Shown: positions 1 to 36,144 of the stretch, piece after piece | How positions within the stretch are numbered: position 1 is the first letter of the stretch | Layout of the letters: the number at the start of each line of letters is the position of its first letter | Assembly (NCBI RefSeq): GCF_900172355.1 | Contig: NZ_FWFZ01000031.1 | Coordinates: 1 to 36,144, forward strand | Length of the DNA: 36,144 nucleotides | Reading direction: 5' to 3' | From: Roseisalinus antarcticus | GTDB lineage: Bacteria > Pseudomonadota > Alphaproteobacteria > Rhodobacterales > Rhodobacteraceae | Program-made: the position numbers and the translations under genes | The notes under the pieces: model-generated | Told to the model about the DNA's origin: nothing | Seen by the model: the letters and a program-made list of their open reading frames with translations, nothing else | The model's database searches: none

Positions 1-53
1 GGCGGTAGCATCCGCTTCAGCACAGCCGACTTACGTTCCGGTGAATATCCCAA
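1..53 (-). CDS. Transposase N-terminus, partial at window edge
   Basis: A minus-strand frame opening with TTG at 53 encodes LGYSPERKSAVLKRMLPP and is still open at position 1. The pattern Y-S-P-E-R-K-x-A-V-L-K-x-M-L-P-P is typical of the first residues of helix-turn-helix transposase subunits of IS3-like elements. An in-frame TAG lies a few codons upstream, so the start must be TTG or another alternative codon close by. Only 17-18 residues are visible, so the family call rests on this short motif and on its position inside an apparently interrupted gene. Confidence 0.5.
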   Translation of the reverse strand, partial: MGYSPERKSAVLKRMLP

Positions 54-128
54 ATCATCGTCCTATCCCGCCCACCTGAGAAATAGAGGGAAAATAGAGC
101 GGCGGACAACTACGCTGACACAGGGGGG
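1..128 (-). mobile_element. Left-edge insertion sequence end (partial)
   Basis: Coding similarity of the neighbouring MttB-family gene stops at a run of seven G at 123-129. Beyond it the minus strand reads as a non-coding leader and then the start of a transposase-like frame running off the window edge. This is what an IS inserted into the 3' end of the methyltransferase gene would look like. The exact terminal repeat cannot be fixed because only one end is visible; a start near the motif TGTCAGCGTAGTTGTCCG (about 104-121, minus strand) is plausible. The IS family is not certain; the reading frame suggests an IS3-like two-frame element. Confidence 0.6.
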
Positions 129-1583
129 GATACTTCGCACGCGTTCGCTGGCGACAGCCCAAGAATCCTTCGCCCCGTTCTCGGCCCAGCTTCGTGGTTC
201 AATGCGATCCGCAAGGGATGGATAGAAATAATCTCGTTCCATTGCTGCAATTGTATGCGCCCCGCCAAGAAAATGCCCTGGCCCCAAAACGGCTTCGTTA
301 ATTGCATCAAAGCCCAGGTTTTCTTCGCTCACTTCGATGCCCCGCAAGATACGGTAAGTATTTGAATGCATTTCGTCGTCTAATACAAACGCCTCAAAGC
401 TGGCGCCCAACAGCGACGCGGTCATGCCAGAACTTTCGTAAATCAGGTTCCCACCTGCGAGGGCTGCAGCCAATGATGTAAGACCTTTTTCCGCACCGTA
501 TTGTGCGTCGATCGCTTTGGCGTCAGTCATTGAACACGCCACACCAGATGGAAGCCCAATCCAGTTTGAAAGCTGTGCAGACGCGGCATTGAGCAATGCA
601 CTTTCGCCACTTCCACCCGCAAACGCCCCCGTGCGTAAGTCGACAACCAATGGCCAGTTGGAAAACACCATCGGGTATCCTGGCTTAATGGCGTGAACCA
701 TGACCAAACTAGCTAGTGTTTCAGCTAAGGACTGTGCGAGAAATCCGGCCATCGTCGCAGGCGCAGTTGCACCGGCTTGTGCGGCCGTAATGCACGACAT
801 CGGAATGTTGTGTTTGATACATTCATAAACAACGTCGACGGCATCTTCGCCGTAGCGCATTGGGGAAATGATGGGGCTAATGTGTGCTTTCATAAAAGGG
901 CGTTTTGAAAACTCGCCGATCCCGCCCGCTGCGATGTCCAGCATTTTGACGATGGGCTCTACATATTCCGCCAATGTAAATGAAGTCGCTGTTGGTTTCG
1001 TCGTGTTTGAGAGCAAGGCGTAAACCGTGTTGACGTCAAGATCAAAGTTGTCAGGCAAATCGGTCGCAACGCAGCACCGCGTATACCAGCTTACATTGGC
1101 CAAAGTATCTTGAAGGCGCGTGAAATTATGCAGATCAGCAAGCGTCGAGGGGCGGTATGTTCCGTTATCTAAATCAAGCGTTTGAACGGCAGCACCACCT
1201 GTTCCAAAATAGACCTTGCTTCCCCCCACTTCGATAGAACGACTTTCGTCGCGCCCGTGCAGAACAAATGTTTTAGCGGCCTTGGCAATTGCATCTTCAG
1301 TCAATGATCTGGGAAACAAAATCCGTCCAGCTTCGCCGTCTTGTGCGCCAGCGGCCAACAGGTCTAGTCGAAGCCTATCGGGAACTTCACCCATGCCAAG
1401 TTCAGACAAAAGCCGCAGCGCCGTGTCAAAGATGTTTTCAAGATCTGCTTGCGACAGGGGTTTATAAGTCCCTCCAATTTGACCGGGTGGACACGGATCA
1501 ACAACAGGTTTTGCGGCGCGCTTTATCAGACGTTGTGCCCGTCCACCGCTGCGTCTGGAAGTCTCCTTTGATATTTCCGTCAT
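63..1583 (-). CDS. MttB-family (non-pyrrolysine) trimethylamine/betaine methyltransferase, C-terminus cut off
   Basis: This 506-residue product belongs to the MttB superfamily. The archaeal founder transfers a methyl group from trimethylamine to a corrinoid protein, and pyrrolysine-free bacterial homologues act on glycine betaine and related quaternary amines. Family features are the N-terminal segment with LSQADLENIFDTALRLLSELG (split here only for length) and the glycine-rich barrel strands in the second half. No in-frame TAG is read, so it is of the pyrrolysine-free type. The start at 1583 has an AGGA-type ribosome site about 9 bases upstream. The protein appears natural to about residue 485 (ERVRSI). 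The last 21 residues then read through IS sequence, so some 25-30 native residues are probably missing and activity is doubtful. The divergent dehydrogenase gene suggests a joint role in methylated-amine breakdown. The exact substrate is unknown. Confidence 0.8.
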   Translation of the reverse strand: MTEISKETSRRSGGRAQRLIKRAAKPVVDPCPPGQIGGTYKPLSQADLENIFDTALRLLSELGMGEVPDRLRLDLLAAGAQDGEAGRILFPRSLTEDAIAKAAKTFVLHGRDESRSIEVGGSKVYFGTGGAAVQTLDLDNGTYRPSTLADLHNFTRLQDTLANVSWYTRCCVATDLPDNFDLDVNTVYALLSNTTKPTATSFTLAEYVEPIVKMLDIAAGGIGEFSKRPFMKAHISPIISPMRYGEDAVDVVYECIKHNIPMSCITAAQAGATAPATMAGFLAQSLAETLASLVMVHAIKPGYPMVFSNWPLVVDLRTGAFAGGSGESALLNAASAQLSNWIGLPSGVACSMTDAKAIDAQYGAEKGLTSLAAALAGGNLIYESSGMTASLLGASFEAFVLDDEMHSNTYRILRGIEVSEENLGFDAINEAVLGPGHFLGGAHTIAAMERDYFYPSLADRIEPRSWAENGAKDSWAVASERVRSIPPCVSVVVRRSIFPLFLRWAG

Positions 1584-1682
1584 AGGGGCGTTCCTGCTTA
1601 TAATTAGATCACCACATCATACAGGCGTTCATTAGGTACTCCGATATGGTGTCCTGAGGTTCCCAAATACATAAATAGACAT

Positions 1683-1697
1683 TTCGAAAATTTCGAA
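1683..1697. promoter_or_regulatory. 15-bp perfect palindrome in the divergent intergenic region
   Basis: TTCGAAA-A-TTTCGAA is a perfect inverted repeat and overlaps two direct copies of ATTTCGAA spaced 9 bp apart (1681 and 1690). It lies between the divergently transcribed methyltransferase (start 1583) and dehydrogenase (start 1771) genes, as expected for an operator controlling both. No regulator gene for it is visible nearby. That it is an operator is inferred from position and symmetry only. Confidence 0.4.
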
Positions 1698-1770
1698 TTT
1701 AGTTAAGTCTTGTTGACTACGACACTTACAACACACACTTGGGGGAAAAAACGCCTACCGGAGAGCTAAA

Positions 1771-4206
1771 ATGAAATCGCGCACCAAAGTTGTTGTCATC
1801 GGAGGCGGGATCGCCGGTTGTTCTACTTTGTATCATCTGACGCAAGAAGGCTGGTCAGACGTTGTGTTGATCGAACGTAACGAACTAACATCTGGCACCA
1901 CATGGCACTCTGCCGCGCAGGTCACGAACTTTGGCATGAACCAAACGATGGTTGGCCTGAAAACCCACTCGATCAATCTTTACAAAGAGTTGCGCGACGA
2001 CGCAGATTATCCCGTCAGCTATCGCCACGGCGATGGTGGCATCCGCTTGGCCAACACACAGGCGCAGATGGATGGCTATGCGCATTTCGCGTCCATGGCG
2101 CAGGGCATGGATGTCGAATTTGAAGTGATCGACGCCGCCGAATGTGCACGCCGTCACCCGCTGATTTCGACCGACAATTTGCTGGGCGGCCTTTGGGATG
2201 GCAATGATGGTGACATTGATCCGGCGTCTTTATGTCAGGCGCTGGCCCGCCGTGCCCGCAAAGCCGGTGCCGAGGTATATCGCAACACGCCTGTCACCGA
2301 CCTGACCCAGCACAGCGATGACACTTGGACCGTGCACACGGAACATGGCGACATTGATTGCGATATTGTCGTGAATGCGGGCGGCTACCGGGTGAACGAA
2401 GTCGGGGCGATGATGGGCGTTCATCACCCTGTTGCGTCGATGGAACACCAATATTTCGTGACCGAGGACATCCCTGCAATCGCAGACGCAGGCCACCGGA
2501 TGCCGCTGTTGCGCTGCCCGATCAGTGACTATTACAGCCGTCAGGAAAAAGATGGCCTGCTGATCGGCTTTTACGAACAAGACTGTAAAACGTGGGGCAT
2601 GGACGGCATTGACCCCAATTTTGTCAACGCCCTGTGCCCAGACGATCTGGATCGCGTCATGGACGTACTCGAGGGTGCTTTTGAACGCATGCCTGTCTTG
2701 GCAGAGGTCGGCATCAAGAACATCGTCAACGGTCCAATCACCTATACAATCGACGGCGCACCTTTGGTTGGTCCCATTCCGGGCAAGCGTAATGCCTATT
2801 GCATCATCGGCCTGCGGGCGGGTCTGGGCGAAGGCGGCGGTCACGGATGGTTGCTGGCGCAACAGATTGTGCAGGGCGAGGCCCAGTATGACACGTGGTG
2901 CATCGATCCACGCCGCTTCACCGGCCACACCAATGTCGAACTTACCGCGCTCAAAGCGACCGAAGACTACCAAAACGAATTCCGGTTCCACTTTCCCCAT
3001 GAACACCGCCCCGCAGGTCGCGACGCAAAGACCACCCCCTTAACACCCGTCTTGGCAGCCGAGGGCGCAGAATTTACCGTTGTGAATGGCTGGGAGCGGA
3101 TTGATTACATCAAGCCATCCCCCGACTTTCACCCCACCCTTGGCTTTCACTTCGACGAAGCATTCGACGTCATAGCTGGCGAAGTCAAAAACGTGCAGGA
3201 AAACGTCGGCCTGTGCGAGGTGAACGGCTTTAACCGATTTGAAATTACGGGCGCAGATCGTTATACGTTTTTGGACCGCATGTTCTGCGGCACCGTCACC
3301 AAAAAGGCGGGGCGCGTCGGGCTTGGCTACCTGTTGAACCATCACGGCATGGTCAAAGGCGAGGCGACAATCGCCAATATCCCGGCATCTGACCGAGGGC
3401 CGGATCGCATCTGGTTCGGGTCTGCCGCAGCGGCAGAGTATCACGATATGGATTGGTTGCGCGCGCATCTTGATCCGGCACAGGACGTGCAGATCAAAAG
3501 CCTAACCAATGATCAAACCATTCTGGTGTTGGCGGGTCCCAAAGCACGCGAAGTTTTATCCGCTTGTTCGCGGGCTGATTGGTCACGCGACGCATTTCCA
3601 TGGCTATCCGCGCGAGAATGTTTCATCGGTTTTGCGCCTGCAACCGTCCTTGGCGTCAGTTTTTCAGGTGAATTGGCGTATGAAATCCATGTGCCCAACA
3701 ACGCACTTTACGCAGCATATACTGCATTGCGTACAGCAGGCGACGCGCATGGCCTTAAGATATTCGGCGCGCGCGCTGTTGATTCGATGCGTCTAGAGAA
3801 GGGTTTCTTGCATTGGAAGGCCGATTTGCTGACAGAGTTTGACCCGTTCGAAACCAACCTTGATCGGTTTGTCAAAATGGACAAACCCGACTTTATCGGC
3901 AAGGCCGCATTGGCAAAGCGTGTCGCAGCAGGCCCCACCAAAAAGCTGGTATCGTTGCATGTCGATTGTACTCACGCCCCGGCCCACGGCGGCGCTTCGA
4001 TGAAGCTGGACGGTCGCGTGATTGGCACCATAACATCGGGCGATTGGGGGCACCGGTTGGGAATGAACCTAGCCTATGGGTTTGTGGACCCAGAGCACGC
4101 CGCAACAGGCACCAAAATGACTGTCGATGTGATCGGTAAACCCGTGCCCGCAACCGTGATCGACGCTGGCCCCTATGATCCAACATACGGCATTATGCGT
4201 GGTTAA
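1771..4206 (+). CDS. FAD-dependent dimethylglycine/sarcosine dehydrogenase-like protein with GcvT domain
   Basis: This 811-residue two-domain enzyme oxidatively removes N-methyl groups from a methylated glycine and hands the one-carbon unit to tetrahydrofolate. The N-terminal DAO-type FAD domain shows the dinucleotide motif GGGIAG at residues 11-16. His46 in TTWHSA matches the position that carries covalently bound FAD in dimethylglycine and sarcosine dehydrogenases. Residues from about 430 to the end form a glycine-cleavage T-protein (aminomethyltransferase) module, including the conserved ARAVDSMRLEKG segment. The start at 1771 follows a GGAGAG ribosome site 6-7 bases upstream. The gene is intact and divergent from the MttB-like gene, which fits a pathway from betaine or trimethylamine through dimethylglycine to glycine. 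Dimethylglycine and sarcosine cannot be told apart by eye. Confidence 0.88.
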   Translation: MKSRTKVVVIGGGIAGCSTLYHLTQEGWSDVVLIERNELTSGTTWHSAAQVTNFGMNQTMVGLKTHSINLYKELRDDADYPVSYRHGDGGIRLANTQAQMDGYAHFASMAQGMDVEFEVIDAAECARRHPLISTDNLLGGLWDGNDGDIDPASLCQALARRARKAGAEVYRNTPVTDLTQHSDDTWTVHTEHGDIDCDIVVNAGGYRVNEVGAMMGVHHPVASMEHQYFVTEDIPAIADAGHRMPLLRCPISDYYSRQEKDGLLIGFYEQDCKTWGMDGIDPNFVNALCPDDLDRVMDVLEGAFERMPVLAEVGIKNIVNGPITYTIDGAPLVGPIPGKRNAYCIIGLRAGLGEGGGHGWLLAQQIVQGEAQYDTWCIDPRRFTGHTNVELTALKATEDYQNEFRFHFPHEHRPAGRDAKTTPLTPVLAAEGAEFTVVNGWERIDYIKPSPDFHPTLGFHFDEAFDVIAGEVKNVQENVGLCEVNGFNRFEITGADRYTFLDRMFCGTVTKKAGRVGLGYLLNHHGMVKGEATIANIPASDRGPDRIWFGSAAAAEYHDMDWLRAHLDPAQDVQIKSLTNDQTILVLAGPKAREVLSACSRADWSRDAFPWLSARECFIGFAPATVLGVSFSGELAYEIHVPNNALYAAYTALRTAGDAHGLKIFGARAVDSMRLEKGFLHWKADLLTEFDPFETNLDRFVKMDKPDFIGKAALAKRVAAGPTKKLVSLHVDCTHAPAHGGASMKLDGRVIGTITSGDWGHRLGMNLAYGFVDPEHAATGTKMTVDVIGKPVPATVIDAGPYDPTYGIMRG

Positions 4207-4266
4207 GCGAAATACCTGCTAGGTCCGCAAGTTGTTCTGTACGCATGAACTCTTAGTCGCAGTGTG

Positions 4267-4423
4267 CTTGAATGGCCGGTTTTCTGACTGTGGTACCGCG
4301 CGCAAAATTGCGCATATGCAGAAATTTCGATGCTGCGAGCGCGCGCAGCGGAAAAATCGGATTCACAGTTTGGGCTCACTGCCGCCGTTCGCTGCGCTTT
4401 GGTCGAAGGTCCGCAGTGGGCCG
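4267..4423 (+). repeat. Dispersed intergenic repeat, copy A
   Basis: This stretch aligns over its whole length with the copy at 24099-24256. Both begin with GCTTGAATG, followed by a degenerate middle rich in GCTGCG-type half palindromes. They end in a strongly conserved block that includes GAAGGTCCGCAGTGGGCCG. The 343-base gap between the dehydrogenase and aldo/keto reductase genes otherwise shows nothing recognisable. No open reading frame is conserved between copies, so a non-coding mobile or structural repeat is more likely than a gene relic. Confidence 0.7.
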
Positions 4424-4549
4424 TTCAGGTCGAGTGACCATTGTGTAACCGAGCGTGTTCAAAGCGCATCGAAGGCTTTAGAGAGTAACATCTAGAATGC
4501 GGCCCTTGTGTATGGTCTCCAGAAGCATCGGTAAAAAGGGATGGTAAAA

Positions 4550-5554
4550 ATGCAAAAGCGGCAGGTCGGAACGACAGGGTTGATGATCGACATCCTTGGG
4601 CTCGGCGGGGCGCCGCTGGGCGGGAATTTCGTTGACCTCGATTATGACCAAGCCGCACAGCTGATCACGGCTGCCAAGAAAGCGGGTGTTCGCTATTTTG
4701 ACACGGCCCCATGGTATGGGTTTGGTCGATCTGAGCGTGTCATGGGCGACTTGCTACGCGGTACCGATTACATATTGTCGGACAAAGTCGGGCGGCTACT
4801 AAGACCGGGAGCCGTGAAAAATCCGATGGATTTCGGTATGATCGACCCGCTGCCGTTTCACGTCATATACGACTATAGTTATGATGGCATTATGCGGGCC
4901 TTTGACGATAACCTTCAACGAGTTGGCCTCGATCGGATTGATATCCTACTTGCGCATGACATCGGTACGTTCCAGCACGGCGCGGAAAACGCCAGCCATT
5001 TCAAGGATTTGGCCGAAGGTGGCTATCGCGCCATGGACGAACTGCGCAGCGCTGGACAAGTGAAGGCAATAGGATTGGGCGTGAACGAAAACCAAGTCTG
5101 CATGGACGCGCTCGGGATCGGCGATTGGGACGTTTTTCTTCTGGCTGGTCGCTACACACTTCTTGAGCAGACATCCTTGAGCACCCTTTTCCCTGCGTGC
5201 CGCAAAGCAAGCACGACGATCATCTGTGGTGGTCCATTTAACTCAGGCATACTTGCGGGGCGCGAGGCCTGGAACTACGCCAAAGCGCCGCCTGACGTTG
5301 TCGACAGGGTTCGCGCGATCGTTTCCGTAGCGGATGAGTACTCGGTACATTTGGCTGCAGCCGCGTTGCAATTCCCCCTTGGAAACGACCTGGTGACCTC
5401 AGTCATCCCAGGCCCGCGCGACAAGGGCGAGTTGAGCCAAATCCTTGGTTGGTTCGAAGTATCGATCCCGAACGAATTCTGGTCTGCGCTGAAGGCGAAG
5501 GGCCTGATGAACGAAACCGCACCAGTTCCCTTACAGAAACTGGACGGCGCTTAG
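4550..5554 (+). CDS. Aldo/keto reductase, aldose 1-dehydrogenase-like
   Basis: This NAD(P)-dependent TIM-barrel oxidoreductase resembles the branch that includes D-threo-aldose 1-dehydrogenase, L-fucose dehydrogenase and pyridoxal 4-dehydrogenase. Counting from the upstream ATG at 4541, the aldo/keto reductase tetrad is visible as Asp54 and Tyr59 (FDTAPWYG), Lys82 (SDKVGR) and His139 (LLAHD). The C-terminal half carries the usual cofactor-binding segment around SVIPGPRDK. The ATG at 4550 is preferred because the AAAAAGGG ribosome site then lies about 9 bases upstream, whereas it directly abuts the ATG at 4541. The length of 334 residues is normal. It stands alone between two repeat copies, so the context does not reveal the substrate. 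Confidence 0.85.
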   Translation: MQKRQVGTTGLMIDILGLGGAPLGGNFVDLDYDQAAQLITAAKKAGVRYFDTAPWYGFGRSERVMGDLLRGTDYILSDKVGRLLRPGAVKNPMDFGMIDPLPFHVIYDYSYDGIMRAFDDNLQRVGLDRIDILLAHDIGTFQHGAENASHFKDLAEGGYRAMDELRSAGQVKAIGLGVNENQVCMDALGIGDWDVFLLAGRYTLLEQTSLSTLFPACRKASTTIICGGPFNSGILAGREAWNYAKAPPDVVDRVRAIVSVADEYSVHLAAAALQFPLGNDLVTSVIPGPRDKGELSQILGWFEVSIPNEFWSALKAKGLMNETAPVPLQKLDGA

Positions 5555-5564
5555 AAGAAAGATT

Positions 5565-5640
5565 GCACGGTGCATGAATGACCGCAATACGGGAGTTGCA
5601 CCGCAGCGACGGACCGACCAGCGGACGACGGCGCTGGGCC
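5565..5640. repeat. Dispersed intergenic repeat, degenerate copy E
   Basis: The segment GCATGAATGACCGCAATACG followed by a GCACCGCAGCGACG stretch matches the conserved start of copy C (CTTGAATGACCGCATTCG, then CTGCGCTGCGGCGA). It lies just downstream of the aldo/keto reductase gene. Similarity to the other copies is limited to this part. Between here and the attachment site (5641-5793) nothing is recognisable except short CGAATGCGGGT direct repeats at about 5691 and 5721. Confidence 0.4.
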
Positions 5641-5793
5641 GGTCGCGATCATGATCGAGTGACTGGCTACATCATCGCCACATCAACCCGCGAATGCGGG
5701 TTTCGCGCTGGGTTTACTGCCGAATGCGGGTGAATGTCGGTGAGTGCAGGGTGGCGAATTTTGTGAAACCAAAGGCTTATCAGCTAAGTATCG

Positions 5794-5816
5794 GATTTAA
5801 ATAAGTTATTTAAATC
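5794..5816. repeat. 23-bp perfect palindrome next to the attachment site
   Basis: GATTTAAATAA, a central G, and TTATTTAAATC form a perfect inverted repeat with 11-bp arms. It sits immediately beside the tRNA-like attachment fragment, in AT-rich sequence that contrasts with the GC-rich surroundings. By position it could be a binding site for an integrase, directionality factor or phage repressor. No reading frame or poly-T tail suggests a terminator. Its function is inferred only from symmetry and location. Confidence 0.6.
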
Positions 5817-5820
5817 ACTG

Positions 5821-5874
5821 GGCTTTAGGTTCATAACCTGGAGGTCGTAGGTTCAAATCCTACTCCCGAAACCA
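5821..5874 (+). other. 3' fragment of an initiator tRNA gene; probable prophage attachment site
   Basis: From AGGTTCATAACCT (anticodon CAT in an anticodon stem-loop), through the T arm GTAGG-TTCAAAT-CCTAC, to the 3' CCA end, the sequence matches the second half of an alphaproteobacterial tRNA-fMet. The 5' half (acceptor strand and D arm) is absent: upstream there is only the AT palindrome. It therefore cannot be a working tRNA. A tRNA 3' half directly next to the tail-fibre end of a prophage is the classic left-over att site of integration into a tRNA gene. The partner site and the integrase gene are not in the window. Confidence 0.72.
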
Positions 5875-5907
5875 AAAACCGGCGTAAGTGCAATAGCTTA
5901 CATCGGT
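5874..5907 (-). terminator. Rho-independent terminator of the phage tail operon
   Basis: On the minus strand, ACCGATGTAAG and CTTACGCCGGT form a stem of 11 positions with 9 paired around an 8-base loop, followed directly by five T. It lies about 60 bases downstream of the last tail gene (stop at 5969) and just before the attachment fragment. That is where transcription of the late operon would be expected to stop. Confidence 0.65.
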
Positions 5908-5968
5908 TACCCCAAAAACTGAAATCTGATTTAGTCACGCGTGAGTCACATTGGCGACAGAGAATCTC

Positions 5969-6616
5969 TCAGGCGATTTCCAGCGTGAAATCTTGAAGCC
6001 GGATCAGCCAGAAATCGTCCAGCGGATAGAGCCCATCGCCGCCGTCCGAATCCGTCAGGTTGAACACAAGCCCGCCATTGGGATCCGACGCAGCCGTCAG
6101 ATCGAGCCGCGCCTTGAAGAACATCCAGCCGGGATACGAAGGATGCTCGTCGCACCAGACATCCGACCACGGCCCCGAATATGCTCCGATCCGGCTCGCG
6201 GCCGCGGTGCCGTCATCCGTGATATCCACCGACAAAGTGAAGGCTGGGTCCATGAACAGTGTATCAATAAAGACCCAGGTTTTTTCGGTCGTATAGGTCT
6301 CAGCTTTGGCCCGAAACCGAAAGATCACCGAATCGGTCCCATAGTTTTCGTAGTTCAGCAGCTCCACATCGGCACGACCGGAACCTGAGCTCTTGCGCCA
6401 CTCGACCGCGTCGCTGGAACCGGAGAAGCCCAACTTGTTGGACCAAAGGTTGCAATTCGTTTTGCCCGAACCTGAAGTCGAACCGTTCTCCCAGCGCGTC
6501 GCGTTGATCGTCCCAGTCGGATCGTCAAAGGGATCGGCCCAAGGCCCAGTGCCACCGCCCGAATTGTCCAGCTGGTGGCGTGCTGCATTGTAGTGCGCAG
6601 GGAGGATCAGGCTCAT
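5969..6616 (-). CDS. Phage tail-fibre-associated protein of unknown fold
   Basis: This 215-residue product is not assigned to a named family. It is translationally coupled to the upstream tail fibre gene by an ATGA overlap (start 6616, fibre stop 6613), which fixes the start MSLILPAHYN. The composition is typical of an all-beta extracellular domain: many Gly, Ser, Thr, Asp and Trp, and few Lys. It has no signal peptide or membrane segment. Being the last gene before the terminator and att site, it probably encodes a fibre tip, a glycan-binding accessory or a fibre chaperone. That role is inferred from position. Confidence 0.6.
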   Translation of the reverse strand: MSLILPAHYNAARHQLDNSGGGTGPWADPFDDPTGTINATRWENGSTSGSGKTNCNLWSNKLGFSGSSDAVEWRKSSGSGRADVELLNYENYGTDSVIFRFRAKAETYTTEKTWVFIDTLFMDPAFTLSVDITDDGTAAASRIGAYSGPWSDVWCDEHPSYPGWMFFKARLDLTAASDPNGGLVFNLTDSDGGDGLYPLDDFWLIRLQDFTLEIA

Positions 6617-8109
6617 GCGACAACCCCAACCGAACCTATCAGCAACCACGTGTCCGCGGCGTACTTCCGCAGAACCGCGCCTTGCCATTGCGCCGCGATA
6701 TCAGCCGAGCCTGCCGAAACGCCGTTGATCGTCACTCCGGTATCCCCGGTGATCGAAATGGCCCCTGCGCCCAGCGCCACGACCTCGATCTCCGATCTGA
6801 CAGGCAGAGCCACCGAGGCATCTGTCGGCACCGTCAACACCGCCGCCGTGGCGGACGTCATGTGGACGGCTTTGTGTTCGTCTGCCAGGACCAGAGAATA
6901 GGCACCCGCCTGCACATTGATCGCCCGCCGCGCCAAGATCACCGGACCGGTTCCGATCGTGCCTTGCGCAGACAGATCGGCCTCAGCCGCGAGCACGTCC
7001 CAAGATGCTGCCCAAGACGCGCCAACACCCGGCTCCGATGCTGCACCGGAGGTATGCGCAGCCGTTGCGATGTACGAACTGCCACTGTTCGAGACGACAT
7101 CGTCCACCGCATACGCCGTCGCGGTCATCCACGCGCCCCGCCAGACAAAACCGGAGCCATCTGCACCTGGAGCGCCATCAAGCCCATCAGCCCCGTCGGC
7201 ACCGGGATCACCCTGAATGCCCTGCGCACCGAGCGCACCCGCCGCGCCATCAGCGCCATCAGCACCCGCATCCCCAGTGTCGCCCTTTTGCGCCAGCAGG
7301 TCCCAATTCGCAGCCCAGGACCCTCCCACACCCGGCTCGGTCGAGCCGCCCGAAGTGTGGTCCGCCATCGCGATGTAGGCCGAGCCATTCCGGCTCACCA
7401 CATCATCGACCACGTACGCCGTCGCAGTCACCCAAGCGCCCTGCCAAAACAGACCGGCAGGCCCCTGGATGGGCCCGACATTGACCCAGGCGGAGCCGTC
7501 CCAAGTGTGCAGATCGCCATCGATGATATAGCCATCGCCAGCCGTCGCGCCTCCAGGCAGCGCGCCGGTATTCGCCACGGTCCCAAGGATATTGACTGAG
7601 GTGCCATCCGCGCCGTCAGCACCCGCAACGCCGTTGGCCCCGTCAACCCCGTCCGCTCCATCAGCACCGACGAGCGATGCCAAGAACACCGCCTCAGTTC
7701 CAACACCGCCCTCGTTCAGCCAGACCTCGTAAGCGCTCAAGCCATCGGCCCCGTCGCCGCCGGTCACACCGGCGAGGTCGAACCAGACTGAGCCGTTCCA
7801 CACGACCAGGGTGTCCTCATCTTCCACCCACGCCCGCCAGCCGATCTGGCGCGGCAGCCGGAACCACGCGCCGTCAGCGAACATGGCGACGTCGTTGTCC
7901 CAATCGGCCCATTCCCCCGTCGCGCTCGCCGCTACGATGTACCGATCGCCTTCCGACGCCCCAGCAGGTGGAACGGTCAGATCCCGATCAGGGACAGACA
8001 TCTGGACAAACCCGTCCAGCAGCCGGAGCGCCTCGTTGTGCGTGACGTGCTTCTGCGCCTGCGCCGCAAGGATGTAGGGCAGGAGCAGCTTTGTCGTGGA
8101 ATCAGACAT
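6613..8109 (-). CDS. DUF2793 tail fibre protein with collagen-like repeats and duplicated WxxxxxY modules
   Basis: Residues 1-112 match DUF2793, the N-terminal domain of fibre proteins in Rhodobacterales phages (KLLLPYILAAQAQKHVTHNE). Gly-x-x triplets of collagen type follow at about 149-170 and 275-319 (GADGADG, GAPGADG). Between and after them lie two near-identical 55-residue modules at 221-275 and 321-375 of the form W-x-G-A-W-x-T-A-T-A-Y-x-V-D-D-V-V, like small carbohydrate-binding modules. The C-terminal 120 residues are beta-rich. The length is 498 residues. It presumably forms a trimeric receptor-binding fibre. The 8-base gap after the TIM-barrel gene and the ATGA overlap with the next gene place it in the late tail operon. 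Confidence 0.85.
   Translation of the reverse strand: MSDSTTKLLLPYILAAQAQKHVTHNEALRLLDGFVQMSVPDRDLTVPPAGASEGDRYIVAASATGEWADWDNDVAMFADGAWFRLPRQIGWRAWVEDEDTLVVWNGSVWFDLAGVTGGDGADGLSAYEVWLNEGGVGTEAVFLASLVGADGADGVDGANGVAGADGADGTSVNILGTVANTGALPGGATAGDGYIIDGDLHTWDGSAWVNVGPIQGPAGLFWQGAWVTATAYVVDDVVSRNGSAYIAMADHTSGGSTEPGVGGSWAANWDLLAQKGDTGDAGADGADGAAGALGAQGIQGDPGADGADGLDGAPGADGSGFVWRGAWMTATAYAVDDVVSNSGSSYIATAAHTSGAASEPGVGASWAASWDVLAAEADLSAQGTIGTGPVILARRAINVQAGAYSLVLADEHKAVHMTSATAAVLTVPTDASVALPVRSEIEVVALGAGAISITGDTGVTINGVSAGSADIAAQWQGAVLRKYAADTWLLIGSVGVVA
6985..7449 (-). repeat. Internal duplication within the tail fibre gene
   Basis: Codons 321-375 (6985-7149) and 221-275 (7285-7449) encode two copies of one module separated by a collagen-like linker. 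Shared residues include GAW-TATAY-VDDVVS, GS-YIA, HTSG, EPGVG-SWAA-WD-LA. The DNA is also similar, so duplication or homologous exchange within the gene is likely. Copy-number variation would change fibre length or glycan avidity. Confidence 0.75.
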
Positions 8110-8117
8110 GGCGAACC

Positions 8118-11100
8118 TCAGAGGATAAGCGTTGCGGATTTTGGTGCGCCACGACCAACCAGGTCGGACAGCTGGAAGATGCGGATCGAGAGACTGTCCC
8201 GGGCAGCCAAAGGCGCACCGAAGTCAGCGGTCTGCGCAGCAGCGGAATAGACGACGCTGGATACAGAGGTGGCGAGCGTCCGAACCACCGATGCGCCGTC
8301 GAGGATGTCGACCTCGAACGACAGACCGCCCTCAATCAGCGGCACATTGATGCCCGCCCAGGTATCTGCGGCCAGCGACCGCGACCGCCGCGTCCAGGCG
8401 ATCAAAAGATCATCACCGGCCCGCGGCCGCAGATACGGCTGCTGCACATGCGCCACCGAGAATGGACGCAACCCGACACCTTCAGCGGTGAAGGCCGCGC
8501 CCCTGTAGGAATCGTCTGACACCGCCCGCGCCGATGGCCCCACCCGCCAATTGTATGGAATGCCGACATCGGACTCCGCGATGGGCAAGGGAAAGATCGT
8601 GTCGTCCAGAACCACGACCCGCGACCCGACCGGCGTCGGACTTCCGATTGCGCCCTCGGTCCCGCGCTGACCTCGCAACAGCCGGGACAGCCGGTATCGC
8701 CGCGAACTGACCAGTTCCACCGTGCCCGCCTGTACGATTTCCCAGACGCCAGGCGAACTCTCGATCGCGAGCGAATTTGCACCCGCGAACAAGGTCAGGT
8801 CCGTCACGCTCGCCATCTGACCGGAATACAGGTCGATCAGCAGCGCGTTCACATGGTCGAACCGGGACGTCGGCCCGGGCGCAAACTCTGCCGCGACCAC
8901 GCCGATCTGGGCGCGAAGGCCAAAGGTCGTGACCAGCTCGAACGCATCCGTCGTCGGGCTTCGCAGCGCCGCCATGCTCCCCGGCCACGGCAAAGCATGG
9001 GCGGCGACATAAGGCCGATGTGCCGGAACACCTTCGGCCAGTTGAGGCAGGTCCATCAAGGCGACCACCGGCGTGCCGAACACAACCGGCACCCGAGGCA
9101 CCGACGCCCGCGCCAGACCAGGGATCGAGTCGTAGGCCTGCTGGTCCTGCCGGATGGCCTCGATGCACCGAACACCGGAATCCGCGATCGACACCAGGCG
9201 AAACGACATGCCGCGCCCGTCATGGGCCAGGATCACCACGTCGGAAGGATCGAGCGCCAGGCGAGATGGTGGTAGCTTGAAACTCGCCTTTTCACGCGCG
9301 GCCCATTCCTCGATCAGCGCCCGCTGCACCCGCCGCTCTGCCTCCTGCAGCGAGACGGCCAAAGGGAAACTCTCCATGTTGGCCCGCTGCGAGGTGACCG
9401 TGATGCGTCGCGCCTCGACCTGCGCCGGATCGAAATCACCATCGGACCGGATGACCTGCCATTTCAGGGATTGCGACAGCTCGGTCTCCTGACCGCGGAT
9501 CAACTCCAGGATATCGCCCGATCCGGTATCGACCAGGTCGTCATGGGTGAGCGTGACCGAGGCGTTGCGATTTCGCATGACAAACCGGATCAGGCCCTCG
9601 CTCTCAACGGCGTCAAACCCGAAATGCCGCGCCAGGCCAGAAATGGTGCCGCGCGGAGATTCCAAGCCAGTGATCACCAGCCCCTCGCACGACCCGACCA
9701 GCGCAGATGCATCAAACCGGTTCGCAGGAAGCCTGGCGCGAAGGCACAACGCGCTGACCAGCGCAGGCAGGGAACTCGAGCCCAACCGACCCGTGATCCA
9801 ATACCCGATCTCCCAATCGCCGGTATCCGACCAGACCGTCAAGATGTCTGGAAACTGAGGATAAGGCCGCGCGTCCCAAGCCCAGACGGAGCTATTCGCC
9901 AGATCTACCATGCCTGCGGGATTGTTCGTGGGATCCGACCAAAACGCGAGCGATGCCTCGAGGAACGACCGCTGGATGGCATCGTCGCGATATCCGCGAG
10001 AGTGATAAGGGACCGCGCTGTCCGAAGATCGGCCCATCTGGACCGCGCTCGGCTGATTGGTGCCCCGGTCGATCGCAGGACAGCCCAGTGCCGTAAAACG
10101 GATCGGCTTCATCTCGGCGGTCCAGTCGGTCGGCGATGCGGACTCGACCCCGCCCGGACTATTGTAGTGTTGGTTCGACCACCAGGACCGGATGTCCTTC
10201 GCGCGATAAACCCACGGCTTGCCCCCGGTATCCACGATCGCCGTTCGCGTCTGCCCAGCGCGATCAGCAGGCGAGGCATAGATCCAATCGAAGAACTCGC
10301 CCCCGGCCATGTTCGCCTTCAGATAGGCGCGATCGTAGATGCTCTCCCAGCCAGCAACGGCGTCCAGGTGATCGGCCCCGCTGCGCCAATCCGACACCGG
10401 CATGAAATTGTCGATGCCGACGAAATCCACCGCCGCGTTTGACCAGAGCGGATCGAGGTGGAAATACACGTCGTTGGATCCGTCGTCCGGACGATGGCCC
10501 GAATACTCCGACCAGTCCGCCCCGTAACTTACCGCCACGCCAGAGCCGAGAACCGCCGCAGCATCCTCCGCAAGATCGATCAGCTGCGTGACCGCGGGAT
10601 AGGTGACCGCGCCTGAGCGCACCGTGGTCAAGCTCGGCAGCTGGCCCCCGATCAGGAACGCATCGACGCCGCCCGCCGCATCGCAAATGTGCGCATAATG
10701 CAGGACCATACGCCTGTAGCCCCAATCACCCGAAGCGCCCGTCCAGCTCACCGCCTCGCCGACCACGTCAAAATCACTGACCGCAGCGTCACCGAAGAAA
10801 TCAGCGATCTGGGAACCAGCGCCCACACTCTTGTCCACGGTCCCGGTGAACCCGGCAGCCGGAGAACAGGTGATCCGGCTGGCCAAGGGAAACGCGCCCT
10901 GACCGGACGCCGCCGCGTTGTTCGAATATGGGTCAGGCATCGCGTTGCCAACCAGTATATCCATCAGCAGTTGAGGACGGAAGGTCACCCGGAGCCCGCG
11001 CGCCTTCAGTTCCTGGATGGCCTGCACGATCGAGCCGTCTGACGGCGTGCCCCCAAACATCGGCAGCCCGTTGGCATTCGCCGTGACGACCAGCGCGTTC

Positions 11101-12059
11101 GTCCAATCGAGCCCGTTCACGCGCCAATTGTCCGGTGTCGAGCTATCAACGTCCTGCTCAACCCGAGGCCTGATTTCACACGCGCCCGCCCGCAGATCAT
11201 CACCGAACCAGGACGCGATCAAGGTCACCGCTTCGAGGTTTGGAACCGCCGCCTGCAGATTGTCGAGCGACACCAGGAAGTCAGCCCGATCCGCAATCGC
11301 GTGCACATTCTGAGTGACCTCGCTTCCGTCCGCCCCGCGCCGATGCGCTGTCGTCGCATAGGAGAACTCGCCAGCACCGGGCAGGATCGCCACGCTGCGA
11401 ACCAACGTCTCCGCGCCGCCATCCTCCGCCAGCGTCCGGAACACCTCGAACGACAGCTGCGGCAGGCGATTGCCATGATCCTGCAGCGGCATGTCGTCGA
11501 ACATCACGTAGGCAGTGCCCCGGTAGGCCGGAGCCCGATCGGCCCCCATCTTCGAAGTGATGACAGGATCTGGCGTCTGCGTTTCTGAGCCGGGATACCA
11601 GCGCAGCGTGATGCCAGAGGTGTCCAGCAATTTGCCGTCAGCCCAGACCCGACCGAGGCCCGTGATCTCGCCCTCGCAGAGCGCGACCGCAAACGAGGCG
11701 TAATAGAGATACTCGGTCGTCTCGGTCTTGGGTCCGCCGCCGCCTTTACCCCCACCGCTGGTGGTCGTGGTCTCTTCGCGGAAATCCGTGGCCCAGATCA
11801 GCTGACCGCCAAGGCGCATCCGGCCAAAGACCCGTGGCACCACTGCGCCCTCGGTCGCCGAGGTGATCCGCAAGGTGTCGAGCCGTGGCCCCTCGATCCG
11901 CTGGGTCGGCGCGAGCGAGGAAATGATCCAGCTGTCGACCGCCGAACCGATGGTGGAGCCCACGAATCCGCCGATCGTCGCCGCACTCACACCGAGGACC
12001 GCCCCACCGATGCTGCCGCCAAGCGCAGCGCCCGCGGCGCCAAGAACGAGCGTTGCCAT
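8118..12059 (-). CDS. GTA-type TIM-barrel tail tip protein (megatron, host specificity protein)
   Basis: This is a 1313-residue baseplate protein. The Gly/Ala-rich N-terminus (residues 1-45, LGAAGAALGGSIGG) is the hydrophobic helix seen in this family. The DTLRITSATEGAVVPRVFGR segment (residues 61-80) and the ATDFREE-TTTTSGGGKGGGG loop follow. The glycoside-hydrolase-like TIM barrel (GTA_TIM, PF13547) covers about 435-735, with the strand VDFVGIDNFMPVSDWR at about 544-559. A phage tail-3 domain lies at about 790-950, and a fibronectin-like C-terminal tail follows. It forms the central tail spike and its enzymatic part. The start is supported by a GGAG site in TCTGGAGTTCTC. Its usual upstream partner, the NlpC/P60 gene, is 12.2 kb away beyond foreign DNA. 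Confidence 0.92.
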   Translation of the reverse strand: MATLVLGAAGAALGGSIGGAVLGVSAATIGGFVGSTIGSAVDSWIISSLAPTQRIEGPRLDTLRITSATEGAVVPRVFGRMRLGGQLIWATDFREETTTTSGGGKGGGGPKTETTEYLYYASFAVALCEGEITGLGRVWADGKLLDTSGITLRWYPGSETQTPDPVITSKMGADRAPAYRGTAYVMFDDMPLQDHGNRLPQLSFEVFRTLAEDGGAETLVRSVAILPGAGEFSYATTAHRRGADGSEVTQNVHAIADRADFLVSLDNLQAAVPNLEAVTLIASWFGDDLRAGACEIRPRVEQDVDSSTPDNWRVNGLDWTNALVVTANANGLPMFGGTPSDGSIVQAIQELKARGLRVTFRPQLLMDILVGNAMPDPYSNNAAASGQGAFPLASRITCSPAAGFTGTVDKSVGAGSQIADFFGDAAVSDFDVVGEAVSWTGASGDWGYRRMVLHYAHICDAAGGVDAFLIGGQLPSLTTVRSGAVTYPAVTQLIDLAEDAAAVLGSGVAVSYGADWSEYSGHRPDDGSNDVYFHLDPLWSNAAVDFVGIDNFMPVSDWRSGADHLDAVAGWESIYDRAYLKANMAGGEFFDWIYASPADRAGQTRTAIVDTGGKPWVYRAKDIRSWWSNQHYNSPGGVESASPTDWTAEMKPIRFTALGCPAIDRGTNQPSAVQMGRSSDSAVPYHSRGYRDDAIQRSFLEASLAFWSDPTNNPAGMVDLANSSVWAWDARPYPQFPDILTVWSDTGDWEIGYWITGRLGSSSLPALVSALCLRARLPANRFDASALVGSCEGLVITGLESPRGTISGLARHFGFDAVESEGLIRFVMRNRNASVTLTHDDLVDTGSGDILELIRGQETELSQSLKWQVIRSDGDFDPAQVEARRITVTSQRANMESFPLAVSLQEAERRVQRALIEEWAAREKASFKLPPSRLALDPSDVVILAHDGRGMSFRLVSIADSGVRCIEAIRQDQQAYDSIPGLARASVPRVPVVFGTPVVALMDLPQLAEGVPAHRPYVAAHALPWPGSMAALRSPTTDAFELVTTFGLRAQIGVVAAEFAPGPTSRFDHVNALLIDLYSGQMASVTDLTLFAGANSLAIESSPGVWEIVQAGTVELVSSRRYRLSRLLRGQRGTEGAIGSPTPVGSRVVVLDDTIFPLPIAESDVGIPYNWRVGPSARAVSDDSYRGAAFTAEGVGLRPFSVAHVQQPYLRPRAGDDLLIAWTRRSRSLAADTWAGINVPLIEGGLSFEVDILDGASVVRTLATSVSSVVYSAAAQTADFGAPLAARDSLSIRIFQLSDLVGRGAPKSATLIL

Positions 12060-12091
12060 GAGAACTCCAGAGCAAAGGATGAAGGAAATAT

Positions 12092-12115
12092 GGAAGGAAG
12101 GAAGGAAGGAAGGAA
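12092..12115 (-). repeat. (TTCC)6 microsatellite upstream of the megatron gene
   Basis: Six perfect GGAA units on the plus strand (TTCC on the minus strand) lie 33 bases upstream of the start codon at 12059. Further degenerate GAAGGAAA sequence continues towards the gene. The tract ends at the proposed left junction of the 12-kb insert. Tetranucleotide tracts of this length are prone to slippage and can change promoter or leader spacing. Confidence 0.85.
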
Positions 12116-12240
12116 CGGCCAGAGGCGTTTTGAGACCGGCTTTAGGTATTAGGCTCGGGCCGCGCCGGTCTGACCAACAGCACCCGTCGGGCGCGTCATG
12201 CGATAGCTGTGGGCAGCAACTGATCGTTCACTTTCCACCA

Positions 12241-12715
12241 AATGGATCGAAGCCACCGGCTTCCAGCCGGTCCGCTTCAGCGTATCTTTTCTGATCTTCC
12301 TCCGCGCACACGCGATTTTATCACAGATACCACGTCGTGTGGGCCACGAAGTACCGGTACAAGGTTCTGCAGGGCGCAATGCGTGAGCGGATCCGTGAAA
12401 TCATTATCCAGACTTGCGAAGAACTGAGTATCCATATCGTGAAAGGCATTTTGGCGCGCGATCATGTCCACATGTTCCTGTCGATCCCGCCCTAGCTGTC
12501 CCTGTCCGATGTTATGCAGCGCATCAAAGGCCGCTCATCACGCCGCATCCAGATGGAGTTCCCCGACCTGCGCAAGCGGTATTGGGGAAGGCGCTTTTGG
12601 GCGCGTGGGTATTTCTCCACGACCTCCGGGAACGTGACTGACGACGTCATCAACCAGTACCTGGAATTACATTCCTCCAAGTGATGCCTCCGGCGTCAGC
12701 CGGTGGTCCTTCACT
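12241..12715 (+). mobile_element. IS200/IS605-family element, decayed
   Basis: A tnpA relic (12298-12684) is flanked by two subterminal hairpins typical of single-strand IS200/IS605 elements. The left one is ACCGGCT-TCC-AGCCGGT (12255-12271, 7-bp stem). The right one is CCGGC-GTCA-GCCGG (12690-12703). Such elements carry no terminal inverted repeats and make no target duplication, so exact ends cannot be assigned. It lies at the left edge of the 12-kb insert. Confidence 0.8.
12298..12684 (+). pseudogene. tnpA: IS200-family Y1 transposase TnpA, inactivated
   Basis: The frame encodes HTRFYHRYHVVWATKYRY at its beginning, the HUH-type motif DHVHMF, and the C-terminal segment WARGYFSTTSGNVTDD, all characteristic of IS200-type TnpA. 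It is broken twice. A TGA lies two codons before the visible N-terminus with no start codon between, and a TAG stands at 12493-12495 just after IPP, where the family has a sense codon (one-base change from AAG is likely). The catalytic HUH motif survives, but a full-length protein cannot be made. Such single-strand transposases act at replication forks, which makes this relic a candidate footprint of past mobility. Confidence 0.85.
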
Positions 12716-12767
12716 ACAAAGGCGTCCGATCATCATTCGCTGACGGTGGTCAGGTTGGGCAGAGAGG

Positions 12768-12930
12768 GCGGATTGCAGACCTTCGCTGCACCGTGCAGGA
12801 ACTTACACAGTGCGGACAAAGCCGCTTTATGCAGTCGCAGCTATTGCTGACGCAGCATTTCCTCGCGCTTGCAGCGGCGAGCATTTTGCAACGCAGCGGA
12901 ATTCACCAGAGCGGCCATTGAGAAGCCAAA
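12768..12930 (-). repeat. Dispersed intergenic repeat, copy B
   Basis: This copy is in inverted orientation relative to copies A and C. It contains GCGGACAAAGCC, CGCAGCATTT and a terminal GCGGCCATTGAGAAG, echoing the reverse complement of copy A (CCGGCCATTCAAGC). Positions 12780-12820 match copy D at 34913-34953 in 36 of 41 positions. The following 300 bases (12931-13231) hold nothing that I can recognise. Confidence 0.65.
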
Positions 12931-13231
12931 AACGGGTAAGTGGTCATTCGTTCAATGAGTTCAGATTGCGGCAAAGTCCCGTGCTGTGTAGGTTCCAGCA
13001 GTGTACATCCAATTGCCGCAACACTCATATTCTATTTCTATTCACCAAGATTCTTGATTGTGCACGGATGGTGCCTGTTAGGCCTTTCGGGGCGGGTGCA
13101 ATCAAGTACAGAAACGATAAACCCCGCCTCTAATGTACAAAGCCCTTATATTTTGGCTCACTCTTAACGCATCGTAATTGAAGACCTGTGTGAGCCTTGT
13201 CAAATCATAGACCATTATCTTGGTTGTCCGG

Positions 13232-14122
13232 TTACTGTTCGGCTTTCCAGTTAAACTGACGGGCGGCCGACAGTATCGACCGCAGATACTTTGTATCCTC
13301 GCGACCGTATGGAACCGAGAGCGAAACAGTACGGCCCAAGGTCTGCCCGCTGAGCGGGCGGGTTTGCAGCCCCTCGATAATCACTGATCCGACGGGCAAG
13401 ATTGTCACCCCCACGCCAGCAACAGCAAGTGTTTGTATCCAGTCGTCACGTTCACTACGTGCCACGAAGTTGACGGGCAGCCCTTGCCGTGCGGTTTCTT
13501 CGATGAATGTATCGCGAAATTCACAATTCAGCCGGTCCAGATATAGTTCCTGTGTGACCTGTTCCAGTGTGATTGTATTTTGCCGATTGAACCGATGATC
13601 GGGGCCGAAACCGACGACCATGTCTTCGCCGTAAAGTTCAGTATATTTAAAGCGCGGTTCATCTTTCAGGGTAGCGCCCACAAGGGCACAATCGACAAAT
13701 CCGCTGATCAACATCTCGTTGATTTTGTCACGGTCGGCATTGCGCAAGACAACTTCAACGCCGGGGTTTTCTTTGCACCACTGCCGCAAGAACGCCTGAA
13801 ACCGAGTGGGCCCGATAGTGCACATCACCGCGATCTGGACTTGTGGTGTCTCGCCGTTGACCAGACGCTGTGCAGTCAGTTCTGCGCGCTGGACGGTTTC
13901 ATCAACCTTTTTGAGCTGTTCTTGCATCAAGCGACCCAAATGCGTCAGGTGCGTCCGTGTGCCTTCGCGCCGGATCAGGGTGCCGCCGATTTCGTCCTCA
14001 AGCTTGCGCACCGCCTTGGACAACGCGGGTTGTGACAGGCCCAGCCTGCGTGCGGTTTCTGAAAAGTTTAACGTTTCACATAGTGCAACAAAATAACGGG
14101 TGCGGCGAATATCCATCTTCAA
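13232..14122 (-). CDS. LysR-family transcriptional regulator (intact paralogue 1)
   Basis: A 296-residue regulator of normal LysR length. The winged helix-turn-helix spans residues 1-60 (YFVALCETLNFSETARRLGL, SQPALSKAVRKLEDEIGG) and the effector domain spans about 92-296. Cysteines at 15, 101, 145 and 200 are conserved in the second LysR of this window. Cys200 in LNCEFRD falls about where OxyR has its reactive Cys199, but the partner cysteine is not evident, so thiol sensing is only a suggestion. It is divergent from the SPW/FMN-synthase/ThDP/aldehyde dehydrogenase operon with an operator-like site between them. It therefore probably controls that operon and itself. The effector is unknown. 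Confidence 0.9.
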   Translation of the reverse strand: MKMDIRRTRYFVALCETLNFSETARRLGLSQPALSKAVRKLEDEIGGTLIRREGTRTHLTHLGRLMQEQLKKVDETVQRAELTAQRLVNGETPQVQIAVMCTIGPTRFQAFLRQWCKENPGVEVVLRNADRDKINEMLISGFVDCALVGATLKDEPRFKYTELYGEDMVVGFGPDHRFNRQNTITLEQVTQELYLDRLNCEFRDTFIEETARQGLPVNFVARSERDDWIQTLAVAGVGVTILPVGSVIIEGLQTRPLSGQTLGRTVSLSVPYGREDTKYLRSILSAARQFNWKAEQ

Positions 14123-14177
14123 TGCCTTCTTGATAAGTCGTGTCGGTCCATCTTACGCGATGATCGATCGATACTAC

Positions 14178-14200
14178 TAGTTATCGAAACGATAGCTGAT
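14178..14200. promoter_or_regulatory. Candidate LysR operator 1
   Basis: TAGTTATCG-AAA-CGATAGCT followed by GAT is an almost perfect inverted repeat lying 56-78 bases upstream of the LysR start. Of its 23 positions, 18 are identical to the site at 23237-23259 upstream of the paralogous LysR gene. A second smaller palindrome, GTTAC-TGGG-GTAAC, lies at 14210-14223 nearer the plus-strand operon. This layout fits a LysR recognition site plus an activation site in a divergent promoter. Confidence 0.6.
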
Positions 14201-14276
14201 TTGTACGCAGTTACTGGGGTAACGTCCAGCCAATGCACGCCAAATTATTGGCCCAACCCTAAAGAGAGTATTCAAA

Positions 14277-14642
14277 ATGATCCGTTTCATGAACAAAACC
14301 CTGCATGCCTATCTGGACTACCCTGTCGCTCTTGGCTTGATCGCGATGCCGTTAATCTTTGGGCTGGGTGCAACGCATCCACTGGCGTTCTGGCTATCTG
14401 TTGCCACTGGTGTGGCCGCCTTTGTGCTGACGATTTTTACCGATCATCAGTTCGGGCTTGTGCGCATCCTACCTTATAAGCTGCACCTTGCCGTTGATTT
14501 TATGGTCGGCGTGGTCTTCATCGCGGCACCTTTTGTGCTGGGCTTCGTCGGGCTGGACGCGGCCTATTACTGGTTCTTTGGCGCCACGGTTCTGGTCGTC
14601 GTCGCTCTTGATAGCACCCCGCAGACCGCGCCCGCCGCATAG
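14277..14642 (+). CDS. SPW-repeat-like four-helix membrane protein
   Basis: This 121-residue integral membrane protein has four hydrophobic stretches, at about 16-31, 36-54, 70-90 and 96-113. Each pair starts with an acidic residue and ends in a Pro-containing segment (LIAMPLIFGL, VFIAAPFVLGF), the pattern of SPW-repeat proteins, although the literal Ser-Pro-Trp is changed. The start has an AAAGAGAG site 7-8 bases upstream. It is the first gene of the operon divergent from LysR 1. The molecular function of the family is unknown; a stress or envelope role is commonly assumed. Confidence 0.75.
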   Translation: MIRFMNKTLHAYLDYPVALGLIAMPLIFGLGATHPLAFWLSVATGVAAFVLTIFTDHQFGLVRILPYKLHLAVDFMVGVVFIAAPFVLGFVGLDAAYYWFFGATVLVVVALDSTPQTAPAA

Positions 14643-14702
14643 CGGGCCACGGACGTCCACACCCACGCCACCATAACCCAACAACCCGTAAGGGGCAGTT
14701 TC

Positions 14703-16229
14703 ATGCAGTCTATTTTCGACACTTTCGTCATGACCAATATCAATTTCTTCACCACAGCATTCATCTTTTTGATGGGGCTGGCGGTGTTGGCGATCGCGGT
14801 GATGTTTGTCATCGACATTACGCAATCCAAAGACGCGGTGCGCCGGAATTACCCCGTTTTGGGCCGGTTCAGGTCACTGTTTACGACTTTGGGCGAATTC
14901 TTTCGACAGTATTTCTTTGCGATGGACCGCGAAGAAATGCCGTTTAACCGTGCTGAGCGTGACTGGATCGGACGGGCGGCAAAGGGTGCCGATACCACTG
15001 TGGCGTTCGGGTCTAGCAAGGTGCTGACGGCGCCCGGAACGGCAATATTTGTCAACTGTCCCTATCCCACGTTGGACGATGACGCAGTCGAGGTGCAACC
15101 GCTGCGCATCGGCGACGGGTGTCCGCAGCCCTATGACGCGCCTTCGTTCTTTAACGTTTCCGCGATGAGTTATGGCGCACTTTCCACCCCAGCCGTTCAG
15201 GCCTTGTCAAAAGGTGCCAAGATGGCGGGATGTTGGATGAACACCGGTGAGGGTGGTTTGTCACCCTATCACCTGGAGGGTGGCGCAGACATCGTTTTTC
15301 AGATCGGCACGGCCAAATACGGCGTGCGGGGTGCAGACGGAAAATTGTCGGACGACAAACTCCGCGAAGTCGCGGCCCATGACCAAGTCAAAATGTTCGA
15401 ACTCAAGCTGAGCCAAGGTGCGAAGCCCGGCAAGGGCGGGATTCTTCCGGGTCGCAAGGTGAATGCCGAAATTGCGGCCATTCGCGGTATTCCTGAGGGC
15501 GAGGATTCAATCTCTCCCAACCGCCACCCCGAGATTAACGATGCGGCGTCTTTGCTGGATATGATCAACCACATCCGCGATGTCACCGGCAAGCCGGTTG
15601 GGTTCAAGGCAGTCGTGGGCGCCTACGGTTGGTTGTCGGATGTGGCCGAGGAAGTCCACCGCCGTGGCATCCAATCCGCACCCGATTTCATCACCGTAGA
15701 CAGTGGTGATGGCGGCACGGGTGCGGCACCGATGCCTTTGATGGATAACGTTGGACTGGTAATTAAGGAATCGCTGCCTCTGGTCGTGGATGTACTGGTC
15801 GAACACGGGCTGCGCGACCGCGTTAAGGTCATCGCGTCTGGTAAGCTTGTCACACCGTCAGAGGTCGCTTGGGCGCTGGCAACGGGTGCTGAATTTGTCA
15901 ATTCCGCACGCGGTTTCATGTTTTCGCTGGGCTGTATCCAATCGCTGAAATGCAACAAAAATACCTGTCCCACGGGAATTACGACAAACAACAAGCGTTT
16001 GCAAAAGGGCCTGAATCCGGCTGAAAAATCGGTAAAAGTCGCCAATTTCTGCCTCAATCTGGTGCATGAAGTCGAAGTCATCGCGCATTCGTGCGGCGTT
16101 GGGCGACCACGGCTGTTGTCGCGCAAACATGTGCGGATCGTGCGGCCCGACGGAACATCCGTGCAGATGGAGGATCGTTTCCCCAACAAGGAAATCCTGC
16201 CCGACTACAGGCCAGCCCCCGCAGCTTAG
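14703..16229 (+). CDS. Membrane-anchored FMN-binding glutamate synthase-like protein
   Basis: This 508-residue protein starts with a transmembrane helix (about 16-40), followed by a cytoplasmic (beta/alpha)8 domain of the glutamate synthase alpha-subunit type. Markers are the FMN/substrate segment TVDSGDGGTGAAPMP and the [3Fe-4S] ligand set C411-x5-C417-x4-C422 in LGCIQSLKCNKNTCPTG. It lacks the amidotransferase domain, so it is not a complete glutamate synthase. Relatives of this type are often annotated FMN-binding glutamate synthase family protein, with unknown substrate. It lies 60 bases after the SPW gene with an AAGGGG ribosome site. Its place in an operon with a ThDP enzyme and an aldehyde dehydrogenase suggests amine or amino-acid breakdown. 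Confidence 0.88.
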   Translation: MQSIFDTFVMTNINFFTTAFIFLMGLAVLAIAVMFVIDITQSKDAVRRNYPVLGRFRSLFTTLGEFFRQYFFAMDREEMPFNRAERDWIGRAAKGADTTVAFGSSKVLTAPGTAIFVNCPYPTLDDDAVEVQPLRIGDGCPQPYDAPSFFNVSAMSYGALSTPAVQALSKGAKMAGCWMNTGEGGLSPYHLEGGADIVFQIGTAKYGVRGADGKLSDDKLREVAAHDQVKMFELKLSQGAKPGKGGILPGRKVNAEIAAIRGIPEGEDSISPNRHPEINDAASLLDMINHIRDVTGKPVGFKAVVGAYGWLSDVAEEVHRRGIQSAPDFITVDSGDGGTGAAPMPLMDNVGLVIKESLPLVVDVLVEHGLRDRVKVIASGKLVTPSEVAWALATGAEFVNSARGFMFSLGCIQSLKCNKNTCPTGITTNNKRLQKGLNPAEKSVKVANFCLNLVHEVEVIAHSCGVGRPRLLSRKHVRIVRPDGTSVQMEDRFPNKEILPDYRPAPAA

Positions 16230-16277
16230 GCGATGACCTTTAACCCTTAAAACGCGCTTTCATAGGATGATTTTACC

Positions 16278-17942
16278 ATGACCAATCCCGCCACGCCAAC
16301 GATCAAAGCCTCGGACCTCTTTGTCAAAGCCCTTGAGGCAGAGGGCGTCACAGAAATCTTTGCCGTTCCCGGCGAAGAAAACCTTGATCTGGTTGAATCG
16401 TTACGCACCTCGACCATCAAATTGATCCTGACCCGGCATGAACAGGGGGCGGCATTCATGGCCGCGACCTACGGCCGTTTGACGGGAAAACCGGGTGTGT
16501 GCATGGCGACACTTGGGCCCGGGGCGACCAATTTTGCCACACCGGCCGCCTATGCCCATCTGGGTGGCTTTCCTTTGATCATGATCACTGGTCAGAAACC
16601 CATCAAGACATCCAAACAGGGCCAGTTCCAGATCATTGATGTCGTGAACCTGTTCGATCCGATTTGCAAAATGTCCAGACAGATCGTGCACGGCAACACG
16701 ATCCCCGCTTTGGTCCGCGAGGCCTTTCGTCTGGCAAGCGAGGAACGACCGGGTGCGGTGTTGTTGGAATTGCCCGAAGACATTGCCGAGGAACCTTGCG
16801 ATGCGGTCGTAATCCCGCCGCACCCGCGTTATTATGCGCAGGCTTGTGACACTGTCATCGGCGCCGCCGCCAACCTGATCCGCGCAGCCAAAATGCCGCT
16901 GGTTTTGTTGGGGGCGGGGGCGAACCGCAAGGACGTGCGCAGCGCTTTGTCGGATTTCATCGATACCACCGGCATCCCGTTTTTCTGCACCCAAATGGGC
17001 AAAGGCGTGGTTGATGAACGCTCCGCACTTTTCCTTGGAACCGCGGCATTGTCGGATAATGATTATTTGCACTGCGCCATTGACCGATCTGACCTGATTA
17101 TCAATTTCGGTCATGACGTGATTGAAAAACCCCCATTTTTCATGGAGGTCGGCGGCAAACAGGTAATCCACGTCAACTATAAATCGGCAAAGGTAGACGA
17201 GGTCTACTTCCCCCAAGTCGAAGTTGTCGGCGATATGGCGGCCTCAATCGCGCAGCTGCAAGACGCGGTTGGGGGCGATTTGAACCTTGATACGCGGTAT
17301 TTTGAAACGGTGCGCGCAGAGGTTGAACACCACCTTGGTGAAGGCGTCGATGACCCGCGTTTCCCTGTCACCCCGCAGCGTTTTGTGGCCGACACCCGCA
17401 GGGCCATGGGCGACACGGATATTATCGCGCTGGATAACGGGATTTATAAAATCTGGTACGCGCGCAATTACAAAGCCTATGAACCAAATACTGTCCTGTT
17501 GGACAATGCGCTTGCCACGATGGGCGCGGGTCTGCCTTCGGCGATGGCTGCGGCGTTTGTCCACCCTGAACGCCGCGTCATGGCGATTTGCGGTGATGGC
17601 GGGTTTATGATGAACAGTCAGGAACTTGAGACAGCAATTCGGATGAAGCTGAACCTTGTTGTGCTGGTGCTGAACGACAGCTCTTATGGCATGATCCGCT
17701 GGAAACAATCGGCTGCGGGGTTTGATGACTGGGGCTTGGAATTCGAAAATCCCGATTTCGTGAAATATGCCGAAAGCTATGGCGCGACAGGCCACCGGAT
17801 CATGGCGGCGGATGATTTACTGACAACGTTCGAGGCGGCCTTTGCAGCAGGTGGTGTGCATCTGATTGATTTGCCAGTTGATTACTCTGAAAACCAAAAA
17901 GCGCTAATCGATGAACTGGCGGCCAAGGCGTGTTTGCTATGA
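16278..17942 (+). CDS. ThDP-dependent acetolactate synthase-like enzyme
   Basis: A 554-residue protein of the acetohydroxyacid synthase/decarboxylase superfamily with three domains: pyrimidine-binding (about 8-175), central Rossmann (about 190-320) and pyrophosphate-binding (about 365-540). The catalytic Glu55 in RHEQGAAF activates ThDP. The ThDP/Mg motif begins at G439-D440-G441 (GDGGFMMNSQELETA) and ends in LNDSSYGMI. No small regulatory subunit gene is adjacent, and the surrounding genes are not for branched-chain synthesis. A catabolic carboligase or decarboxylase producing an aldehyde for the next gene is therefore more likely than biosynthetic IlvB. It shares an ATGA overlap with the aldehyde dehydrogenase gene. 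Confidence 0.88.
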   Translation: MTNPATPTIKASDLFVKALEAEGVTEIFAVPGEENLDLVESLRTSTIKLILTRHEQGAAFMAATYGRLTGKPGVCMATLGPGATNFATPAAYAHLGGFPLIMITGQKPIKTSKQGQFQIIDVVNLFDPICKMSRQIVHGNTIPALVREAFRLASEERPGAVLLELPEDIAEEPCDAVVIPPHPRYYAQACDTVIGAAANLIRAAKMPLVLLGAGANRKDVRSALSDFIDTTGIPFFCTQMGKGVVDERSALFLGTAALSDNDYLHCAIDRSDLIINFGHDVIEKPPFFMEVGGKQVIHVNYKSAKVDEVYFPQVEVVGDMAASIAQLQDAVGGDLNLDTRYFETVRAEVEHHLGEGVDDPRFPVTPQRFVADTRRAMGDTDIIALDNGIYKIWYARNYKAYEPNTVLLDNALATMGAGLPSAMAAAFVHPERRVMAICGDGGFMMNSQELETAIRMKLNLVVLVLNDSSYGMIRWKQSAAGFDDWGLEFENPDFVKYAESYGATGHRIMAADDLLTTFEAAFAAGGVHLIDLPVDYSENQKALIDELAAKACLL

Positions 17943-19324
17943 CCGGCACGCTAGAGGTCGTAAACCCGTTCGATCTGACCACGATTGGTTCAGTGCCGCT
18001 GGTCGGGTGGGATGATATCGACGGGTCTTTGAAAGTCGCGACGCAGCTGCACAAAACCCGCAAGGCGTGGCTGCCAGCCCATCAACGGGCCGCGATCCTG
18101 ACAAAAGCGGCCACGCTGATGCAGGACAGGTTCGAAGATCTGGCCTTCCAGATCGCTAACGAGGGTGGCAAGCCTTTGGTGGATGCACGCATCGAAGTGA
18201 CCCGCGCGATTGATAGTGTCCGCCTGTGTGTTCACGAAATCGCAGGTCTGGCAGGGGAACAAATCCCGATGGATTTGACGCAGGCGGGTGCAGGGCGGAT
18301 CGCATTTACGCAGCGCGAACCAATCGGGCCGGTCGTTGCAATATCAGCGTTCAATCACCCGCTGAACCTGATTGTGCATCAGGTGGCCCCCGCCATTGCG
18401 ACGGGGTGCCCGGTCTTGGTCAAACCCGCCGATGACACACCACTGTCGTGCAAATCCTTTGTCGATATTCTGCTTGAGGCGGGATTGCCTGAAGAATGGT
18501 GCCGCTTTGTGCCTTGCGACCTCGCAACCGCCGAAAAACTGGTCACCGATCCGCGCGTTGCATTCTTTAGCTTTATCGGCTCGGCCAAGGTCGGCTGGAT
18601 GTTGCGGTCCAAATTGGCCCCCGGCACACGCTGTGCGTTAGAACACGGCGGAGCCGCCCCGGTGATCGTGGACAAAAGCGCCGATTTTGACGCGATGATC
18701 CCGGACCTCGTCAAAGGCGGGTTCTACCATTCTGGTCAGGTCTGCGTGTCAGTGCAGCGTGTGTTCGCGCCCAAAGACATGGCGGAAGAGATTGCAGAAC
18801 GGCTCGGGTCTGCCGCGTCGCAACTCGTCGTGGGGAACGCGATAGACGCAACCACGCAAGCAGGCCCGTTGATCCGCCCGCGCGAGGTTGACCGCGTGGC
18901 TGACTGGGTGGCAGAGGCAGAACAGGCTGGCGCACAAATCCTAACAGGTGGCGACAAGATCAGCGCGACAACCTATGCGCCTTCGGTCCTGCTGGGTGTG
19001 CCGAAAGACGTGAAATTATCCCAGAATGAAGTTTTCGGGCCCGTTGTCTGCGTCTATGAATACGACAGTATCGACGCGGCCATCGATCAGGCCAATGGCC
19101 TGCCCTTTGCATTTCAAGCGTCGGTATATTCACAAAACCTTAAAGTGGCGATGCAGGCGGTTCAGCACCTTGATGCGACGGCCGTTATGGTGAATGACCA
19201 TACCGCATTTCGTGTTGACTGGATGCCATTTGCCGGGCGCAGGCAATCGGGATATGGCACTGGCGGGATCGGGTATACCATGCACGACATGACCCAAGAA
19301 AAAATGGCTGTGATCAAGAATTGA
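17939..19324 (+). CDS. Aldehyde dehydrogenase family protein
   Basis: An NAD(P)-dependent aldehyde dehydrogenase of 461 residues. The general base Glu235 (LEHGGAAP) and nucleophile Cys269 (HSGQVCVSV) are 34 residues apart, exactly the family spacing. The Rossmann cofactor segment SFIGSAKVGW precedes them, and FGPVVCVYEY and NDHTAFRVDWMPFAGRRQSGYG mark the C-terminal part. The ATG at 17939 overlaps the stop of the ThDP enzyme gene (ATGA), indicating translational coupling. The start at 17930 used by longest-frame logic is less likely. Coupling suggests it oxidises the aldehyde formed by the upstream carboligase/decarboxylase. The substrate is unknown. Confidence 0.9.
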   Translation: MTGTLEVVNPFDLTTIGSVPLVGWDDIDGSLKVATQLHKTRKAWLPAHQRAAILTKAATLMQDRFEDLAFQIANEGGKPLVDARIEVTRAIDSVRLCVHEIAGLAGEQIPMDLTQAGAGRIAFTQREPIGPVVAISAFNHPLNLIVHQVAPAIATGCPVLVKPADDTPLSCKSFVDILLEAGLPEEWCRFVPCDLATAEKLVTDPRVAFFSFIGSAKVGWMLRSKLAPGTRCALEHGGAAPVIVDKSADFDAMIPDLVKGGFYHSGQVCVSVQRVFAPKDMAEEIAERLGSAASQLVVGNAIDATTQAGPLIRPREVDRVADWVAEAEQAGAQILTGGDKISATTYAPSVLLGVPKDVKLSQNEVFGPVVCVYEYDSIDAAIDQANGLPFAFQASVYSQNLKVAMQAVQHLDATAVMVNDHTAFRVDWMPFAGRRQSGYGTGGIGYTMHDMTQEKMAVIKN

Positions 19325-19436
19325 CCTTGGAAGGTCCGGGCGCGCGCCTTCGTTTTGAGGGGTCAGTGCGGGATAAACCTTCCTCTGCATGTCCAATTGG
19401 ATAATAACAGTAGCAAGCACATCGAAAAGGATGTCT

Positions 19437-19721
19437 ATGGCACGTTTTTTAAAGATCGTGATTCCCGTCTTCTTATTTGGATTTATCACAGGAAACGCAT
19501 TCTGGTACCTTGCGTCACCACTGTGGATCGACCGCGAAGTTTCGGAAAGCCTCCCCGCTGATTTGGTCCTGACCGAAGTTGCCAGTGGCACCTTTCGAGA
19601 CGCCGATAGAGCACATAACGGCGAGGGCCGTGTCGCCGTGCTGCGCACTGGTAGCGGTGCAGGGCTTGTTCGCCTTACTGAATTTCGCGTCACGAACGGG
19701 CCAGACCTGAGCTATGCTTGA
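19437..19721 (+). pseudogene. DM13-domain protein, C-terminus lost
   Basis: The product starts with an N-terminal membrane anchor (ARFLKIVIPVFLFGFITGNA) and then a DM13 segment: GTFRDADRAHNGEGRVAVLR, then RLTEFRVTNGPDL. DM13 domains are proposed redox or electron-transfer modules of extracytoplasmic proteins. The family normally continues with a further 50 or more residues after GPDL, including a conserved cysteine region. Here the frame ends three residues later in sequence next to an IS256-family remnant, so the gene was truncated by that element. The ATG at 19437 with AAAAGG 6 bases upstream is preferred over 19431. Confidence 0.7.
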
Positions 19722-19740
19722 ATTTGGGTGACGCGCATCA

Positions 19741-19968
19741 TCAGGCGGCGCGGTTTTCGGTATCGTTGTTCTGTTCGATACCGTCTGTGAACTTGATTCC
19801 TTCGATGACTTTTGGCAACTGATTTTTGCCTTTGAGGCGCAACCATTTCTTTGAAGCCGCTTGGATAAGGGTGAAGGCCATCAGTTTTGCTGTCTTTTGC
19901 GACAGCGCTCCCTTGGTCCGTACGGTGCGGTGCCGAACAGTGGCGAAGGTCGCAACCGAAGTATTCGA
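19741..19968 (-). pseudogene. IS256-family (mutator) transposase, C-terminal fragment
   Basis: Reading the minus strand from about 19968 to the TGA at 19743-19741 gives FATVRHRTVRTKGALS, then KTAKLMAFTLIQAASKKWLR and QLPKVIEGIKFTDGIEQN. This is the characteristic end of mutator-type IS256 transposases. No start or catalytic DDE region remains. The fragment separates the truncated DM13 gene from the AhpD-like gene and explains the loss of the DM13 C-terminus. The rest of the 19722-20077 gap carries no other recognisable gene. Confidence 0.85.
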
Positions 19969-20077
19969 ACGTCTTGTAAACGCGGATCATAACATACGCC
20001 TGACCTGTCTGTTTCTGCGGCGCGTGGGTGCAACCCGCGCAGAATGGCGCGAAAAAATTCCAACTGAAGGACAAGAA

Positions 20078-20542
20078 ATGGACGATATAACTTTCACAAA
20101 TACACGATTTGACCCTGATCTGGTCGCCTTTCACGGCATCGCCAAGGAGATGGCGAAGTCCGTGGGCTACACCGCAGACATGTCGGTAGATGCCAAACTC
20201 GCCCAACTCTTGCGCCTGCGCGTTGCGCAGATGAACGCCTGTTCCTATTGCTTGATCCTGCACACCAAAGCCGCCCACGACCAAGGCATACACTCCGCTA
20301 AGGTGGCGCACTTGGCCAGTTGGCCCGAGAGCACGATGTTTTCGCCAGCCGAACTGGTTGCGTTGGCTTATTGTGAAGGGCTGACGGATTACGACCTTGC
20401 GGGATTCCCACCGCTTCACCAAGCGATGACTGATCATTTCTCTGACACCGAAATTGCTGAAATTGCGGCCATTGTGATCAACATGAATCTTTGGACACGG
20501 CTCAAGCTGGCCCAAGGCGCGACGCCGGTTCAGGAAACCTAA
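20078..20542 (+). CDS. Carboxymuconolactone decarboxylase / AhpD-like protein
   Basis: This 154-residue helical protein has the AhpD-type redox motif Cys-x-x-Cys with downstream His (NACSYCLILHTKAA), as in alkylhydroperoxidase D and CMD-family proteins that reduce peroxides or act as thiol redox partners. The start follows AAGGACAAGAA (ribosome site 6-7 bases upstream). It is the first of three tightly packed genes (AhpD-like, antiporter, MsrA): one base separates it from the antiporter gene. The company of MsrA points to oxidative-damage defence. The gene begins just after IS256 remnant DNA, so its original promoter may have been replaced. Confidence 0.87.
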   Translation: MDDITFTNTRFDPDLVAFHGIAKEMAKSVGYTADMSVDAKLAQLLRLRVAQMNACSYCLILHTKAAHDQGIHSAKVAHLASWPESTMFSPAELVALAYCEGLTDYDLAGFPPLHQAMTDHFSDTEIAEIAAIVINMNLWTRLKLAQGATPVQET

Positions 20543-20543
20543 A

Positions 20544-21767
20544 ATGGATCTGTCCCACAGCGCACAAGAATTGGTTTTGGTCGGGGTTCTGATCTGCATC
20601 TTCGTCTATTCACTTTTGACAAAGGCGATCTCTAAAACGATCCTGACATTGCCGATCATCTTTATGGTCATCGGCTATCTGTGTGCTGTACCGTTGGAAA
20701 TGGCCGCCGAACCCGAAACATTGGACGAAGGCGCACGCCTTTTGGCCGAGATCACGCTGGTGCTTGTGCTGTTCACGGATGCTAGCCACGTGCGGTTCAT
20801 GTCATTGCGCAAGTACGTCGGTGTTCCCGCCCGAATGTTGGTTGTAGGATTACCGTTGACGATTGGGCTGGGGATGGTGGTCGCCTATCTTCTCAGCCCT
20901 GAAAGCGGGCTGGCGATGGCCTTGCTAACCGCCGCTGTGTTGACCCCGACGGATGCGGCACTGGGTCAAACTGTTGTGTCGAGCAAGGACGTGCCAGAGC
21001 ATCTGCGCCAGACGATCAATGTCGAAAGTGGCCTCAATGACGGATTGGTGCTGCCGTTTGTCTTGCTGGGGGCCATTCTGGCGTCAGCGACAATGGAGGG
21101 CGCACATACTGATGGCCTCGCGATGTCCGCGATGATGCAAATCCTGCTGGGTCCTCTTGTTGGCCTTGCAATTGGGTGGTGCGCGGCAAAGGCGATGGAC
21201 GTGGCCCAAGACAAAGACTTGATCGCTGAAGCGGCTGGTGGCGTTGCGTTTCTTGCCGTAGCCTTTGTGGCCTTCATCGGGTCTGAGATCATCGGCGGAA
21301 ACGGTTTCATCGCGGCCTTCGTCGCTGGGATGGTTTTCGGGAATACGTATCGCCACGAAATCCACTTCATTGGGGAATTCATGGAAGGCGTCGGACAATT
21401 GCTCACCATGTTTGCTTTCCTCATCTTTGGTGCGTTGTTGCTGCCAGATGGTTTGGAACACATGACCTGGGGCGCTGTTGTGCTGGCCCTGCTTTTTCTA
21501 ACCGTGGTGCGCATGCTACCCATATTTGTCTCCCTTATGGGCACAGGTCTGGCGCTGCGTGAAAAGCTATTTTTGGGGTGGTTCGGGCCACGGGGCATCG
21601 CCTCGATCCTGTTCACGCTGATCATGATGGATGAATTCGACTTCCCCGGCGAAGAAGAACTTTTGGCCTGTGTTTCAATGACTGTCTTTTTGTCGATCAT
21701 CCTGCATGGAATTTCGGCCGCACCGCTTTCCAAATGGATCGGACAGGCCTCGCGCTCAGGCCGCTAA
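20544..21767 (+). CDS. CPA1-type cation:proton antiporter
   Basis: A 407-residue membrane protein with about 12 hydrophobic segments. The ion-binding motifs of Na+/H+ exchangers are clear: TPTDA with Asp137, and ESGLNDG with Asn165-Asp166. It exchanges Na+ or K+ for protons across the inner membrane. The start codon follows the AhpD-like stop by one base, so the two are probably co-translated. There is no C-terminal TrkA-C regulatory domain, which makes it short for the family but complete in its transport core. Confidence 0.88.
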   Translation: MDLSHSAQELVLVGVLICIFVYSLLTKAISKTILTLPIIFMVIGYLCAVPLEMAAEPETLDEGARLLAEITLVLVLFTDASHVRFMSLRKYVGVPARMLVVGLPLTIGLGMVVAYLLSPESGLAMALLTAAVLTPTDAALGQTVVSSKDVPEHLRQTINVESGLNDGLVLPFVLLGAILASATMEGAHTDGLAMSAMMQILLGPLVGLAIGWCAAKAMDVAQDKDLIAEAAGGVAFLAVAFVAFIGSEIIGGNGFIAAFVAGMVFGNTYRHEIHFIGEFMEGVGQLLTMFAFLIFGALLLPDGLEHMTWGAVVLALLFLTVVRMLPIFVSLMGTGLALREKLFLGWFGPRGIASILFTLIMMDEFDFPGEEELLACVSMTVFLSIILHGISAAPLSKWIGQASRSGR

Positions 21768-21784
21768 ATCTAAGAGGGTTTGCT

Positions 21785-22294
21785 ATGGCCACAGTAAAAA
21801 TCGGCTTTGGTGGGGGATGTCACTGGTGCACAGAGGCCGTGTTCCAATCCCTGCGCGGGGTCACCAAAGTAGAGCAGGGGTTCATCAAATCCCATGCGCC
21901 GCATGATAGCTACTCGGAGGCGGCTCTGATTACTTTCGATTCAAGCGTTATCCCGTTGGACGTCCTGATCGACGTGCACTTAAGAACCCACGCCAGCACT
22001 TCGCCTCACAAGATGCGTGGCAAATACCGCAGTTCTATCTATGTGTTATCGCAACAAGTTGCAGCTGAGACATCCGCTGTACTGGAGAAATTGCAAGGCG
22101 GCTTTGCAGACAAGATCGTCACAATGGTATTGCCCTTCGACGGCTTCAAACCGTCGCTTGAACAATTTCACGATTATTACCGAACAAATAGCGAAAGGCC
22201 ATTTTGCAAGACCTATATCGACCCAAAGCTTGCGAAAATCAGGCGTCAATTTGGAAATTACTACGCGTCTGCTAGTACGAACCCGTCCAACTAA
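21785..22294 (+). CDS. msrA: Divergent peptide-methionine (S)-S-oxide reductase
   Basis: MsrA repairs oxidised methionine. The 169-residue protein has the active-site motif GGGCHWCTEAVF with Cys12 as nucleophile. The family usually has GCFWC, so Phe is changed to His here. The segment that normally reads Y-x-x-V-x-x-G-x-T-G-H-A-E is replaced by KSHAPHDSYSEA, so the substrate pocket differs. The C-terminal FHDYYRTN and KTYIDPKL segments are typical. The ATG at 21785 has AGAGGG 6-7 bases upstream. Third gene of the AhpD-antiporter operon; its 3' end overlaps the convergent LysR 2 gene by two bases. Confidence 0.82.
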   Translation: MATVKIGFGGGCHWCTEAVFQSLRGVTKVEQGFIKSHAPHDSYSEAALITFDSSVIPLDVLIDVHLRTHASTSPHKMRGKYRSSIYVLSQQVAAETSAVLEKLQGGFADKIVTMVLPFDGFKPSLEQFHDYYRTNSERPFCKTYIDPKLAKIRRQFGNYYASASTNPSN

Positions 22295-23182
22295 GCTTTA
22301 GATTTCCAGTCAAACCTGCGCAGCGCTGAGAGCAGGGAGCGCAAATGCACGGTGTCCTCTCGACCAAACGGAGCGGCAAGAGAAACGTTGCGTCGCAGTG
22401 CTGCTGCTCCAATCGGGCGGGTTTCCAGGCCTTCGACAATTACCGATCCAACGGGCAAGATTGTGACACCCAAGCCGCCACGAGCCAGTGTCTGAATCCA
22501 GTCTTCACGCTCGCTGCGCGCCGCAAATTGGATTTCGTGGCCCACCCGTGCGCTCTCGGTCATAAAAGTGTCTCGAAATTCGCAATTCAGCCGGTCCAGA
22601 TAAGGTTCCTGCATGATCTGTTCCAGGTCCACGGTGTTGAGCCTTGAAAAGCGGTGCTCTGGCGAAAATGCAACCACCATGTCTTCCCTAAAAAGTTCCG
22701 TGTATTTAAATCTGGGCTCGTTCGACAGTGGCCCCCCAACAAGCGCGCAATCGACGTAGCCGCTCAGCAGCATATCCCCAATCTTGTCACGATCCGCATT
22801 GCGCAGGACAATTTCCACCTCTGGATATTTCTTGCGCCATTCCTGAAGGAATGCGCAAAATCGACTTGGTCCGATGGTACACATGACCGCTATCTGAATC
22901 TGTGGCATGTCCCCATTGACGAGCTTTTTTTGCAGCCAGTTCAGCCTGTAACGTTGTTGCGTCAACTTTTTGAAGCTGTTCATGCATCAACCGACCCAGA
23001 TGCGTCAGGTGCGTCTTGATCCCTTCGCGACGGATCAAAGGGCCGCCTATTTCATCTTCAAGTTTTCTGATCGCCTTGGATAGTGCCGGTTGAGACAAGC
23101 CAAGCTGACGAGCAGCTTCCGAAAAATTGAGCGTCTCGCAAAACGTGATGAAATATCTGATGCGGCGGATGTCCATCTTCAT
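22291..23182 (-). pseudogene. LysR-family regulator paralogue 2, split by a +1 frameshift in an A7 run
   Basis: The first 85 residues (start 23182) and the rest of the protein (to the stop at 22291) are in different frames. Together they align end to end with LysR 1. The break is at seven A on the minus strand (22931-22925) in GCTGCAAAAAAAGCTC. With six A the product would read AAKKLVNGD, matching AQRLVNGE of LysR 1. Both domains are otherwise well conserved, including the cysteines in VMCTIGP, VDCALVG and LNCEFRD. This suggests a recent break, slippage-restored expression, or a sequencing error. It is divergent from the cytochrome P460-like gene. Confidence 0.85.
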
Positions 23183-23236
23183 TGTCTCCGTGAGTAGCTT
23201 TGACCAGCAAGGAATACGATATTTTACTATTCCTGA

Positions 23237-23259
23237 TAGTTACTAAAACCATAACTGAT
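23237..23259. promoter_or_regulatory. Candidate LysR operator 2
   Basis: AGTTA-CTAAAACCA-TAACT is an inverted repeat 55-77 bases upstream of the LysR 2 start and about 65 bases before the P460-like start. It matches the LysR 1 site at 14178-14200 in 18 of 23 positions at the same distance from the regulator gene. Shared positions include both arms (TAGTTA and the C-T-G-A-T end). This supports cross-regulation by the two paralogues. Confidence 0.6.
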
Positions 23260-23323
23260 CGGCGAGGTCAAAACTGATATGATTGAACTTCAGAATATCG
23301 ATAATAAAACAGGATGGTTAGTT

Positions 23324-23908
23324 ATGAAGAGAATTTCGATTGCAATGACCTTAACACTTATTGCCGGGGCAGCTGTTGCTCAGAACATCAACGGTCCAAC
23401 CTATAACGACGCAGGGGCCGTCAACTCGCCAACCGATTGGCGGCAATGGATTTTTGTTGGCGCGCCGTTGACGCCAAACGCGCTCAACGGGGGCGAGGCC
23501 GCCTTCCCTGAGTTCCATAACGTTTATGTCGAACCAAGTGCCTTTGCTCATTATGTCGATACTGGAGAATGGGCCAATGGCACCCAGATCGCTAAAGAAT
23601 TGACGCTACTTCACGAGGGCGACAACTGCGATGAAGAGACAGGGGCCTGTTTTGAGGTATCCGGACAGGGATACTTTCAAGGTGAGTTTTCTGGACTTGA
23701 GCTGACGGTCAAAGATACGGAACGTTTCGCTGACGAGCCCGGTGGTTGGGTCTATTACAGCTTTGGCCACAAACCAGAACCATACGAAACAACAGCACAA
23801 GCGTTTCCGACGGAATCGTGCAATTCTTGTCACGAGGCAAGTGCCGACACAGACTTCGTTTTTACTCAGTTTTACCCGGTACTTCGGGCCGTTCAACCCA
23901 AGGAGTGA
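23324..23908 (+). CDS. Periplasmic cytochrome P460-like haem protein
   Basis: A 194-residue precursor with a clear signal peptide (MKRISIAMTLTLIAGAAVAQ, cleavage after AVA). It has one c-type haem site, Cys166-x-x-Cys169-His170 (CNSCHEA), close to the C-terminus, as in the cytochrome P460/c'-beta group, whose members bind or oxidise hydroxylamine and nitric oxide. The WVYYSFGHKP segment before the haem site fits that fold. The ATG at 23324 has AGGA 9 bases upstream. It is divergent from LysR 2 and probably under its control. Whether the unusual Lys crosslink of true P460 is present cannot be judged by eye. Confidence 0.78.
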   Translation: MKRISIAMTLTLIAGAAVAQNINGPTYNDAGAVNSPTDWRQWIFVGAPLTPNALNGGEAAFPEFHNVYVEPSAFAHYVDTGEWANGTQIAKELTLLHEGDNCDEETGACFEVSGQGYFQGEFSGLELTVKDTERFADEPGGWVYYSFGHKPEPYETTAQAFPTESCNSCHEASADTDFVFTQFYPVLRAVQPKE

Positions 23909-23976
23909 GTCGTGCAAGTCGTCTACCCCGTTATCAAAACGCGTTAGGCTTGTGATTTGAAGGTGTTCGCAATTAT

Positions 23977-24009
23977 AAGTCGTCCTCGGCTGTGTCTCGA
24001 GGACGACTT
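23977..24009 (+). terminator. 12-bp stem-loop downstream of the P460-like gene
   Basis: AAGTCGTCCTCG and CGAGGACGACTT form a perfect 12-bp stem around a 9-base loop, 68 bases after the stop at 23908. There is no T tract, so it is either a factor-assisted terminator or an mRNA 3'-protecting hairpin. It may also mark the boundary of the metabolic cargo. The remainder to 24098 shows nothing recognisable. Confidence 0.5.
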
Positions 24010-24098
24010 GCTGAGATATGTAGTTGCCAAAAGATCCGCATTTGAAATGCCGGCCAAAGACGCGTTGTCTAATTTCGTGGCTTCCATTTGCTGCACAT

Positions 24099-24256
24099 TG
24101 CTTGAATGACCGCATTCGTCTCTGCGCTGCGGCGACGATGTCACGTCGGCGTAGCATGTTTTCGTGCTGCTTGCGCTCGCAGCGAAGATTTGACTCTTTC
24201 GCAATGGGCTCCGAATTGCCGTTCGCCGCGCTTTGGTTGAAGGTCCGCAGTGGGCC
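24099..24256 (+). repeat. Dispersed intergenic repeat, copy C
   Basis: This copy aligns with copy A at 4267-4423. It starts GCTTGAATGACCGCATTCG and ends GAAGGTCCGCAGTGGGCCG, where similarity stops exactly. The next bases, GGAAC at 24257, belong to the phage flank 9 bases beyond the NlpC/P60 stop codon. It therefore marks the right end of the 12-kb insert. Confidence 0.75.
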
Positions 24257-24269
24257 GGAACTTCTAGCT

Positions 24270-24719
24270 TTATGGCTGTAAACCTTCGGTTTCCTCATTC
24301 TTTTGAAACAGGAAGGCAAAGGCGATGCGCCGCCGCCAGGACTCGGACATGGCCTCCTCGATCACGCCAAGTCGCTCGTAGGCATGGACGAAGGTCCCGT
24401 CCCGCGTGAGGATCCCGATGTGCTTCGAAATGGCCCGCGGCATCATCCTGAACACCAGCATATCGCCAGGACCGGCTTCCGCAGGCAGAACCTCCGGCAT
24501 GACGCCCCGGGCACTTTCGGCGATGACCTCGTGCGCACCGGTCTCGCCCCAATCCCGACTATAGGGTGGCATGGGAAACGGCTCGTCGCCGATCACATCC
24601 CGCCAAACCCCGCGCGCCAGACCGAGACAATCGCAGCCGACACCCCGCAGGCTGGCCTGGTCGTGGTAAGGCGTCCCAAGCCAAGACCGAGCTGACGCTA
24701 TCACGCGATCAGCTGACAT
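24270..24719 (-). CDS. NlpC/P60 phage tail peptidase (GTA gp14-like)
   Basis: A 149-residue cysteine peptidase that sits in the tail tip and cuts peptidoglycan peptides during DNA entry. Catalytic Cys31 is in GVGCDCLGLARG and His100 in SKHIGIL; PAEAGPGDMLVF is the typical strand before it. The start at 24719 overlaps the DUF2163 stop (TGATG). A longer upstream extension would be out of family. The C-terminus is complete, so the junction with the inserted DNA lies in the intergenic space, not in the gene. In related phages and GTAs the megatron gene follows directly; here it is 12.2 kb away. Confidence 0.9.
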   Translation of the reverse strand: MSADRVIASARSWLGTPYHDQASLRGVGCDCLGLARGVWRDVIGDEPFPMPPYSRDWGETGAHEVIAESARGVMPEVLPAEAGPGDMLVFRMMPRAISKHIGILTRDGTFVHAYERLGVIEEAMSESWRRRIAFAFLFQKNEETEGLQP

Positions 24720-25603
24720 CACAGCACCCCTCCGGAATGTCCGCCGCTCTTCGTGGCAAAACGGATCACCGCGTCCTGACCTGGGATATTCGGAAACCCC
24801 CGGAAATTCGCGACATTCGAAAACTTGGAAGCACAGGTCTCGATGCGCTTGTTGCACCCGGCCCGGATCACGAACGCATCGCCGTCCGCGATCCCCCGAA
24901 CTGGAGGCTCCAGCAGCTGCACCGTGGCCACGCCGCTCGCCAGGTCATGAGCCGCGACTTCAGCGATCCGGCCCGCGTTCGCACCCTCAGACCACGCGAT
25001 TGTGCCCAGTGCAAACCAGCCCGACGCGAATGAGGCCAGACCCGAGGTGGTGAAGCCACGATCACCAGCAAGCCCCGCGACCACGCCGGAACCCCGATAG
25101 GCCGCCGCTTCGATGTTCACGCCGCACCGCGTATCCCCAACGGCAGCATCACACCCAGATTGGTAGGTCCGGCCGAGCGTCTGGCCAAGGACGTGCGCCA
25201 TCGAGCGCACCTCCGCGACGAAGGAAACCCGACCGCGCCGGATTTCACCGATAGAGCCCCGCCGGAGCAGGGCCCGCTGCGCGGTATCGGCCCAATTCAC
25301 CCGCCAGACCTCAACGTCAGCATTGTCCCAGAGCCCGTCGAGGATATCGGTCTCGTTGATCCGATCGGAGCGCAGCACGCCCTCTGCATCCTGGGAATCC
25401 ACCGACAGATCAGAGTCGGAGCGGATCTCCGAAGCCGTCAGCCCTGCCTCCGGCTCAAAGACCGTATCACCAAAGGCGAGCGCGCGATCGTGGTCGGTGA
25501 AGCCATAAACGACGCCATCGAGCCGCGTGATGCGCCAACACCAGGACAGCGTCGTCGTGCCGTCATCAAGGTGCCCCTGCAGCTGTGGCGAAAGCGACTT
25601 CAT
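24719..25603 (-). CDS. DUF2163 baseplate hub protein (GTA gp13-like)
   Basis: A 294-residue protein that forms part of the tail hub between the DUF2460 distal tail protein and the megatron. The N-terminal MKSLSPQLQGHLDDGTTTLS and the TDHDRALAF segment are family marks. The C-terminal third contains clustered cysteines (GCDAAVGDTRCGVN and GCNKRIETCASKF, then NFRGFPNIPGQD), which in this family are candidate metal or cluster ligands. The start at 25603 overlaps the stop of the lipoprotein gene (ATGA). The ordering between lysis genes and NlpC/P60 is normal for Rhodobacterales siphophages. Confidence 0.9.
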   Translation of the reverse strand: MKSLSPQLQGHLDDGTTTLSWCWRITRLDGVVYGFTDHDRALAFGDTVFEPEAGLTASEIRSDSDLSVDSQDAEGVLRSDRINETDILDGLWDNADVEVWRVNWADTAQRALLRRGSIGEIRRGRVSFVAEVRSMAHVLGQTLGRTYQSGCDAAVGDTRCGVNIEAAAYRGSGVVAGLAGDRGFTTSGLASFASGWFALGTIAWSEGANAGRIAEVAAHDLASGVATVQLLEPPVRGIADGDAFVIRAGCNKRIETCASKFSNVANFRGFPNIPGQDAVIRFATKSGGHSGGVL

Positions 25604-25833
25604 CGGCAGGTCCCCGTCATCCGATCGTCGGTCCGCGCCACCCATTCCGCCCAAGGCGCCGGAACATCCGCGATCGTCTCCACAGGCGGAAGAGACAGAC
25701 GCGCCTCCGCATAGGCCTGGCACCCCGCACTACCACCGACCGTCGTTGTCGCGCAGCCGGTCAACAGGAGCGCCACCGCGCCCATCCCCCACAGCCTTTC
25801 GCCCACGCTCCATTGCTTCCTGCGTCGCTTCAT
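25600..25833 (-). CDS. Small phage lipoprotein, candidate outer-membrane spanin (Rz1-like)
   Basis: This 77-residue product has a basic N-terminus (MKRRRKQWS), a hydrophobic helix and a lipobox LLLTGC at about residues 22-27, so the mature lipoprotein is about 51 residues. It overlaps the candidate inner-membrane spanin gene in another frame and the DUF2163 start by four bases. Overlapping Rz/Rz1 pairs disrupt the outer membrane in the last step of lysis. The role is inferred from lipobox, size and gene nesting; sequence similarity to known Rz1 is not apparent. Confidence 0.65.
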   Translation of the reverse strand: MKRRRKQWSVGERLWGMGAVALLLTGCATTTVGGSAGCQAYAEARLSLPPVETIADVPAPWAEWVARTDDRMTGTCR

Positions 25834-25951
25834 TGGCCTCGTCCTTTGATTTGCGCCGCCCCTCGGCAGCACCGCGCATGAACGCCGTGAAGATGGCCGC
25901 GATCGTCAACGCGACCGCTACCATCCAGCCCCTGATCCAGCGGACAATCAC
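25730..25951 (-). CDS. Candidate inner-membrane spanin (Rz-like)
   Basis: A 73-residue protein with one N-terminal transmembrane helix (IRGWMVAVALTIAAIFTAFM), followed by a charged, helix-prone periplasmic part (EGRRKSKDEANEATQEAMER). That is the topology of Rz-type i-spanins. The GTG at 25951 overlaps the endolysin stop (GTGA). An ATG at 25969 adding six residues is possible. Its 3' half encodes, in another frame, the N-terminus of the lipoprotein gene. An alternative reading is a pinholin-type protein. Confidence 0.6.
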   Translation of the reverse strand: MIVRWIRGWMVAVALTIAAIFTAFMRGAAEGRRKSKDEANEATQEAMERGRKAVGDGRGGAPVDRLRDNDGRW

Positions 25952-26565
25952 CGATCGCCCTCGGCCCATTTTTGCAGACGCTCGCGCACGATCCACAGCA
26001 GCCCGAGCCCGACCAGGCAGGACGCGCCAATCAGTATCGACTGCGCGGCTGGATCAAGCTGACCGACCGCTGCCGCCACACCGCCCGCGCCCGCGACCGC
26101 GGCACCCGCCGCCGCCCGAAGCGTCGTGCTTTGGGTTTTCGAGGTGAGCGTCATGCGCCGCACGCCGAGCAGCTGCGCCTCCGGATACCCGGTCTCGCTG
26201 ACCTGATCCCGCTGATTGCCACCAACCACGATGATCCGCGCGCCCTCGCGCCGAACGAAGAACGCCACATGGCCTGTCCAGCTTTCCGGCGAGCCGCGCC
26301 AGAAGATCACAACGTCGCCAGCTTCGGCATCGTTCAGATCAACCGGCTTGCCCCAATCGAGATACGAGCGAGCGGTGAGCTTGCGCGTATGCGGCAACCC
26401 GGAGCGATGCAGCATCGCGCCGACAAAGGCCGCGCACCAGGCGGTGTCGTCCCTCATCGTCGGAAACCCGACATCGTCAAAATACCGGTCGACTGTGGGA
26501 TTACTCCCCTCAGCCCATTCCACCGTGCCAATCTCGGCGCGTGCCAAATGATACGTCTTGCGCAT
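25948..26565 (-). CDS. Phage endolysin (TIGR02594/NlpC-like) with C-terminal membrane segments
   Basis: This 205-residue protein has a cysteine-peptidase/amidase domain in residues 1-135. Catalytic Cys44 is in DTAWCAAFVG and His99 in WTGHVAFF, and RIIVVGGNQRDQVSE is the family's C-terminal strand. The extra tail has an Ala/Gly-rich helix (about 148-168) and a hydrophobic helix (SILIGASCLVGLGLLWIV), then a basic end. The enzyme would thus be tethered to the inner membrane. The start at 26565 is supported by a consensus AGGAGG site. It lies in the lysis cluster between the holin-like genes and the spanins. Confidence 0.85.
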   Translation of the reverse strand: MRKTYHLARAEIGTVEWAEGSNPTVDRYFDDVGFPTMRDDTAWCAAFVGAMLHRSGLPHTRKLTARSYLDWGKPVDLNDAEAGDVVIFWRGSPESWTGHVAFFVRREGARIIVVGGNQRDQVSETGYPEAQLLGVRRMTLTSKTQSTTLRAAAGAAVAGAGGVAAAVGQLDPAAQSILIGASCLVGLGLLWIVRERLQKWAEGDR

Positions 26566-26612
26566 GAAGTCCTCCTAGTTTTTAGAAATTACCCCGCGTC
26601 CGAGGCCAGGGA

Positions 26613-27083
26613 TCACTCAGTCAGCGTGAACGCCGCGCTGAGGTTCGTGCTTTGGTCCGAGCCCCAGTGCCAGGAGGCCAGGAGCCGGAATTCTCGATCG
26701 CCATAGGTGGCGCGCAGCTTTTCAAAGGTGCAGTCCTCGCTGCCGACCCAGATGGGCAGTGGGATTTCCGCAGCGGAATAGCCGACCCGATACTGCCAGG
26801 CACCGTCGCCAGCGCAGCCCGGTACCGGACGCCGCGTGTCGTCAAACAGCACTGCCGCATTCCAGGCCGCGAAAAAGAATTCGCCGCTCGCGTGGACGGT
26901 GCGCTGCTGAACGACGCAGCCCTCGTATTCGACCCCTTGCCAGGAACAGCGGTCCTCCGTGACAGACAGCGCATGCACCACGATGGGCGGTGGATCCAAC
27001 GCGTGCTGGAGGTCGGGCAGCGTGTAGCCGACCACGGCGCTGAACGCGGCCGCCGTGATCAGCGCCGGTGAAACAATCTGCAT
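26613..27083 (-). CDS. Phage membrane-anchored protein of unknown function
   Basis: A 156-residue product beginning MQIVSPALITAAAFSAVVGY, an uncleaved or signal-type hydrophobic helix, followed by a secreted-type domain with four cysteines (DRCSW, EGCVV, GCAGD, EDCTF). The cysteines are likely to form two disulphides. The ATG at 27083 starts one base after the stop of the upstream small gene, with AGAGGG as ribosome site. I do not recognise the family. Its place between the holin-like gene and the endolysin suggests a role in lysis control or superinfection exclusion at the envelope. Confidence 0.65.
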   Translation of the reverse strand: MQIVSPALITAAAFSAVVGYTLPDLQHALDPPPIVVHALSVTEDRCSWQGVEYEGCVVQQRTVHASGEFFFAAWNAAVLFDDTRRPVPGCAGDGAWQYRVGYSAAEIPLPIWVGSEDCTFEKLRATYGDREFRLLASWHWGSDQSTNLSAAFTLTE

Positions 27084-27084
27084 G

Positions 27085-27288
27085 TCAAAGACCCTCTGCA
27101 ATGAGGCGGATGACGTAGCTGGCAGAGCCCATGGCCGCGCCGACACCTGTGATCATGATCCACCAAATGAGCTTCTCCAGCTTCATCTCGGTGCGCTCCA
27201 GCCGCCGCAGCGCATCCTGAAGGCCCGCCTGCAGGCGGCCGAATTCCACGCCGCGCTCGCGCCAGCGCTGCTCTTCCTCAAGTGTCAT
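27085..27288 (-). CDS. Holin-like small membrane protein
   Basis: 67 residues: an N-terminal charged amphipathic coiled coil (EEEQRWRERGVEF, then LQDALRRLERTEMKLEKL) and one C-terminal transmembrane helix (IWWIMITGVGAAMGSASYVI). This topology resembles haemolysin XhlA-type holins. The AGAGGA site lies about 6 bases before the ATG. It is the first gene after the tailspike fusion gene and starts the lysis cluster. Holin function is inferred from size, topology and context. Confidence 0.65.
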   Translation of the reverse strand: MTLEEEQRWRERGVEFGRLQAGLQDALRRLERTEMKLEKLIWWIMITGVGAAMGSASYVIRLIAEGL

Positions 27289-27323
27289 GACAATCCTCTA
27301 TCAGCTGGTCGGAGCGGGCAGCG

Positions 27324-30311
27324 TCAAACCTGCACCAGGTTGAGTGCGAAGCCTGCTGGCGGCCCGCCCAGAACCTTCGGCGACGCGCCCAGATCGTGGG
27401 TGATCGTGAGCGCAGTGTCCGTCGAGGATGGCGTCCCAGTGCCGTCATTGAAGTACACAAGGAACGGATCACCCCCGCCCTGCGGCGGCAAGAGGCCCGT
27501 GAGCGTGATCCCGCCTCGGATGTTCGTGGCGTTGTTGAAGTTGATGCCCTTGTCCGCTTCGCCCGAGGCAAGGCAGTCGATAACTACGTTCGTGAGCGTG
27601 ACGTCGTTGATCTCGTCGAAGACCATGAGCCAGTTGTCGTTGGTCAGGTTCGCATCGGTGATGGTCCAGTTCTCGAGCGTCAGGCCATCGACGTGCAGAA
27701 AGTACATTCCTGTGACCTCAGTTCCGGGTTCGGGGTTGGCGGGCAGACCAGTGGGTCCCGCCGCACCGATGGTCCAATCCTTCAGCAATAGACCCTTGGC
27801 CTGCATCCGGCTGCCATTGTGGCTGTTGTGGCGGATGTCCAGCCAACGGTCTTTGATGTTGATCGCGTTCACGTTGCGGATAACGATGTCCCGCATGAAC
27901 AGGTCGCTGTGGCGCGAATTCTGCTTCATGTTCAGAATGCGCCAGCACCTGTCGATGATGAGCCCGTCAACGGTCACATCCCAGCAACCGGGAACGATGG
28001 ACAGCGCGTTGCCGTCGTAGCCGATCACCTGGTTGTCCAGGACCTGAATGTTTTCGTCAAAGATGAACTTGTTGTTGCCGATCCGGATCGCGTCGGTCGC
28101 CTCATTCGGATCCAGGTCCGGCGAGACAGCCGCGCTGGTCCGATCCCGGGTAACCAGGTTTCGGCGGATGATGATCCCGGTGTTCCAATTGCCGTGGGTG
28201 TCGATCGACGACGATGTGTCGTGTGCGCAATGGTTGTCCTCGGCGATGCAGCCGCCCGAACTGGACCAGAACTCAATCGAGTGACGACAGCCTTCAATAT
28301 AGCTGTTGCGAATGACCGAGTTGCGCTCGCCCTTGCGGAACGACACGCCGTAGCCCTCGCCAGCGGAGATCGAGCCCGGGCGACCGATGGTCAGATTATC
28401 CATCACATTGCCGTCGCCGGTGTCAAATCGGACCGCCTGGCCGGTGCGCCGGAGGTTGGTCGTCTTGGTCGGATCGGTGTCGAACGCGCAATCGCGGATC
28501 AGGCTGTTCACCATGAACCGGCACCAGATGTACTGGTGGTCCCAGGCTGCCGCGCTGCCGTGCGCCTTGGCACCGACGAAGCTGCCGCCAATCAGCGTGA
28601 AGTCTTCGATCGGATCGACCTTGAAAGCGAAGGCCTGCCAAGCCACCAGTTTGTTCTTGCCCAGCGTACCCGCGAGCGTAACCGTATTGCCGGTGATCAC
28701 CGCGATCTGGTGCAGCTCCTCATTAATCGCGATCAGCGTGCCACCATAGTCGGCCGGATACGTGATGTCCAAATCTGGCCCGATCTGGTTCGGATCCACC
28801 AGGAAATCCATAAACTGGTTGTTCAGATGCCCCGGCAGTTCCGCAGTGCCGACGACCAGCCAGTCGCCAACGGAAAGGCCCAGGGCATTGGCCATCACGA
28901 TCGTGCTGGACCCCGCTGCGGCGTTATTCTGCAACAGCGAGCCCTGCAGCAGCGTGACGGTCGAGGGATCGGACGTTTCCCAGCTGCCCACCGGGTTATC
29001 CTTGGGCACGTCGATCTCGAGCGGATCCTGAACCGTGATGGTCTTCGCGGTTGCGTTGATGCTCGCCACGAAGCAGGTCGTGCGGCTTTCATCCGGATGG
29101 TAGCTTTTGCGCGTGGTATTGGTCCGGATCTCGATGATTGACCCTGGCACAGCGGCAGACAGCAGCGCATCCGTATCTGGATCGGGGTCCTTCAGATACA
29201 GCACGGTGTCGCCCGCGCTGGAATCTGCCCCAATCACCGCCTCGCTCGTCATGGCCGGGTCGTTCACCTTCTCGCCCCAGAGGAAGAATTGCCCCCAATA
29301 GTCGTCGCCTTCGCCGCGTTCGATCACGTTGCCCGACAGATCAAGCGTAACGTTTTTCGCGCGCGATCTTGATGGAGGCTGCATTCGGCCCTTGATGTGG
29401 ATTGCGCCATTGGGGCTGTCCAGGTCCACAATAGCTCCGGTCGGCGCATCATTCGGCAGGACGTTGTGAAGGAACCATTCCAGAGGAACCTCGGCCGAGT
29501 TTGAGGCGGTATCGCCCCAGCCGGTCCAGTCCTGCCCGGGGGTGTTGTCCAGATACGGCGGTGTCAAACGATGGTCGGCGAACACATCGGCCCACAGAAA
29601 CGTCGGCAGTTCCGGCTCCACTGGAGGATCAACAGGCGGATCAACGGGAGGCACGACTGGAGGCACGACCACGACCACCTCGGCCCGCTTGCGGATTTCC
29701 ACCAGCGGAATGGACGTGATTGACCCCAGCCGCTCGAAGCTGAGCGTCACATCCAGATCGTCAGAATCAAACCGCACCGGTACGTCGAACTGGAAGCCTG
29801 CGGTGACCACGACGCCATCGCCAGGTGCCACTGTGAAGGTAATAAGTCCGGTCGCGGCATCAACAGCCCAGCCGATCGGCTGATCGACGCTGTCGAACGC
29901 GACCAAAACTGAACCCGTCACAGGCTTTTCGATCGACCGAGGCCATGAATGTGAGCTAGAAGTGTACAGCTTCTGAAGCTGGAATTCGGTCTGCGTCGCG
30001 TCACCGATACCGATCACCTGATCCGAGGCAGACGGCACTTGAGAGGGAAAGCAGGATTTGTAATCAGCCCAATCCTTAAATCGGAATCCGTAAAGCCGAC
30101 CGTTGCGCGCCTCGAAGAACGACACGACAGCCGCAAGGTCATCGGCGCGCCGAATGCCATAGGAGCAATCGTAGCGGCGCCGTGAGTCGGACCAGCTTGC
30201 ATTGCGTTCCTCAGCACCCGAGGAGAGTTCGACGATCTGCGTGCGCCGGGACGGGCCACCACGCGCGCCGCGGCTGATATCGTCGGGAAATCGGACCTCG
30301 TGAAACGCCAT
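27324..30311 (-). CDS. DUF2460 distal tail protein fused to a beta-helix tailspike
   Basis: A 995-residue fusion. Residues 1-210 are a complete DUF2460 domain (GTA gp12-like, distal tail/baseplate): FHEVRFPDDISRGARGGP at the start, YGFRFKDWADYKS, and DVPVRFDSDDLDVTLSFERL near the end. A proline-rich hinge follows (about 218-235: VPPVVPPVDPPVDPPVEP). About 760 residues after it have the short-strand, Asn/Asp/Gly/Val-rich pattern of a right-handed parallel beta-helix (IRDCAFDTD, VIRNSYIEGC, IIIRRNLVTRD, VLDNQVIGYDG). This is usual for tailspikes that bind or cut surface polysaccharide. Typical DUF2460 proteins stop at about 210 residues. The TAATG overlap with the tape measure stop indicates coupling. 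Confidence 0.87.
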   Translation of the reverse strand: MAFHEVRFPDDISRGARGGPSRRTQIVELSSGAEERNASWSDSRRRYDCSYGIRRADDLAAVVSFFEARNGRLYGFRFKDWADYKSCFPSQVPSASDQVIGIGDATQTEFQLQKLYTSSSHSWPRSIEKPVTGSVLVAFDSVDQPIGWAVDAATGLITFTVAPGDGVVVTAGFQFDVPVRFDSDDLDVTLSFERLGSITSIPLVEIRKRAEVVVVVPPVVPPVDPPVDPPVEPELPTFLWADVFADHRLTPPYLDNTPGQDWTGWGDTASNSAEVPLEWFLHNVLPNDAPTGAIVDLDSPNGAIHIKGRMQPPSRSRAKNVTLDLSGNVIERGEGDDYWGQFFLWGEKVNDPAMTSEAVIGADSSAGDTVLYLKDPDPDTDALLSAAVPGSIIEIRTNTTRKSYHPDESRTTCFVASINATAKTITVQDPLEIDVPKDNPVGSWETSDPSTVTLLQGSLLQNNAAAGSSTIVMANALGLSVGDWLVVGTAELPGHLNNQFMDFLVDPNQIGPDLDITYPADYGGTLIAINEELHQIAVITGNTVTLAGTLGKNKLVAWQAFAFKVDPIEDFTLIGGSFVGAKAHGSAAAWDHQYIWCRFMVNSLIRDCAFDTDPTKTTNLRRTGQAVRFDTGDGNVMDNLTIGRPGSISAGEGYGVSFRKGERNSVIRNSYIEGCRHSIEFWSSSGGCIAEDNHCAHDTSSSIDTHGNWNTGIIIRRNLVTRDRTSAAVSPDLDPNEATDAIRIGNNKFIFDENIQVLDNQVIGYDGNALSIVPGCWDVTVDGLIIDRCWRILNMKQNSRHSDLFMRDIVIRNVNAINIKDRWLDIRHNSHNGSRMQAKGLLLKDWTIGAAGPTGLPANPEPGTEVTGMYFLHVDGLTLENWTITDANLTNDNWLMVFDEINDVTLTNVVIDCLASGEADKGINFNNATNIRGGITLTGLLPPQGGGDPFLVYFNDGTGTPSSTDTALTITHDLGASPKVLGGPPAGFALNLVQV

Positions 30312-32773
30312 TACATATTCCTCCGGCCCATGGCCACCGCCCTCGAGATATCCGCCGCGATCTGCGTGCGGCTTTTGCGGAAGCTCTCGGCATCTCGCGC
30401 GTTGATGGCGACATTCACGATTGGCGCGGATGCCTGTTCCTGGCCATAGCCCTGCGCTTCGCGGCGCGAGAGCACCCGTTCGCCCCGTTGCAGGATGGCT
30501 GGGACCTCGTCATGGCGAAGGCCCGCAAAACCGGAACTGGACCCGACGCCAGCCATGCCCCCGCTGTGCATCCGCGGCGCATTTGCAAACGCCATCGCCG
30601 GAACCATCCGACCGGGTGCAGGGCCACCGACCACGCCACCCGCATGAAAGATGTTGGCAAACATCCCGCCCATGTTGCCGAGCGCGCCAGAAAGAGCCTT
30701 GGACAGAGGCCCGAGGATGAACTTGCGCGCGCCGATCTTCGCCAGGTCCGCGATCAGTGACGTCGTCAGATCCCTGAACGACAGCTTGCCAGTCTTCACG
30801 AATGTATCGATCGCGTTCTCGGCCGACTGGAACGCACCGACCAGTGCATCGCCGATCTGCGCGCCGGTCTCCATCGCGCCCTTCGCGTAATCCGACAGCT
30901 TCGCCGAAACGGCGGCCCAGCCGGTCAGCGCCGCCTCCGCGCCCGCCTTGCTGTCACCGCCCGCCTTCTGGCCCGCCGCGCCCGCTGCATTTGCAGACGC
31001 GGTGACCTCGTCGAGCGTCTCCTCAAGGCGAACCGCCGGAGGAACCGCGTCATCAAGCGCTGTGCCGGTGCCAGTCACCAACTCCTTTAGCCGCTCCCAC
31101 GCGGTCATCGGACCCTGTGCCGCCTGCGCCAGCATAACAGCCGCCTCGCCGTAGCCATCGGACCGACCGCGCGCGGCATCGGCCATGCCGCTGAACCGAT
31201 CCGTCCGACCGAGATATTCGACACCTGCAGCCGCCCGGAACGCATCGCCCGCCGCCGTGCCCGCCTCGGCTGCCGCACCGGTGAACGGATTGGTGACACC
31301 GGGCAGATCGACCGGACCGAGCGTGCCGATCGAAAGGCCACCTTCGCCCGTCGCCCATCCCGGCAGTAGCTCCAGCGCCGCATTCAGAGCCGTGATGAAG
31401 CTGTTAATCCGCGTGATCACCCCGTTGATCATCGACTCAACGCCATCGATCAGCGCGTTCGCAGCCTGGAAGGTGAAGTCCCCGATCGCCCGCGGCAGCA
31501 TCGACCAGGTGGCTTTGACCGCATCATAGGCCCCAACAAAGGCACCGACCGTGCTGTTTGCCCACCGAACGATCGCGTCCGACGTCGCCTGCAACCCGTC
31601 ATAGATCGTGGCCTGCATCGCGGCCCAGCCAGACTCGATCCGCGCCCAGGACGCAGAGGCGCTCAGACTGATCCGGTTCCAGGCCTCGGCCGCCACGTCC
31701 TTCAGCAACGACATGGCCTCACCAAAGCCACCCGCCGCCTTCACCAGCTTGCCGAACTGGTAGATCAGTTCGCCCGCACCGACGATGAGTGCCCCGATCC
31801 CGGTGCGGACCAGCGCGCCACGCAGGAACACCAGCGCGGTTGCAAGACCGCGTACTGACAGGGCAGCCGCCGCCATCCCCGCCACCCAGCGTCCGGCCAG
31901 AAAGCCCACGAAGGTCGCAGCATAAGTGGTCAAGCGCCCGATGTTCTCGAACAGGCCCCGGATCGCAATGCCGAGGGGTCCGGTGCGGCTGGCCATCGCG
32001 GCCATGGCTTCTGCGACCGCCTCCAGCGCAGGGGCCGCCGCAACGGCCAGTTGGTTCGACAGGCCCCGCCAGATCAACCCGAGCCGCGAGATCGCATCGT
32101 TGGTGCGTTCGATCTGGTCGGCATCAGCTTCCGAGACGACAACTCCAAAGGCTCGCACGTCCTCCGTCGCCTGGCGCAGCGTGGCCGTATCCACCCGCTG
32201 CATCGCAATGAAGGCCCGGTCTCCAAACAGCTGGCTGAACAATGCCGCCTGCTCTGAGGCCGAGGCGTTGGCGCGGATGGCCTGCGAGACTGCATCGATC
32301 CGCTGATCAAGCGGCAAGCGCAGCAATGCCTGGGCGTTGAGACCCAAACGCTCGATCGCCTTGGCCGCCGGTCCGCCACCATTCTCCGCGAAAAGCGACA
32401 AGCGCCGCGTCAGGCGTGCGGCACCACCCTCGATCTCGGAAAAACGCGCGCCCGATAGTTCGGCGGCACGCTCCAACACCTGGATGCTTTCCACCGTCGT
32501 GCTGAGCGATTGCGCCAGCTTCGCCTGCGCATCGACCACCTGCAGCCCATTGCGCACCATGGCGACCCCGGCCGCCGTAGCAGCGGCGACAGCCGCCGCA
32601 GCGGCAATCTTAACGCGCCGTGAGAACGCCGCCATGCGGGCATTCGCGGCCTCCATCTCGCGGCTGAGGCGCCCGAAGCCGCGGGCACCGGCTTCGCCAA
32701 CCCCTTCCAGTTCGGCGCGCACCTGTCGTCCGCCGACCGCCGCAAGGCGGACAGAAACGCGTTTTTCAGCCAT
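30311..32773 (-). CDS. Phage tail tape measure protein
   Basis: An 820-residue Ala-rich, mostly helical protein that sets tail length and lines the tube before DNA passage. The N-terminus has long amphipathic helices with an Ala-rich hydrophobic segment (about 57-75). The central part has several membrane-seeking helices (YAATFVGFLAGRWVAGMAAA and following). The C-terminal LSFRDLTTSLIADLAKIGAR, then GPLSKAL and HAGGVVGG, is typical of lambda-family tape measure C-termini. At about 3 bases per 1.5 angstrom of helix the tail would be roughly 120 nm. The start overlaps the end of the frame T product, as expected for the G/GT-tape measure arrangement. Confidence 0.9.
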   Translation of the reverse strand: MAEKRVSVRLAAVGGRQVRAELEGVGEAGARGFGRLSREMEAANARMAAFSRRVKIAAAAAVAAATAAGVAMVRNGLQVVDAQAKLAQSLSTTVESIQVLERAAELSGARFSEIEGGAARLTRRLSLFAENGGGPAAKAIERLGLNAQALLRLPLDQRIDAVSQAIRANASASEQAALFSQLFGDRAFIAMQRVDTATLRQATEDVRAFGVVVSEADADQIERTNDAISRLGLIWRGLSNQLAVAAAPALEAVAEAMAAMASRTGPLGIAIRGLFENIGRLTTYAATFVGFLAGRWVAGMAAAALSVRGLATALVFLRGALVRTGIGALIVGAGELIYQFGKLVKAAGGFGEAMSLLKDVAAEAWNRISLSASASWARIESGWAAMQATIYDGLQATSDAIVRWANSTVGAFVGAYDAVKATWSMLPRAIGDFTFQAANALIDGVESMINGVITRINSFITALNAALELLPGWATGEGGLSIGTLGPVDLPGVTNPFTGAAAEAGTAAGDAFRAAAGVEYLGRTDRFSGMADAARGRSDGYGEAAVMLAQAAQGPMTAWERLKELVTGTGTALDDAVPPAVRLEETLDEVTASANAAGAAGQKAGGDSKAGAEAALTGWAAVSAKLSDYAKGAMETGAQIGDALVGAFQSAENAIDTFVKTGKLSFRDLTTSLIADLAKIGARKFILGPLSKALSGALGNMGGMFANIFHAGGVVGGPAPGRMVPAMAFANAPRMHSGGMAGVGSSSGFAGLRHDEVPAILQRGERVLSRREAQGYGQEQASAPIVNVAINARDAESFRKSRTQIAADISRAVAMGRRNM

Positions 32774-33430
32774 GGGAATGATCCATCTGTTGGTTGAGTT
32801 TGGTGACCATCACCGCTTCGATGATCGGCAGCAGTTCCGCTGTGGCGGTGGGTGGCACGCCGAGCGCATCGGCGAGCGCCAGCGCGGCCGATAGGTCCCA
32901 GCCAGTCACGGCGCCGGGCAGCACCCGGAGCTGACCACCCAGGCGCCCAACCAGGTCCCAGACCTGCCAGCCCTCAAATGTGAGCGGCCGGTTTAGTCGT
33001 GCCGGGCAGTCTTGGCACGTCGCTTCGCAGCCCTCGCAGTATCGGTCGCCCCCGCCGAAGGACCATTCGGCGAGAGCGCGGAGACGTTTTTTTCCTGTTC
33101 CAGCAGCAGACCCTTCGAGACGTAGGTCAGCTGGAAGGCTTCAAAAATTGGCCAGATGTCGAGAAGCGCGTTCACAGCTTCCGGGCTGGGATCGATGGGG
33201 CTGCCGTTGGCGTCACCGATGCCCTCCCAAGCCATTGTGGCGCGGCGAGCGAGCGCCTTGGCAAAAGCCAAAGCCCGCTCTTCGTCGGAGGCACCGTCAG
33301 GCACCGCCTCCACGGCGGAGTCGCTGCGCGTCGCGACCATCAGCGCCGTGGTCAGGGGCCGGAGCTGCACACGTACGCCTGGCGCCAGATCATGCCAGCG
33401 CGGCGCGTTCGTCAGGTCAAGCGTCAGCAT
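32766..33430 (-). CDS. Tail assembly chaperone GT, produced by -1 ribosomal frameshift
   Basis: The zero frame is read from 33430 to the heptamer at 33092-33086. The ribosome then slips back one base and continues to the TGA at 32768-32766, giving about 221 residues. The -1 frame is open throughout and encodes RLRALAEWSFGGGDRYCEGC, then EATCQDCPARLNRPLT, FEGWQVWDLVGRLGGQLRVL and so on. The cysteines at 132, 135, 139 and 142 form a Cys-x2-Cys-x3-Cys-x2-Cys pattern that may bind zinc. Lambda-like phages need G and GT in fixed ratio to assemble tails on the tape measure protein. The last codons overlap the tape measure start. Confidence 0.82.
32993..33430 (-). CDS. Tail assembly chaperone G (zero-frame product)
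   Basis: A 145-residue product starting MLTLDLTNAPRWHDLAPGVR. The ATG at 33430 overlaps the tail tube stop (TGATG), which is why it is preferred to an upstream ATG at 33469. Residues 1-125 are the shared chaperone domain. The last 20 residues after the slippery site are Ala/Arg-rich and end in TAA, as typical of the non-shifted product. Position between tail tube and tape measure is diagnostic. Confidence 0.85.
   Translation of the reverse strand: MLTLDLTNAPRWHDLAPGVRVQLRPLTTALMVATRSDSAVEAVPDGASDEERALAFAKALARRATMAWEGIGDANGSPIDPSPEAVNALLDIWPIFEAFQLTYVSKGLLLEQEKNVSALSPNGPSAGATDTARAAKRRAKTARHD
33086..33092 (-). promoter_or_regulatory. -1 frameshift slippery site A AAA AAC
   Basis: In the zero frame the codons GAA AAA AAC (33094-33086) contain a canonical X-XXY-YYZ heptamer, 125 codons... 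measured from the 33469 frame position and 112 codons from the ATG at 33430. Both A-site and P-site tRNAs can re-pair after a one-base backward slip. The -1 frame stays open for 106 codons and ends by overlapping the tape measure start. No clear pseudoknot is apparent by eye directly downstream, but the region is GC-rich and could fold. Confidence 0.85.
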
Positions 33431-34368
33431 CAGTATACCTCGATATCGTTGATAAGGGTGGCAGTGCACATCCGGCCAACCACGCTGTCGCGCGCGGCCT
33501 GCCAGTCGAAGGTCGCCTGCACGCCCTGCGGACCGGAGATCTCGATCCGGGGGCGCGGCAGGTAGACGGCGTGGACCGTGAAGGTGAAGCTCGCGCCCGA
33601 AGGCAGGACGTAGGCAAACGTGAGCTCGCAGGGGTCACCATTGAAGGCCTGCGTCACCAGCGTTTGATCGGCAAAACGGACCTCGATCGAGCCGGTCAGC
33701 GCCGCAATGGACGGGTCCGCCCCGTCGATACGGCCGTCCGAGCGGATGGTTTCGATCCGGTCAAGATTGTTGGCATAGGCGATGTCCACCGACACGACAT
33801 TGCCAATGGCCGAGCCGTTCCGTGTGATCGATCCGTTGAAATGGCCAAAGCGTTTAAGTTCAAGAGCGGCGGGCGTGCCTGCACTTGTCGTTGTGCCCAC
33901 GGTCTCGCCTTGTGCCACGAGGCGGGCCGTCGCGGTCAGCAACCCCGCGCGCTGCATCTGCCAGCTGATCTGGTCGAGCACGCAGCCCGAATACATCGCA
34001 TAGCGCGGCACCTCTGGCATTCCGGTCTCTATCGACAGGCTGGGCAACGTCCAGGCACCAGACTGAAACGCGTGCGTCCAGGGGCCGGTTCCGGTCGTGG
34101 TTGGGTCACCAAAGGCAGCCTTCAGCCAGAACCCGAAGGCCTCGGCGTCGATCGGCACGACAATATCACCATCGGCCGTCACCGCATCCTTGATCGGCGC
34201 CAGCGGATCCCGGCCGTAGCCCAGCAGTTCGGAATTGAGCAGCGGCTGCTCCGCCCCCAGCGAAGTGCTGGCGAAGGGCATTTTCGTGAACCCGCCCACC
34301 GGGGGCGTTCCATAACTCGTCTCGAACGCAAGCGCCATCTGCGCCCGCGCCCCTTGGGCTCGTGCCAT
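33430..34368 (-). CDS. Phage major tail tube protein
   Basis: A 312-residue protein whose order (between tail terminator and G/GT) and composition (few charged residues, many Thr, Gly, Ser and Val, short beta strands) identify it as the tail tube subunit. Characteristic segments are MALAFETSYGTPP near the start and a C-terminal beta domain (SFTFTVHAVYLPRPRIEI, GVQATFDWQAA). The start has an AAGGAGACTGAT ribosome site. It forms stacked hexameric rings around the tape measure protein. No family name is certain; the assignment is by context plus fold character. Confidence 0.82.
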   Translation of the reverse strand: MARAQGARAQMALAFETSYGTPPVGGFTKMPFASTSLGAEQPLLNSELLGYGRDPLAPIKDAVTADGDIVVPIDAEAFGFWLKAAFGDPTTTGTGPWTHAFQSGAWTLPSLSIETGMPEVPRYAMYSGCVLDQISWQMQRAGLLTATARLVAQGETVGTTTSAGTPAALELKRFGHFNGSITRNGSAIGNVVSVDIAYANNLDRIETIRSDGRIDGADPSIAALTGSIEVRFADQTLVTQAFNGDPCELTFAYVLPSGASFTFTVHAVYLPRPRIEISGPQGVQATFDWQAARDSVVGRMCTATLINDIEVY

Positions 34369-34392
34369 ATCAGTCTCCTTGAATTGTTGGGA

Positions 34393-34812
34393 TCAGCCGA
34401 GCGGATCGGCCATGGAATAGTGCAGGACTACCGGAATGACGGCGGCCTTCAGGCTGGCCGCGCCCTCGACTGGCAGATCGACCGGGCGAGGCGCTTCCGC
34501 CTCGATCCAGTCGCAGAGACCGCCCAGAGTGCGGTCGGCGGCGAGCGCCGAGCCGATGCTGGCGGTCAGGGTATCGAAGGTGGCGTCACGGTCAGCACCC
34601 TGCACGACCGCCTCGATCTCGGCTCGGTGCTGGTAATGGTAGCGCAGAGGCGAGAGCGTGACCTCGGGATCCCCCGGTTCGCCGTCGCGCAAGATCAGCA
34701 CGCCAGAGGCAGGAATGCGCTCTGGCAGCACGTTGCCGCGCAAGGCTGTGGCGGGCAGTGCTTGCAGCAGGGTGTGCAGCACGGTGAGGATGGTTTCGCG
34801 AGTCGTGGGCAT
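34393..34812 (-). CDS. Tail terminator / minor tail protein
   Basis: A 139-residue protein with an N-terminal helix (RETILTVLHTLLQALPATAL) and a beta-alpha-beta core (GVLILRDGEPGDPEVTLSPL, then HYQHRAEIEAVVQG). These resemble the U-type tail terminators that cap the tube and join it to the head. It is immediately upstream of the tail tube gene with a 24-base gap. It is the last recognisable phage gene; everything further upstream (head-closure, capsid, portal, terminase) is absent. Confidence 0.72.
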   Translation of the reverse strand: MPTTRETILTVLHTLLQALPATALRGNVLPERIPASGVLILRDGEPGDPEVTLSPLRYHYQHRAEIEAVVQGADRDATFDTLTASIGSALAADRTLGGLCDWIEAEAPRPVDLPVEGAASLKAAVIPVVLHYSMADPLG

Positions 34813-34902
34813 TTTAGCTCTGTCTGTTTTATTTCAGCACAACAGCAACTTAGAAACCATTTCAGAACGCGAAAGCTCGAACGCAGCGTTCGACGCGAGG
34901 AT

Positions 34903-35010
34903 CAGAAACGGACTTTCGCTGCACTGTGCACGAACTCACACATTGCGGACAAAATGTGCCTTCGCTGCGCATGCGCCAATGTCCGGTTCTGTGAATCGTT
35001 CATAACAGTG
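34903..35010 (-). repeat. Dispersed intergenic repeat, copy D, at the right border of the phage module
   Basis: Positions 34913-34953 match copy B (12780-12820) in 36 of 41 positions (CTTTCGCTGCA, GTGCA, GAACTCACACA, TGCGGACAAA). The phage gene order ends just before it and non-phage genes begin just after it. It may therefore mark the recombination point at which the head half was lost. No other feature is visible in 34813-35057. Confidence 0.6.
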
Positions 35011-35057
35011 GATGGTGTCAGCAGCTCAATACTTCGCCGCTCTGAGCCTTATGTGGC

Positions 35058-35087
35058 GGCCACCTGAACAACGGATTTCAGGTGGCC
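35058..35087 (-). terminator. 11-bp stem-loop downstream of the membrane-anchor gene
   Basis: GGCCACCTGAA and TTCAGGTGGCC form a perfect 11-bp stem around the 8-base loop CAACGGAT. It ends 11 bases beyond the stop codon at 35099 on the minus strand. There is no T tract after it, so it is a strong hairpin terminator candidate without the uridine tail. Confidence 0.55.
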
Positions 35088-35098
35088 ACCGGAACTTA

Positions 35099-35713
35099 TC
35101 ACTCGCCGCGCACAATCTCGCTATAAGCACCGCTCAGTTGCAGCGTAACCGTCAGCTCGATGTCGTCGCGGTTTCGCCAGAACCAGCCGTGATCGCCCGC
35201 GAAAGGCGCTGTGATGCTGCCTTCGCCTGACGTTTCGCCGCGGCCTCTTTCATAAGTGACCTCGTCGCTGCCTGAGTGTGCATGAAGGTCGAAGTTGACC
35301 CTCCCACCAGTGGCGACCCAAGTGTAGCTCAGCGTGGCACCTTCCTCCATTGTCGCCTTGATCTCGGTCGACTCGCTGGGTGCGAGGGTGAAAGTGATCT
35401 CATCTTGCCACGCTTCTTGCGCATGGGCCGTTGAGACAAAAAGGCCAAAGATGTCATTCATGAGCGATGATGATTCATCACCACCATGAAGTGCTTCGTC
35501 AGCCGCCGCCTCTGCGTAGAGTTGCTGCTTGATCACGCCCATCTGGGTCAGGCCAAGAATGCTGCCCACGCCTGTCGGATCAGTGCCGTATTCTGCTGGC
35601 AGGTAGACCATGACGCCGATGGCCACGGCCCCAATCGCCGCGATAGCTGTTGAGCGGCGTAGTTGGGTGGATGTGGGTAGGTCTTCGAGTTTGGGTTGTG
35701 GTGCGTTATGCAT
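35099..35713 (-). CDS. Transmembrane anchor protein with periplasmic beta domain
   Basis: A 204-residue protein with a cytoplasmic N-terminus, one transmembrane helix at about 23-40 (TAIAAIGAVAIGVMVYLPAE) and a large periplasmic part ending in a beta-rich domain (GATLSYTWVATGGRVNFDLH, AGDHGWFWRNRDDIELTVTL). The histidine- and acid-containing stretches suggest metal contact. GGAG lies 8 bases before the start. Genes of this kind are found next to HupE/UreJ-type membrane protein genes, often near metal-efflux systems; here the HupE-like gene is 16 bases upstream. The function is not established. Confidence 0.72.
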   Translation of the reverse strand: MHNAPQPKLEDLPTSTQLRRSTAIAAIGAVAIGVMVYLPAEYGTDPTGVGSILGLTQMGVIKQQLYAEAAADEALHGGDESSSLMNDIFGLFVSTAHAQEAWQDEITFTLAPSESTEIKATMEEGATLSYTWVATGGRVNFDLHAHSGSDEVTYERGRGETSGEGSITAPFAGDHGWFWRNRDDIELTVTLQLSGAYSEIVRGE

Positions 35714-35729
35714 TATTTTTCTCCAATCT

Positions 35730-36019
35730 TTATGTGCTGGCGATGTAACCGGCTATCTGCTGGTACGTCAGAAGGATGCCGAGGAAGACCATAATCATGT
35801 TGGCGATTGCGCCTTGGCGCAGGAAATTCGGGCTTCGTCGCCAATAACCCATGACGATCAGGATCACGAACAGAGCTAGCAATTGCCCCACTTCGACGCC
35901 CACATTGAAGGCAAGAAGGTTGGCCAACAGCCCGTCGTCGGAGACTTCATATTCGATGATTTTGGACGCGAGACCCGTGCCATGGAACAGACCGAAGATT
36001 AGGGTCGCAGCCTTTGTCC
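35730..36019 (-). pseudogene. HupE/UreJ-family membrane protein, N-terminal part lost
   Basis: The visible C-terminal 95 or so residues contain the family motif FGLFHGTGLASKI, whose histidine is a proposed metal contact, then two to three transmembrane helices (VEVGQLLALFVILIVMG and GAIANMIMVFLGILLTYQQI). Full proteins have 200-380 residues. Upstream of TKAATLIFG the frame continues for about a dozen unrelated codons and meets a TAA at about 36073-36075, so the 5' part has been replaced by other DNA at about 36019. The gene is probably inactive, or this is a rearrangement border. HupE-type proteins are Ni/Co or other metal permeases. Confidence 0.7.
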
Positions 36020-36144
36020 TGAATCGGTGACTTCGCAGTCGACATTTGTTGATTTACCTATTGAGGTAAAGCACTTAGCCTTCATCTGAGATTAACCCTG
36101 CAGGTGAGCTCAGATGACCGACTTTATTGTCAAGAAACTGCCCT
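36020..36144 (+). mobile_element. Probable mobile-element end at the right edge (partial)
   Basis: Homology to the HupE-type protein ends near 36019 and a new plus-strand transcription unit begins. Two strong inverted repeats lie in this 125-base leader: TTTACCT-ATTG-AGGTAAA (36053-36070) and TCATCTGAG with CTCAGATGA (36082-36090 and 36109-36117). A ribosome site CAGGTGAG precedes an ATG at 36114. This fits an IS or other element inserted into the HupE-type gene. Its family cannot be named from what is visible. Confidence 0.4.
36114..36144 (+). CDS. Start of an unidentified reading frame, cut by the window edge
   Basis: ATG at 36114 opens MTDFIVKKLP and runs off the window. A good ribosome site (AGGTGAG, 6 bases upstream) supports a genuine start, and the start codon itself is inside the right arm of the 9-bp inverted repeat. 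If that repeat folds in the mRNA, the start would be sequestered. Only ten residues can be read, so no function is claimed. Confidence 0.35.
   Translation, partial: MTDFIVKKLP

What the first reader, a model, noticed from the sequence alone, without database searches (positions are those of the whole stretch)
12060..24269. A 12-kb block of metabolic genes sits inside a phage tail operon, with a possible 5-bp target duplication
The sequence shows NlpC/P60 and megatron genes, neighbours in GTAs and related phages, both intact but 12.2 kb apart on the same strand. GGAAC flanks the block at 12112-12116 and 24257-24261, and the inner ends are CGGCC and GGGCCG. Removing the block joins the NlpC/P60 stop to a short leader with the TTCC tract and the megatron ribosome site. 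The right junction coincides with the exact end of a dispersed repeat. This suggests a mobile cargo element without its own transposase, or repeat-driven capture of chromosomal genes by a phage locus.
Basis: partly seen in the sequence, partly recalled or inferred. Interest (0 to 1): 0.7.

Follow-up and report, generated by a model that had tools for sequence, protein, structure and literature searches.

The report
Host DNA lodged in broken prophage
A 12-kilobase stretch of ordinary, partly decayed bacterial DNA sits between two tail genes of a broken virus relic; it shows no sign of being a mobile element of its own, but some related viruses carry other foreign genes, a few of them defence-like, in the same gap.

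Summary
The arrangement is real; the proposed mechanism is not supported. NlpC directly precedes megatron at 31 of 35 prophage-type megatron starts in 120 genomes of the family, three of them in this same genome. The closest relative, viral contig L137, matches the window down to 24305 and again from 12059, with 22 bp between. So the insert is 12060-24304 (12,245 bp), replacing the last NlpC codons and the megatron leader. The right GGAAC lies 44 bp inside it, so it is no target duplication; the repeat end at 24257 is not the junction. The block has the GC of the flanking host DNA (54.1%; phage halves 63.8 and 64.0) and holds a broken IS200/IS605 transposase, an IS256-type end, truncated genes and a split LysR gene. 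Four same-genus genomes lack it. Best reading: already reworked host DNA entered a prophage by non-homologous recombination. New lead: in a 177-locus survey this gap held cargo in 7 of 176, including five different, partly defence-like cargos in five sister prophages. Other tail gaps are enlarged about as often, so the site is permissive, not uniquely hot.

The parts
12060..24304 (.). Inserted block of host-type DNA, 12,245 bp
   Evidence: L137 matches stop at 24305 and resume at 12059; GC 54.1% against 63.8/64.0% in the phage halves
24270..24719 (-). NlpC/P60 peptidase gene; codons from 24304 downward (QKNEETEGLQP and stop) are foreign
   Evidence: Pfam PF00877; protein P0001; relatives' ends
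8118..12059 (-). Megatron (GTA TIM-barrel tail protein), open, 1313 aa; native leader replaced
   Evidence: Pfam and PHROG phrog_4271
24305..34812 (-). Rest of the tail module: hub, tail hydrolase, DUF2460-type, tape measure, major tail protein, terminator
   Evidence: 90.5% DNA identity to L137 over 9,980 bp
5832..5868 (+). tRNA-3'-end-like sequence, probable attachment site (inferred)
   Evidence: nine copies in this genome with up to 2 mismatches; ARAGORN finds no intact tRNA at four of them
12227..12721 (+). Broken IS200/IS605-family element (in-frame stop in tnpA)
   Evidence: Y1_Tnp 1.2e-39; 91% to a copy in G184; annotated tnpA on plasmids
13232..14122 (-). LysR-type regulator 1
14277..14642 (+). 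SPW-repeat membrane protein
   Evidence: PF03779
14703..16229 (+). Glutamate-synthase-domain protein
   Evidence: PF01645; 14733-19317 is 77% to G017
16278..17942 (+). Acetolactate-synthase-type TPP enzyme
   Evidence: NF006187, 848.6 bits, cut-off 509
17930..19324 (+). Aldehyde dehydrogenase
   Evidence: PF00171
19389..19721 (+). Small ORF that runs into the IS256-type remnant; probably a truncated gene
   Evidence: no Pfam match
19709..19947 (+). One end of an IS256-family element with its 23-nt terminal repeat; rest missing
   Evidence: 90% to an IS256 element of Celeribacter plasmid pP73C
19957..22294 (+). Acetyltransferase remnant, carboxymuconolactone decarboxylase (20078-20542), antiporter (20544-21767), MsrA (21734-22294)
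   Evidence: 19957-21746 is 72% to Phaeobacter plasmid pP75_f
22291..23182 (-). LysR-type regulator 2, split into two overlapping frames
   Evidence: 70% DNA identity to regulator 1
23279..23908 (+). Cytochrome P460-family protein
   Evidence: PF16694
23962..24257 (.). Dispersed repeats; 23962-24212 is 90% to C149, 24205-24257 is 85% to 4371-4423

Best explanation
A prophage with a GTA-like tail was integrated here, probably at a tRNA-type attachment site, and is truncated (no head genes in the contig). A 12,245-bp stretch of host-type DNA, already reworked by IS elements and decay, entered between NlpC and megatron by non-homologous recombination, replacing about 22 bp. It was tolerated because the gap between these two cistrons breaks neither essential reading frame, and a defective prophage need not be packaged. 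The block is passenger DNA of several origins (a GltS-type/ALS/ALDH operon, a plasmid-type stress cluster, two LysR genes), not a transposon. Shown: boundaries, empty junctions elsewhere, composition, mosaic content, decayed genes. Inferred: the recombination route, that the block was reworked before it entered, and tolerance as the reason it persists.
For: L137 spans the empty site and is the nearest relative found of both flanks: 94-97% protein identity for four tail proteins, 95% NlpC, 84% megatron residues 1-425. 31 of 35 megatron starts have NlpC directly upstream, three in this genome. GC of the block equals the non-phage flanks. Block absent from 4 of 4 same-genus genomes. IS200/IS605 and IS256-type remnants, truncated and split genes inside the block; the phage ORFs are open.
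Against: No donor locus or intermediate was found. No read data, so the junctions rest on one draft contig. For megatron residues 1-285 the genome remnant G156:C26 is closer (89%) than L137 (84%), and identity to L137 is uneven on both flanks (72-99% and 73-93% per bin), so recombination between phages before the insertion is likely. A 7-nt word shared near both junctions could be a trace of something more specific; by my arithmetic such a match has a chance of roughly 7%.
Confidence: 0.6

Rival explanations
1. The block grew inside the slot: several smaller pieces (IS elements, gene groups) entered the NlpC-megatron gap one after another, with deletions in between.
For: Related prophages carry 0.5-3.3 kb cargos in this gap and one carries an IS110 there. 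The block contains an IS256 end with the rest lost.
Against: No intermediate found. The phage ORFs are all open while several block genes are broken, which suggests that the decay is older than the insertion.
Confidence: 0.2
2. The block is ancestral chromosome and two different prophage remnants lie left and right of it.
For: The genome holds megatron matches on nine contigs, so remnants are frequent; other remnants are broken or joined to other DNA right at the megatron start (G156:C26, G020:C2).
Against: The two halves share L137 as a close relative and their breakpoints are complementary to within 22 bp; same strand and correct order.
Confidence: 0.08
3. The contig is an assembly chimera.
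For: Draft of 155 contigs with several related prophages; a short GGAA tract lies near the left junction.
Against: Neither junction sequence has a long identical copy elsewhere in the genome: 12060-14200 has no other match before the dispersed-repeat and LysR parts, and 24195-24320 has only a 40-bp 95% match. The junction patterns were searched only in viral contigs (0 matches each), which does not test this.
Confidence: 0.07
4. A composite or cargo transposon carried the metabolic genes in, leaving a 5-bp duplication.
For: GGAAC at two places; IS remains in the block.
Against: GGAAC is inside the insert; the IS remains are internal, of two different families and broken; the repeat finder shows no inverted repeat pair of 30 nt or more in the window.
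Confidence: 0.05

Closest known systems
Defective ('grounded') prophages that take up foreign genes (review PMC6379469; passages read)
   Same: Truncated prophage, foreign genes inside, IS remains
   Different: Here the empty site is known almost to the base; the block is large for one gap and has no evident selected function
Morons / accessory cargo in temperate phages (term recalled; passages in PMC6379469)
   Same: Foreign genes between two conserved phage genes, mostly antisense to them
   Different: Morons are usually one or a few genes; this is 12 kb of mosaic, partly dead DNA. The sister-prophage cargos in L127, L130, L259, L260, L265 fit the term better
Hub-peptidase-megatron segment of RcGTA and related phages (PMC8601537 and PMC11409702; passages read)
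   Same: Same gene order of hub, NlpC peptidase, megatron; PMC11409702 already notes insertions in the g11-15 tail cluster of some phages
   Different: In RcKvothe and nearly all surveyed loci NlpC and megatron abut
Stress-gene cluster on Phaeobacter gallaeciensis plasmid pP75_f
   Same: Acetyltransferase, carboxymuconolactone decarboxylase, antiporter in the same order, 72% DNA identity
   Different: In the window the acetyltransferase is cut next to an IS256-type remnant, and MsrA follows the antiporter directly (one gene lies between them on the plasmid)

Membership tests
Composite / cargo transposon | Target-site duplication flanking the insert | tested here: not met
   GGAAC is 44 bp inside the right junction; no shared word at the breakpoints themselves
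Composite / cargo transposon | Matching terminal inverted repeats or matching IS at both ends | tested here: not met
   No inverted repeat pair of 30 nt or more; IS200/IS605 remnant near one end only, IS256-type end internal. Shorter terminal repeats were checked only within 20 bp of the junctions
Composite / cargo transposon | Intact transposase | tested here: not met
   Only a broken IS200/IS605 transposase and a 239-bp IS256 end
Defective prophage with foreign insert | Incomplete set of phage genes | tested here: met
   ORFs upstream of the terminator in six relatives had no match in the window; the contig ends about 1.3 kb beyond, so a split prophage is not excluded
Defective prophage with foreign insert | Empty site in relatives | tested here: met
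   31 of 35; L137
Moron / accessory slot | Different cargos at the same place in close relatives | tested here: met
   Five sister prophages, five cargos without mutual blastn similarity. For the window's own phage lineage only L137 (empty) is known
Moron / accessory slot | Gap enlarged more often than other gaps of the module, all relatives taken together | tested here: not met
   7 of 176 against 7 of 93, 3 of 143, 6 of 174, 15 of 159 at other gaps
Moron / accessory slot | Cargo expressed from its own promoter | tested here: inconclusive
   Promoter-like and terminator-like sites are no more frequent than in shuffles (10 against 7.5; 15 against 15.2)

The most novel reading that the evidence does not exclude
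The NlpC|megatron junction is an accessory-gene slot of GTA-related prophages: in one clade all five members found carry a different, mostly antisense and partly defence-like cargo (Abi_alpha, an HSDR_N-like protein, a DUF1963 protein, a TPR-HEPN_LA2681 protein, one unknown), spliced in right after the conserved NlpC C-terminus and right before the megatron start. The window's 12-kb block is the largest occupant found: a slot that went on collecting host DNA after the prophage died.
Probability: 0.4. Interest if true: 0.5.

Novelty: new variant of a known kind. Interest (0 to 1): 0.33.

Why it matters
The locus is a clean example of host DNA entering a prophage operon without a transposon, with the empty site known almost to the base. 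The wider use is practical: where prophage tail genes that normally abut are pushed apart, the gap is worth reading for accessory genes. In one prophage clade the gap beside megatron holds a changing set of partly defence-like genes, which is a small, testable place to look for anti-phage functions.

Tried and rejected
Target duplication and mobile ends: rejected once the true junctions were fixed. Repeat-mediated capture: the repeat ends at 24257, not at the junction, and its close partner is at 4371-4423, outside the prophage and not at the block's left end. The block as one known unit: around the TPP enzyme in 80 named genome contigs (the best 80 of a capped list; up to 10 kb each side) I found the TPP gene, usually with the ALDH and sometimes a GltS-type gene, but not the LysR, antiporter or P460 genes of the block; two weak MsrA matches (25-29%) were the only other block genes seen there (E up to 1e-10). 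The right part against 295 family genomes and the left part against 394 gave scattered pieces only; there, and, the first look scored only two candidates per genome, so weak or further matches can be missed. I did not search viral contigs for the block genes. Junction-spanning patterns in viral contigs: 0 matches each. Right-end sequence in plasmids: no match. The claim that the NlpC|megatron gap is hotter than other tail gaps: tested and dropped. G000:C58 showed no NlpC at the threshold but has one directly before megatron, so I count it as empty. G156:C26 (major tail protein joined 18 bp before megatron) and G020:C2 (none of the other tail genes tested next to megatron) are not counted as cargo; G139:C16 ends at the contig edge. 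Rows dropped before the 177-locus survey: L262-L264 (same contigs as L125, L128, L131) and L266 (C-terminal match only); L034 (the G020 locus) could not be assessed. Phage record L258 (RcKvothe) was in the first survey, not in the 177. Survey loci were taken by similarity to three megatron queries and are not independent. Defence-library scan of six block proteins: nothing but one sub-convincing match of the LysR gene.
Full report
What was claimed.

The locus. The window is the whole of contig C77 (36,144 bp) in a 155-contig assembly of 5.0 Mb. From 34812 down to about 5970 on the minus strand lie phage tail genes: terminator, major tail protein, tape measure, a DUF2460-type protein with a long C-terminus, a tail hydrolase, the hub (DUF2163-type; both DUF numbers are recalled names), NlpC, then after the block megatron and a DUF2793 tail protein. 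ORFs that six relatives carry upstream of the terminator had no match in the window, so within this contig the prophage is truncated; the contig ends about 1.3 kb further on. Near the left end, at 5832-5868, is a tRNA-3'-end-like sequence found nine times in the genome (one exact, eight with one mismatch), once at the edge of another prophage contig, C58. ARAGORN found no intact tRNA at the four copies examined. That it is an attachment site is inferred.

Where the insert begins and ends. In relatives NlpC mostly ends ...FLFPQR* and megatron starts a few bases later. Viral contig L137 (IMGVR_UViG_3300035698_009923) matches the window at 90.5% DNA identity over 9,980 bp, stopping at 24305, and at 83.5% over 1,269 bp beginning at 12059; 22 bp separate the two matches in L137. 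Protein identities are 94-97% for tape measure, DUF2460-type, hydrolase and hub, 95% for NlpC and 84% for megatron residues 1-425, where the contig ends. A broken remnant in G156 is closer for megatron residues 1-285 (89%). Identity to L137 varies along both flanks (72-99% and 73-93% per bin). The simplest reading is one phage locus split by an insert at 12060-24304. The present NlpC stop, the TTCC tract and the megatron ribosome site are then all foreign.

How common the empty site is. In 120 genomes of the family, 35 megatron starts are at least 66% identical to the window's first 150 residues (E up to 1e-30). Pairing them by position with NlpC matches and reading doubtful ones gives: 31 with NlpC directly upstream; the window; one with an internal deletion (G156:C26); one where megatron has none of the other tail genes tested beside it (G020:C2); one at a contig end (G139:C16). 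Three of the 31 are other prophages of this genome (C117, C53, C58).

What the block is. Its GC is 54.1%, like the flanking non-phage DNA (54.2 and 54.7%) and unlike the phage halves (63.8 and 64.0%). From left to right: a broken IS200/IS605 element; a LysR gene; an SPW protein; a glutamate-synthase-domain protein, an acetolactate-synthase-type enzyme (NF006187 above cut-off) and an aldehyde dehydrogenase (together 77% to G017); a small ORF that runs into one end of an IS256-type element; an acetyltransferase remnant, carboxymuconolactone decarboxylase and antiporter as on a Phaeobacter plasmid (72%), then MsrA; a second, split LysR gene; a cytochrome P460; dispersed repeats. The four same-genus genomes gave no match to it; searches with the whole or with parts gave only pieces elsewhere. 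The IS256 remnant keeps its outer terminal repeat and lacks the rest, which I read as an old deletion that fused two gene groups. The phage ORFs are open while several block genes are broken, so the block was probably already reworked when it entered. That is inference.

No transposon signature. GGAAC is inside the insert, and short shared words are expected by chance (the control used mononucleotide shuffles, and the observed 16 shared 5-mers exceed the mean of 7.2, part of the left stretch being a GGAA tract). The repeat finder gave no inverted repeat pair of 30 nt or more. The transposase is broken. Neither true junction coincides with a repeat of this genome. A 7-nt word, GCAAAGG, occurs about 12 bp from both junctions; I do not build on it.

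The slot. In a survey of 177 loci with related tails (163 viral contigs, 14 genome stretches, chosen by similarity) the NlpC-megatron gap exceeded 300 bp in 7 of 176 and the hub-NlpC gap in 5 of 174. The seven: an IS110 (L196); a YCII protein, an ECF sigma factor and a weakly PHB-esterase-like protein (L204); and in five sister prophages Abi_alpha (L127), an HSDR_N-like protein just below the Pfam cut-off (L130), a DUF1963 protein plus an unknown (L259), an unknown (L260) and a TPR-HEPN_LA2681 protein (L265). Four of these five cargos run antisense to the tail operon; L259's do not. The five share 85-90% DNA identity in the first 1.5 kb of megatron, and their cargos show no blastn similarity to each other at E 1e-3. 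In all five, read by hand from the DNA, the codons after the conserved FGF of NlpC differ, as in the window; L196 and L204 keep a usual NlpC end. In the hub-NlpC gap, L024 (same genus, G003:C1) and L285 carry the same DHDPS-family ORF (they may be one prophage) and L223 a similar one, all antisense. Against over-reading: other tail gaps are enlarged about as often (7 of 93, 3 of 143, 6 of 174, 15 of 159, most of the last being one recurrent 0.5-kb size; the major-tail-protein to tape-measure gap, 22 of 106, has a median of 666 bp and was not examined further). Across all relatives the site is permissive rather than special.

Literature. PMC6379469 (passages) argues that defective prophages gather host genes; PMC8224337 (passages) reports metabolic genes in roseobacter prophages; PMC8601537 (passages) and PMC11409702 (passages) describe the shared hub, peptidase and megatron genes, the latter noting insertions in the tail cluster of some phages; the passages seen of PMC10783043 do not speak of this gap. 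I found no description of the NlpC|megatron gap as a cargo site in the listings; most subscription journals are not in the library.

Verdict. Host-type passenger DNA in a defective prophage: a well resolved but rather ordinary event, in a gap that one clade of related prophages fills with changing cargo.

Noticed in passing
G000 contigs C53, C58, C60, C62, C65, C77, C96, C109, C117: Ten megatron matches on nine contigs of one genome, one of them (C109, 43%) at the level of GTA copies in the family; an unusual load of related prophages.
   Followed up: partly
L265, antisense ORF between NlpC and megatron (within 8293-10001): A 525-residue TPR protein with a HEPN_LA2681 domain (4.5e-39), a candidate anti-phage protein.
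   Followed up: no
L024 5064-6067 and L223 6000-7046: DHDPS-family gene antisense in the hub-NlpC gap of prophages, also in L285: a recurrent metabolic cargo beside NlpC.
   Followed up: partly
window 21965-22044 and G000:C90:14334-14413: An 80-bp piece 89% identical to the block's MsrA gene lies on another contig, next to a motif CCTGAATCGGTGAC that also occurs near the right end of the window.
   Followed up: no
G156:C26:2569-2587 (L334): A prophage remnant in which the major tail protein gene is joined 18 bp before megatron, everything between being lost; its megatron start is 92% identical to the window's.
   Followed up: partly
window 13244-14133 and 22303-23193: The two LysR genes are 70% identical direct repeats about 9 kb apart around most of the block's cargo.
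   Followed up: no
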